Origin: an uncultured Burkholderiales bacterium | Lineage (GTDB): Bacteria > Pseudomonadota > Gammaproteobacteria > Burkholderiales > Burkholderiaceae_C | Direction of reading: 5' to 3' | Assembly: GCA_903844825.1 (NCBI GenBank) | Contig: CAIMVC010000170.1 | Location: forward strand, 1-52,575 | DNA: 52,575 nucleotides | Shown: positions 1-52,575 of the stretch, one piece after another | How positions within the stretch are numbered: position 1 is the stretch's first letter | Layout: each line of letters starts with the position of its first letter | Notes under the pieces: generated by a model | The model's database searches: none | What the model was told of the DNA's origin: nothing | The model's input: only the letters and a program-made list of their open reading frames with translations | Translations under genes and position numbers: made by a program

Positions 1-16
1 CAGGTGAGCGAGGGCG

Positions 17-595
17 TCAGGCCTTTGTCCTCCTGGGGTCGACCCAGTTGATGAACTGGGGGTAGTGGTCCCGAATCAGGGGGCCGTCGAACGCCCAGGT
101 GGTGCATTTGCCCATGTGCAGCGGCGGCGTCAGTTTTGAGGTCGGCGCCGATTGTCCGGCCACTTGCGCCAGGTAGACCGGCACGGTCTGGTACGCGGCG
201 GTGGCGACGTTAAACAGCAGCTCGCGCAGATGCGCGCACGACGCGGTGCCGCCCAGATGTGTATCGATGGACCGGCGCCAGCCCGGTCCCAGTGTGGCGC
301 CAATCAAGCCGCGCAAGGGCGCCAGCGCGGGCTGGCAGGCGACAAACGGTACGCTGGACATCTGCGCTGCGATGTCCTTGACCTCCAGCGCGTCGTTGAC
401 CGTCACGCGCACGCGGATATCGTGAATCGGCGTCTCGGGTGCCATGCTGCCCTTCTCGAGAGCCTGGGAGGTGTAGGTGCGTGTATCCAGCAAATCGCCT
501 TCGATGTCCCAGTCACCGTCCTCCCGTTGAAAACCGCGAAAAGTGATGCGACGTGTATGAAGCTGCCTGCGCGGCGCGGCGGGTGGTAAAGGCAC
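17..595 (-). CDS. DUF2889 domain-containing protein
   Basis: 192-aa ORF; RRQLHTRRITFRGFQREDGDWDIEGDLLDTRTY...GPGWRRSIDTHLGGTASCAHLRELL resembles the DUF2889 family. Confidence 0.8.
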   Translation of the reverse strand: MPLPPAAPRRQLHTRRITFRGFQREDGDWDIEGDLLDTRTYTSQALEKGSMAPETPIHDIRVRVTVNDALEVKDIAAQMSSVPFVACQPALAPLRGLIGATLGPGWRRSIDTHLGGTASCAHLRELLFNVATAAYQTVPVYLAQVAGQSAPTSKLTPPLHMGKCTTWAFDGPLIRDHYPQFINWVDPRRTKA

Positions 596-706
596 GGTCT
601 TCTCCGAAAGTCGGCTGCAAAAAATAGCGAGCTTATCGACTGATTGTTACGCATCCTCAGTCCTGGGGCGCAGGCTTGGCTGCTTAGCCTCAATCCGGGT
701 TGAGGC

Positions 707-1462
707 TTAGACCTTGTCGGTGGCGCGGCCGAGTTGTCGCTCAATTTGTTTGGCGCATTCGCGCGCCGAGTCGAGCAGCTTGCGCTCGTGAGGACGGGTG
801 GCACGTTTGCCGACCACCGACACATGGATGGCGGCGGCCAGATGCCCCGAGCCGTCGAGGATGGGCACGGCATAGCCGACGATGCCGTCGACCGACTCTT
901 CGTCGCTCTTGGCATAGCCTTGCGTGCGGATGCGCTCGTACTCGCTTTGCAACTCGACCGGATCGGTGATGGTGGCCGCCGTCAGCTTGGGCAGGCGGCC
1001 GGCCAGCGCCATGTCACCGAGCTTGGCGTCGTGCGCTGCGAACAGTTTGCCGGTAGCCGTGCAATGCAAAAACAGCGACTCCCCCAGCCGGATGTCCAGC
1101 GAGATGCGCTGGGTGCCCAGGCAGCGGTCAGCGTAGATCACGCGCTTGCCCACCTGCATGGCCAGGTACACGTCGTCACCGATGTCCTTGGCCAGGTCCT
1201 GCAGGTAGCGCCGCGCAATGGCGCGGATGTCGAGCGACTGCAGCGTTTGCAAGGCCAGCGCCACCGTACGCGGACCCACTGAGTAGCGCAAGTCGTCGGT
1301 GACGGTGGCCACTTCGGCGCTGACCATGGTTTGCAGCATGTTGTGCACGCTGCTCACCGGCAGGCCCAAAGCGTCCTTGATCTCGGTCAAGCGCAGGCCT
1401 TCCTTGCGCTGCACCAGCAGGTTCAGGACGTCGAAAGTGCGCAGGTAGCGGTCTGGACTCAT
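707..1462 (-). CDS. IclR family transcriptional regulator
   Basis: N-terminal winged HTH (DVLNLLVQRKEGLRLTEIKDALGLPVSSVHNMLQTM) plus IclR effector domain (LHCTATGKLFAA). Confidence 0.92.
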   Translation of the reverse strand: MSPDRYLRTFDVLNLLVQRKEGLRLTEIKDALGLPVSSVHNMLQTMVSAEVATVTDDLRYSVGPRTVALALQTLQSLDIRAIARRYLQDLAKDIGDDVYLAMQVGKRVIYADRCLGTQRISLDIRLGESLFLHCTATGKLFAAHDAKLGDMALAGRLPKLTAATITDPVELQSEYERIRTQGYAKSDEESVDGIVGYAVPILDGSGHLAAAIHVSVVGKRATRPHERKLLDSARECAKQIERQLGRATDKV

Positions 1463-1634
1463 ATCAACTTAAAACCTCAGCCAGGTCGGCTTGTCGGGGA
1501 ACTGTCGAATGCTTCGCAGGGAAGGCGTGGGTCGCCGAGCTTGAAGGTCCATGACGGCAGTGCCGGGTCATGCGCTCAGCTGGCAAAAAAATTCTAACAG
1601 CTGCCCATCGCGTGGCTCGCGCAGCTCAGTCATC

Positions 1635-2711
1635 TCAAGCGTTCATCAGGGGCAATACTTTTTCGGCCATCAAGGTCATGGAGCCACGCGCCAGGCTGCG
1701 GTCTTTCCAGTCCACGCCCGCATACAGCAAGGTGCCGAACTCGCCGGTTTCCTCCTTGAGCGCGTGCAACTGGTCAGCTACCCTGGCGGGCGAGCCGTGA
1801 ATCACCAGTTTGGCCATGACTTGCTCGAGCGTGACGCTGTCGTCGGGCTGCTTGAAGTCGGTCTTGAAAACGCCCAGCGCGCCGCGCCGCTTGAGCTTGG
1901 AAAACAGCGTGCGGTAGTAGTAGTAGTAAGGGCCATCGGTGCCCAACGCGTAGGCCGCTGCCGTGGCGTCGTCCTCGGCCACAAACACGGTCTTTGCCAC
2001 GCGCCAGTTGGCCGTGTCGGCCGGGCGCCCGATGCGCTCGCAGCCCTCGACATACTTGGCCCAATGCGTCTTGACCCACTGCGGCAACAAGAAGTTGGCC
2101 GAGATCGGGTCCCAGCCGCGCGCGGCCGCCTCGGTGATGCCTGGAGAAAAAGGGGCTACCGCCGTGACCACGATCGGCGGGTGGGGGCGCTGCAGTGGCT
2201 TGGGGATGGTGCCCATGCCGGTCTCGGGAATATGGGTGCGCTCGGTGCTGATGTTCCAGAACTGCCCCTTGATGTTGTAGGGCGGCTCGCTGCTCCACAG
2301 GGCCAGAACGTGGTTGATGCACTCCAGGAACATGGCCGGCCGCGCCATGTCCATGTTGCCCAGCACTTCGGCGTCCGACGGCAGGGCGCCAGGGCTGATG
2401 CCCAGGATGAAACGACCGCCCAGCAGGTGGTCCAGCATGGCAATGTTGGCAGCGATCGTGGCCGGGTGCTGGTTGGGCATATTGGTCGTGCCCGTGCCCA
2501 GTCGGATGGTCTTGGTGGCGTCGACCAGCGTCGCCAGGAACAAGGCCGCGGAGGTGATGTTTTCTTCCGGGTCGGTGGCATGCTCGCCCACGTAGCCCTC
2601 GACAAAGCCCAACGCGTCAGCCAGCACAAAGGCTTCGCGGTCCTCCCGCAGGCACTGCTGCCAGTCTTTGCCAATGGGGTGCATGGGCATGGTGAAAAAG
2701 CCGAGTTTCAT
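1635..2711 (-). CDS. LLM class flavin-dependent oxidoreductase (luciferase-like; possible class II BVMO-type)
   Basis: Starts MKLGFFTMPMHPIGKDW; IRLGTGTTNMPNQHPATIAANIAMLDHLLGGRFILGISPG is typical of the luciferase-like fold; ATG at 2711 preferred over the longer ORF start. Confidence 0.88.
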   Translation of the reverse strand: MKLGFFTMPMHPIGKDWQQCLREDREAFVLADALGFVEGYVGEHATDPEENITSAALFLATLVDATKTIRLGTGTTNMPNQHPATIAANIAMLDHLLGGRFILGISPGALPSDAEVLGNMDMARPAMFLECINHVLALWSSEPPYNIKGQFWNISTERTHIPETGMGTIPKPLQRPHPPIVVTAVAPFSPGITEAAARGWDPISANFLLPQWVKTHWAKYVEGCERIGRPADTANWRVAKTVFVAEDDATAAAYALGTDGPYYYYYRTLFSKLKRRGALGVFKTDFKQPDDSVTLEQVMAKLVIHGSPARVADQLHALKEETGEFGTLLYAGVDWKDRSLARGSMTLMAEKVLPLMNA

Positions 2712-2733
2712 GGTGTTTTTCCTTGTCAAGTCT

Positions 2734-4368
2734 TCAAAATTTGTGGCTGCTCGCGGTCGCGGCCGGACCGGTGCCGAGCACGAAACCGGCATAGCCCTGG
2801 TCGGCGACGTCCTGGCATTCCTGGCGATACACACCAATCCGGGCCACGTAAGGCATGAACACGCGAGGTTTGCCCGGGATGTTGGCGCCTAGAAACCAGG
2901 AGTTGGCCTGTGGCAGCAAGGTCCGGTTGGCAGCCTCGTTGACATGCTCGACCCAGCGGTCTTCGGCCTCGCGGCTGGCCTGCATGCGCGTCATACCCCG
3001 CTGGCGCAGGTACGCCAGCGCATCGCTGATCCAGGCCACATGGTGCTCAATGCCCACGACCATATTGACCAGCACCGACGGACTGCCGGCACCGGTGATG
3101 ATGAACATATTGGGAAAGCCCTGCGTCATCAGGCCCAGGTAGGTGCGAGGCCCGTTGGCCCATTTCTCCTGCAGTGACTGACCGTCAACGCCGTGAATGT
3201 CGATGTTGAGCACCGCGCCGGTGAGGGCGTCATAGCCGGTAGCGCAGACCAGCGCGTCGAGTTCGTGCAGGCCTTCGCTGGTGAGCACGCCAGCGGCCTG
3301 CACTTGGCGGATGGGCGTTTTTTTCAGGTCCACCAAACGGACATTGGCCCGGTTGTAGGTTTCAAAGTAGCCGGTGTCCACGCAAATGCGTTTGGTGCCC
3401 AGCGGGTGGTCGTTCGGGCACAGCGACTCGGCCACCGCAGGGTCTTTGACGATGCTGCGGATCTTGGCGCGAACAAAGTCGGCAATCGTCTCGTTGGACT
3501 GCGGGTTGACCATCAGGTCGTTGAAGGCGTGAATGAAGTTGACCCCGCCCTTTTGCCAGCGCCTTTCGTACTCGGCCTGACGCGCTGACGCGCTGGTTTG
3601 TGCGGCCGCCTTGTCGCTGAACTCGTAGAGCGTGCCAAGCTGGCGGGCGCGCTCGCGGTGCAAGGCATAGTCTTGTTTCCAGGCTTGCTGCTCTGCGTCA
3701 TGCAGCGGGCCGTTGTGGGCCGGGATCACAAAATTGGCGGTGCGCTGAAAGACCACCAACTGCGCGGCTTGTGCGGCAATCGCCGGGATGGCCTGGATGC
3801 CTGATGAGCCGGTGCCAATCACGCCGACGCGCTGGCCGCTGAAGTCGACGCCTTCGTGCGGCCAGGCGCCCGTGTGGTGGACCTTGCCCTTGAAGCCGTC
3901 GATACCCGGGATGTCGGGCAGCCGCGGAATCGACAGCGCGCCGGTGGCCATCACACAAAACCGCGCGCTGATATGCAGGCCGGTGTCGGTGTCGAGCAGC
4001 CACTGGTCCTGCGTCTCGTCGAAGCAGGCGCGCAGCACCCGGGTGTTGAAACTGATGTCGCGGCGCAGGTCAAAGCGATCGGCCACGTGCTCGATATAGC
4101 GCAGGATTTCAGGCTGCGCCGCGTAGCGCTCGGTCCACACCCATTGCTGTTCGAGCTCCGACGAAAAAGAGTAGGAGTACTGCAGGCTCTCCACGTCGCA
4201 ACGCGCACCCGGGTAGCGGTTCCAGTACCAGACGCCACCGACATCGCCCGCGGCCTCAATCACACGCACCTTGTAGCCGCGGCTGCGCAGCTGGTGCAGC
4301 ATATGCAGTCCGGCAAAGCCGGCACCGATGATCAGGACGTCGTTGGCAGGCGAGGTTGGCGCAGTCAT
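2734..4368 (-). CDS. Flavin-containing Baeyer-Villiger monooxygenase (class I), paralog 1
   Basis: Rossmann GAGFAGLHML; BVMO fingerprint FKGKVHHTGAWP; second Rossmann GVIGTGSSGIQ. Confidence 0.92.
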   Translation of the reverse strand: MTAPTSPANDVLIIGAGFAGLHMLHQLRSRGYKVRVIEAAGDVGGVWYWNRYPGARCDVESLQYSYSFSSELEQQWVWTERYAAQPEILRYIEHVADRFDLRRDISFNTRVLRACFDETQDQWLLDTDTGLHISARFCVMATGALSIPRLPDIPGIDGFKGKVHHTGAWPHEGVDFSGQRVGVIGTGSSGIQAIPAIAAQAAQLVVFQRTANFVIPAHNGPLHDAEQQAWKQDYALHRERARQLGTLYEFSDKAAAQTSASARQAEYERRWQKGGVNFIHAFNDLMVNPQSNETIADFVRAKIRSIVKDPAVAESLCPNDHPLGTKRICVDTGYFETYNRANVRLVDLKKTPIRQVQAAGVLTSEGLHELDALVCATGYDALTGAVLNIDIHGVDGQSLQEKWANGPRTYLGLMTQGFPNMFIITGAGSPSVLVNMVVGIEHHVAWISDALAYLRQRGMTRMQASREAEDRWVEHVNEAANRTLLPQANSWFLGANIPGKPRVFMPYVARIGVYRQECQDVADQGYAGFVLGTGPAATASSHKF

Positions 4369-4469
4369 GGTGTGGCGTCGTGGTTCAGGCGGTCTTGGCG
4401 GTTGCTGGTCAGAATCTGGTCAGGGGTGACACGACGTTGCCAATAGAGGGTGAAGTTAGGCAGCGCCGC

Positions 4470-5240
4470 TTAGTCGTGCGCGGTGCCCAGATAAGCGGCG
4501 ATCACCGCCTCGTTGCTTTGCACCTCTGCGGGCGTTCCCTCGGCGATCTTGCGACCGAAGTCGAGCACGACGATCTTGTCGGAGATGTCCATGATCACCG
4601 GGATGTCATGCTCCACGATCAAAAAGCTCATGCCGAATTTGTCCTGCACCCGCTTGATCAGGGCCGTCATGGCGGACTTCTCGGGCGCGCTCATGCCCGC
4701 CATCGGCTCGTCCAGCAGCACCAGACGCGCCTTTTGCATCAAGGCCCGGGCAAACTCGACCTGCTTTTGCCGGCCATAGGACATTTCGCCGGGCATCAGA
4801 TGAGCGGTCTCGGGCATGCCCAGAAATTCCAGCACCTCGGTCGCCGCAGCGACGGCTTCGCGTTGTTCGGCGCGGGCGCGCGGCGTTAAAAATGCGCCTT
4901 GCAGCAGACCCGAACTGCCCTGGCGATAGGCGCCCACCAGCAGGTTCTCCAGCACGCTCAAGCCGCCAAACAGCGCCAGGTTTTGAAAGGTCCGGGCAAT
5001 GCCATGACGCGAGACCAGATGGGCCGCCTGACCGGTGATGTCGGCGCCGTCAAAGCTGACCCGGCCGTCGGTCGGCGTGTACATGCCGGTGACGCAGTTA
5101 AACAGCGTGGTCTTGCCGGCGCCGTTGGGCCCGATCAGCGAGGTGATCGAGCCTTGCTCGAGCGTGAACGAGACGCTGTCCAGCGCGGTCAGGCCCTGAA
5201 ATCGCATTTGCAGCGCCGAAATGTCGAGCAAGGTGCTCAT
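4470..5240 (-). CDS. livG: Branched-chain amino-acid-type ABC transporter ATP-binding protein (LivG-like)
   Basis: Walker A GPNGAGKTTL, signature MSYGRQKQVEFARAL, Walker B LVLLDEP; ATGA-type overlap with the upstream livF-like gene. Confidence 0.9.
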   Translation of the reverse strand: MSTLLDISALQMRFQGLTALDSVSFTLEQGSITSLIGPNGAGKTTLFNCVTGMYTPTDGRVSFDGADITGQAAHLVSRHGIARTFQNLALFGGLSVLENLLVGAYRQGSSGLLQGAFLTPRARAEQREAVAAATEVLEFLGMPETAHLMPGEMSYGRQKQVEFARALMQKARLVLLDEPMAGMSAPEKSAMTALIKRVQDKFGMSFLIVEHDIPVIMDISDKIVVLDFGRKIAEGTPAEVQSNEAVIAAYLGTAHD

Positions 5241-6019
5241 GGTTGTGGCTCCTGCGCGGGGGCTGTGGTGTTGCGCTTGGCGCCCAGGTAGGACTCTTTC
5301 ATGGCTTCGTTAGAGGCCACCTCCTGCGAGGGACCGGACAGCACGATGCGACCGCGGTCAAGGATGTAGGCGGTCGCCGCAAACTCCAGTGCCAGACGGG
5401 CGTTTTGCTCGACGATCAGCATCGAGGTGCCCAAGGTCTGGCCGACCACCCGCAACTGCTTGTAGATGGACTCGACGATCAGCGGCGCCAGGCCCAGCGA
5501 GAGTTCGTCCACCAGCAGCAGGCTGGGTCGGCCCACCAGTGCGCGGCCCAGGGCCAGCATTTGCTGCTCGCCGCCAGAGAGCCAGCCGGCCGCCTGCTGA
5601 CGCCGCTCCAGCAGGCGCGGGAACAAGGTATACACCGCGTCCAGCCGCTCCTGCAAGGTGGCGCGCGGCAAGATGGCGGCGCCCACATGCAGATTTTCTT
5701 CAACGCTCAACTGCTTGAACACCAGGCGCCCCTCCGGCACCAGACCCATGCCCAGGCGAATCAAGCGGTGCGAAGGCTGGCCCAGCACCGACTGGCCATC
5801 GAAGCTGACGCTGCCCTGCGTGATCCGGCCGTGGTGCAGGTCGAGCAAGCCGGTGACGGCGCGAATCAAGGTGGTTTTGCCGGCGCCGTTGGCACCCAGC
5901 AGGGCCACGATGCTGCCTTTGGGCACCGCCAGGCTGACGTCATCCAGAGCCAGCCCCTTGCGGGCGTAGCCGGCCGACAGGCCTTTGACCTCGAGCATGT
6001 TCATGATTGACCTCGCCAT
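5237..6019 (-). CDS. livF: Branched-chain amino-acid-type ABC transporter ATP-binding protein (LivF-like)
   Basis: Walker A GANGAGKTTL, LSGGEQQMLALGRALVGRP; an internal ATG may be the true start. Confidence 0.9.
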   Translation of the reverse strand: MARSIMNMLEVKGLSAGYARKGLALDDVSLAVPKGSIVALLGANGAGKTTLIRAVTGLLDLHHGRITQGSVSFDGQSVLGQPSHRLIRLGMGLVPEGRLVFKQLSVEENLHVGAAILPRATLQERLDAVYTLFPRLLERRQQAAGWLSGGEQQMLALGRALVGRPSLLLVDELSLGLAPLIVESIYKQLRVVGQTLGTSMLIVEQNARLALEFAATAYILDRGRIVLSGPSQEVASNEAMKESYLGAKRNTTAPAQEPQP

Positions 6020-7089
6020 GCAGCCAGACGGTTGCGCAGCTGGCGACCCATGCCGGCGATACCGCCAGGCGCAAAAATCAGCAGCAAGATCACCAGCATG
6101 CCAAAGATCAGCTGCACCAGCTGCGCCTTGTGGTCCACCAGGATGCTACGTACCAGGCCGGTGGAGTCGCTGGCTTGCGACGCGAAGCCGGTGATGACCG
6201 AGGGCAGCAGCAACCACAGCGCCGCACCGATCAGCGAGCCCGGCAACGAGCCCATGCCGCCAATGATGATCATGGCGATGAACTGGATCGCAAAGCTGAT
6301 ATTGAAGGCCTCGGAGGTGACGTTGGTCAGGTAATAGGCGTACAAAGCACCCGCCATGGCAGCAATCGCCGAGCTGAACGAAAAAGCCTTCAGGCGCAGG
6401 ATGCGCACGTCAACGCCCACCGAGGTGGTGGCCAGTTCGTGGTCGCGCATGGCCATCATGGCGCGCCCTTCACGCGAGCGCAAGGTGTTGCGCAGGGCCA
6501 GGTAGATCAGGGCCACCAGCGGCAGCAGGAAAAAATACCAGCGCGTCGGCGTGCTCAGCTCAAAAGCCCCCAGCGTCGCTGCCTTGTAAGGCACGCCCAC
6601 CACGTCGAAAAATTTGAACTGGTATTCGAGAAACAAAAACACCACGATGTAGTGCACCGCAAAGGTCGACAGCACAAAGTACAGGCCGCGCACCCGCAGC
6701 GACGGCAGACCGGCCAGCACCCCGGCGACGGCGCCCGCCAGGCCTGCCGACAGCAGCACCAGCGGAAACGGCCAGCCCCACTGCGAGCCGGTGATGGCCG
6801 CCGTCATCGCGCCGACTGCATAAAACGCGGCATGGCCGATCGAGATCAGGCCGGCGCAACCGGTCAGGTAGTTCAGCGACATGGCGCCCAGCATGGCGAT
6901 CAACATCAGGTTGACCTGCGTCAGCCCCAGATTGAGCAGTTGCATGTTGGACAGCGGGATGCCGAAAATGGCGCGCTCTGTGAGCACCGTGGGCACATAG
7001 GCCAGCACGGCGACGGCGGCAATCAGCCAGAGCCAGCGCATGGCGCCTGGGCCGGATTTGGCGGTGAGCGGTAGGGTGTTGGAGGTCAT
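6001..7089 (-). CDS. livM: Branched-chain amino-acid-type ABC transporter permease (LivM-like)
   Basis: Multi-TM protein with LTGCAGLISIGHAAFYAVGAM and IIGGMGSLPGSLIGAALWL. Confidence 0.9.
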   Translation of the reverse strand: MTSNTLPLTAKSGPGAMRWLWLIAAVAVLAYVPTVLTERAIFGIPLSNMQLLNLGLTQVNLMLIAMLGAMSLNYLTGCAGLISIGHAAFYAVGAMTAAITGSQWGWPFPLVLLSAGLAGAVAGVLAGLPSLRVRGLYFVLSTFAVHYIVVFLFLEYQFKFFDVVGVPYKAATLGAFELSTPTRWYFFLLPLVALIYLALRNTLRSREGRAMMAMRDHELATTSVGVDVRILRLKAFSFSSAIAAMAGALYAYYLTNVTSEAFNISFAIQFIAMIIIGGMGSLPGSLIGAALWLLLPSVITGFASQASDSTGLVRSILVDHKAQLVQLIFGMLVILLLIFAPGGIAGMGRQLRNRLAAWRGQS

Positions 7090-7110
7090 GGAAAAAACTT
7101 ATCCTGCAGT

Positions 7111-7977
7111 TCAGACGCGGCCGAGTTCGCGCTGGCCGAACAGGCCCCAGGGCCGAACCATCAGGATCAGCAGCAGCAGCCCGTAAATCATGATGTCGCT
7201 GGATTTTGGCGAAATATAAGTCGCCGCGAGTTGCTCGATCAGGCCCACCAGCAAGCCTCCGATGATGGCGCCCGGAATGCTCTGCATGCCGCCGATGACC
7301 ACGGCCGGCAAGGCCAGCAGACCGATGTTTTCGAGCTCGGTCGAGACGATCTGAAGCTGCCCCAGAAAGAGTCCGCCGATGGCCGCCAGCGTGGCACCAA
7401 TGGCCCAGGCCAGGCGGTTCATCACGTTGACGTTGACGCCCGAGACCACGGCGGCCTCGTGGCTGTCGGCCGTGGCCCGCATCAGCAGGCCGACCGACGT
7501 GAATTTGAAGAAGGCGCCAAAGCCCGCCATGCAGGCCCAGCTGACCAAGGCGGCGGTTAAATGCAGCTGGGAAATGCGCACATTGCCGATGATGAAAATG
7601 CCGCTTGGCAACGGTGTGGCCAGATTGCGCCCTTGCGGGCCATAAAACATTTCGATGGCCGCGCGCATCACGATGGACAGCGCAATCGTCAGCATGATCA
7701 CCGACAGCATGGGCCGGCCTGACAGCGGTTGAATCAGCAGCACGTGGATGACCACGCCCAGCAGGGCAGCAGCGGCCACGATGAACACCAGTGCCAGGGG
7801 AAATGGCAGCTTCAGCAAAGACAGCGCAGTCACGGCAAAAAATGCGCCGCTGACAACCAGCATGCCTTGGGCGAAATTAAAGACTTCGGTGGCTTTGAAG
7901 ACCACCGCAAAACCCAGGGCCACCAGCCCGTAAATGCTCCCCAGTGCGAGGCCGCTGAAAAGTACTTGTGCGAGCAT
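7111..7977 (-). CDS. livH: Branched-chain amino-acid-type ABC transporter permease (LivH-like)
   Basis: LGSIYGLVALGFAVVFKATEVFNFAQGML and VIGGMQSIPGAIIGGLLVGL. Confidence 0.92.
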   Translation of the reverse strand: MLAQVLFSGLALGSIYGLVALGFAVVFKATEVFNFAQGMLVVSGAFFAVTALSLLKLPFPLALVFIVAAAALLGVVIHVLLIQPLSGRPMLSVIMLTIALSIVMRAAIEMFYGPQGRNLATPLPSGIFIIGNVRISQLHLTAALVSWACMAGFGAFFKFTSVGLLMRATADSHEAAVVSGVNVNVMNRLAWAIGATLAAIGGLFLGQLQIVSTELENIGLLALPAVVIGGMQSIPGAIIGGLLVGLIEQLAATYISPKSSDIMIYGLLLLILMVRPWGLFGQRELGRV

Positions 7978-8032
7978 GATGGACCTTGGGTTGTGTGTTT
8001 GTCTTACAAAGACTCAGACGGTCTGGTGGCGA

Positions 8033-9280
8033 TTACTTGGTGTATTTGGAGTAGTCGCTGTACTCGCCGTAAGGCTTGAACTTGCTGGTGGCGTAGTCGT
8101 AGCCAAACATCTTGAGCACGGCCGGCCCGGTATTGTTGTCCTTGGTGTAGCTAAACGGCGCGGCCAGGCCCTTGCTGTCAACCGTGAAGCCCTTGCCCAT
8201 GTACTCCACCAGTTTGGCCCGGGTTGGCGCAGGGCCAATCTTGGCCAGCGACTCGGCGGCCATCTGGGCGACGACCCAGCCGGCGACGTAGTTGATGTCT
8301 TCCTTCATCACGCCATGGTTCACTTTGTCGGCGAAAGCCGACAACTCCTTGTTGCCCGGCGTCTGGTCAGAGCCGCCCGGCGTGAAGCAGCTCACGAAGC
8401 TGTAATTGGCGCCGGCTTGCGGGCCCATGGCGCCAAACACCTGGGGCGAGCCGAGGTAGGAGATGCCGAAAGTTGGAATCTTCAGGCCGTACTGCGCCAT
8501 GGCCTTCATGGTCAGGATGGCGGTGTTGGACACGCCGTAGATGGTCACGATATCGGGTTTGGCCGCGATGATCTCGAGCACCTGGGGCGTCACGTCTGCG
8601 GCGGTGACCTTCATCGTCACCGAGACGGCGCTGCCGCCGAGCTTGGCGGCGACTTCAGAGACGAACTCGTGGTATTCCTTGCCGCCCGTGCTTTCGATGG
8701 CCACGGTCATGACCTTGGGCGCCTTGAGCTTGTTTATCTCGGCCACGTAACCGATGCCGGTTTGTGCCATGGCCTTGTAGCTGCAAAAGCCGTTGTAGAC
8801 CATGGGCGAGACCGGCTCGGACAGAGCCTTGGTGGGTGTGTAGGTGCCGACGATGGGCACCTTGCCGTTGCGAATGGTCTGTGCCAGGCCGACCTGCGAG
8901 GCCGAGGTACCCATGCCTGAAATGGCGATCACCGGTGTCTGGCCGGTCAACTTTTCAAAAGCGATTTTGTCGGTCGCTGCGTTGTAGCGGTTGTCTTCAG
9001 CCAGCACGTTGATCTTGCGGCCATGGATGCCGCCAGCCTCGTTGACCTTGCGCATGTAGTCCTGAAAACCATTGACCCAGATGCCCTGCGAGGCTGACGT
9101 GGGGCCGCTCATGTCCATCAGCAGACCCCAGTCAATGCGGTCCTTGTAGACGCCGTCGGCCGGGGCGTCTTGCGCGGCTGCGCCAAACGCCAGGGAACTC
9201 AGCGCCAAAGTGGCGGCGACTTGGCCCAATTTGAGCTGGGCTTGCCGCCTCTGGGGGGGAAATGCGTTTGCGAGGGTCAT
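8033..9280 (-). CDS. ABC transporter substrate-binding protein (periplasmic binding protein type 1, LivK-like)
   Basis: Signal peptide followed by INVLAEDNRYNAATDKIAFEKLTGQ; upstream of the livHMFG-like genes; ATG at 9280 preferred. Confidence 0.88.
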   Translation of the reverse strand: MTLANAFPPQRRQAQLKLGQVAATLALSSLAFGAAAQDAPADGVYKDRIDWGLLMDMSGPTSASQGIWVNGFQDYMRKVNEAGGIHGRKINVLAEDNRYNAATDKIAFEKLTGQTPVIAISGMGTSASQVGLAQTIRNGKVPIVGTYTPTKALSEPVSPMVYNGFCSYKAMAQTGIGYVAEINKLKAPKVMTVAIESTGGKEYHEFVSEVAAKLGGSAVSVTMKVTAADVTPQVLEIIAAKPDIVTIYGVSNTAILTMKAMAQYGLKIPTFGISYLGSPQVFGAMGPQAGANYSFVSCFTPGGSDQTPGNKELSAFADKVNHGVMKEDINYVAGWVVAQMAAESLAKIGPAPTRAKLVEYMGKGFTVDSKGLAAPFSYTKDNNTGPAVLKMFGYDYATSKFKPYGEYSDYSKYTK

Positions 9281-9397
9281 GATGTCTCCTTGATAGACCC
9301 GCCGTGTCGGGCGGGCTGTGGTTGAGGTGCAGGCTTGCACCGTTGAAATTGCCTGTGTCGGCATGGGGGTGAAAACAGCGTGTCGAGTTCGGTTTAA

Positions 9398-9442
9398 ATA
9401 TTCGAAAAATCGAAAAACTATCTTGGTTTTCGAAAATTCTAG
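9398..9442. promoter_or_regulatory. Putative three-repeat operator, copy 1 (TTCGAAAAATCGAAAAACTATCTTGGTTTTCGAAAA)
   Basis: TTCGAA at 9401, TCGAAAA at 9410 and TTTTCGAAAA at 9427; the 26-bp spacing is shared with copies at 13015 and 24906. Confidence 0.7.
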
Positions 9443-9493
9443 CACTGCTACTGGCCAGTAACCCCCGGGTTTACCCGAGTTTATGGCGTGCTT

Positions 9494-10225
9494 TCAGAGC
9501 GCTGCACCGCCGTCCATAGCCACTTCCGAGCCCGTCATGTAGCTGCTGTCTTCGCTGAGCAAAAAGAGCACGAGCCGGGCAATTTCTTCCTTGGTGCCGA
9601 GGCGCTTCATGGGCACTTGCTGCACGCGGCGCAGGTTGTCCTCGCGGCTGCGCACGCTGAGCATGTCGGTGTCGATCGGCCCGGGGTGCACTGAGTTCAC
9701 CCGGATGTGGCGGTCCACCAGTTCCAGCGCGGCGGCCTTGGTCATGCCGCGCACCGCCCATTTGCTGGCGGTGTAGGCAATCGAGTTGGGGGCGCTGCGC
9801 AGGGCCACGGTCGAGGACATGTTCACGATGGCGCCACCGCCGCTACGCTCGAAGGCTGGCACCGCCGCGCGCATGCCCAGAAAGGTGCCGAGTTGGTTGA
9901 CGCGGATATGGCGTTCGAACTGCGCGGTGTCGGTGTCGAGCATGGACATCGGGGTGTAGACCCCCGCGTTGTTGACCAGACCGTTGAGCGGGCCAAGGGC
10001 CTCGGCGCGCGCGACGGCCTCGGCCCAGGCGGCCTCTTCGGTCACGTCCAGCGGCTGGAAGACACAGGCCGCGCCCAGCTCGGCGGCCAGTTGCTGGCCC
10101 GCATCGACGAGCACGTCGCCAATGACGACCTTGGCGCCGGCGGCCACGAGCTGACGCGCCTGCGCCTCACCTAGCCCGCGGGCGCCGCCCGAAATCAGAA
10201 ACACCTGGTCTTTGAAACTTGCCAT
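9494..10225 (-). CDS. SDR family oxidoreductase
   Basis: FLISGGARGLGEAQ cofactor motif, NNAG, YTASKWAVRG; C-terminal GSEVAMDGG. Confidence 0.9.
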   Translation of the reverse strand: MASFKDQVFLISGGARGLGEAQARQLVAAGAKVVIGDVLVDAGQQLAAELGAACVFQPLDVTEEAAWAEAVARAEALGPLNGLVNNAGVYTPMSMLDTDTAQFERHIRVNQLGTFLGMRAAVPAFERSGGGAIVNMSSTVALRSAPNSIAYTASKWAVRGMTKAAALELVDRHIRVNSVHPGPIDTDMLSVRSREDNLRRVQQVPMKRLGTKEEIARLVLFLLSEDSSYMTGSEVAMDGGAAL

Positions 10226-10250
10226 GCTGGCCTCCTTGAGTCGATTGAAA

Positions 10251-11894
10251 TCAGGCCGGCTGATGGGTCGGGGCATCAAATTGAAGGCCCGGGTAGCCAT
10301 CGGCGATGACCTTCTCGCAGATGGCCGTGTAGTTCTGCAGGCCGCCGACGTAGGGCAGCAAGACCTTGGGTTTGCCCGGGATGTTCGCGCCCATGTACCA
10401 GGAGTCGGTCTGGGTGAACAGCGTGCCCGAGGCCACCTGGTCGACGTGTGCGACCCAGTCGTTTTCGGCGCTCGCCAGGGGCTCGATATGGGTGCTGCCG
10501 CTGGCCTGCATGTGGGCCAGGCAGCGAGCAATCCAGTCCACATGCTGCTCGATGGCGACGATCACGTTGGTCAGCACCGACGGGCTGCCCGGTCCGGTGA
10601 TGATGAAGAAATTGGGAAAGCCCGCGGCCATCAGTCCCAGGAAGGTGCGCGGCCCCTGCGCCCACTTGTCCTTGAGCGCCAGGCCGCCCCGACCGCGCAG
10701 CTCAATGCGGTCCAGTGCGCCCGTCACCGCGTCGTAGCCGGTGGCAAATACGATGCTGTCCAAAGCGTAGGTCTGAGCAGTGGTCTGTATGCCTTCTGCC
10801 ACCAGGCTCTGAAGGGGCGTGGCACGCAGGTCCACAAGATCGACATGCGGCAGGTTGAAGGTGGCGTAGTAGTCGGTGTCCACGCAAATGCGTTTGGTGC
10901 CAATGGCGTGGTCGGTGGGTGCCAGTAGCGCCGCCTTGCGCGGGTCGGTGACGGTGCTGCGGATCTTGTGGCGCACGAACTCCGCGGCGCTCTCGTTGGC
11001 CGCTGGGTTGGTGAAAATGTCGTTGAAGGCGTGTGTGAAATTGGCGCCGCCGCGCTGCCAGCGTCGTTCAAATTCGGCCTGGCGCTCCGCCTCGTCCACC
11101 TCAAAGGCCGAGCGCTGGCTGTAGTCGTACAAAACGCCCGAGCGTGTGTTGCGTGCCTTGGCTCGCATCTGGGCGTACTGCGCCTTCCAGGCGCGCTGGT
11201 CGTCTTCGGGCAGGGGGCCGTTCCAGGCTGGGATGCTGAAGTTGGGGGTGCGCTGAAATACCACCACTTCCTTAGCCTGCCGCGCAATCGTCGGTATGAG
11301 CTGAATGCCCGACGAGCCGGTGCCGATCACGCCGACTCGCTGACCGGTGAAATCAACCGCCTCGTGGGGCCAGTTGCCGGTGTGGTACCAGCGCCCCTTG
11401 AAGTCGGCCAGGCCGGCCATGTCGGGCACCTTGGCGGCCGACAGACAGCCGGCTGCCGAGATCAGAAAGCGCGCTTTCAGCGTTTGCTTGCCGTCGGTCT
11501 GCACGTGCCAGTCGTCGGCGGCTTCGTCATACCGGGCCTGGGTGACGCGGGTGTTCAGGCAGATGTCGCGGCGCAGGTCAAAGCGGTCAGCGACGTGGTT
11601 GATGTAGCGCAGGATTTCTTCCTGCCGTGGGTAGCGCTCGCTCCACTGCCAGCTTTGCTGCAGCTCCTCGGAAAAAGAATACGAGTACTGCATGCTTTCG
11701 ACGTCGCAGCGCGCGCCGGGGTAGCGGTTCCAATACCAGGTGCCGCCGACGCCGTCGCCGGCTTCGATGACGCGTACGCTCAGTCCGAGCTGGCGCAGGC
11801 GAATGAGCATGTAAAGCCCGGCAAATCCGGCGCCGATCACGATCGCGTCGTAGTCCTTGGTTTCGCTCGGGCTGGAGCCGGCGGGATGGGTCAT
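10251..11894 (-). CDS. Flavin-containing Baeyer-Villiger monooxygenase (class I), paralog 2
   Basis: [10 protein letters not shown]; BVMO fingerprint [23 protein letters not shown]; extensive similarity to 2734-4368. Confidence 0.92.
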   Translation of the reverse strand: [547 protein letters not shown]

Positions 11895-11917
11895 GGTGTC
11901 AGTTTCCTGGAAAAAAT

Positions 11918-12919
11918 TCAGATGCTCTGTGCCGGTGCGACCGGTGCGGCTGTTGATGTTGGTGCAGGCGGTCCGCGGTGCAGCGCGTCGCCGAGAACGG
12001 CGCCGATGTAGTCCATCGCAAAATGCCCGGCGCGCACAAAATTACCCTGTGTCAGCAGACCGTGCAACTGATCGTTGAGGTGCAGCGCGGTGACGCGCAC
12101 GCCCTCGTCTTCGAGCCGCTGCGCGTAGGCGCGGCCCTCGTCGCACAGCGGGTCGTTGCCGGCGGTTAGCACCAGTGCCGGCGGCGTGCTGGCTAGTTGC
12201 GGGGCCCGCAGCGGTGAAGCCCGCCAGTCCAGCCGGTCGGCCGGGTTGGGCGTGTAGTGCGAAATGAAATAGGCCATGGTCGCCGCCGTCAGGGGCACGC
12301 CCGACGTGACGCGGCTGTAAGAGGGGCTTTGCGCCGTGAGGTCGACCACCGGGTAGAGCAGCAATTGGTAGGCCGCTGGCGCGAGCTCGCCGTCGCGGCC
12401 CATCAGGGCCAGCACAGCGGCCAGATTTCCGCCAGCGCTGTCGCCGCCTACCGCCACCCGGTCCGGCGCAATGTTCAGCTCGTCGCAGTGCCCGCTCACC
12501 CAGCGCCAGGCACTGGCGCAGTCCTGCAGGGCGGCGGGAAAAACGTGTTCGGGCGCGAGCCGGTAATCGACCGCCACCACACAGATGCGGGCCCGGTTGG
12601 CGAGCTGGCGGCACATCCGGTCGTGGCTCTCGAGGTTGCCGAGGATCCAGCCTCCCCCGTGCAAAAAAACCAGGCAGGGCAGCCGCTCATCGGGCCCGGT
12701 GCCGCTGCCCCGGTAGACCCGCAGCGCCAGTGGCCCGGCCGGGCCGGCAATGCTCAGGTCCCGAGTGGATGCAACGGCCTGCGCCGGCGACTGCATCACG
12801 TCCCAACTGCTGGCATAGGCACTGCGGGCGGCCTCGGGGCTCAGCGCCTCAAAGGGAGGGCGAGCGGCCTTGCGCCCGATTTCAAGCAGGATCTGGACGT
12901 CTGGATCGAAAATGGGCAT
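11918..12919 (-). CDS. Alpha/beta hydrolase (hormone-sensitive lipase-like)
   Basis: HGGGW oxyanion motif, GDSAGGN nucleophile elbow. Confidence 0.92.
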   Translation of the reverse strand: MPIFDPDVQILLEIGRKAARPPFEALSPEAARSAYASSWDVMQSPAQAVASTRDLSIAGPAGPLALRVYRGSGTGPDERLPCLVFLHGGGWILGNLESHDRMCRQLANRARICVVAVDYRLAPEHVFPAALQDCASAWRWVSGHCDELNIAPDRVAVGGDSAGGNLAAVLALMGRDGELAPAAYQLLLYPVVDLTAQSPSYSRVTSGVPLTAATMAYFISHYTPNPADRLDWRASPLRAPQLASTPPALVLTAGNDPLCDEGRAYAQRLEDEGVRVTALHLNDQLHGLLTQGNFVRAGHFAMDYIGAVLGDALHRGPPAPTSTAAPVAPAQSI

Positions 12920-13011
12920 GCGAGTGGTCTTTCGCCGGGGGCTGATCGTTTGCGTGGGCTGTGGGCTGGTCGGCCGACATCTGCATCGGTGCCACAGGCC
13001 GGGGGGGGGGT

Positions 13012-13054
13012 AATTTCGAATTTAAGAAAATAAATTTGATTTTTCGAAACTATA
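13012..13054. promoter_or_regulatory. Putative three-repeat operator, copy 2 (TTCGAATTTAAGAAAATAAATTTGATTTTTCGAAAC)
   Basis: TTCGAA at 13015 and TTTTCGAAAC at 13041 (26-bp spacing); degenerate middle element at 13024. Confidence 0.6.
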
Positions 13055-13201
13055 CCCAGAGATGACTCTCCTAATTTATAGGGTTTACCCTTAATTTTTG
13101 GGCTGGATGACACCCGCTGTTAGGCAAAATCTGGGAGAAATGGCGTTGACACCACGACGCCGTTTGACCCCGGAGCGAGCCGGTGCTACATTGCTTTGCT
13201 G

Positions 13202-13230
13202 TTCGAAATAAATTTCGCAATATCGAAAAT
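13202..13230. promoter_or_regulatory. Variant TTCGAA/TTTCG/TCGAAAA repeat cluster just upstream of the cupin-like gene
   Basis: TTCGAAATAAATTTCGCAATATCGAAAAT immediately before ATG 13243. Confidence 0.4.
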
Positions 13231-13242
13231 CAGGAAGACCCG

Positions 13243-13983
13243 ATGGTTTACAAGGAACGGCTGGACACGGCCAGAGCGGGAACGCGGTCTGTGCAAAAAC
13301 CGCATTTCGTGGGCCGGGTGACCGACCTGTTTGAAGGCAAGGCAGCGACCGGCCCCCGGCCGCAGTCGTTCTTGGTCGAGCAGTCCCCGAACTGGACGCT
13401 GCCGACCCACTTTCATGTGGAGCAGCAGTTTCAGGTGTTTATTGCCGGTAGCGGCTTTCTCGGGCGCACCCCGATTGAGCCCATGACGGTGCACTTTGCC
13501 ACCCGTCACACCGGCTACGGCCCGCTGGTGTCGGGTGCCGAGGGCATCTCGTATTTCACCTTGCGCGCGCTCAGCGATACCGGCGCCTGGCTGCTCCCCG
13601 AGTCCCGCGAAAAGATCAGGACCGACATCAAAAAGCAGCAGGTGCATGCCGAGCCGCAGACGCACATTGAGCCGCACGCGTTGCTGGGTCTGACCGAACC
13701 CGGGCAGCAGGTGCTGATCGCGCCCGCCCAGAGCGGCCTGGCGGCCTGGCTGCTGCGCCTGCCGCCCAACACCCGCGTGCCCGCGCCTGCCGGCCAGGCG
13801 CAAGGGGGGGGGCGCTTTTATGTGGTGGCCAAAGGGTCGGCGCGGGTCGAGCAGGAGCTGATGCCCGCGTGGTCAACGGTCTATCTCTCCCCGGATGAGA
13901 TGCCGGACATCGAGTCCGGGCCGGACGGCCTGGAAATCATGGTCCTGCAGTTCCCACTGGCCGCGCTGGAACCCGAGGTCTGA
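13243..13983 (+). CDS. Cupin-like hypothetical protein
   Basis: ATG at 13243; contains a cupin-like stretch (LPTHFHVEQQFQVFIAG); family not recognised precisely. Confidence 0.55.
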   Translation: MVYKERLDTARAGTRSVQKPHFVGRVTDLFEGKAATGPRPQSFLVEQSPNWTLPTHFHVEQQFQVFIAGSGFLGRTPIEPMTVHFATRHTGYGPLVSGAEGISYFTLRALSDTGAWLLPESREKIRTDIKKQQVHAEPQTHIEPHALLGLTEPGQQVLIAPAQSGLAAWLLRLPPNTRVPAPAGQAQGGGRFYVVAKGSARVEQELMPAWSTVYLSPDEMPDIESGPDGLEIMVLQFPLAALEPEV

Positions 13984-13991
13984 GTCCGGCG

Positions 13992-14753
13992 ATGAGCTCA
14001 GCGCCACTCGCGCCCCTGCGCCAGGCAACGGACGGCCCCCTGTGCTTTGTGTTGGTCCATGGTGGCTTTCACGGCGGTTGGTGCTGGCGCGAGGTGGCCG
14101 ACCGGCTGCGAGGCCACGGCCACCGGGTCTACACCCCAACGCAGACCGGCTGCGGCGAACGCTCGCACTTGCTCACGGCCGACATCACGCTCGACACTTT
14201 CATTGACGACATCGCCAACGTGCTGATCTGGGAGGACTTGCACGACGTGGTGTTGGTGGGTCACAGCTTTGGTGGCAACGCCGTCTCGGGCGTGGCGGAC
14301 CGCCTGCCGCAGCGCATCCGGCAACTGGTGTACCTGGACGCCATCATGCTGCAAAGCGGCCAGTCCATGTTCGACCAGCTCAGTCCTGAGGTCGTGCAAG
14401 CCCGCCTGAAAGCGGCGCAGGCCAGCGGCGGCCTGAGCATTGATCCGCCGCCCGCCGAGATGTTTGGCCTGAAGACACCAGAGCAGGTGCGCGACCTGGC
14501 GTCCCGCCTGACGCCGCACCCTCTGGGCACCTACACCTCGCCACTCAAGCTCAGACACCCGATCGGCCATGACCTGCCTGCTGTGTACATCCAATGCACC
14601 GACCCGGTCTTTGCCGGACTGCAGAGCTCGCGTGACTGGGTCCGTGCCAGCGGCATGACGACGGTGGAGCTCAAGACCGGACACGACGCCATGATCACGG
14701 CGCCCGACGCGCTGGCTGATCTGCTGCTGGCCCTGGCGCGTCGGGCGGACTGA
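13992..14753 (+). CDS. Alpha/beta hydrolase
   Basis: FVLVHGGFHGGWCWREVADRL, GHSFGG nucleophile elbow, C-terminal GHDAMITAPDALADLL. Confidence 0.9.
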   Translation: MSSAPLAPLRQATDGPLCFVLVHGGFHGGWCWREVADRLRGHGHRVYTPTQTGCGERSHLLTADITLDTFIDDIANVLIWEDLHDVVLVGHSFGGNAVSGVADRLPQRIRQLVYLDAIMLQSGQSMFDQLSPEVVQARLKAAQASGGLSIDPPPAEMFGLKTPEQVRDLASRLTPHPLGTYTSPLKLRHPIGHDLPAVYIQCTDPVFAGLQSSRDWVRASGMTTVELKTGHDAMITAPDALADLLLALARRAD

Positions 14754-15000
14754 TCGGCCCAAAGGCGCCCGCCTGGCGGTCTGGCCAGCACACCGGCGCT
14801 CGGCCCTATCGGCCAGCGCCATGGCACCGCGCTGACACCCAGTCGGGTCGCAGCGCCATGGCTGGCCCCTACACTTGCGGCTTGCGTGCCAGTGCCGCCC
14901 CTGGCGGGCGCTCACACGCCCCCACACGCCCCCACACGCACACGCCCGCGCTACCCTCACGCCACCTCCGCTCCACCTACCCCTAGAGACTGCGCACACC

Positions 15001-15921
15001 ATGCAAGCCCTGCTCAACGCCATCGCCACCATGGCCATGCCCGAGGCTGCCCAGCGCATCTTCCATGGCCGTGGCGGTCTTTACCCCGGTTGCGAGCACT
15101 GGGTGCTCGACGCCTTCCCGCCGGTGCTGGTGCTCACCAGTTTTCGGCCGACTAGCGACGACGAACTCGCTGGCGTTGGGCAGGCGCTGGCACAGCGCTG
15201 GCAGCAACTGGCAACCGAACAGCCGCTGAACTGGGTCTACCAATGCCGGCACGAGGGCCAGGTCCAGACGCAGCTGATGGCCGGCAGCGTGCCCGAGCAG
15301 CACGTGGTGACCGAACATGGCGCGCGCTTTCGGGTTCACGTGCTCAAGGGCCAGAACCATGGGCTGTTTCTGGACATGGCCGAAGGCCGGCGCTGGGTGC
15401 GCGAGCATGTCGCTGCCCGGCCCCGGCTCAAGGTGCTGAACCTGTTTGCCTACACCTGCGCGTTTTCGGTGGTGGCGCTGCAGGCCGGTGCCAGGCACGT
15501 GCTCAATGTGGACATGAGCCAGGGCGCGATGGCCGTCGGTCAGCAAAACCATCCGCTCAATGGCCTGACGGCGGGCGCCAGCTTCATGGCCCACGATGTT
15601 TTCAAGACCTGGGGCAAGATCAACCGAGGCGGCCCGTACGACCTGATCATTGTCGATCCGCCCAGCTACCAAAAAGGCAGCTTTATTGCCAGCAAGGACT
15701 ACGCACGCCTGATGCCGCGTTTGCCTGATCTGCTGGCCCCGGGCGGACACGCCTTGCTGTGCCTGAACGCCCCCGAGTTGGGTTTGGATTTTCTGCAGGC
15801 ACAGATGCAGTCGCTGGCGCCTGACCTGACATTTCTCCAGCGCCTGCCCAACCCGCCAGCCTTTGCTGACGTCTCAGCCGAGCGCTCGCTCAAGGTGCTG
15901 GTCTACCAGGGCCCCGAGTGA
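15001..15921 (+). CDS. Class I SAM-dependent methyltransferase (RlmI/RlmK-like)
   Basis: VLNLFAYTCAFSVVALQAGARHVLNVDMS and IIVDPPSYQKGSF; ATG at 15001 within the longer ORF. Confidence 0.78.
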   Translation: MQALLNAIATMAMPEAAQRIFHGRGGLYPGCEHWVLDAFPPVLVLTSFRPTSDDELAGVGQALAQRWQQLATEQPLNWVYQCRHEGQVQTQLMAGSVPEQHVVTEHGARFRVHVLKGQNHGLFLDMAEGRRWVREHVAARPRLKVLNLFAYTCAFSVVALQAGARHVLNVDMSQGAMAVGQQNHPLNGLTAGASFMAHDVFKTWGKINRGGPYDLIIVDPPSYQKGSFIASKDYARLMPRLPDLLAPGGHALLCLNAPELGLDFLQAQMQSLAPDLTFLQRLPNPPAFADVSAERSLKVLVYQGPE

Positions 15922-15998
15922 GGTTTGCAGGCGAGCCCGGGCAGGCGTGCCAGAATCCCTTTCCCCGCCAGCGATGGCTTGATCCCTGAATTTTCCGC

Positions 15999-16706
15999 AT
16001 GACAGATACGGCTAGCACGCCAGCCCCCGCCGCAGCGATCGTGGGTCAGACGCTCACACGCCTTGAAATGCAAGCACTCATCGCCAGCGCGCCGACGCCG
16101 CTGGTTTTTGAGGCTTGCGATTTTGAAGGGCTTGACCTGTCGCAGCTGGACATGCAGGGCTTTGAGTTTGTCAGTTGCAGCTGGATCGAGGCTTCGCTGT
16201 ATGCCTCGGTGCTTTCGGGCAGCGTCTGGCGTGGATGCCGCGGCAGGCAGGCCGACTTTGAGGCGGCGCAGCTGCAAGATGCGCGATTTGACAGCTGTGA
16301 CCTCAACAACACCAACTGGCGCCGTGCCAGGTTGTCCTCGGCGCACTTCAAGGCCAGCAAGCTGACCGGCGCCAATTTCGAAGAAGTCGCGCACTTTGGG
16401 TTGGTGCTGGAAGACAGCTTGCTGATTGGCGCGAACCTGCGCGGGATGTCCTTTCGGAAAATGCAGCTGCAGCAACTCGATTTTTCCGACGCCGACCTGG
16501 CCGGCTGCGATTTCAGGGACGCGGTCTTTGTCGGCGGGAGTCTTCGAGACGCTCTGTTCAAGTTGACCCGCTTTGAAGGCGCCGACCTACGCGAGGCCGA
16601 CCTGGGTGGCTTGAAGCTCGAGGATGCCAGGCTGTTTCGCGGCGCCACGATCTCGCTGAACCAGGCCGCCGGCCTGCTCGGCGAGATGGGGATACGGGTG
16701 GCCTGA
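15999..16706 (+). CDS. Pentapeptide repeat-containing protein
   Basis: A(D/N)LxX-type repeats (ADFEAAQLQDARFDSCDLNNTNWRRARLSSAHFKASKLTGANF). Confidence 0.88.
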   Translation: MTDTASTPAPAAAIVGQTLTRLEMQALIASAPTPLVFEACDFEGLDLSQLDMQGFEFVSCSWIEASLYASVLSGSVWRGCRGRQADFEAAQLQDARFDSCDLNNTNWRRARLSSAHFKASKLTGANFEEVAHFGLVLEDSLLIGANLRGMSFRKMQLQQLDFSDADLAGCDFRDAVFVGGSLRDALFKLTRFEGADLREADLGGLKLEDARLFRGATISLNQAAGLLGEMGIRVA

Positions 16707-16718
16707 GGGCGCTGGCGC

Positions 16719-17486
16719 CTACTGCCCGCGCCACTTGGGCGCGCGCCGCTCCGCAAAGGCGGTGGCGCCTTCGCGGGCGTCGGCCGACCCCAGCAAGTGG
16801 CCGGTGATGGGTTCCTGGCGGGCGAACATCTCCCCGAGCGGCCAGTCGCGTTGCTCGATGATCACCTGCTTGCTGGCCGCCACCGCCAGCGGCGCATTGG
16901 CCATGATGCGGCGGGCCAGTGTCTTGGCTTCTTCCAGGGCCTGACCGGGCTCGACCAGGGCATTGATCAGGCCGTACTGGTGCAGGCGCTCGGCCGAAAT
17001 CATGTCGCCGGTCAGCGCCGCCTCCATGGCGATGCGTTGCGGTATCAGGCGCGGCAGGCGCATCAGGCCACCGGCCGCAGCGGCCAGGCCGCGCTTGACT
17101 TCGGGCAGGCCGAACTGCGCGTTGCGGGCGGCCACCACCAGGTCGCAAGCCAGCACCGCTTCAAAACCACCGGCCAGCGCGTAGCCTTCGACGGCGGCGA
17201 TCAGTGGCTTGCGCGGCGGTGTCATGGCCAGCCCCAGAATGCCGCGACCTTTGACCCGCGTGACTTCGCCGCGCAAATAGGCCTTGAGGTCCATGCCGGC
17301 GCAAAACGTGCCGCCCGCGCCGGTCAGGATGCCGACATGCAAATCGCTGCGGTGGTCCAGCTCGTCGATGGCGGCGCACACGCCGTAAGACACCGCCCGG
17401 TTGACCGCGTTGCGCTGATCGGGACGGTTGATGGTGACGACCACCAGGCCATCGAGGTGTTCGACCAGAACTTCAGCAGTTGTCAT
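16719..17486 (-). CDS. Enoyl-CoA hydratase/isomerase (crotonase) family protein
   Basis: VVTINRPDQRNAVN, GAGGTFCAGMDL, AAVEGYALAGGFEAVLACDLVVAA. Confidence 0.92.
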   Translation of the reverse strand: MTTAEVLVEHLDGLVVVTINRPDQRNAVNRAVSYGVCAAIDELDHRSDLHVGILTGAGGTFCAGMDLKAYLRGEVTRVKGRGILGLAMTPPRKPLIAAVEGYALAGGFEAVLACDLVVAARNAQFGLPEVKRGLAAAAGGLMRLPRLIPQRIAMEAALTGDMISAERLHQYGLINALVEPGQALEEAKTLARRIMANAPLAVAASKQVIIEQRDWPLGEMFARQEPITGHLLGSADAREGATAFAERRAPKWRGQ

Positions 17487-17509
17487 GTCATTTCTCCTTG
17501 AGCCGCTGC

Positions 17510-18640
17510 TCAGTCCTCGGCGGGGCTGAGCTTGCGCAGCCGGTCCATGGTTTCCAGGTACTCAAGCTGCATTTGGTACATCACGTCGCGCACACTGGTT
17601 TCTTCGTGCAGCAGCCCCACCACCTGGCCTGCCGGGAAGGAGTACAGGTCTTTTCGTTTGGCCCGCACCACACGCGCATGGGCTTCGTTGTAGAGGATAC
17701 CTTGCAAAGGTGTGGGCAGGTACTCGGGCGCGCCGGGTGCTTCCCAGGCCTCTGACAGCCGGCTCTTGATCATGCGCACGGTCTTGCCGGTGCGGGCCTT
17801 GCGGCGCACGGCGTCCTGGGCGCGGGTGGCAAAGAGCGCCTCTTTTTCAAAGGGGTCGAGCTCGCTCTCGGTGGTGCCCAGCCAGACCGTGCCGCACCAC
17901 ACGCCTTGCGCGCCCAGCGCCAACGCCGCGGCGATCTGGCTGCCCTTGGCAATGCCGCCAGCGGCCAGCACGGCGACTTCGTCACCACAGGCCTCGACGA
18001 CCTGCGGCACCAGCACCATGGTGGCGATCTCGCCGGTATGGCCACCGGCCTCGGTGCCCTGGGCCACGATCAATTGCACCCCGGCTGCCTTGTGGCGCGC
18101 GGCATGTTCACCCTTGCCGCACATGGCGCCAATCATCACCTGGTGTTCGCGCAGTTGCGCCACCACATCGGGCGGCGGCGAGCCCAGCGCGCTGACCACC
18201 AACTTCACCTGCGGGTGCCTGAGCGTCACGGCCAGCAGCCGGCGTGCGCCGTCGGGCGTCATGTTGCCGCGCCCGTCGATGATCTCGCGGTGAATGCGCT
18301 CGCGCTCCCCCGGTGGCAGCTCAGGCACACCTTCGGCCTGCAAAAAATCGTCCATGAAGGCCCGGTGCGCGGCCGGAATCATGGTCTCGAGGTCGGCGCT
18401 GGTGGTCTCTGCCTCCTTGTCGTACTTGGTCGGGATGATCACGTCCACGCCGTAGGGCCGGCCGTCGACGTGGTCATCGATCCAGCGCAGCTCGGATTCG
18501 AGTTGCTCGGGCGAAAAGGTCGAGGCGCCCAGCACGCCAAAGCCGCCGGCCCGGGTGACCTCGACGACCACGTCGCGGCAATGGGAAAAGGCAAAGATCG
18601 GCAGTTCGCAGCCGAGTTGTTCACAAAGAGGGGTACGCAT
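17510..18640 (-). CDS. Nitronate monooxygenase-family flavoprotein
   Basis: AAGVQLIVAQGTEAGGHTG...VLAAGGIAKGSQIAAALALGAQGVWCGT; ATG at 18640. Confidence 0.82.
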   Translation of the reverse strand: MRTPLCEQLGCELPIFAFSHCRDVVVEVTRAGGFGVLGASTFSPEQLESELRWIDDHVDGRPYGVDVIIPTKYDKEAETTSADLETMIPAAHRAFMDDFLQAEGVPELPPGERERIHREIIDGRGNMTPDGARRLLAVTLRHPQVKLVVSALGSPPPDVVAQLREHQVMIGAMCGKGEHAARHKAAGVQLIVAQGTEAGGHTGEIATMVLVPQVVEACGDEVAVLAAGGIAKGSQIAAALALGAQGVWCGTVWLGTTESELDPFEKEALFATRAQDAVRRKARTGKTVRMIKSRLSEAWEAPGAPEYLPTPLQGILYNEAHARVVRAKRKDLYSFPAGQVVGLLHEETSVRDVMYQMQLEYLETMDRLRKLSPAED

Positions 18641-18677
18641 GGGTGTGGCTCCGAAAGGGGGAAAATTTAGCGTGCTG

Positions 18678-20879
18678 TCAGTGGGCCGCAGCGGCCTGTG
18701 GCGCATCGCCCTGCCAAACGAACAGCGCATCCAGCGCCTCGACCTGGCTGCCACGCACCCACAGCGGGTTGACGTCCAGCGCTTCCAGCTCAGGCCCGAG
18801 GCGCACGATGGCCAGGCCGATGCGCTCAATCGCCTGGGCCACCGCATCGAGGTCGGCCGCTGGCACACCGCGCTGACCGCTCAGCAGCTTGGCACCGCGC
18901 AGGCTGGTGAGCATACGTTTGATTTCGCGCGCATCGACGGGCAGGGGCCGCAGGGCCACATCTTGCAGCACTTCAACCCACACGCCGCCGAGTCCGACGG
19001 CGAGCACAGGGCCCCACTGCGGGTCGCGGGTATAGCCGACAAAAAGCTCGATCCCGCGTTCGCGCATGGGCGCGACGATGACGCCGTCGATTTTGGCCTC
19101 GGGGCATTTTTCCCTGGCTGCGGCCAGCACGCGTTCGGTTGCTTCGCGCACGGCGTCGTCGCCGCGCAGGTTTAGCGCCACGCCGCCAATGTCGCTCTTG
19201 TGGGCGATATCGGCTGATGCAATCTTGACCACCACCGCGCGGTCCAGCGCGCGTGCCGCGGCCACCGCGGCCTGCGCGTTGCCAGCGAGTTGGGTCGGCA
19301 CCACGGGCACGCCCTGTTCGGCCAGAAAGCGCAGTGCCTGATGTTCAGAGCGTGGGCGCGCAGGGCCTGCGATGGCCGCAGCGGGCGAAGTCGACGCGGC
19401 CGTTGAAACGGCAGCGCCTGCGGACGCTGTCAAGGCGCGCTGATGTGCTGACCACCAGAAGGCCCCCTGCAGGCCGGTCAGAGCGCGGTCCAGGCCGCAG
19501 GCCAGGTAATCGGCGCCGGTCTGCGCAATGATGCCGCGCGCAAAATCATTGATGCGCGTGTTGGTGTAGCTCACCAGCAGGCCGGGGATGGGCGCTGCCG
19601 CCAGGCCGCGCGCGAGATGGTGATGCAACTCGGTCAGGCGCTCGCTCATGCCCTCGGCGCTGGTGGGAATCTCGTACCAGGGGCACAAGATGGCCGCGTA
19701 GTTGGCCTGCGTGGCCAGGATGTTCAGCGTGTCTTCGCACTGCTGGGGCGTGACCGAGCCGGTCATGTCCAGCGGGTTATGGGCTGCGGCGGTCTCGGGC
19801 AGGGTGCCCAGCAAGCCTTGCACCTGGCTGGGGCCGAGCTCGGGCAGCGCCATGCCGCGCAGGTCGGCTGAATCCGCAGCGATTTCGGCGACGCCGCCCG
19901 AGTTGGTCATCACGCACAGACCGCCGTCGCGCAGCACGCCGGTGCGGCCCATCACGTCAGCGGTGGCCAGCAGGTCTTCTAAGGAGTGCACGCGCACGAT
20001 ACCGAACTGCTGGCAGATGCCTTCAAAGACCCGGTCGTCGCCGACCAGCGCACCGGTGTGCGCCATGGCAGATTTGGCGGTGACTTCGCTGGCGCCTACC
20101 TTGAGCATCACCAGCGGTTTGCCCAGGCGCATGGCACGTTCGGCCACGCGCAAAAACCGCTGCGGGTGCCGGAAAGTCTCGGCAAACACGGCGATTGAGC
20201 GGGTCTGCGGATCGTCCAGAAAGTAGTCAATGAAACTGCTGCCGTCCAGATCGACCTCGTTGCCGGTGGACACCACGTGGCTGAGCCCGACGTCTTGCTG
20301 ATGCGCCAGTGTCGACAAGAAGTAGGCCGTGGCGCCGCTTTGCGAAACGATGGCCACGCCCGAGTTGCGCGACGGCGCCATCACCGGCGTGGTCCACACA
20401 TAGGCCCGGTTGACGAAGTTGATAAAGCCCAGGCAGTTGGGCCCGAGCAGGGCAATCCGGTGCTGCGCGGCCAGTGCCTTCAAATGATCTTGCTGCGCCT
20501 GGCCGGCGGCGCCAAGCTCGGCAAAACCGGCTGTGAGAATCACCGCTGAGCTCGCACCCGCGGCCGCCAGATCCCTCAGCGCGTCGGCCACTGCAGCCGG
20601 TGGGGCCATGACCAGACCCAGGTCGATCGGCGCGCCCACGGCAGCGCAAGACACCGCTGTTGGCTGACCATGTGCCAGTGCGCCGCGGGGATTGACTAGA
20701 TGCACCGCACCCTGGAAGCCGCCGCTGCGCAGGTTTTCGAAAGCGGTGGCCGACCAGCGCGAGCGGTCTGACGCGCCGATGATGGCGACCGACTTAGGCG
20801 CCAGCAGGCGCGCGACGGCTTCGCGTTGGGCCTGTTCTTCAGCGAGCGTGTCGGCGGTGGGGTCCGATGGCACAGTCAT
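18678..20879 (-). CDS. Acetate--CoA ligase (ADP-forming)-type acyl-CoA synthetase
   Basis: CoA-binding N-terminus (VAIIGASDRSRWSATAFENL), AMAHTGALVGDD, ATP-grasp C-terminus; ATG overlaps the stop of the upstream Bug gene. Confidence 0.88.
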   Translation of the reverse strand: MTVPSDPTADTLAEEQAQREAVARLLAPKSVAIIGASDRSRWSATAFENLRSGGFQGAVHLVNPRGALAHGQPTAVSCAAVGAPIDLGLVMAPPAAVADALRDLAAAGASSAVILTAGFAELGAAGQAQQDHLKALAAQHRIALLGPNCLGFINFVNRAYVWTTPVMAPSRNSGVAIVSQSGATAYFLSTLAHQQDVGLSHVVSTGNEVDLDGSSFIDYFLDDPQTRSIAVFAETFRHPQRFLRVAERAMRLGKPLVMLKVGASEVTAKSAMAHTGALVGDDRVFEGICQQFGIVRVHSLEDLLATADVMGRTGVLRDGGLCVMTNSGGVAEIAADSADLRGMALPELGPSQVQGLLGTLPETAAAHNPLDMTGSVTPQQCEDTLNILATQANYAAILCPWYEIPTSAEGMSERLTELHHHLARGLAAAPIPGLLVSYTNTRINDFARGIIAQTGADYLACGLDRALTGLQGAFWWSAHQRALTASAGAAVSTAASTSPAAAIAGPARPRSEHQALRFLAEQGVPVVPTQLAGNAQAAVAAARALDRAVVVKIASADIAHKSDIGGVALNLRGDDAVREATERVLAAAREKCPEAKIDGVIVAPMRERGIELFVGYTRDPQWGPVLAVGLGGVWVEVLQDVALRPLPVDAREIKRMLTSLRGAKLLSGQRGVPAADLDAVAQAIERIGLAIVRLGPELEALDVNPLWVRGSQVEALDALFVWQGDAPQAAAAH

Positions 20880-21877
20880 TAAAGCGCGATCCCCAGTTTT
20901 TTGACCACGGGGGTCCAGCGTGCGATTTCGCCGGCGACGTAGGTGCGTGCCTGCGCTGGTGTGGAGTTGGTGATGCTCTGGATGCCCAGCTGCGACAGGC
21001 GCTCCTGAATCGCCGGACGGCTCATCACGCGCGACACCGCCTTGGCAATCGGCTCAATCACCTCGGCCGGTGTGCCCAGCGGTGCGGCCAGCAAATTGCA
21101 GGTGCCGGCCAGGAGGTCGTAGCCGGCCTCGCGCGAGGTCGGAATTTCAGGGGCGATTTTTTCGCGGGCTTCAGCCATGGTGGTGATGATGCGCAGCCTG
21201 CCTGCCTTGTGGTGGGGCAAGAGCGTGCCTGAGGTCTCGACGATGAACTGAACATTGCCGGCGATGGTGTCGGTGATGGCGCCAGCGCTGCCAGCGTAAG
21301 GGACGTCGACGACATCAATGCCGGCAATGTCTTTGAAGAGTTCGGCGGCCAGATGCACCGTGGTGCCCAGACCAGCGTGGCCGTAAGACAGCTTGCCTGG
21401 CCGCGCCTTGGCATAGGCGACCAGCTCCTTGAGGGTGGTCACGGGCAGCGTCGGGTTGACGGCGATGACGAAAGGTGCGTTGGACAGCAGGGCGATCCAG
21501 GTGTAATCCTCGACCGGGTTGTAGGGGGGCTTGGCACGGGAAATGGGCGCCGAGATGGCGGTCGAGCCCGTCGCCAGCATCAGCTGGCTGCCGTCTTTGG
21601 GGCTGCGCAAAAAGCCAATGGCCACGGTCATGCCGCCGCCACCGGGCTTGTTTTCGATGATCACGGTGCGGCCCAGTTCTTCGCGCAGGCCGTCGGCCAG
21701 AATCCGCGCGAACAAGTCGCCAGAGCCACCAGGCGGAAAACCCACCGCAATTTTGAGCGTGGCGTCATTGCTTTGCGCGGCCACCGGACCCAGGCCCAGT
21801 GTGGCATTGGCCAGCGCCAGTGCGCCGCCCAGCATGAGTTGTCGTTTGCTGCCTTGAAATTGCGTTGGATTGGCCAT
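20879..21877 (-). CDS. Bug/tripartite tricarboxylate receptor-family substrate-binding protein
   Basis: IAVGFPPGGSGDLFARILADGLREELGRTVIIENKPGGGG; ATG at 21877 with signal peptide. Confidence 0.9.
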   Translation of the reverse strand: MANPTQFQGSKRQLMLGGALALANATLGLGPVAAQSNDATLKIAVGFPPGGSGDLFARILADGLREELGRTVIIENKPGGGGMTVAIGFLRSPKDGSQLMLATGSTAISAPISRAKPPYNPVEDYTWIALLSNAPFVIAVNPTLPVTTLKELVAYAKARPGKLSYGHAGLGTTVHLAAELFKDIAGIDVVDVPYAGSAGAITDTIAGNVQFIVETSGTLLPHHKAGRLRIITTMAEAREKIAPEIPTSREAGYDLLAGTCNLLAAPLGTPAEVIEPIAKAVSRVMSRPAIQERLSQLGIQSITNSTPAQARTYVAGEIARWTPVVKKLGIAL

Positions 21878-21917
21878 GTGTGGATCTCCGAGATTTTTTA
21901 AAAAGACTGGGGCGGAA

Positions 21918-21947
21918 AAGCCCCCTGAGCACAGGGCCAGGGGGCTT
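21918..21947 (-). terminator. Putative intrinsic terminator/attenuator hairpin between the DUF35 gene and the Bug gene
   Basis: Perfect 10-bp stem AAGCCCCCTG...CAGGGGGCTT with 10-nt loop, followed on the minus strand by TTTTCC and a further T-rich stretch. Confidence 0.4.
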
Positions 21948-21995
21948 GCAGGGCCCTGCTTCGGCGGGTGCCGACTGCAGTGAAAGCAGGGCTGC

Positions 21996-22451
21996 TTACC
22001 GGACCAGCTCGAACCAGAAGTCGAGCACGTCGCCGGTGCGCTTTTGCGCAAAGCGCGTGATCACCGGCGTGCCAATAGCCAGTTGTGCGGCAGCCTTGGC
22101 GCCGTCACTCAGGTCCAGGCCCTTGAAGTAGCCACCGATGGCGGTGTCTGCGCCCTTGAGCAACACGTAGCCGAAAGCATAAGGGGGATCGGGCAGGTTG
22201 TTGAAAGCCTCGTAGACGATGGTGAAGCACTCGATCGTGCCTTCGGGGCCGACGGGCACCCACTCTTTTGTCGGCTCCAGGGTTTCGTCCGAAAAAGCGC
22301 GTGGCGGCACCAGCACGCGGCCCGACTTGGGGTCGCGGCGACCGTAGATCTGCTGGTTGTCGCGGATTTGTGAAAAGAAGTAGCTGGCGGTCTCACCCAA
22401 CGCGTGGTTGTAGGTGATGTTCCATTGCTCGGTGCGGGTCATCAGTTCCAT
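21996..22451 (-). CDS. DUF35/OB-fold protein (zinc-ribbon cysteines absent)
   Basis: DUF35 architecture next to a thiolase-fold gene; ribbon region reads YGRRDPKSGRVLVPPRAFSDETLEP with no Cys. Confidence 0.75.
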   Translation of the reverse strand: MELMTRTEQWNITYNHALGETASYFFSQIRDNQQIYGRRDPKSGRVLVPPRAFSDETLEPTKEWVPVGPEGTIECFTIVYEAFNNLPDPPYAFGYVLLKGADTAIGGYFKGLDLSDGAKAAAQLAIGTPVITRFAQKRTGDVLDFWFELVR

Positions 22452-22499
22452 GTTCGTGTCCTCGTTTTTAAGTTCGGTAATTGAATGTGTTTGAAAGCT

Positions 22500-23678
22500 T
22501 CAGGCTTCGACGACCATGGTGCCGAAAAACTGGTGATCGCCGCCGTTGCCGCTGGCAATGCCGCGTTTTGCGCCTTGGACCTGGTGACCGCCCGCACGAC
22601 CCCAGACCTGCAGCGCCACTTCGGCCACCCGCACCATGGCGGTCACGGCGATGGCGTTGGAGCACAGCGTGCCGCCCGAGGGGTTGACCGGGCTTTGGCC
22701 GCCCAGCTTGAAATAGCCTTCGCGCAGCATCCTGGGTGACTGGCCGATCTTGGCCAGGCCGGCGGCTTCAATGGCGTGAAACTCGGTGTTGCTAAACGGC
22801 GAGTACATCTCGGCCACGTCAATTTGCTTGACCGGGTCGGTCACACCCGCCATGCGGTACGCCGCCTGGCAGGCCTCGCCCAGCGCCTTGGCATCGGCGT
22901 GGTCGGCGGTGTAGCCGTTGCCCATGCGGTCGCCAATGAAGTAGCTCTCGGAGTTATGCGCCACGCCGGTGATCCAGACCGCGTCGAGCTTGTTGTCGCG
23001 GATATAGGCCTCAGACGCCAGCACCATGGCGCAGCCTCCGCTCGATTGCGGGCAGGCATCAAACAGTTTGATGGGCCAGGAGACCATGCGCGAGGCCATC
23101 ACCTCTTCAATGGTGGTGAGCTTGCGCAAATGCGCGTTCGGGTTGAGCGAGGCATGAAAGCGGTTTTTCACCACAATGCTGGCCATGTCTTCCTCGGTCA
23201 TGCCGTACTTGTGCATGTAGCGCACCGCCGACATCGCCAGCATGGTGATGGTCCCCAACGGCAGCGAGCGCTCGTAGGCCGGGTCCCAGATCTTGTTGAG
23301 GATGGTTTGCGAGTCGCCGCACTCACCGACCTTGTCGGCACCGGCCACCAGCGCCACATCGCAAGCGCCTGCGGCGATATGCGAATGGGCTGCAGCCAGC
23401 GAAGACAGGCCGGTCGAGCCACCGGTGTTGATGCGCATGAAGCGCTTGTTGCGCGCACCCACCGCATCAACGCCCAGACGCTCGGCATTGCCGATGCCCA
23501 GCAGCGCATCCGGCGCCAGCGAATAGACCACCGCTTCAATCTGGTCGAGCTGCATGCTGGCGTCGTTCAATGCCAGGGTCACGGCTTCTCGCACAAGCTC
23601 GGGGTAGTTGGCGTCAGGGCGTTTGGCCTTGAACTGGGATTGTCCGATCCCCACGATTCCAACGCGTGGCACTTTCAT
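22500..23678 (-). CDS. Thiolase-fold protein (SCPx/lipid-transfer-protein type), paralog A
   Basis: VGIVGIGQSQF, NTGGSTGLSS at the position of the usual nucleophile, NPSGGTLCSNAIAV. Confidence 0.85.
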   Translation of the reverse strand: MKVPRVGIVGIGQSQFKAKRPDANYPELVREAVTLALNDASMQLDQIEAVVYSLAPDALLGIGNAERLGVDAVGARNKRFMRINTGGSTGLSSLAAAHSHIAAGACDVALVAGADKVGECGDSQTILNKIWDPAYERSLPLGTITMLAMSAVRYMHKYGMTEEDMASIVVKNRFHASLNPNAHLRKLTTIEEVMASRMVSWPIKLFDACPQSSGGCAMVLASEAYIRDNKLDAVWITGVAHNSESYFIGDRMGNGYTADHADAKALGEACQAAYRMAGVTDPVKQIDVAEMYSPFSNTEFHAIEAAGLAKIGQSPRMLREGYFKLGGQSPVNPSGGTLCSNAIAVTAMVRVAEVALQVWGRAGGHQVQGAKRGIASGNGGDHQFFGTMVVEA

Positions 23679-24844
23679 TGGGTCATCTCCTTGGATTCGC
23701 GGCCGAACACGACCACGGTGTTGTATTGCATGGCAAAGCCGCTGGCGCCGTGGGCCACAGCGCGGCTAACGTTCGCCAGCTGGTGCGAGCCGGCGCGACC
23801 GCGTGCCTGGTTGGCGGCTTCGGCAATGCGCATCAGTCCGCTGCAAAAGATCGGGTTGTACGACGTGGCGCCGCCCGACAGGTTGGTGGGCAAGACGCCG
23901 CCTTCGGAGAAGTCGCCGCGTGCCGTGGCAGTCACCCATTGGTCACGTTCGCACAGGCCCAGGCCCTCGAGTGCGATCAGCTCCTGGTAGGCGGTCGCGT
24001 CTGCAACTTCAGCGACTTCAAAGGCTTGCCGGGCTTCAGTGATGCCGGCTTCGGCGTAGGCCTGCTTGGCGGCGGCCTGCAAGGACGTCACCTGGCCCAG
24101 GTCGCGGTCGCCCAGGAAGGCGGTTTCGGTGGCCCAGCCCATGCCGTGGATCCAGGCCGTGTTTTGGCTGTTCTTCTCGGCGATCCATTCTTCGCTGGCC
24201 AGAACCATGGCCACTGCGCCGAAGTCCGGTCGGCTGACCATGCCTTCGGTGAGCGGCCAGCGCAGCATTTTGCTGTTGGTGATGCTCACGCGCTCCATGG
24301 GAGTCGGCGACAAATGAGGATAAGCCCGGGCCCCGTGGCGGCGGTTCTTGACGGTGGTGTTGAGCGCCGCCTCCCGCAGGCCAGGAACTTGCGCTTCGAG
24401 GACGTTGGCCTGCAGCGCATGCGAGGCCAGGTCGTCAAGCGGCAGCGCGCGGTGGTAGTAAGGGTCGTTGCTCAGGCGCTGCGTCTCGTTGACATCGGCC
24501 GTCTCCAGCGGATTCCAGGCCACCACCAATTGCGTTTTGTACATGCCCGAGCGCACCCGCAGGGCGCCCAGTACAAAGGCGTGTTCGGCGCTCGACGGCG
24601 TCGACAAGATGTCGCGTCCCACGCCACCCACTGAGCCCGAGGCCATCATGATCGAAATGGCGCGGCCATCGAGCTGGTCGTTGCCTGCCACGACGATGCC
24701 GTCAATGTCTTCGATCGTCATGCCGGCGTCGCGCAGAGCCAGTTGCACAACAGCGTGCAAGGACTCTTCCAGATAAGACTGTTCAGGACGACGGGGCGCA
24801 TAAATGGCGCTTCCGATCACCCCGACCTGAGGTCGTTTTTCCAT
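23675..24844 (-). CDS. Thiolase-fold protein, paralog B
   Basis: QVGVIGSAIYAP, STPSSAEHAFV, NLSGGATSYNPIFCSGLMRIAEAANQARGRAGSHQ; ATGA overlap with paralog A. Confidence 0.8.
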   Translation of the reverse strand: MEKRPQVGVIGSAIYAPRRPEQSYLEESLHAVVQLALRDAGMTIEDIDGIVVAGNDQLDGRAISIMMASGSVGGVGRDILSTPSSAEHAFVLGALRVRSGMYKTQLVVAWNPLETADVNETQRLSNDPYYHRALPLDDLASHALQANVLEAQVPGLREAALNTTVKNRRHGARAYPHLSPTPMERVSITNSKMLRWPLTEGMVSRPDFGAVAMVLASEEWIAEKNSQNTAWIHGMGWATETAFLGDRDLGQVTSLQAAAKQAYAEAGITEARQAFEVAEVADATAYQELIALEGLGLCERDQWVTATARGDFSEGGVLPTNLSGGATSYNPIFCSGLMRIAEAANQARGRAGSHQLANVSRAVAHGASGFAMQYNTVVVFGRESKEMTQ

Positions 24845-24902
24845 AGTTACCCTTCAAAAATAAACCCTTGCGGCGCGAAAAGCGACGCCTCGGATTTGGT
24901 TA

Positions 24903-24950
24903 AAATTCGAAATCTCGAAAATATCTCCGCGTTTTCGAAAATCATAACAC
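24903..24950. promoter_or_regulatory. Putative three-repeat operator, copy 3 (TTCGAAATCTCGAAAATATCTCCGCGTTTTCGAAAA)
   Basis: TTCGAA at 24906, TCGAAAA at 24915, TTTTCGAAAA at 24932: the same offsets (0, 9, 26) as copy 1; further TTCGAA at 24955 and TTTCGA at 24975. Confidence 0.7.
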
Positions 24951-25105
24951 ACACTTCGAATTTGTCACACTGCATTTCGAGGCTTACACATGGACTTTTG
25001 CCATGTGCGCGACAGGCGGCAGGCATCTGACAAACAAAATCATCGTCAACCCCGGTGCATCAAATATACTTGCCGGTATATATTTATTCCATTTGGAAAA
25101 CGGAC

Positions 25106-26215
25106 ATGGCAACACTTCCCCTGACCGGTGTCAGGATCCTGAGCTTGGCTGAGCAGTACCCCGGCCCCTATGCGACCTTGTTACTGGCCGACCTGGGGGC
25201 CGACGTGATCATGGTCGAGCGGCCCGGCAGCGGCGATCCGTCCCGTCGTTTTGCCGGCCTCTTTGCTTCGTTCAACCGCAACAAGCGCTCGGTGGCGCTG
25301 GACCTGAAGTCCGATGAAGGCCATGCGGCATTTTTGGAGCTCGTGGACAGCGCCGACGTGGTGATGGAAGGCTTTCGTCCGGGCGTGATGGACCGCCTCA
25401 AGCTCGGCGCCGACGCGCTGCGTGCGCGCAAGCCGGGTCTGGTGTTTGTGTCGATATCCTCGTTCGGTCAACACGGGCCGCTGGCCGGCGTCGCAGGGCA
25501 CGACCTGAGCGTACAGGCCGCCGCCGGCATGTTGCAGGTACCCGTCGGGCAAGAGGCGCAGCTGGCCTTGCCCATGCTGCCCCTGGGGGATATTGCTTCG
25601 GCCATGTTCGCGGCCATGGGCGTGGTGTCGGCGCTTTATGCCCGAAAGAGCTCGGGGCAGGGGGCGTCGATTGACGTGTCGATGCTGGACTGCCTGGTGA
25701 GCTGGATGACCCCGTTCTTGATGCCGCCCATGAACCAGTTGCCGACGCGGGAGCTGCCGCCGCCGGATCCGGGCTACGGGATATTTCTGACGGCCGACCA
25801 GCGTCAAATCACGCTGAGCATTGCCGGGGAAGACAGCATGTGGGCGGCGCTGTGCGAGATGCTGGCGCTGCCGCAGTTCGCCGCGCTAGGTGAAGACGAG
25901 CGCAGCCGCCGGGCCCGGGAGATTGATCCATTTTTGCGCAGCGCCATCGGCAAGCAAAGCTATGAGTCGTTTTACCAGCAGCTCCAGGCGCAGGGTATCG
26001 CTTTCGGGCCGGTGCTGGGCCTGACGCAGGTGCTGCAAGACCCGCAGTTGCAACTGCGCGGCATGACCCAGGCCTTCGCCGAAGCTGCGGGTATCCGCAA
26101 CTATGTGCGCCAGCCGTTGCTTATCGATGGTCAGCCAACCGGTATTTATCGGGCCCCACCTGCACTTGGTGAGCACAACCATGAACTGCTCGTAAACCCG
26201 GCAGTTGGTCGCTGA
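25106..26215 (+). CDS. CaiB/BaiF family CoA-transferase
   Basis: LPLTGVRILSLAEQYPGPYATLLLADLGADVIMVERPGSGDPSR. Confidence 0.92.
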   Translation: MATLPLTGVRILSLAEQYPGPYATLLLADLGADVIMVERPGSGDPSRRFAGLFASFNRNKRSVALDLKSDEGHAAFLELVDSADVVMEGFRPGVMDRLKLGADALRARKPGLVFVSISSFGQHGPLAGVAGHDLSVQAAAGMLQVPVGQEAQLALPMLPLGDIASAMFAAMGVVSALYARKSSGQGASIDVSMLDCLVSWMTPFLMPPMNQLPTRELPPPDPGYGIFLTADQRQITLSIAGEDSMWAALCEMLALPQFAALGEDERSRRAREIDPFLRSAIGKQSYESFYQQLQAQGIAFGPVLGLTQVLQDPQLQLRGMTQAFAEAAGIRNYVRQPLLIDGQPTGIYRAPPALGEHNHELLVNPAVGR

Positions 26216-26279
26216 CCCCCGAATAAAAGGTCAAACGGATCAAGGCGCTGCGCCAGGGGGGGCGGGGCCTACCGGCTGT

Positions 26280-27002
26280 CTAGCCGGGTGTTTTGGCTTT
26301 GACCATGGCCAGCACCAGGCCAGCGACTTTTTCGGCTGTCTCGGTGCGGCTCAGGCGACCATTGGGCCGGTACCAGACGTAGGACCAGCTGATGATGCCG
26401 CCTATGGCCAGCGACGTGATCTGTACGTCGTCCACCACAAACTCGCCCGACGCTACGCCCTCATTGAGCAGCGCGCAGAACTTGCGGTCAAACTCACGGC
26501 GCATGTCGTCGATGGCGTCGCTGTCTTCGGCCGAGAGATGCTTTTGTTCGCGGTTGTAGATCGCGATATGCCCCTGGTTCTCGATCACGGCCAGCATGAA
26601 GTCGTAAGCGACGGCCTGCAACTTCTGCGTGGCCGAGCCCTCTGACGCCACGACCCGGTTAAGCACGTCGAGCGAGGCGCGGATGCCGCGCGAGCAAATT
26701 TCGGCCAGCAAGGCATGCTTGGACTTGAAGTGCGAGTAAATGAACGGCTTGGTGACGTTCATCTTCTCGGCCACCGCTTCAAGCGTGGTGTTGCTCAGGC
26801 CGTTGTTGTGAAAAAGCTCCACGGCCGTCGAGATGATGCGCTCGCGTTTGAGCCGCGATACGGCATCCCGAATGTCTTCTTCCACCACCACTTCGTCCGC
26901 CCCGCCGCCTCTTTCGGACTGGGCTTTTTCAAGCGCCGTCGCATGCCGCGCCGGCTTGGAGGTGACTGGATTTTTCATAGCTTTTAAGTATAGCGATGAC
27001 AT
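26280..27002 (-). CDS. TetR family transcriptional regulator
   Basis: HTH: RIISTAVELFHNNGLSNTTLEAVAEKMNVTKPFIYSHFKSKHALLAEI. Confidence 0.93.
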   Translation of the reverse strand: MSSLYLKAMKNPVTSKPARHATALEKAQSERGGGADEVVVEEDIRDAVSRLKRERIISTAVELFHNNGLSNTTLEAVAEKMNVTKPFIYSHFKSKHALLAEICSRGIRASLDVLNRVVASEGSATQKLQAVAYDFMLAVIENQGHIAIYNREQKHLSAEDSDAIDDMRREFDRKFCALLNEGVASGEFVVDDVQITSLAIGGIISWSYVWYRPNGRLSRTETAEKVAGLVLAMVKAKTPG

Positions 27003-27037
27003 GGGCTTGAACTCCTGTCGGGTGCCGTTGAGGCGAC

Positions 27038-27439
27038 TCAGGCGAGTGCCTCGAAAACCAGATTGACGCCACCCTCGCGGGCCTCAAACCGACCCTGGAC
27101 CGGCTGGCCTAGTACGGGAGTGCGATCGCTGCGCCACAGTCCCAGTGCCCGCACGCCTTCCTCGAGGTCAATGGTCACCAGGGTGTAGGGCAAGTCGGCT
27201 GCAAAGGCTGGGTGAAAGGCGTGGTGCGCGACCGTCCAGCTGTGCACTGCGCCGCGCCCGCTGGCGTCAACCCAGCGCACGGCGTTCGAATAGCAATGGC
27301 TGCACAGCAGCTGCGGGTAATGCCGGATCTTGCCGCAGTCCGCGCAGCACTGCAGGCTGAGCCGGCCTTCGGCCGCAGCGTCCCAGTAGGGCCGCGACAT
27401 GTCGCTGACAGCGGGCGTTGGTTTCATGACTTTGTCCAT
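27038..27439 (-). CDS. DUF35 Zn-ribbon OB-fold protein (cysteines intact)
   Basis: MSRPYWDAAAEGRLSLQCCADCGKIRHYPQLLCSHCYSNAVRWVDASGRGAVHSWTVAHH; ATG at 27439. Confidence 0.88.
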   Translation of the reverse strand: MDKVMKPTPAVSDMSRPYWDAAAEGRLSLQCCADCGKIRHYPQLLCSHCYSNAVRWVDASGRGAVHSWTVAHHAFHPAFAADLPYTLVTIDLEEGVRALGLWRSDRTPVLGQPVQGRFEAREGGVNLVFEALA

Positions 27440-27443
27440 GGAA

Positions 27444-28598
27444 TTATTCTCCGCGCATGATGGCCAGGGCGCCGTCGCCCATGTCGCCGTAACCTGTGAC
27501 CAGACCGACTTTGGCGTTGGCCACCTGGGCTCGCCCGGCGTCGCCACGTAACTGGCGCACCAACTCGACGATGTGATTGAGTCCCCAGACATGGGCTTGC
27601 GACAGCAGGCCGCCATGGGTGTTTGTGGGCAAGGCGCCGCCCAGGCGCAGCCTGCCGCCTTCAACGAAAGCGCCGCCCTCGCCTTTGCCGCAAAAGCCCA
27701 TGTCCTCAAGTTGCCGGATCACCGCGTAGGTAAAGCAGTCGTAGATTTCGGTCACGTCGATGTCGGCGTGCGTGAAGCCGCTCATCTCGAAGGCCCGCGG
27801 CGCTGCCTTGGCAATGCCCAGGCTGGTCATGTCGGGGCGCTGGGTGATCGAGCCCGGCGAGTCGGGGTGCCCCGCCGCCACACCTGAGATAAAGACCCGC
27901 GCGTGCCGCAGGTCGGCGGCTTGGTCAGCTGCGCTCACCACAATGGCGGCGCCGCCGTCACTCTCGAGGCTGCAGTCGAGCAGGCGAAAGGGGTCGGCAA
28001 TCATGCGCGAGTTGCGGTGGTCTTCGAGCGTGATGGGTTTTCTCATGACCGCGTTGTCATTGAGCAGCGCATGCTGGCGGCAGGCGACGGCGACCTCGCC
28101 GAAGTGCTCAACGGTGGTGCCATAGAGCTCCATGTGCCGGCGCGCCATGGGGGCGTACAGCTGCGCCGGGGCAATGGCACCCATCGGGTATTCAAACTCG
28201 GTCACGAAATGAAATTGCGGCATGCCGTGAATGCGCGCGCCGGCCTTGTTCGAGGCGGCCGTGACATTGCGTCCGAAGGTGATCAAGACATGCTTACAAA
28301 CGCCGGCCGCAATCGCCGACGCGGCGGCTTGCAGGGCCATGGTGGGGCTGGCGCCACCGTGCGGGATCAGGGCCGAAAAGCGCAGGTCGGGCAGGCCGAA
28401 GTTGTCGATGAAGTCGTCGGCGGTGCCGCTGACGATGCCAATCGGAATGATGCCGTCAATCTCCTTGGGCGTCAGACCGGCATCGGCGATGGCTTTGAGG
28501 GAGGCTTCGAGTTGGAGCTCAAAGGCGGTCTTGGTCGAGCCGCGCATGTAGACGGTCTCGCCAATGCCCGTGACGCAGGCTTTGTCTTTCAGGCTCAT
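27444..28598 (-). CDS. Thiolase-fold protein (Ltp2/SCPx-like), paralog C
   Basis: ACVTGIGETVY, EIYDCFTYAVIRQLEDMGFCGKGEGGAFVEGG, LPTNTHGGLLSQAHVWG. Confidence 0.85.
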   Translation of the reverse strand: MSLKDKACVTGIGETVYMRGSTKTAFELQLEASLKAIADAGLTPKEIDGIIPIGIVSGTADDFIDNFGLPDLRFSALIPHGGASPTMALQAAASAIAAGVCKHVLITFGRNVTAASNKAGARIHGMPQFHFVTEFEYPMGAIAPAQLYAPMARRHMELYGTTVEHFGEVAVACRQHALLNDNAVMRKPITLEDHRNSRMIADPFRLLDCSLESDGGAAIVVSAADQAADLRHARVFISGVAAGHPDSPGSITQRPDMTSLGIAKAAPRAFEMSGFTHADIDVTEIYDCFTYAVIRQLEDMGFCGKGEGGAFVEGGRLRLGGALPTNTHGGLLSQAHVWGLNHIVELVRQLRGDAGRAQVANAKVGLVTGYGDMGDGALAIMRGE

Positions 28599-28614
28599 GG
28601 ATTCATCCTCGGGT

Positions 28615-29928
28615 TCAGCTGTGGTTGGTGAGTCGGCCGCGCTGGCGCTGGCGTGCGAGTTGCTGGCGGTAGAAGGTCGGGTCGAGCTCGAGTGCGTAGC
28701 GGGCGCTGCCGGGGTAGTGGCGCTGCAAAAAGTTTTGCTCTTCCTGCATCACCGCGCGCATGGCGGCCTCGTCAGGCAAGGCCTCGTCCCCAAAGACCAG
28801 GCCGGTGATCCATTGCGCCTGGTCATCCATCATGCGGATGTTGCCGCCGCCCGCCACGTTGAACATGCCGGCAAAGTAAAGACCTTTTTGCCGCGGATGC
28901 ACGACGCGCAAAAACAGCGCCAAGTGGTGACCGTTCAGAGGCACCAGGCTGGGCTGCAAAAACGGCAGGGCGACCGCATAACCGGTGCCGGCGATGATGG
29001 CGTCGTAGGTCCCGACACTGCCATCCGTGAAATGCACATCCTGGCCCTGAACCCGGGTGATCCCTGGCTTGGCCGTGATGCGGTTCCAGACAAAGTGCGC
29101 CATCAAGCTTGGGTGGCTGGTCGGGTGGGTGCGGCTCTTGGGCGTGACAAAGCCCCACTGCTCCATGCGGCCATGCACGATGCGCGTGAGCACCTCGCGG
29201 ATGGTGCGGCGCACCGGCCACGGCATCCAGCGCTTTTCCAGCCGGGCCAGCACGCGCGAGGTGGGCACGCCAAAGAGCATGCGCGGCATCACCAGCACCG
29301 GCGAGCGCGACGACAGGGTGGTCGACTGCGTCACCACGCAAATATCAGCAGCGATATCCACCGCGCTGTTGCCCATGCCAACGACCAGCACCCGCTTGTC
29401 CTTGAATGGCTCGGGCACCCGGTAGCTGTGTGAATGCAGGTACTCGCCCGCAAAGTCGTCTTTCCAGCTCGGGTGGGTGGGTGTGCCCTGGTGCCCGCTG
29501 GCGACCACCACGGCGTCGAAGCTGTCGCTGTGGCCGTCGGCGAGTTGCACGCGCCAGCGCTCGCCTTCGGGCGTCACTGCCTCGACCCGGCTGCGAAAAC
29601 GGACATGCCGCAGAACATCAAAGCGCTCGGCGTAGGCCTGCAGGTAGCGCCTGACCGCCGCGTGGTCGGGGTAGAGCGGGCTGCCTTCAGGAAAAGGGAA
29701 ATCCTGGTAGGCCGTGACGCGGGCTTCTGAGTTGAGGTGCAAGGACCGGTAAGCCGGACCCAGACCGCTGTCGTTGTTGTAGACCCACAAGCCGCCAACG
29801 TAGGAGCCGAGCTCGTAGACCACCACCTCGGCACCGCGTGCCAGCAGGTACTTGGCTGCGCACAGGCCGGCGGCCCCGGCGCCGATCACGGCTACCCGCT
29901 TATTCGTTTGCACGGGGGATGTCATCAA
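28615..29928 (-). CDS. FMO-type flavin-containing monooxygenase
   Basis: GAGAAGLCAAKYLLARG; FMO-like fingerprint FAGEYLHSHSYRVPEPFKDKRVLVVGMGNSAVDIA. Confidence 0.9.
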   Translation of the reverse strand: MMTSPVQTNKRVAVIGAGAAGLCAAKYLLARGAEVVVYELGSYVGGLWVYNNDSGLGPAYRSLHLNSEARVTAYQDFPFPEGSPLYPDHAAVRRYLQAYAERFDVLRHVRFRSRVEAVTPEGERWRVQLADGHSDSFDAVVVASGHQGTPTHPSWKDDFAGEYLHSHSYRVPEPFKDKRVLVVGMGNSAVDIAADICVVTQSTTLSSRSPVLVMPRMLFGVPTSRVLARLEKRWMPWPVRRTIREVLTRIVHGRMEQWGFVTPKSRTHPTSHPSLMAHFVWNRITAKPGITRVQGQDVHFTDGSVGTYDAIIAGTGYAVALPFLQPSLVPLNGHHLALFLRVVHPRQKGLYFAGMFNVAGGGNIRMMDDQAQWITGLVFGDEALPDEAAMRAVMQEEQNFLQRHYPGSARYALELDPTFYRQQLARQRQRGRLTNHS

Positions 29929-30005
29929 AATTGGCTTTCGTGGCAGATGGGCGCCGGCGGCATGAGGCCGTCCTCACAGCGTGTGCGGTGGTGAAACGGC
30001 ATGTC

Positions 30006-31607
30006 TCAGCTCGGGCTGCGGCGGGCGGCCAGCTCGGCAGCGCGCTGGGTGGCCCACTTTTTGAGTTCGCTGCGCTGCAGCTTGCCGGTCACCGTCAGCG
30101 GCAGGCCAGCGCAGGCTTCGATGTGGTCGGGCAGTTTGTACTTGGACGCTTGCTGGCCGCAATGCTGCATCAGCGCCTGGGCGTCAAAAGCCGTATCAGC
30201 CGCGGGCACGACGAAGGCAAAGATCAGCTCGCCGCGGGCGGCATCGGGCACGCCCACCACGGCGGCTTCCTGCACGCTGGGGTGGCGCCTGAGCACCTCT
30301 TCGACCTCGGCCGGCGAGACGTTGATGCCGGCGCGCTTGATCATCTCGCTGACACGGCCGACAAAGACAAAGTCGCCCTGGGCATTGCGCATGCCCATGT
30401 CGCCGGTTTTGTAGTAGCCGTCATCGGTAAACGTCTTGGCGTTTTGCCCGGCGCTGGCACCGCAGTAGCCCTGTGTGATGTAGCCGCGCACTTCGGTCAG
30501 CCCCGGTGTTCCGTCAGGCACTAATGCGCCGGTTTCTTCATCGACAAAACGCAGGCTCTGACCGGGCAGGGCCGGGCCCTGGCATTGGGCGCGGCGTGCC
30601 AGCGGCCAGTGGTGCCAGGTCACCGCGCAGTTGCCGTAGGTTTCGGTGGCGCCGTAGATGTTGCACAACTCGCGAGCCCCAAGTTTGTCGACAGCGAAGA
30701 GAAAATCCTCGGCGCTGCCAATGGTCAGACCGGTACGCAGGCTGCTCAGGCGCGCCACGTCATAGCTGGCGTGACGCACCAGGGCCGCCGTCATGGCGGG
30801 CAAGGTGTAGAGCGCAGTGCAGCGCTCGGCCTCAATGGTTTGCAGGGCCAGGCCGGCATCGAACTTTTCCAGCAGCACCAGCGTAGCGCCGTGCGTGAAG
30901 GTCGCTGGCAGCGCATTGGCGCCGCCAAAAGCCCAGAACAGTGGTGCTGACAGCAGCACCTTGTCGTGCGCGCCCAGACCCTGGCGTTCGCCAATGTTGA
31001 AGCCGTTTTCGATCAGGGCGAACTGGCGCAGCGGAACCGCCTTGGGCGCGCTGGTCGAGCCTGAGGTGTAGAGCACCATCACGTCGTCGCCGGCGCTCGG
31101 ACCTGCGCCAGGCGGCAGGGCCGCCAGCACTGGCGCGTCGGCCACCTGTTGTGCGTAGTCGGGAAACACCGAGGCCTCGCTATCGAGCAGCCAGACCTTG
31201 TCTGGCGCGGGCATGCCGGGTGCGTCGGCCAGGGCCAGCAGGTCGGCTTCAAAGTCGCTTTCGCCGAAACGTGCCGCGGCTACCAGCAGCGCCAGGCCGG
31301 CGTCTTGCAGCAGCACCTTCAGCTCGGCCCGGGTCGACCAGGAACTCAGCGGCACCACCACAGCGCCGATAGCGCCAGCGCCCAGGCAGACGTCCAGCCA
31401 CTCGACGCGGTTGCTGGTCAGCAGGCCGACTCGGTCGCCGCGTTGCACGCCACGCAGGTTCAACGCGCCGGCCACCCTTGCCGCGCGGTCGGCCAGGTCC
31501 TGATAGCTGAACCGCCCCTGCGGGCAGACCAGCGCAGTCTGCTCTGGCAAGCGGGCGGCCTGCTCGCGCACCAGCTCGATAAGGGTTCTGGAAAAAGGCG
31601 CCTGCAT
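30006..31607 (-). CDS. AMP-dependent acyl-CoA synthetase/ligase
   Basis: MVLYTSGSTSAPKAV, YGATETYGN, GYYKTGDMG; ATG at 31607. Confidence 0.92.
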   Translation of the reverse strand: MQAPFSRTLIELVREQAARLPEQTALVCPQGRFSYQDLADRAARVAGALNLRGVQRGDRVGLLTSNRVEWLDVCLGAGAIGAVVVPLSSWSTRAELKVLLQDAGLALLVAAARFGESDFEADLLALADAPGMPAPDKVWLLDSEASVFPDYAQQVADAPVLAALPPGAGPSAGDDVMVLYTSGSTSAPKAVPLRQFALIENGFNIGERQGLGAHDKVLLSAPLFWAFGGANALPATFTHGATLVLLEKFDAGLALQTIEAERCTALYTLPAMTAALVRHASYDVARLSSLRTGLTIGSAEDFLFAVDKLGARELCNIYGATETYGNCAVTWHHWPLARRAQCQGPALPGQSLRFVDEETGALVPDGTPGLTEVRGYITQGYCGASAGQNAKTFTDDGYYKTGDMGMRNAQGDFVFVGRVSEMIKRAGINVSPAEVEEVLRRHPSVQEAAVVGVPDAARGELIFAFVVPAADTAFDAQALMQHCGQQASKYKLPDHIEACAGLPLTVTGKLQRSELKKWATQRAAELAARRSPS

Positions 31608-31612
31608 ATTTT

Positions 31613-32593
31613 TTAGTCCAGTTTGGCGCCTGAAATTTCCACCATGGACTTCCACTTCACACGCTCGCGCTCGGCAAAGGCAAAGGTCTCCTGGGGCGAG
31701 GTGGCGACCGTGCGGGCGCCGCCTTCGAGGAAGCGCTTTTGCATGGCGGGGTCGGCAGCGATTTCCTTGATCGCATCAGACAGCTTGCTCACGATGGCCG
31801 CTGGCGTGCCCTTGGGCAGCACGAAGGCGCCCCAGGACGTGATGATGAAGTCCTTGATGCCGACTTCGGCCATGGTCGGAACTTCTGGCAGGGTCGGCCA
31901 GCGCTCGGTAGAGGTCACCGCCAGGGCCTTGACCTTGCCGGCCTTGATCAGCGGCATGTAGCTGGCGATGTTGTCGATGGCAAAGTCGGTGTCGCCAGCC
32001 ATCAGCGCGGGCATGGACTGTCCAGCGCCGCGGTAAGGAATATGCAGGGCCTTGAGATCGTTGCGCACGCCGAACAGCGCGCCTGCCAGGTGCGGTGTGG
32101 TGCCCACGCCGGCCGAGCCAAAGGTCACGCCCTTGGGCTGCTTCTTGGCCCAGGCCAGAAACTCCTGCGCCGTTTTGGCCGGGTGCTGGGGCGACACGAC
32201 GAGCACGTTGCAGTTCTCCCAGATCATCGAGGCGTATTCGAAATCGCGGACCGGGTCGTAGCTCATCTTGGAGAAGAGAAACTGGTTGATGGACAGCGTG
32301 CCGATGGTGGCCGAGGAGATGGTGTTGCCATCGGGCGGCGCGTTGCGAACCGCTTCCATGCCGATGTTGCCACCGGCGCCGGTACGGTTTTCGACCACGA
32401 AGTTCTGGCCGAACTTGCTGGTCAGCCGCTCGGCAATCAGGCGGGTCAGCAGGTCGGATGCGCCACCGGCCGTGAACGGCACGATGATCTTGACGGGCGC
32501 GTTGGGCCAGGCGGTCTGGGCCTGCGCGATGGGAAGTGTCAGGGCAGCGGCGCTGGCGACGGCGGTCTGGATGAGTTGGCGGCGTGAAATCAA
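31613..32593 (-). CDS. Bug/tripartite tricarboxylate receptor-family substrate-binding protein
   Basis: VKIIVPFTAGGASDLLTRLIAERLTSKFGQNFVVENRTGAGGNIG. Confidence 0.92.
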   Translation of the reverse strand: MISRRQLIQTAVASAAALTLPIAQAQTAWPNAPVKIIVPFTAGGASDLLTRLIAERLTSKFGQNFVVENRTGAGGNIGMEAVRNAPPDGNTISSATIGTLSINQFLFSKMSYDPVRDFEYASMIWENCNVLVVSPQHPAKTAQEFLAWAKKQPKGVTFGSAGVGTTPHLAGALFGVRNDLKALHIPYRGAGQSMPALMAGDTDFAIDNIASYMPLIKAGKVKALAVTSTERWPTLPEVPTMAEVGIKDFIITSWGAFVLPKGTPAAIVSKLSDAIKEIAADPAMQKRFLEGGARTVATSPQETFAFAERERVKWKSMVEISGAKLD

Positions 32594-32647
32594 GAGGAAC
32601 CTCGGGGTGGTTGGTGGGGACGAATAGGTAAAAGCTGAAGCAGGCGC

Positions 32648-33808
32648 TCAGGCCGCTTTGCGCACTTTGGGAAGAATCGAATTGGCGATGATCTGGCGCA
32701 TGACTTCGGCCGTGCCGCCACCGAGGCGGCACATGCGGGCGTCGGCAAAGGCGCGGGCGATCGGGTATTCCCACATGTAGCCCCAGCCGCCAAAAAATTG
32801 CAGGCATTCGTCCATCACGCGCCCTTGCAACTCGGTGGTGATGAGCTTGCAGGTCGCGGCATCGGTGGCGTCGAGCTGGCCTTTGAGGTGCAGCTCGAGG
32901 CAGCGGTCTACAAACACCCGCTGCGCCATGACCTCGGCATGCAGGCCGGCGAGCTTAAAGCGCGTGTTTTGAAAGTCGGCCAGGGTCTGGCCGAACATAT
33001 TGCGCTCGCTGACGTAGGCAATCGTCCATTCCAGCGCGGCTTCTGAGCTCGACACGCCGCGTATGCCCTGAATCAGCCGCTCCTGCGCCAGCTGCGTCAT
33101 GAGTTGCACAAAGCCACTGCCTTCGCTGCCCAAAAGGTTGTCTGCGGGCACGCGCACATCGGTGAAGAACAACTCGGCGGTGTCTTGCGCCTTGCAGCCG
33201 ATTTTTTCGAGCTTGCGGCCGCGCTTGAAGCCTTCGCGCGCGGTCTCCACCAGGATCAGGCTGACGCCCTTGCCGCGCGCCTTGGGGTCGGTCTTGCAGG
33301 CCAGCAGCAGCAAGTCGGCGCTGTGGCCGTTGGTGATGAAGACTTTCTGGCCGTTGATGATGTAGTCGTCCCCATCGCGCAAAGCCTGTGTGCGCATGGC
33401 TTGCACGTCGCTGCCGCCCGAAGGCTCGCTCATGCCCAGCGCGACAACGACTTCGCCGGTGGCCATTTTGGGCAGCCACTTGCGCTTTTGCTCCTCGGTG
33501 CCGAAGTCAACCAGATAAGGCGCCACGATGTCGGAGTGCAGGTAGAAGGTCGGGCCGGTGGCGCCCACCCGCGCCATCTCTTCGATCAAGATGGTGCTGT
33601 GCAAAAAGTCGCCGCCCATGCCGCCATATTCTTCGGGGACGTTGCAGCACAGCAGGCCGAGCTGGCCGGCTTTGTGCCAGAGTTCGCGCGGCACCTGGCC
33701 GGCTTTTTCCCAGGCGGCGTGGTGGGGCACGACTTCTTCGGCGATGAAGCGCCGAACGGTGTCGCGAAAGGTGTCGTGGTCAGGGCTAAAGAGGGTGCGT
33801 GGGATCAT
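32648..33808 (-). CDS. Acyl-CoA dehydrogenase family protein
   Basis: GMSEPSGGSDVQAMRTQA, DDYIINGQKVFITNG, QFFGGWGYMWEYPIARAFADARM; ATG at 33808. Confidence 0.94.
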   Translation of the reverse strand: MIPRTLFSPDHDTFRDTVRRFIAEEVVPHHAAWEKAGQVPRELWHKAGQLGLLCCNVPEEYGGMGGDFLHSTILIEEMARVGATGPTFYLHSDIVAPYLVDFGTEEQKRKWLPKMATGEVVVALGMSEPSGGSDVQAMRTQALRDGDDYIINGQKVFITNGHSADLLLLACKTDPKARGKGVSLILVETAREGFKRGRKLEKIGCKAQDTAELFFTDVRVPADNLLGSEGSGFVQLMTQLAQERLIQGIRGVSSSEAALEWTIAYVSERNMFGQTLADFQNTRFKLAGLHAEVMAQRVFVDRCLELHLKGQLDATDAATCKLITTELQGRVMDECLQFFGGWGYMWEYPIARAFADARMCRLGGGTAEVMRQIIANSILPKVRKAA

Positions 33809-33816
33809 GTTTTTTA

Positions 33817-35031
33817 TCAGGTGGTGGCGGGGGCGCAAGCGCCGCCCGGGGTCAACAAGGATTCAATGCGGGCATCGTCGTAGCCGCATTCGCGCAAAAT
33901 TTCTTCGCTGTGCTGGCCCAGGTTGGGCGGTAGGCGGGTGATGTCGGGCGGCGAAGCGTGCAGCCGTAGCGGGTTCATGGGCATGCGCAGCAGTCCCTCG
34001 GTGGGGTGCTCCATGATCTTCCAGAAATCAATGGCCTGAAGATGCGGGTCATGGGTCAGGTCTTCGATGCTGTTGACCACCGAAAACGGAATGTCCTCGG
34101 CGCCCAGCAGGCTCAGCCACTGGGCGTTGCTCTTGAGTGCCACCTGGCGCTCGATTTCGCCCCATACCGCAGCGACATTTTTTTGCCTGCCGGCGAAGGT
34201 TGAAAACCGCGGGTCGTCCATGATCTGCGCCTGACCCGCCAGTTCAAAAAAGCGGCGCCAGTGCGCATCGGAATAGGGCAGCAGCGACAGGTAGCCGTCC
34301 AGCGTTTTGTAGGGCCGCCGGGCGGCGGTGATCACCGGCTCGTAGCCCATCGGGCCGATCGGCGGTTCAAAGGCGTGGCCCCACTGGTGCTCGAGCATGT
34401 TGAAGGCGGCCATGGTTTCAAACATGGCCACGTCCACCTGCTGGCCTTCGCCGGTGCGCATCTGGTGCATCAGCGCCAGTACGATGGCGTAAGCCGCATG
34501 CACGCCGCTGATCTTGTCGGCAATGATGGTGGGCACGTAGCGAGGCTCGCCCTTGATCACGCTTTGCATCATGGCCAGGCCCGAGGCGGCCTGGATGATG
34601 TCGTCATAGGCCGGTCGCCCGCCGTAAGGGCCTTCGTCACTGTAGCCCTTGACATGGCAGTAGACCAGGGCCGGATTGGCAGCGCTCAGGCTGGCGTAGT
34701 CCAGACCTAGCCGGGTGGCGGCAGAGCTGCGCATGGAGTGCAGCAAGACGTCGGTCTTGCCCACCAGTTGCGCCAGAATTTCCCGTCCCTCGGGCTTTTT
34801 CAGGTCCACCACAATGCTGCGCTTGCTGCGGTTGCTGGTCATAAAGAAGGCGCCCATTTTGGGCGAGCGGCGCGGCCCGATGACACGTGTGAGGTCGCCC
34901 TCCGGGGGTTCGAGCTTGATCACCTCGGCGCCCATGTCGCCCAGGTACTGCCCGGCCAGCGGGCCAAAAATCATCGACGCTATCTCCAGCACGCGAATGC
35001 CTTCGAGCGGACGTTTGGGGCTCTTTGTCAT
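33817..35031 (-). CDS. CaiB/BaiF family CoA-transferase
   Basis: PLEGIRVLEIASMIFGPLAGQYLGDMGAEVIKLEPPEGDLTR. Confidence 0.93.
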   Translation of the reverse strand: MTKSPKRPLEGIRVLEIASMIFGPLAGQYLGDMGAEVIKLEPPEGDLTRVIGPRRSPKMGAFFMTSNRSKRSIVVDLKKPEGREILAQLVGKTDVLLHSMRSSAATRLGLDYASLSAANPALVYCHVKGYSDEGPYGGRPAYDDIIQAASGLAMMQSVIKGEPRYVPTIIADKISGVHAAYAIVLALMHQMRTGEGQQVDVAMFETMAAFNMLEHQWGHAFEPPIGPMGYEPVITAARRPYKTLDGYLSLLPYSDAHWRRFFELAGQAQIMDDPRFSTFAGRQKNVAAVWGEIERQVALKSNAQWLSLLGAEDIPFSVVNSIEDLTHDPHLQAIDFWKIMEHPTEGLLRMPMNPLRLHASPPDITRLPPNLGQHSEEILRECGYDDARIESLLTPGGACAPATT

Positions 35032-35032
35032 G

Positions 35033-35908
35033 TCAGAGCACCGCTACCGGGGCCAGCGGGCTGCCGGTAGCCCCGACGATGGGCAAGGGGCTGGCGATGA
35101 ATAAAAACTCGTGCCGGTCACTGGCCACCAGCGGGTCGAGCATCAGGCCTTCGAGTAGCGGGATGCCGAAGTCGCGAATGAGCAACTGGTGCACCGGAAA
35201 CACGGTGCCCGCAGCAAAGGGCATGACTTCGACGGCAAAGTTATCGGCGCCGATGATGGCCACGCCGGCGTCGGCTAGCCAGCGGGCGGCTTCGACGTCG
35301 ATGCCCGGCTCGATGTCAAACGAGGGATGCGCCACGCCTTTTTGCGACTCCAGCCAGCCGGTGCGCAGCAGCACCGCGTCGCCGCGTGCGGGCGTCACGC
35401 CGGCGGCGCTGGCGGCGGCTTGCAGATCAGCACGGCCGACCACCTCGCCGGGGGCCAGCATCCGCCCCATCAGTTTGACCAGATCGAGCAGCACGCCGCG
35501 GGTGACGATGGGCGGCATTTTTTCGACGCCGAGCTTTTCGGCACCGCGCACGCTGCGCACGTCGTTGCCAGAAAAACCGTTGTACATCTGGTCGTCATAC
35601 CAGGCGTGGCACAGCGCATCGACATGGGTGCCGATGTGCAGCGGCATCACGACCGTGTCTTCGGCAAACTGAAAGCCGCTCGGGCGTTTGCTGCCGGCGG
35701 CATAATCACCGCCGTCGCGGCCCATGAAGTGCTGCAGACCGCAGCGATGGCCGGGCACGGGGGTCTTGCTCGACAGCAGCTGCGCCAGTCGCAACACCTC
35801 GCCGGTGCGCACCAGGGCGGTGGCCCGCCGCACTTCGTCAGGGCCGATGTGGTTGATGGCGCCGCGTTCGTCGTCGGCACCCCAGCGTTTCCAGGCGTCT
35901 TGACTCAC
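35033..35908 (-). CDS. Cyclase family protein (KynB-like metal-dependent hydrolase fold)
   Basis: HIGTHVDALCHA metal-binding motif; probable GTG start at 35908 (VSQDAWKRWGADDERGAINH). Confidence 0.85.
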   Translation of the reverse strand: MSQDAWKRWGADDERGAINHIGPDEVRRATALVRTGEVLRLAQLLSSKTPVPGHRCGLQHFMGRDGGDYAAGSKRPSGFQFAEDTVVMPLHIGTHVDALCHAWYDDQMYNGFSGNDVRSVRGAEKLGVEKMPPIVTRGVLLDLVKLMGRMLAPGEVVGRADLQAAASAAGVTPARGDAVLLRTGWLESQKGVAHPSFDIEPGIDVEAARWLADAGVAIIGADNFAVEVMPFAAGTVFPVHQLLIRDFGIPLLEGLMLDPLVASDRHEFLFIASPLPIVGATGSPLAPVAVL

Positions 35909-35954
35909 ATCATCCCCTTGGTCTTGGCTGTGCCGCAGTCGGTGTACGGCGCTT

Positions 35955-37052
35955 TCATGCTTTGTAGCCCAGGCGGGTCGACAGCCGCTCTGCGGCTTCA
36001 CGCAGGCGGGCAACGGCCGGGTCTGCCGCATTGAAGCTGGCATCGCCCATCATGGTCAGGGCCAGCACGATGGCGCCCGAGGCGTCAAAAACGGGGGCGC
36101 TCATGGCGTTCACCCCGAGCTCGTTGACGTCGGCGATGACGGCGTCTTCAATCGAGGCCAGCCGCATCTGGCGCACCTGCGCCAGATGCGCATCGACCGC
36201 TTCGCGCGTCTTGAAAGGCGAGTCGGGCAGGTGTTGCAAGGCGGCGATTTCGGCGTCGAGGTAGCGGCCCGTGAGCAGCGGGTCAGAAAACGCGGCAAAG
36301 ACCTTGCCGGTGGACGAACCCAGCAGCGGAATCACCATGCCGGCGCGCAGGCGCACGTCAAGAGGTTTGCTCGCCTCGATCCACCAGATCAGGGTCGGAC
36401 CCATATTGCCCCAGACACCCAGCCCGACCGTCTTGTCAGTCTCGCGGCTGAGGTCCTCCAGGCAGGGGCGGGCCAGATGAACGGCGCGCAGCGTGGCGAT
36501 ATTGCCTGAGCCGACCTCGCCTTTTTGGGTGTTGTCGTAGGGGTGCACCACCATGTAGCGCCCGGCGCCGAAGGCCAGTGGCTTGCGTGCGCTGCCCAGC
36601 AAGCGCTCGACGCGCCCGAGAAACAGCAGGTGGTCGCCGCCGGGGTAGGTCGCTTCGGTGCTGCATTCGAGGTAGGCGGCGCAACCGTCGATCAGCGGCA
36701 GGCCACCCAGGCCGGCGGTGATGGACACGCCATTGAACCGGTCATCGCCGGACTTGGCGAAGCGGTTGGAGACTTCGACCTGGTCTTCAGACAAGATGTT
36801 GACGACAAAGCGCTTGGCCCGGCTGTAGACGTCGAAGGTGCGTGCGTTCAGGCGCAGGCTCCAGACGATCAGCGGCGGGTCCAGCGAAACCGAGTTAAAC
36901 GAGTTGGCGGTCATGCCCACCGGCCGGCCCTGCTCATCGAGCGTGGTGATCACCGTCACGCCAGTGACAAAAGAGCCCAGGCAGCGACGCAACTCGGCCG
37001 GGTCGATGGCTGGCGGTGGCGCGGCGGGCGCCAAAAGGGGGTTGGTGGTCAT
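35955..37052 (-). CDS. Flavin reductase fused to an IclR-type effector-binding domain
   Basis: N-terminus LRRCLGSFVTGVTVITTLDEQGRPVGMTANSFNSVSLDPPLIVWSL (flavin reductase); C-terminus IATLRAVHLARPCLEDLSRETDKTVGLGVWGNMGPTLIWWIEASKPLDVRLRAGMVIPLLGSSTGKVFAAF (IclR effector domain). Confidence 0.88.
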   Translation of the reverse strand: MTTNPLLAPAAPPPAIDPAELRRCLGSFVTGVTVITTLDEQGRPVGMTANSFNSVSLDPPLIVWSLRLNARTFDVYSRAKRFVVNILSEDQVEVSNRFAKSGDDRFNGVSITAGLGGLPLIDGCAAYLECSTEATYPGGDHLLFLGRVERLLGSARKPLAFGAGRYMVVHPYDNTQKGEVGSGNIATLRAVHLARPCLEDLSRETDKTVGLGVWGNMGPTLIWWIEASKPLDVRLRAGMVIPLLGSSTGKVFAAFSDPLLTGRYLDAEIAALQHLPDSPFKTREAVDAHLAQVRQMRLASIEDAVIADVNELGVNAMSAPVFDASGAIVLALTMMGDASFNAADPAVARLREAAERLSTRLGYKA

Positions 37053-37183
37053 GGTGGTGGCGTCTTTAGGTCGTCAAGATCGGGGTGCGGGCTCGGGGCG
37101 TCTTGCGCGTGGCTTGTTTGGGCGGTCGCGGTCGTCGGCTGCGGTTGTCGGCAGTCGCCGCCTCAAGGCGCTCCGGCCGCTCT

Positions 37184-38497
37184 TTAGCTCATCAGGTTGT
37201 CGCGGAAAGTCTGGCCGCTGTAGGCCGTGCGGAAAATACCGCGTTTTTGCAGCAGGGGCACCACCTGATCGACAAAATCGTCGACGCTGTCGGGGTTGGT
37301 GGTGGGGCTCAGGTTAAAGCCGTAACAGCCCGTCTCGCGCCAGATGCGCTCGAACTCGCTGGCGACTTGCTCGGGCGTGCCGATGATTTTTGGAATACCC
37401 ACCGACAAGGCCCAATTTGACGCCGCTTCGCGCAGCGTTAAGGTCTTGCCGTCGCTGCCGTTCATGAACACCGCCAGCAAGCCCTGCGAAGCCTGGGTTT
37501 GCAACTCGGCCAGCGGCTTGTCGGGGTCGAACTTGCTTAGATCGGTGCCGATGATGCCTGACAGGCGCGCCAGCGTGGCGTCCAGCGGGATGCGCTCGAG
37601 CAGTTCTTCGGCGCGCTGCCTGGCTTCGGCTTCGGTGCTGCGCACAATCGGCTGCAGGCCAAAAATGATCTTCAGGTCATCGGGGTTGGCGCCATGCTTG
37701 GCAGCGGCGGCGTGCAGGTTTTGCGTGCTCTTGATCATGCCGGGCACGTGGTTGTGAATCGCAAAGATCACTTCAGCATGTTTCATGGCGAATTCCATGC
37801 CACGCCCGGAGGAGCCGGCCTGAAAGCGCAGGGGCAGACCATACTTGGACGGCAGCACCGGCCCGACGGCCTTGCAGCTGAGGTACTTGCCCTGGTAGTC
37901 CACCGGTGTGATCAGGTCCGGGTTGGCAAACTGGCCGTTTTTCCTGTCCATCAAAATGGCCTGGTTCGGCACGCTGTCCCAGAGGCGGTAGCAAATTTCC
38001 ATGAACTCGTCGGCCTGGTCGTAGCGCTCGTCATGCGGGGTTTGTAACCCTAGGCCGTTGGCCAACTGCTCTGCCTCGCTGAAGCCGCAGACGATGTTCC
38101 AGCCCACACGGCCGCGGCTGAGGTAGTTCAGGGTCGAGATGCGGCGTGTGGCCAGGTAAGGCGTGGTGCCGGTGGTGGACAGCGTCACGCCAATGCCCAG
38201 GTGCGTGGTGGCCGCTGCCATGGCCGCCACCAGGGGCATCGGGTCATGGTTGGGCCAGGACACGCCGTACTGCACCGAGGGCACGGCGCTGCCTTTGTAG
38301 ACCGCGTGGGTGGCCGGGCTGTCGGCAAAGAAAACGCCGTCAAAACAGCCCCGCTCCAGGGTCCGCGCCACGTGCTGCCAGTAAGCAAAGTCCTGCAAGC
38401 CGTCGAGCTGCCCGTCGTTGGGGTCGGTCCAGCTCATGAGCGTGTGGGTGGTGGCCGTCGAGACCAGCATTTGCATCAAATGCATTTGAGATGACAT
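37184..38497 (-). CDS. LLM class flavin-dependent monooxygenase (NtaA/SnaA/DszA-like)
   Basis: HLGIGVTLSTTGTTPYLATRRISTLNYLSRGRVGWNIVCGF; FQAGSSGRGMEFAMKHAEVIF. Confidence 0.92.
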   Translation of the reverse strand: MSSQMHLMQMLVSTATTHTLMSWTDPNDGQLDGLQDFAYWQHVARTLERGCFDGVFFADSPATHAVYKGSAVPSVQYGVSWPNHDPMPLVAAMAAATTHLGIGVTLSTTGTTPYLATRRISTLNYLSRGRVGWNIVCGFSEAEQLANGLGLQTPHDERYDQADEFMEICYRLWDSVPNQAILMDRKNGQFANPDLITPVDYQGKYLSCKAVGPVLPSKYGLPLRFQAGSSGRGMEFAMKHAEVIFAIHNHVPGMIKSTQNLHAAAAKHGANPDDLKIIFGLQPIVRSTEAEARQRAEELLERIPLDATLARLSGIIGTDLSKFDPDKPLAELQTQASQGLLAVFMNGSDGKTLTLREAASNWALSVGIPKIIGTPEQVASEFERIWRETGCYGFNLSPTTNPDSVDDFVDQVVPLLQKRGIFRTAYSGQTFRDNLMS

Positions 38498-38574
38498 GGT
38501 GTGGGTCCTTGCAATGAAAGGGCGGAAATGTCGGCGCGTCGGACTGTAGAAGCCGTGCCTGCTTAATTAGCGGA

Positions 38575-39063
38575 TCAGCGAATCAGGGACTTGACGTAGT
38601 CATCGCCGAGGCCGACTTCGCGGCAATGCTTGGTGTAACGGTCCAGCCGCAGGAAGACGTCGTCGTAGTCCACAGCCTCGCCTTTTTCGTCCAGATAAAT
38701 CAGCGGGCCCATGACATGGAACAGCGCGGTCATCTTGCCGGCTTCAGGGTCGATGTACAGGGTATGGATATGGCCCGCCGGCTCATAAGCAAAGCTGCCG
38801 GCGCGCGAGACCCAGTCATGCTCGCGGTAGCCCCAGGCGCCGTCGAGGGTCCAGGCGGTGACGGGCGCGGCGTGGCGGTGGCGCTGGATGGTGCCCTGGC
38901 CGACGGCCTTGAGGATGCTGACCCAGCCGCCATTGGTGACGTCAAACATCAGCGGCCGGACCATGCCCATCTTGCCCAGCTGATACCACTTTTCGTCCTC
39001 CACCATCACGTCGGGCAGGAACATTTCCGGGCGGGTGTAGGGAGAGTTTTGAATATTGACCAT
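38575..39063 (-). CDS. 2,4'-dihydroxyacetophenone dioxygenase-family cupin
   Basis: RHRHAAPVTAWTLDGAWGYREHDWVSRAGSFAYEPAGHIHTLYID. Confidence 0.75.
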   Translation of the reverse strand: MVNIQNSPYTRPEMFLPDVMVEDEKWYQLGKMGMVRPLMFDVTNGGWVSILKAVGQGTIQRHRHAAPVTAWTLDGAWGYREHDWVSRAGSFAYEPAGHIHTLYIDPEAGKMTALFHVMGPLIYLDEKGEAVDYDDVFLRLDRYTKHCREVGLGDDYVKSLIR

Positions 39064-39177
39064 GGCTTGATTCCTGGTGGTGGCGGGTTACTATGCGGTA
39101 GCGATTTAGGGTCTCACGTCCTGAAACCGGAGAGGTTTGTACCGAAAAGATGGTTTTGATTCCGAATGGTATTAGAT

Positions 39178-39195
39178 GTCTACCGGTCGGTAAAC
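39178..39195. promoter_or_regulatory. Putative TetR-type operator GTCTACCGGTCGGTAAAC
   Basis: Imperfect 18-bp palindrome; core TACCG-GT-CGGTA is perfect; about 115 bp upstream of the first gene of an operon ending in tetR; overlaps a possible promoter (TTTACC-17 bp-TACCAT on the minus strand). Confidence 0.45.
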
Positions 39196-39327
39196 TAGGG
39201 TTTGTACTTACTTTTTGCGTGCTGCCTTGCTCAACCGTCCGCCTAGCAGGCACTCCTACCCCTAGGGAGATCGACGGCTGTGTGGATGAATTGAACGGCT
39301 GTGCCGGCGTTGTCCTGACGCGCAGGC

Positions 39328-39789
39328 TCAGGCGCGTCGCCTGGCTTCGTCAGCAGACAAAGCGGTCATGAATTCAAAGAGGAAGTTGCAATCTTCGTCC
39401 TGCAGCACGCTCATGTCGCCGACGGCAACCGGTGCCACATAAGCACGAATTAGCTGCAAAGCGGCGATGCGTTCATCGATCTTCGACAGGACGTCTCCCG
39501 CCATTTTCTCAATGGCTTGTCGATCGAGTTGACCTTGATCGCGATCTGACAGCAACAAGGCGATTTCAGCCAGCGTGAAGCCGAGTTGCTTGAGATGCAT
39601 GATGACCTTGAGCCGGTCTGGCGCATCGCTGCCATATTGGCGGTAGCCGGCTTCATTGCGACTCTGGGGCGCAATCAGCCCGGCATCCTCATACAAGCGC
39701 AATTGACCACGGGTCACATTGGCGGTCTTGCACAAGGCGCTGGTCGTCTGCAAAGACTTGAAAGATTTCAAGGTGTTGACGTTTTTCAT
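39328..39789 (-). CDS. MerR family transcriptional regulator
   Basis: ALCKTANVTRGQLRLYEDAGLIAPQSRNEAGYRQYGSDAPDRLKVIMHLKQLGFTLAEIALLL. Confidence 0.92.
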   Translation of the reverse strand: MKNVNTLKSFKSLQTTSALCKTANVTRGQLRLYEDAGLIAPQSRNEAGYRQYGSDAPDRLKVIMHLKQLGFTLAEIALLLSDRDQGQLDRQAIEKMAGDVLSKIDERIAALQLIRAYVAPVAVGDMSVLQDEDCNFLFEFMTALSADEARRRA

Positions 39790-39841
39790 GGTTGGCCGCT
39801 GTCAGCTGTCCAAGTCCAGTCGATGGCAACAGGCATGGACG

Positions 39842-40966
39842 CTAGGGCTCCAGCTTTTCGAACCTGGCAACCAGACCGGCGTTGCGCAGCGGCCACGCGT
39901 CCATCGCCCGGTAGTGACCGGCAGCAATGCCGTTCAAAAAGGCCAGCGCCAATTGGCGTGTGGCAATTTTGACCTTGGGGTTCAAGCTCAGGCCGCCGGT
40001 GCCGGCGCGGTCGGTGAAGATACTGTGCGACCCGTCCTTGAAAACGGCGAGCATCTTGGCTGCCGCACGATCGCCGCCCATGGCTTTGAAAATGTCCATT
40101 CGGTCCTGCAGGCCAGAGACGTAACCCGGGATCTGAATCACGTCCTCTGTGGCGGTGATGTGGAGTGTCGGAACATCAATGCTGGAGAGAATTTGCCTGG
40201 GATCCCCCATGCCATAAAAAGGGGGTGCTGAAATGAGAATGGCAGCGCTGATTCTGGGGTCTCGCAGCGACAAGCTTTGCCCGTTCTGCCCCACCTGAGC
40301 GCCCGCAATCAGCATCGTGGTGTTGGCGCCGTAAGAGTGACCGGCGGCGACGATCCGCCGGGTGTCGAACCGTGCACCGCCTGGGGCGGCCAGAATCTTG
40401 TCGAGCGAATAGCGCAGGTCATGCACCCGATTGAGCGCCTCAGAAGCCTGCGCGGCATCGCTCAAGCGCCCTGGCAGGGCCAAGGGATTGCCAAACCATA
40501 GCTGACGGTCGCTGCCCACGTGCTGCACATGCAAGCTGCCGTAACCGTGAGCGGCGAAGTATCGTCCGAGGTAGCTGTAGCCGTCCCTGGACCCCCCGAT
40601 TCCGTGCGAGAAAACCACCAGAGGCACCAGGCCCGGCACAGCCCCTGAGGCGGGCAGATACAGTTTTGCGGGAACCCTGCGTTGGCGCTGGCTGTCGAAC
40701 CAGTCGAAGCTCTGGGCGGTGAACAGGGAAGCATCTACTTCCAGCGACTCGGGCTCGGGCGGCGCCAAAGCCGCTTCCGGTTGCGGGCTTTCGCGGTCGC
40801 GCGCGCCAGCCGGGCTGAGCATGGCGAGACAGACAGCCAGCACACCCGCCAGCCACACCATGTTGCGGTGGGGGATCGTGCTGGGTAACCGGTTGGGAAT
40901 GGGGTTGGGATTGGGTTTCATGGGGATTAAATTCATCCTACACCCGGTACCGGGGTACCAGGTCAA
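39842..40966 (-). CDS. Alpha/beta hydrolase (dienelactone hydrolase/PAF-acetylhydrolase-like), probably secreted
   Basis: VVFSHGIGGSRDGYSYLGRYFAAHGYG, GHSYGANT; N-terminal hydrophobic segment; the start codon is probably downstream of 40966 because a promoter overlaps the ORF 5' end. Confidence 0.85.
   Translation of the reverse strand: MTWYPGTGCRMNLIPMKPNPNPIPNRLPSTIPHRNMVWLAGVLAVCLAMLSPAGARDRESPQPEAALAPPEPESLEVDASLFTAQSFDWFDSQRQRRVPAKLYLPASGAVPGLVPLVVFSHGIGGSRDGYSYLGRYFAAHGYGSLHVQHVGSDRQLWFGNPLALPGRLSDAAQASEALNRVHDLRYSLDKILAAPGGARFDTRRIVAAGHSYGANTTMLIAGAQVGQNGQSLSLRDPRISAAILISAPPFYGMGDPRQILSSIDVPTLHITATEDVIQIPGYVSGLQDRMDIFKAMGGDRAAAKMLAVFKDGSHSIFTDRAGTGGLSLNPKVKIATRQLALAFLNGIAAGHYRAMDAWPLRNAGLVARFEKLEP
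40935..40966 (-). promoter_or_regulatory. Candidate MerR-type promoter for the hydrolase-merR operon
   Basis: TTGACC (40966-40961), 20-bp spacer TGGTACCCCGGTACCGGGTG, TAGGAT (40940-40935); spacer contains CCCGGTACCGGG. Confidence 0.5.
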
Positions 40967-41038
40967 GGCTTTTCAATGGCCCTGATTTCAATGCTAAATC
41001 CGGTCAGCCGCGGCCGAGTTCCTAAGCCACCAAAATCC

Positions 41039-41070
41039 TTGACATGGCACCTAGGTGCCGGGTTTTTAAT
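41039..41070 (+). promoter_or_regulatory. Candidate MerR-type promoter for the SDR gene
   Basis: TTGACA (41039-41044), 20-bp spacer with perfect palindrome GGCACCTAGGTGCC (41046-41059), TTTAAT (41065-41070). Confidence 0.6.
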
Positions 41071-41104
41071 CTCCCGACTGACACACACACTTTGGAGATT
41101 TACC

Positions 41105-41902
41105 TTGGTCGCACCCCCCACACACCGCAGAGCCGCACTCATCACTGGCGCGTCGTCAGGCATTGGCAAGGCGCTGGCCCATCACTTTGCGCAAGACGGG
41201 TACCAGCTCGTGCTGGCCGCCCGAGGCGTAGCGAAGATGCAGGCCTTGGCCGATGAGCTGCAAAAGCGATACAAGGTGAGCGTCACCGTCATCGGTGCAG
41301 ATCTCGAAACCAACGATGGTGCTGCGCAGCTGCACGCCGACATCAAAGCGCGCGGCATCGTCCTGAGCGCCTTGGTCAACAACGCCGGGTACGGCGCCTT
41401 TGGCGAGTTCAAAGACGCGTCGCTGACGACGGGCTTGGCCATGATGCAGCTCAACATGAACACGGTTGTCGTGCTGACCAAGCTCTTCATGCCCGATTTG
41501 TTGGCCACGCGCGGCAAGATCTTGAACCTGGCATCCACGGCGGCTTTTCAGCCGGGCCCCTACATGGCGGTGTACTACGCTACCAAGTCATTTGTGCTGA
41601 GTTTTTCGGAGGCTATGGCGTCTGAGCTGGAAGACACCGGGGTGACCGTGACCGCGCTGTGTCCTGGACCGACGGCATCGGGCTTTCAGAACAAGGCCGA
41701 CCTGGGTAACTCGGCATTGGTCAAGGGCAAGAAACTGCCCTCCTCAGAAGAAGTTGCCGCCTTGGGCTACCGCGCCATGCAACGCGGGCAGCGGGTCTAT
41801 ATTCCTGGCCTGGTGAACTGGGTCATGGCGCAAAGCATGCGCCTGACACCCCGCAATTTGGCCACCAAGGTGGTCAAAATATTGACAAGACCTGTCGCCT
41901 AA
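41105..41902 (+). CDS. SDR family oxidoreductase
   Basis: RRAALITGASSGIGKALAHHFAQDGYQLVLAAR, NNAGYG, YYATKSFVLSFSEA; TTG start at 41105 preceded by GGAGA. Confidence 0.88.
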   Translation: MVAPPTHRRAALITGASSGIGKALAHHFAQDGYQLVLAARGVAKMQALADELQKRYKVSVTVIGADLETNDGAAQLHADIKARGIVLSALVNNAGYGAFGEFKDASLTTGLAMMQLNMNTVVVLTKLFMPDLLATRGKILNLASTAAFQPGPYMAVYYATKSFVLSFSEAMASELEDTGVTVTALCPGPTASGFQNKADLGNSALVKGKKLPSSEEVAALGYRAMQRGQRVYIPGLVNWVMAQSMRLTPRNLATKVVKILTRPVA

Positions 41903-41912
41903 AGGCCGCACC

Positions 41913-42401
41913 ATGATCAACACCATGAGCAGCTACTTCAGCGCAGAAAAGCAGGAGAGTTTGATTTTTATAGCCGTTGGCCTGGTGGCCATTGGCATCA
42001 GTGCATGGCTTTGGATGAGCGGACATCGTCTGAAATCCATGGCCTATCCGCTGGTGGTCATTGCGCTGCTGCAAATGGTGGTGGGGGCTTCGGTCTACCT
42101 TCGCACCGACACGCAGTTGCTCGCCTTGAGCGCTCAGTTGAAGGCACAGCCCGAGGCATTGAAGGCCAACGAAACCGCCCGGATGCAGACGGTCATGAAA
42201 AACTTTTCGATCTACAAGGCGGTCGAAATGGTGCTGCTGATCGTCGGTGTCGGCATGATTGCCTTTTTGCAGCGCCACGACGTGGCTGCCGGTATCGGCA
42301 CTGGCCTGGTCTTGCAGGCTGCCTTTACGCTGGCGCTGGACATCTTTGCCGAAGCCAGAGGTGCCGACTACTTGTCGGCACTCCGTTCGCTACCCGGCTG
42401 A
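41913..42401 (+). CDS. Small membrane protein of unknown function
   Basis: 162 aa with several hydrophobic segments; about 10 bp after the SDR stop. Confidence 0.6.
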   Translation: MINTMSSYFSAEKQESLIFIAVGLVAIGISAWLWMSGHRLKSMAYPLVVIALLQMVVGASVYLRTDTQLLALSAQLKAQPEALKANETARMQTVMKNFSIYKAVEMVLLIVGVGMIAFLQRHDVAAGIGTGLVLQAAFTLALDIFAEARGADYLSALRSLPG

Positions 42402-42481
42402 AGCGCTGCGAGCTGTCGGCTGATCAAGGCCCGCTGCTTGTGCCTGGCAGCAGCAGGCCAAGGACCGATAACTCCGCCTTG

Positions 42482-42985
42482 TCAGTCGATCACGAAGACG
42501 CGGATCAGCACCGCTTGTCGTGCCGGCATGAGCGGCTGCAGGGTGCCAATCAAAATCCGCCGGCTCAGCCAGGCAAATGGGCCTTGCGGTGCGGTCACGC
42601 GGACCAGGGAGCGCGCGTAGCGCTGGCCCGGCGTGCTGACCTCGTCAATCAGAACCTGGTTGTGCACGGTCAGCAGCGTGCCGTCTTCGGCCTGCATGTC
42701 GTACAGGGCGTCGAGTTCGCGCACACCGTCGCTTCGCTGCAACTGGCGGTCGGCGCCGCCGGCCAGCACCCGGCCTTGCAGGGCCAGGGCGCCAGCGGCA
42801 GGGCCAGCCCAAAACACGCCGCCGGTGATCGGAATCAAACCGCGCGCGCCCAGCGGCCCGGTACCGAGATCCTGGCGCGGTCCAATGTCGACCAGGGCAT
42901 GCCACAGCAAGCTGGCAGCAGGGTTGGGCACAGGCTGGGAATGCGCCAGCGTTTGGGCCAGGGTCAAGTCGGAAGGCAGGTTCAT
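42482..42985 (-). CDS. DUF3237 domain-containing protein
   Basis: DIGPRQDLGTGPLGARGLIPITGGVFWAGPAAGALALQGRVLAGGADRQL; ATG at 42985. Confidence 0.75.
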   Translation of the reverse strand: MNLPSDLTLAQTLAHSQPVPNPAASLLWHALVDIGPRQDLGTGPLGARGLIPITGGVFWAGPAAGALALQGRVLAGGADRQLQRSDGVRELDALYDMQAEDGTLLTVHNQVLIDEVSTPGQRYARSLVRVTAPQGPFAWLSRRILIGTLQPLMPARQAVLIRVFVID

Positions 42986-43230
42986 GGCGTGCTCAAGGTC
43001 GGTGGCGAAGTGGATTGGCGCGGAGCAGTTTAGCGGTCTCGTGCGCCGGCCTGTCCCGGGCTGCTGCCGGGCCACCCGGCGCTTCGCGTGCCGCTTATCA
43101 GGATTTACCCGTGGCCACCTCAAGCGGCCACTTAAAGCGGCCACTTATGGGCCGAAAATAAGCACGCTGGCAGGCGCAAGGCATCCCGCGGGCCACTGGA
43201 CTTAAAAAATTAAATTACAGGAGACTCCTC

Positions 43231-44208
43231 ATGAACCGCAGACAACTCACTGGCCTGGCCGCACTCGTGGTGCTCGCCCTGGCCAACCCACTGGCTGCGC
43301 TGGCGCAGAGCGACTACCCCAACAAGCCGGTCAAGCTGATCGTGCCCTTCCCGCCGGGCGGCACCAGCGACATCATGGGACGTCTGGCGGCAGACGAGTT
43401 GACGCGGCTGCTCAAGCAGCCTGTGGTGGTCGAGAACATTGGTGGTGCGGGCGGCGTGATTGGTACCGAGCGGGCGCTCAAGGCGACGCCCGACGGCTAC
43501 ACCCTGGTGATGACCGGTGTCGGTCAGAACGCCGTGGCGCACGGGCTCGATCCGCTGCCCAAGTACAACTCCAACACCGACTTTGCCCATATCTCGCAAA
43601 TTCACTCCGGGCCCAATGTGCTGGTGGTGCATCCGGGCACGCCTTTCAAGACGCTCAAGGAACTGGTCGATTACGCCAAGGCCAACCCTGGCAAGATCGA
43701 CTACGGCTACACGCCGGCCGCGTCGGGCCACATGGCGATGGAGCAGTTCAAGCAGACCGCCGGCATTTTCATGCTGGGCATTCCCTACCGTGGCGGCGGC
43801 CCGATGATGACCGACATGCTGGGCGGCACCATCAAGCTGATGTTCATCAACCAGGACGTGGCCCTGCAGCACGTCAAGGCCGGCAAACTGCGCGCCCTGG
43901 CGGTCAGCAGCGCCCAGCGCAATCCACTCTACCCCGACGTGCCCACCGTCGCCGAGTTGGGTTACAAGGGTTTTGAGGCGCTGTCGTGGTCCGGTCTGTC
44001 GGCGCCCAAGGGCACGCCGCAGCCGGTGGTCGACAAGCTCGAAGCGGCGATGGTCCAGGCCATGCAGTCCGCCGCCGTCAGGCAGCGCATGGAGTCGCAA
44101 GGCTTTGTGGTCCCGGTGCAAGGCGCCAAGCCCTACGCTGAATTCGTCAAGAGCGAAGAGGCGCGCTGGACGCGCGTGATCAAGACGGCGGGCATCAAGT
44201 CGCAGTAA
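43231..44208 (+). CDS. Bug/tripartite tricarboxylate receptor-family substrate-binding protein
   Basis: VKLIVPFPPGGTSDIMGRLAADELTRLLKQPVVVENIGGAGGVIG; good RBS (AGGAG). Confidence 0.93.
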   Translation: MNRRQLTGLAALVVLALANPLAALAQSDYPNKPVKLIVPFPPGGTSDIMGRLAADELTRLLKQPVVVENIGGAGGVIGTERALKATPDGYTLVMTGVGQNAVAHGLDPLPKYNSNTDFAHISQIHSGPNVLVVHPGTPFKTLKELVDYAKANPGKIDYGYTPAASGHMAMEQFKQTAGIFMLGIPYRGGGPMMTDMLGGTIKLMFINQDVALQHVKAGKLRALAVSSAQRNPLYPDVPTVAELGYKGFEALSWSGLSAPKGTPQPVVDKLEAAMVQAMQSAAVRQRMESQGFVVPVQGAKPYAEFVKSEEARWTRVIKTAGIKSQ

Positions 44209-44401
44209 GCAATTCAAATTAACCAAGTCGCAGTCATGCCGAGCGCAAGGGCCGAGCGCAAGGACCTAGCGCAAGGACCTAGCGCGGCGCCGGTGGTCCT
44301 CCCCCCCCCAAGCCCGGCACGCCTTCAGGGCGGCCAGCGAGCACGGCCTGACGGCCTCGCCCGCTGGCCGATCCCCGGTCAACACCATAGAAAGCCGCAT
44401 C

Positions 44402-45577
44402 GTGTCGCATCCGTCCATCGACTTGTCCTCGTCAACCCACTCCCGCGCCAGCGCCGACCGCATCGAATGGGTCGAGCTGTCGCTGGTCACGCTGCCGCTG
44501 GCTGCGCCCATCAGCGACGCCAAGGTTCTCACCGGCCGGCAGAAACCGCTGACCGAAGTGGTCTTCACCTTTGCCGAGATCCGCACCCGCGACGGCTTTG
44601 ACGGCATCGGCTTTGGCTACTCCAAACGTGCGGGTGGCCCCGGCATGTTCGCCCATGCCCGGGAAATAGCACCCAACTTGCTGGGTGAAGATCCCAACGA
44701 CATCGCCAGGCTCTGGGACAAGCTGATGTGGGCCGGCGCCTCGATGGGCCGCAGTGGCATGACCTCGCAGGCGATCGCCCCGTTTGACATCGCACTGTGG
44801 GACCTCAAGGCCAAACGCGCCGGCCTGCCGCTGGCCAAACTGCTCGGTGCGCACCGCGACAGCGTGCAGTGCTACAACACCTCGGGCGGCTTTTTGTCGA
44901 CGCCGCTTGAGCAGGTGCTCAAAAACGTGGAGGCCTCACGCGCCAGCGGTATAGGCGGCATCAAGATCAAGGTCGGCCAGCCCGATCTGCCGACCGACCT
45001 GCGCCGCGTCAAGGCGGTGCGCGACTTGCTCGGCGAGGGCTTCCCGCTGATGGTCGACGCCAACCAGCAATGGGACCGCCCCAAGGCGCAGCGCGCCTGC
45101 CGTGCCTTCGAGCCCCTTGACCTGACCTGGATCGAGGAGCCGCTGGACGCCTACGACTTCGAAGGCCACGCCGCTCTGGCCGCCAGCCTGGATACGCCAA
45201 TTGCCACGGGGGAAATGCTCACCAGCTTTGGCGAACACGCGCAGCTCATCATGGGCCATGCGAGTGACTTTGTGCAGCCCGACGCACCGCGCGTGGGCGG
45301 CATCACGCCTTTTCTGCAGATCATGAACCTGGCAGCCTTCAAGGGCCGCAAGCTGGCCCCGCATTTCGCCATGGAAATTCATCTGCACCTGGCCGCGGCC
45401 TACCCCGAGGAGCCCTGGCTGGAGCACTTCGAATGGCTCGAGCCCTTGTTCAACGAACGCCTGCAACTCCAGGCCGGCCGCATGCATGTGCCTGACCGGC
45501 CCGGCCTGGGCTTTTCGCTGAGCGAGCAGGCCAGAGCCTGGACCTCGGAAAAAGCCGCCTTTGGCCGGCGGCCTTAG
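44402..45577 (+). CDS. Mandelate racemase/muconate lactonizing enzyme family (enolase superfamily)
   Basis: GIKIKVGQPD, VDANQQWD, WIEEPLDAYD, ATGEMLTS, PHFAMEIHLHLAAA; probable GTG start. Confidence 0.9.
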   Translation: MSHPSIDLSSSTHSRASADRIEWVELSLVTLPLAAPISDAKVLTGRQKPLTEVVFTFAEIRTRDGFDGIGFGYSKRAGGPGMFAHAREIAPNLLGEDPNDIARLWDKLMWAGASMGRSGMTSQAIAPFDIALWDLKAKRAGLPLAKLLGAHRDSVQCYNTSGGFLSTPLEQVLKNVEASRASGIGGIKIKVGQPDLPTDLRRVKAVRDLLGEGFPLMVDANQQWDRPKAQRACRAFEPLDLTWIEEPLDAYDFEGHAALAASLDTPIATGEMLTSFGEHAQLIMGHASDFVQPDAPRVGGITPFLQIMNLAAFKGRKLAPHFAMEIHLHLAAAYPEEPWLEHFEWLEPLFNERLQLQAGRMHVPDRPGLGFSLSEQARAWTSEKAAFGRRP

Positions 45578-45612
45578 CGGCTCTGCGGCCTTACCGTTGT
45601 TCAGTCCGGCAG

Positions 45613-46080
45613 CTACTGCCCCAGCGCTAACTGCGTGGTGTTTTTGACTTCCTCCATCACCGCGTAGGTGCGCGTTTCCCGCACGCCGGGCAGTTGCCAC
45701 AGCACGGTGCCGGCAAAAGCGCGGTAGGCGGCCATGTCGGCCATGCGGGTCTTGAGCAGGTAGTCAAAGCCGCCGGCGACCATGTGGCACTCCGCAATTT
45801 CGGGGCGCAGCTGTACGGCGACCTTGAAAGCGTCAAACACGTTGGGCGTGGTGCGGTCCAGCAAGACCTCGACAAACACCATCATGCCGGCGCCGAGCTT
45901 GAGCGGGTTGAGCCGGGCTTCGTAACCCAGGATGTAGTCGTCGCGCGTGAGCCGTTGCACGCGGGCCAGCACAGCGGTGGGCGAGAGCGACACGCTCTCG
46001 GCCAGTTTCAGGTTGGACAGACGCCCGTCCTGCTGCAACAGATGAAGGATCTTGAGGTCTATGCGGTCGGGGTCTGACAT
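45613..46080 (-). CDS. Lrp/AsnC family transcriptional regulator
   Basis: IDLKILHLLQQDGRLSNLKLAESVSLSPTAVLARVQRL; divergent from putA. Confidence 0.93.
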   Translation of the reverse strand: MSDPDRIDLKILHLLQQDGRLSNLKLAESVSLSPTAVLARVQRLTRDDYILGYEARLNPLKLGAGMMVFVEVLLDRTTPNVFDAFKVAVQLRPEIAECHMVAGGFDYLLKTRMADMAAYRAFAGTVLWQLPGVRETRTYAVMEEVKNTTQLALGQ

Positions 46081-46128
46081 GAAGAAAGCCTGAGGAGGAC
46101 AGGAAGACAGGAAGGTGGGTTTGGCTAG

Positions 46129-46170
46129 TTTTTTATTCGGTGAAATATGAAAAATATAGTGAAAAATGAG
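46129..46170. promoter_or_regulatory. AT-rich divergent lrp/putA control region
   Basis: TTTTTTATTCGGTGAAATATGAAAAATATAGTGAAAAATGAG; AT island with repeated GTGAAA in an otherwise GC-rich window. Confidence 0.45.
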
Positions 46171-46187
46171 TCTTCATAAGAGCCAAC

Positions 46188-49100
46188 ATGGCGCAATCAA
46201 CCAATCCCGGAGAGTTTGCCATGTCTTTTCCCCATTGCCACGCCGACCCCGCACCGCGCCTGCCCAGCGCCTACCGTGCCGAGCCAGCGCGGGTCAAGCA
46301 ACTGCTCGATACGCTGGCCGGCGCGCTGGACTGGGCGCGCGCGGCGCAGGTGGCTGCGCCCTGGGTGGCTGCAGTGCGCGAGAACCCGCCGCCTTTTTGG
46401 GCCATGGAGAGCTTGCTTCGGGAGTACCCGATTTCGAGCGCAGAAGGGCTGGCGCTGATGCGGCTGGCCGAGGCCTTGCTGCGCGTCCCCGATGCCGAAA
46501 CCGCCGTCGCCCTGACCGCCGATCAATTGGGCCGCGCCGACTTTGACGCGGCTGGCGACGGCGTGCTGGCGCGCCTGTCGGCGTCGGCCCTGGCGCTGTC
46601 CAAAAAGTTGCTTCCCGCTGCCGATGGCGCCAATGCCGCCGAGCCAGCGCAGGGCGCAGCCGGCTTGCTTGGCAAGCTAGGCGCGCGCAGCGTGGTGGCG
46701 GCCACTGTGCGGGCGGTGCAACTGCTGGGGCGTCAGTTCGTGCTGGGTCAGTGCATCGGCGAGGCCATGGCGCAGGCCGACAGCGCTCGCCAAAAGTCGC
46801 CCGACCTGCGGGTCTTGCGTTTTAGCTACGACATGCTGGGCGAGGGCGCGCGCACCCAGGCCCAGGCCCTGGCTTACCTGGACAGCTACGGCGGGGCCAT
46901 CCAGGCGATTGCCGCCAAGGCGTCGCAGCGGCTGCGTTGCGAGCAAAACGACGGCATCTCCATCAAGCTCAGCGCCTTGCATCCGCGCTACGAGGAGTTG
47001 CAGCGTGAGCGGGTGATGGCCGAGCTGGTGCCCCGGGTATGGGGTCTTTGTGAGCAGGCCGCTCGCGCCAACATCAACCTGACCATCGACGCCGAAGAGG
47101 TCGACCGGCTGGAGTTGTCGCTGGACGTCTTCGAGGCCCTGGCCGCCCAGGTGGCGAAGCACCATCCCGGCTGGCAGGGCTTTGGCCTGGCCTTGCAGGC
47201 CTACCAGACGCGGGCACTGGACCTGGTGGCGCAGGTGATTGCGCTGGCGCGCCGTTACCGGCTGCGGTTGATGTGTCGCCTGGTCAAGGGCGCGTATTGG
47301 GACTACGAGATCAAGCGGGCGCAGGAAATGGGGCTGCCGAATTACCCGGTGTTTACGCACAAGCAGCACACCGACCTGTCGTACCTGGCCTGCGCGCAGG
47401 CCCTGCTGGCCGCGCCCGATGCGGTCTATCCGCAGTTTGCTGGCCACAACGCGGGCACGATCGCCGCAATTTTGCAGATGGCCGAACGCGAGCGACTGGC
47501 GTCGTCGCCCGATAGACTGGCACCCGCCGGCTCGGCAGCGCCCGCGCTGGCCCGGTTTGAGTTGCAGCGGCTGCACGGCATGGGCGAGGGCGTGTTTCGT
47601 GAGGTGCTCAAACAGCCGCAGATCAGCTGCCGTGTTTACGCCCCCGTGGGCGCGCACCGCGATTTGCTGGCGTATCTGGTGCGCCGCCTGCTGGAAAACG
47701 GGGCCAACTCCTCCTTTGTGCATCAGCTGGCCGACGCGTCGGTGGCGCTGCCCGTCTTGCTGGCGTCACCCTTGCAACTGGCCGCCGGCACGGCCTTGCC
47801 CTTGCCGGGCGAGCTCTTTGTCGACCGAGCCAACAGTGCTGGTCTGGACCTGGCTGATCGCACCGTGCGAGCGCCCTTGCTGGCAGCGCTGTCGACCGCG
47901 CTCGTGCCCGCGGTGCCGGTGTTCGATCCGCGTAACGCGGCGGCTGCCGTCGGCGATGCCGTGGTGGCTGCACGCCGCTGGAGCGCCTTGCCAGTGGCTG
48001 AGCGGGCCGCCATCTTGCGCCGCGCTGCCGACGCCTTGCAGCAGCGACTGCCCGAGTTCTGCGCCTTGCTGGTCAAGGAGGCTTTCAAGACCTGGGGCGA
48101 CGCCGTCTCGGAGGTGCGCGAGGCGATCGACTTTTTGCGCTACTACGCGGGCCAGGCCGAGCGCATCATGGCGCCCATCAGCCTGCCCGGGCCGACCGGC
48201 GAGACCAACGCGCTGCGCCTGACGGCCCGCGGCGCCTGGGTCTGCATCAGCCCCTGGAACTTCCCGCTGGCCATCTTTGTCGGCCAGGTGGCCGCTGCGC
48301 TGGCCACGGGCAACAGCGTGCTGGCCAAACCGGCCGAGCAAACGCCGGCTGTGGCGGCCCGGGCGGTGGCGCTCTTGCACCAGGCCGGTGTGCCCGCAGG
48401 CGTTCTGCAACTCATGCACGGACCTGGCGAGACCGTGGGTGCCGCGCTGGTCGCAGCGCCACAGGTGGCTGGCGTGGTGTTCACGGGATCGACCGCCGTT
48501 GCCAAAATCATCAACCGCGCGCTGGCAGCCAAGGACGGCCCGATCGTGCCCTTTATTGCCGAGACGGGTGGCATCAACGCCATGCTGGTCGACAGCAGCG
48601 CCCTGCCCGAACAGGTGGTTGACGCGGTGGTACAAAGCGCTTTTCGTTCGGCCGGCCAGCGTTGCTCGGCGCTGCGCCTGCTGTGCTTGCATGAAGCCAT
48701 TGCTGACACGGTGATCGACATGCTCAGCGGCGCGGCCGCCGAGCTGGCGCTTGGCGAGCCGTCCGAACTGGCCACCGACGTCGGGCCCTTGATTGACCGC
48801 GAGGCCTTTGAGCAGATCGCCGCGCATGTCCGGCGCCTGGACGCCAGCGCCCGGGCCTTGTGGCCCGCCGTGCCGCTGCCGGGCAAACGACTGCCTGCGC
48901 ACAGCTGGCCGCCCGCTGCCTTTGAAGTGGCCCGTCTTGCTGACGTTCGGGAAGAGATTTTCGGCCCGGTGCTGCAGATCGTGCGCTGGGGCAGCGGCGA
49001 GCTGGCCACGCCGCAAGCAGTTGTCGCGCAGGTCAATGCCCTGGGCTATGGCCTCACGCTGGGCTTGCAGACGCGCATTGACTCGCGCGCGCAGGCACTG

Positions 49101-49307
49101 GCCACGCAGGCGAAGGTGGGCAACGTCTACGTCAACCGCAACATGGTCGGTGCGGTGGTCGGTGTGCAGCCCTTTGGCGGGGAGGCGCTCTCAGGCACCG
49201 GCCCGAAGGCCGGCGGGCCGCACTACCTGTACCGCTTTTGCGCCGAGCAAACCCTGACCATCAACACCACGGCCGCCGGCGGCAACGCGGCCTTGCTGGC
49301 GGCTTGA
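46188..49307 (+). CDS. putA: Bifunctional proline dehydrogenase/L-glutamate gamma-semialdehyde dehydrogenase
   Basis: PRODH domain (SIKLSALHPRYE, LTIDAEEVDRL, RLVKGAYWDYEIK) and ALDH domain (SPWNFPLAIFVGQVAAALATGNSVLAKPAEQTP, ETGGINAMLVD, SAGQRCSALR). Confidence 0.96.
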   Translation: MAQSTNPGEFAMSFPHCHADPAPRLPSAYRAEPARVKQLLDTLAGALDWARAAQVAAPWVAAVRENPPPFWAMESLLREYPISSAEGLALMRLAEALLRVPDAETAVALTADQLGRADFDAAGDGVLARLSASALALSKKLLPAADGANAAEPAQGAAGLLGKLGARSVVAATVRAVQLLGRQFVLGQCIGEAMAQADSARQKSPDLRVLRFSYDMLGEGARTQAQALAYLDSYGGAIQAIAAKASQRLRCEQNDGISIKLSALHPRYEELQRERVMAELVPRVWGLCEQAARANINLTIDAEEVDRLELSLDVFEALAAQVAKHHPGWQGFGLALQAYQTRALDLVAQVIALARRYRLRLMCRLVKGAYWDYEIKRAQEMGLPNYPVFTHKQHTDLSYLACAQALLAAPDAVYPQFAGHNAGTIAAILQMAERERLASSPDRLAPAGSAAPALARFELQRLHGMGEGVFREVLKQPQISCRVYAPVGAHRDLLAYLVRRLLENGANSSFVHQLADASVALPVLLASPLQLAAGTALPLPGELFVDRANSAGLDLADRTVRAPLLAALSTALVPAVPVFDPRNAAAAVGDAVVAARRWSALPVAERAAILRRAADALQQRLPEFCALLVKEAFKTWGDAVSEVREAIDFLRYYAGQAERIMAPISLPGPTGETNALRLTARGAWVCISPWNFPLAIFVGQVAAALATGNSVLAKPAEQTPAVAARAVALLHQAGVPAGVLQLMHGPGETVGAALVAAPQVAGVVFTGSTAVAKIINRALAAKDGPIVPFIAETGGINAMLVDSSALPEQVVDAVVQSAFRSAGQRCSALRLLCLHEAIADTVIDMLSGAAAELALGEPSELATDVGPLIDREAFEQIAAHVRRLDASARALWPAVPLPGKRLPAHSWPPAAFEVARLADVREEIFGPVLQIVRWGSGELATPQAVVAQVNALGYGLTLGLQTRIDSRAQALATQAKVGNVYVNRNMVGAVVGVQPFGGEALSGTGPKAGGPHYLYRFCAEQTLTINTTAAGGNAALLAA

Positions 49308-49346
49308 AGCGGCTTGAAGCGGCTTAACCGGCATGCGGTTTCAGGT

Positions 49347-51857
49347 TCACTGTGCAACCCTCATGAAGGCTTCCAACTCGTTGATCGGCAGTGGCTTGCA
49401 GTACAGGTAGCCCTGGTAGAAGTCGCAGCCGTGGCGGCTGAGGAATTCGCGTTGGGCCTCGGTCTCCACCCCCTCGGCCATGACAGCCAGGCCCAGGCTT
49501 TGGGCCAGGCTGATGATGGTGCGGGCAATGGCAGCGTCGTTCGGGTCGGTCAGCACGTCCTTGACAAAATTGCGGTCAATCTTCAGCTGGTCCAGCGGCA
49601 GGTGCTTGAGGTAGGACAGGGCCGAATAGCCGACGCCGAAGTCGTCCAGAGACAGCGTCACGCCGACGTCTTTGAGAACGCCCATCTTGGCAATGGTCAC
49701 CTCGATGTCGGTGGCCAGCAGGCTTTCGGTGAGCTCGAGCTTGAGCCGGTCCGGTCGGATGTGGCAGTCCTGCATGACCTTCATCACCATCTCCACAAAC
49801 TCCGGGTGACGAAACTGTCGCACGCTGACGTTCACGGCCACGCTCAGATGGGCCGTCTCGGGCCGAAGCGCCCACTGCGCGAGCTGAGCGCAAGCGGTCT
49901 CCAGCACCCACTGGCCCAGCGGCAATATGAGACCGCTCTCTTCGGCCTGGGCAATGAATTCGCCCGGTAGCGCCAGCCCCTTGTCGCTGTGCCAGCGAAT
50001 CAGTGCCTCGACGCCCGTCATCTGGTTGTTGCGGCCGACTTGCGGCTGGTAGTGCAGCACAAACTGCTGCTCATGCAGACCGCGCCGCAGCTCCGACGTC
50101 AATGCAGCATTGGCGGTGGCCGTGGCCTGCATGGTCGGGTCAAAAAAGCACAGCGCATTGCGGCCGGCGGCTTTAGCCTGGTACATCGCCAGGTCGGCTT
50201 GCTTGAGCAATTCGCCGATGCTCTCGTGGCCCGGATGAAAGGGCGTGATGCCGATGCTGCAGGTGCCGTGGTGCGGATGGCCCGCCAGATCGTAGGGCTC
50301 GCTCAGGGCGTGAAGAATTTTTTCGCCCACCAGGCGGCTCTTGGCCAGGGCCAGCGCGGGCTTGCTGGCCAGGTCTTGCAGCATGACCACGAATTCGTCG
50401 CCGCCAAGGCGTGCCACCGTGTCGCCGCTGCGAACGCAGGCCATCAAGCGGGCGGCCACTTGTTGCAGCAACAAGTCACCGCGGGCGTGTCCGAGGGTGT
50501 CGTTGAGCAGCTTGAAATGGTCCAGGTCAATGAACATCAAGGCCCCGTGCCGCGGCGGTCGATCCGATTTTTTGAGGGCGCGCTGCAGTCGCTCCATCAG
50601 CAACTGGCGGTTTGGCAGTTCAGTCAGCGTGTCGTAGAACGCCAGGTGCTCGATCTCGTCATCGGCGGCCTTGCGCGCGGTGATGTCCCGCCCCACCGTG
50701 ACCCAGTGCTTGACGCCGCGCGGCGACTCGTCCACCGGCACGATCTCCACCTCCAGCCAGAAGATGTCGCCGTTTTTTTTGTAGTTGATCAGTTCGGTAC
50801 GAATCGGCTGCCAGCGCCGCCTGGCCTTGCGTATGCGGTCAAGCTCAGTGGCCTGGGTCAGCGGGCCCTCCAGCAGCTCAGGTGTGCGGTTGATGACCTC
50901 GGCCTGGCTGTAGCCGGTCAGACGCTCGAAGGCGTCGTTGACGAAGACGATGCGTGGCGCCGAGCCGCGGCCGGCCTCGGTGATCATCACAATGTCGTTG
51001 AGCCTGGCGATGCTGGTTTGCAGCAGCAACAGTTGCTCCTGGGCACGGCGTCGCTCGTTGACGTCTTTCAGGTAGATGGCCAGTCCCCCGTCAAACGGAT
51101 ACGCGCGCAGCTCAAGCCAGCGGTTGATGGGTGCGTAAAACGCCTCGAACTCCGTGCTGCGGCCGCAACTCAGGGCGCCTTGCAGTTCGCGACGCAGGCG
51201 CTCGGTGCCCTGGTCATCGAGCTCGCGCCAGATCCTGCGCTCAAGCAGTTCGCTGCTGCTGCGCTTTAGCAGTTGCTGCGTTTCGGCATTGACGTAGGTG
51301 AAGCGGCCTTCGCTGTCGACGGTGGCAAAGGCCTCGCGCAGGCTGGCCAGAGTGCTGCTCAACTGCATGGCCGTGCCCCGGGCATTTTTTTCGTCCAAGG
51401 TCAGCAGGCTGCGGTTTTGCAGCAGGCCCTGCACGCGCAACAACTGCCCGTTGTCGTCGCATTCGGCCCGGCCCACGGCGCGTACCTTGAGTCGTTGACC
51501 CTTGGCTGTCAGGGCCATGACCTCCTGGTCAAAGGGCTGTGCCCGGCTCATGCAGGCGTGCAGGGCGTCGGCCATCGCGCTGCGCGATTCGGGTGCGAAA
51601 AAGTCCAGTGCTTGTACCCAGCCCGGCGACACGGCCGGCGGCCACTGCAGCAGCGTCGCCAGCGCGTCGCTCCACGACAGCCTGGGCGGCATCACGTCAT
51701 AGGTCCAGCAACCAGCGCCGGCCACCTGCTCGAGCAGTGTCTGCAGGCTGGCTGCGCCGAGTTGTGGCGTGGGCGTGGGCGTTAGCGCCCGGTCGGGCTG
51801 CGGCGGGGGGGGTATGAGCGCGACAGGGGTCGTGGCAGAAGGCATGAAGGCAGGCAA
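49347..51857 (-). CDS. PAS-containing GGDEF-EAL (diguanylate cyclase/phosphodiesterase) signalling protein
   Basis: PAS-like segments, VARLGGDEFVVML, GVEALIRWHSDKG, DDFGVGYSALSYLKHLPLDQLKID. Confidence 0.93.
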   Translation of the reverse strand: MPAFMPSATTPVALIPPPPQPDRALTPTPTPQLGAASLQTLLEQVAGAGCWTYDVMPPRLSWSDALATLLQWPPAVSPGWVQALDFFAPESRSAMADALHACMSRAQPFDQEVMALTAKGQRLKVRAVGRAECDDNGQLLRVQGLLQNRSLLTLDEKNARGTAMQLSSTLASLREAFATVDSEGRFTYVNAETQQLLKRSSSELLERRIWRELDDQGTERLRRELQGALSCGRSTEFEAFYAPINRWLELRAYPFDGGLAIYLKDVNERRRAQEQLLLLQTSIARLNDIVMITEAGRGSAPRIVFVNDAFERLTGYSQAEVINRTPELLEGPLTQATELDRIRKARRRWQPIRTELINYKKNGDIFWLEVEIVPVDESPRGVKHWVTVGRDITARKAADDEIEHLAFYDTLTELPNRQLLMERLQRALKKSDRPPRHGALMFIDLDHFKLLNDTLGHARGDLLLQQVAARLMACVRSGDTVARLGGDEFVVMLQDLASKPALALAKSRLVGEKILHALSEPYDLAGHPHHGTCSIGITPFHPGHESIGELLKQADLAMYQAKAAGRNALCFFDPTMQATATANAALTSELRRGLHEQQFVLHYQPQVGRNNQMTGVEALIRWHSDKGLALPGEFIAQAEESGLILPLGQWVLETACAQLAQWALRPETAHLSVAVNVSVRQFRHPEFVEMVMKVMQDCHIRPDRLKLELTESLLATDIEVTIAKMGVLKDVGVTLSLDDFGVGYSALSYLKHLPLDQLKIDRNFVKDVLTDPNDAAIARTIISLAQSLGLAVMAEGVETEAQREFLSRHGCDFYQGYLYCKPLPINELEAFMRVAQ

Positions 51858-52042
51858 GTCGGGCGTTGCAGCTTAACCCTGCCACGGGCAGTCCTCACGC
51901 CTCAACCGGGAGCTGCGGGCGCTGGCGGCACAATTGCTTACGCCTGTTGCAAATTACGAGCGGCTGTCCCGATCTTCCCTCTGCGGCACCAGGGCGCCAG
52001 ACCCGTGCCAGCTGCGTCCTGGCGCGGGCAGCAAGCTCAAAA

Positions 52043-52575
52043 TCAAAAGCGCGGCAAATCCGGGTGCGCGATGCGGCCACCGCGCACCAGCATCTTGCCG
52101 TACTCGGCGCAGCGCTGCAGGGTCGGGATCACCTTGCCGGGGTTGAGCAGTCCCTGCGCATCAAACGCACGCTTGACGCCAAACATCTGTTCGTTCTCGG
52201 CAGCGCTGAACTGCACGCACATGCTGTTGAGCTTTTCAATGCCGACGCCATGCTCGCCGGTGACGGTGCCGCCCATGGCCACGCTGGTCTCGAGGATGTC
52301 GGCGCCAAAGAGCTCGCAGCGATGCAACTGGTCGGGGTCGTTGGCATCAAACAGGATCAGCGGGTGCAAGTTGCCGTCGCCCGCATGAAATACGTTGGCG
52401 CAGCGCAGCTGGTACTTTTTTTCCATCTGGGCAATCGCCAGCAGGATGTCGGCCAGGCGCTTGCGCGGAATGGTCGAGTCCATGCACATGTAGTCCGGGC
52501 TGATGCGGCCGCTGGCGGGGAACGCGTTTTTGCGTCCGCTCCAAAACCGCAAGCGCTCAGCTTCGTCTTTGCTCA
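52043..52575 (-). CDS. glcD: FAD-linked oxidase C-terminal part (glycolate oxidase GlcD-like), truncated by window edge
   Basis: CANVFHAGDGNLHPLILFDANDPDQLHRCELFGADILETSVAMGGTVTGEHGVGIEK; the reading frame continues off the window end. Confidence 0.85.
   Translation of the reverse strand, partial: SKDEAERLRFWSGRKNAFPASGRISPDYMCMDSTIPRKRLADILLAIAQMEKKYQLRCANVFHAGDGNLHPLILFDANDPDQLHRCELFGADILETSVAMGGTVTGEHGVGIEKLNSMCVQFSAAENEQMFGVKRAFDAQGLLNPGKVIPTLQRCAEYGKMLVRGGRIAHPDLPRF

Follow-up and report, generated by a model that had tools for sequence, protein, structure and literature searches.

Several described enzymes pair a thiolase-fold protein with a DUF35 protein. In the steroid aldolases Ltp2-ChsH2 (6OK1) and Sal-Shy (9MYR), one kind of aldolase subunit, present as a dimer, is accompanied by a DUF35 protein that bears zinc on a Cys4 or Cys3His1 set. 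Both aldolases have Gly at the position of the thiolase nucleophile; catalysis by Ltp2 depends on Tyr294 (of its YDHF motif) and Tyr344, and that by Sal on Tyr302 and Cys304 (of YDCY), with Gln352 at the position of Tyr344 (PMC12329534). The benzoylsuccinyl-CoA thiolase BbsAB (7PXP) is also a thiolase-fold/DUF35 complex, in which BbsB still has the GHP motif and nucleophilic Cys of a true thiolase. PhlACB and MucABC (5M3K, 9VBO) combine two thiolase-fold subunits with one DUF35 protein and carry out biosynthetic acyl transfer with a catalytic Cys.

A further system is the actinobacterial Ltp3/Ltp4/DUF35 set. Passages in reviews and in later papers (PMC6678751, PMC4761994, PMC8708139) describe Ltp3-Ltp4 as a heteromeric aldol-lyase acting on C24-C25 of branched sterol chains, a role that, as told there, rests on genetics. 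The literature searched gave neither an in-vitro assay of Ltp3/Ltp4 nor an account of their catalytic residues or structure. Knockouts of ltp3 and ltp4 in M. neoaurum did not stop the formation of 4-HBC, which is a different step (PMC10398937). In M. tuberculosis the genes run Rv3521, ltp4, ltp3 (PMC6429209), the same order as in the DUF35-Ltp4-Ltp3 sets that we found on plasmid records of Tsukamurella, Nocardia, Streptomyces clavuligerus and Nonomuraea; EchA19 and FadA5 lie near the Tsukamurella set.

Here, we analyzed a related set of genes in an uncultured Burkholderiales bacterium. The window, that is, the whole stretch of DNA analyzed, comprises 52,575 nucleotides, and its minus strand carries a tight operon in the order B, A, DUF35:

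23675 to 24844, minus strand: B, thiolase-fold subunit of 389 aa, Ltp4-like side (Pfam PF22691, AlphaFold, alignments, tree)
22500 to 23678, minus strand: A, thiolase-fold subunit of 392 aa, Ltp3-like (PF22691 and PF00108)
21996 to 22451, minus strand: DUF35 (OB_ChsH2_C) protein of 151 aa (PF01796)
22272 to 22346, minus strand: ribbon segment of the DUF35 gene, with D, S, S, T for the zinc ligands C, C, C, C (gapless alignment, purifying selection)

The first-pass annotation of this DNA had described a tightly packed trio with neither the nucleophilic Cys nor the GHPxGxxG motif in its two thiolase-fold proteins. Every peptide that it quoted was found in its place, NTGGSTGLSS and NPSGGTLCSNAIAV both in A, STPSSAEHAFV and NLSGGATSYNPIF both in B. 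The packing is likewise as described: an ATGA overlap, read as TCAT at 23675-23678 on the plus strand, joins B and A, and 48 bp separate A from the DUF35 gene. In Pfam, both A and B fall into the SCP-x-like thiolase group (PF22691), so that two different SCP-x-like genes adjoin a DUF35 gene, as in the Ltp3/Ltp4/DUF35 sets.

The same annotation had likened the trio to PhlACB, BbsAB or Ltp2-ChsH2. The combination of thiolase fold and DUF35 is indeed common to all of these, but by sequence the nearest kin is the actinobacterial Ltp4/Ltp3/DUF35 set. In a maximum-likelihood tree of 82 proteins, A-type proteins including the Ltp3-like ones form one clade (99/91), and B-type proteins including the Ltp4-like ones fall on one side (99/94), within which very long branches leave the inner order unsure. 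The best NCBIfam model for A is PRK08313 (299 bits, short of the cut-off of 514), and B scores 188 bits against the same model and 108 bits against PRK07937 (cut-off 419), both below threshold; the Tsukamurella counterparts reach 593 bits for PRK07937 and 734 bits for PRK08313. Both systems have three adjacent genes, have lost the nucleophilic Cys and include a Cys-less DUF35 domain; in both, one partner (A in the trio) combines a YxPF motif with Asn at the GHP His, and a hydratase, a CoA ligase and an NMO-family gene lie nearby. Thus, the Ltp3/Ltp4/DUF35 sets already show the same losses. The trio nevertheless differs from them in several respects: identity is only 34-37% in A and 27-28% in B, the DUF35 gene stands last rather than first and encodes one domain rather than a tandem pair, B has its full length whereas Ltp4 is shortened, and a Baeyer-Villiger-type monooxygenase and a hydrolase are found in the surroundings.

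Positions of the thiolase site were read from alignments with solved enzymes. The nucleophilic Cys is replaced by Gly in A (TGG) and lost within TPSS in B, and the GHP His is Asn in both (Asn341 in A; GHP reads YNP in B). The site that is HDCF in thiolases, YDHF in Ltp2 and YDCY in Sal reads YSPF in A (Y292-S-P294-F) and ADAT in B. All three residues of an SCP2/SCP-x thiolase, namely the nucleophilic Cys, the HDCF Cys and the GHP His, are therefore missing in both subunits, as is the catalytic Cys of a PhlACB-type acyltransferase. The absence of GHPxGxxG is not diagnostic, since it is common to the known aldolases Ltp2 and Sal. With these A shares the Gly and the aldolase Tyr, kept as Y292, but it has Pro294 in place of their catalytic His/Cys and Asn341 in place of Tyr/Gln. 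Both substitutes are identical in 26/26 relatives of A, with Pro in every member where Sal has its essential Cys304, so the known catalytic pair is also missing in A. Position 292 is less constant (Tyr in 19/26, Phe in 6/26, Gln in 1/26), and Tyr292 is therefore not universally required. Since A has YSPF in place of the YDHF/YDCY motif and B has lost it altogether, there is no justification for filing the trio under Ltp2.

Catalytic residues relocated elsewhere in the proteins had been named as a finding that would speak against this picture. A does have a conserved C209 and H183, but the catalytic set is not recovered, because C209 corresponds in the alignment to an additional Cys of a true SCP2-thiolase, present there besides the nucleophile. 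Cys339, another candidate, is replaced by Ser in part of the family (L026 and the Ltp3-like proteins), and we take neither Cys for a nucleophile that has moved.

B, which evolves faster, has none of the catalytic residues left, in line with a role as structural partner. Its AlphaFold model predicts a complete thiolase fold (pLDDT 78) that matches SCP2-thiolases, BbsB, PhlC, Ltp2 and Sal over the whole length (TM about 0.76-0.82). A is probably the catalytic subunit and B probably a non-catalytic partner.

The DUF35 protein matches the OB_ChsH2_C domain (PF01796, 32.2 bits against a cut-off of 27.1), whereas the Pfam zinc-ribbon model PF12172 has no match in it. Its ribbon region, YGRRDPKSGRVLVPPRAFSDETLEP (nt 22346-22272, minus strand), aligns without gaps to relatives with C-x2-C-x10-C-x2-C and has D/S/S/T at the four ligand positions, the ribbon frame being intact. 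The protein had been called Cys-less, a description that applies to the ribbon only, since a single Cys is left in the OB domain (ECFTIV). Its AlphaFold model has the DUF35 fold (pLDDT 80.6, falling to about 57 at ribbon residues 51-60, the lowest value in the structured part). The top Foldseek match is BbsAB (7PXP); ChsH2-DUF35 (TM 0.65/0.75), BbsA, Shy-DUF35, PhlB and the DUF35 chain of the MucABC complex also match. Over residues 36-62, comparison with the nearest ortholog (L011) gives 12 silent and 0 amino-acid changes, so selection maintains the Cys-less form. We infer from the replaced ligands a ribbon without zinc, in a protein that is probably a scaffold subunit, unlike the zinc-bearing DUF35 partners of Ltp2 and Sal.

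Among the trio loci, the number of ribbon Cys residues varies. Four are present in L030, L033, L035, L037, L042 and in L058, a paralogue from the organism's own genome; two, at positions 1 and 3, in L031, L056, L057, L059 and L060; one in L018, L025, L026 and L054 and in the Rhodococcus loci L029, L034 and L036; and none in the window, L011-L017, L019-L022, L024 and L053, as well as L032 and L055. In proteins linked to Ltp3/Ltp4, the first of the two DUF35 domains is Cys-less in 4/4 examined and the second has four, three or no Cys, so Cys-less ribbons also occur among relatives of known systems.

The trio is maintained as a unit. It is found together, in the same gene order, in 17/17 other loci that have a close relative of B or of the DUF35 protein and enough sequence. 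The DUF35 protein occurs in 11 genomes, the organism's own included, in a sample of 401 genomes of the same family, and homologues of A and B adjoin it in all 10 of the others; 300 genomes sampled from the order gave no match besides the own genome. A scan for B across about 85,000 genomes returned 16 genuine relatives, almost all of them from Betaproteobacteria and two from Acetobacteraceae, with the order B-A-DUF35 wherever the sequence extends far enough; matches in Bartonella (L027, L028) were short and weak and were set aside as spurious. More distant trios lie on plasmids of Rhodococcus, Simplicispira, Cupriavidus and haloarchaea. All three genes are under purifying selection, with Ka/Ks against the two nearest orthologs of 0.02-0.05 for DUF35, 0.05 for A and 0.11-0.12 for B. 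These values, together with conservation in the 17 other loci, rule out decay into pseudogenes.

The genes around the trio are catabolic:

10251 to 11894, minus strand: Baeyer-Villiger-type monooxygenase (synteny)
11918 to 12919, minus strand: alpha/beta hydrolase paired with the monooxygenase (PF07859)
16719 to 17486, minus strand: enoyl-CoA hydratase, EchA19-related (PRK08252, 396 bits, cut-off 282)
17510 to 18640, minus strand: nitronate-monooxygenase-family (NMO) flavoprotein (PF03060)
18678 to 20879, minus strand: ADP-forming acyl-CoA ligase
20879 to 21877, minus strand: putative Bug/TTT-type periplasmic binding protein (open reading frame, recognised by eye)
25106 to 26215, plus strand: CaiB/BaiF CoA-transferase, divergent from B
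27038 to 27439, minus strand: D2, the DUF35 protein that goes with T2, Cys4 ribbon intact, CADC...CSHC (PF12172 and PF01796)
27444 to 28598, minus strand: T2, second SCP-x-like protein, with Gly at the nucleophile position and a YDCF motif (tree, PDB matches)

An EchA19 model comes second for the hydratase (280 bits, cut-off 400). The trio with NMO, hydratase and CoA ligase is a combination that recurs in Actinobacteria, where NMO homologues adjoin Ltp3/Ltp4 sets (319-356 bits for whole genes in L039 and L038; 170 bits for an incomplete gene copy in L041). The binding-protein gene is kept after DUF35 in Comamonadaceae loci, and the CaiB/BaiF gene is often kept beside the trio; an AMP-forming CoA ligase also lies nearby. 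Baeyer-Villiger-like genes are found near the trio in L014, L016, L053 and the Rhodococcus loci L029 and L032. Together, the neighbors suggest that a ketone undergoes oxidation and hydrolysis, is converted to a CoA ester and is then shortened past a branch; the substrate would probably be a branched or ring-derived acid formed via the Baeyer-Villiger monooxygenase. For the steroid marker KshA, the own genome gave a partial match below the cut-off, weak evidence of absence since this genome is 89% complete, and a literature search combining DUF35 with monoterpene or Baeyer-Villiger pathways returned nothing relevant.

T2 and D2, 2.2 kb from the trio, look by sequence like a Sal/Ltp2-type pair, and it is they, not the trio, that belong near this group. 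T2 groups with Ltp2, Sal and 4U4E in the 82-protein tree (100/100), and its PDB matches are 4U4E (1.8e-73), 6OK1 (7.1e-69) and 9MYR (1.1e-47). Its YDCF falls within the Ltp2/Sal aldolase motif and is identical to that of TbSLP, Sal having YDCY; T2 is thus a predicted retro-aldolase. The intact Cys4 ribbon of D2 offers an internal contrast to the ribbon of the trio. In L054, L058 and L031, T2/D2 stand directly behind the trio (A-DUF35-T2-D2), so the two enzymes probably share one pathway.

On balance, we favor the reading that B, A and DUF35 form a heteromeric aldol-lyase of the Ltp3/Ltp4/DUF35 kind, in which A is catalytic, B degenerate and DUF35 a scaffold; gene order, residues, conservation and kinship come directly from the sequences, the folds are predicted, and the complex, its reaction and its substrate are what we infer. 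With the Cys residues of thiolase and zinc site lost, C-C bond breaking probably takes a different route; most likely, A cleaves a branched beta-hydroxyacyl-CoA in a retro-aldol reaction. The EchA19-related hydratase could supply this compound, whose branched (tertiary) beta carbon would put it beyond an ordinary dehydrogenase and thiolase. A would take the hydroxyl proton, Tyr292 being the candidate base, and cleave between the alpha and beta carbons, releasing acetyl- or propionyl-CoA together with a ketone or aldehyde. Protonation of the enolate would call for an acid other than that of the known aldolases, because Pro294 replaces His/Cys and Asn341 replaces Tyr/Gln. B would complete the dimer and shape the substrate site as a degenerate partner, and the ribbon fold of the DUF35 scaffold would persist without zinc. 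Of the two chemistries first proposed, retro-aldol cleavage comes out ahead, whereas acyl transfer of the PhlACB type requires a Cys that neither subunit has.

The remaining explanations must each account for the same residues. Decarboxylating thiolase-fold enzymes usually retain the oxyanion-hole residues, and the change of the GHP His to Asn and of the HDCF site to YSPF makes it unlikely that the trio removes CO2 from a CoA ester of the malonyl or beta-keto type, a reaction of which Cys-less ketosynthase-like enzymes are capable. Loss of the nucleophilic Cys from a persisting thiolase fold is nevertheless in keeping with such activity, as is the carboxylated intermediate drawn around Ltp3/Ltp4 in the sterol pathway (PMC6678751); TbSLP, which has undergone a similar loss, decarboxylates malonyl-CoA at a slow rate, but Sal does not (PMC12329534). 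It is likewise improbable that A/B/DUF35 has no catalytic role and serves as an acyl-CoA carrier or scaffold positioning the hydratase or the C-C-cleaving T2/D2 aldolase. Neither known catalytic set being complete in A or B, and the place of T2, with its Sal-type motif, behind the trio in three loci, would agree with this; however, many trio loci have no T2/D2 within the sequence covered, and the strict conservation of P294 and N341 at former catalytic positions goes beyond what a pure scaffold needs.

A C-acyltransferase of the PhlACB/MucABC kind shares the three-part architecture, and the DUF35 model has PhlB and the DUF35 chain of MucABC among its structural matches, but Phl-type enzymes work through Cys88 (a C88S variant is among the PDB matches), where A has Gly and B TPSS; with its distant sequence and the catabolic genes around the trio, we regard this as very improbable. 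Least credible of all is an ordinary beta-ketothiolase, to which the fold and the SCP-x family would point, given that the nucleophilic Cys, GHP His and HDCF Cys are absent from both subunits, so that the trio cannot perform ordinary Cys-dependent thiolysis; classical Claisen cleavage had already been judged unlikely.

Beyond the preferred aldol-lyase reading, and with more doubt than confidence, the trio might represent a third type of thiolase-fold C-C lyase, with a site centered on Pro294/Asn341 that is neither the Cys/His of thiolases nor the Tyr-His/Cys of Ltp2/Sal, a DUF35 protein that lost zinc stepwise and a non-sterol, ring-derived substrate in Betaproteobacteria.

Most interesting about the trio is the incompleteness of both catalytic sets, that of the thiolases and that of the known aldolases. 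Ltp3/Ltp4 take part in the breakdown of plant sterols, an industrial route to steroid drug precursors, and the trio, with its single DUF35 domain and full-length B and its occurrence mostly in environmental bacteria, offers a simpler test case, for which the 26 aligned relatives of A point to residues worth mutating. Within a single type of operon, the series from four ribbon Cys to two, one and none amounts to a natural experiment that bears on whether the zinc of the DUF35 scaffold is structural and dispensable.

A paralogue of the window genes lies within the same genome as an operon, truncated by the start of its contig (C53), in which the zinc ribbon retains an intact Cys4 set, CPSC...CDAC. 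DUF35 matches occur in 10 places in this genome, a notably large set for a single betaproteobacterial genome, and a thiolase-fold gene adjoins most of them. In Rhodococcus qingshengii CX-1 (locus L036), the DUF35 protein of the trio lacks about its final third, with an IS21-family transposase immediately beyond the premature end of its gene.

C53, 1-4132: operon L058, thiolase-fold A, DUF35, second thiolase-fold/DUF35 pair (T2-D2), hydratase
L036, 9983-10309: shortened DUF35 gene of the trio, R. qingshengii CX-1

Elsewhere in the window, the hydratase gene, EchA19-related, neighbours a gene recognized by eye only, and two Baeyer-Villiger-type monooxygenases occur within 52 kb.

15999-16706, +: pentapeptide-repeat-like protein
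2734-4368: Baeyer-Villiger-type monooxygenase
about 4.5-9.4 kb: ABC transporter, branched-chain amino-acid type, between both monooxygenases (by eye)
10251-11894: Baeyer-Villiger-type monooxygenase

The region holding these monooxygenases and the transporter looks like a ketone catabolic island. At 35955-37052 and 37184-38497, a reductase-fusion gene, joining a flavin reductase domain (PF01613) to an IclR-type C-terminal effector domain (PF01614) in one protein, adjoins the gene for a luciferase-like monooxygenase of the NtaA/DmoA type, and together they probably constitute a two-component monooxygenase whose reductase is ligand-sensing.
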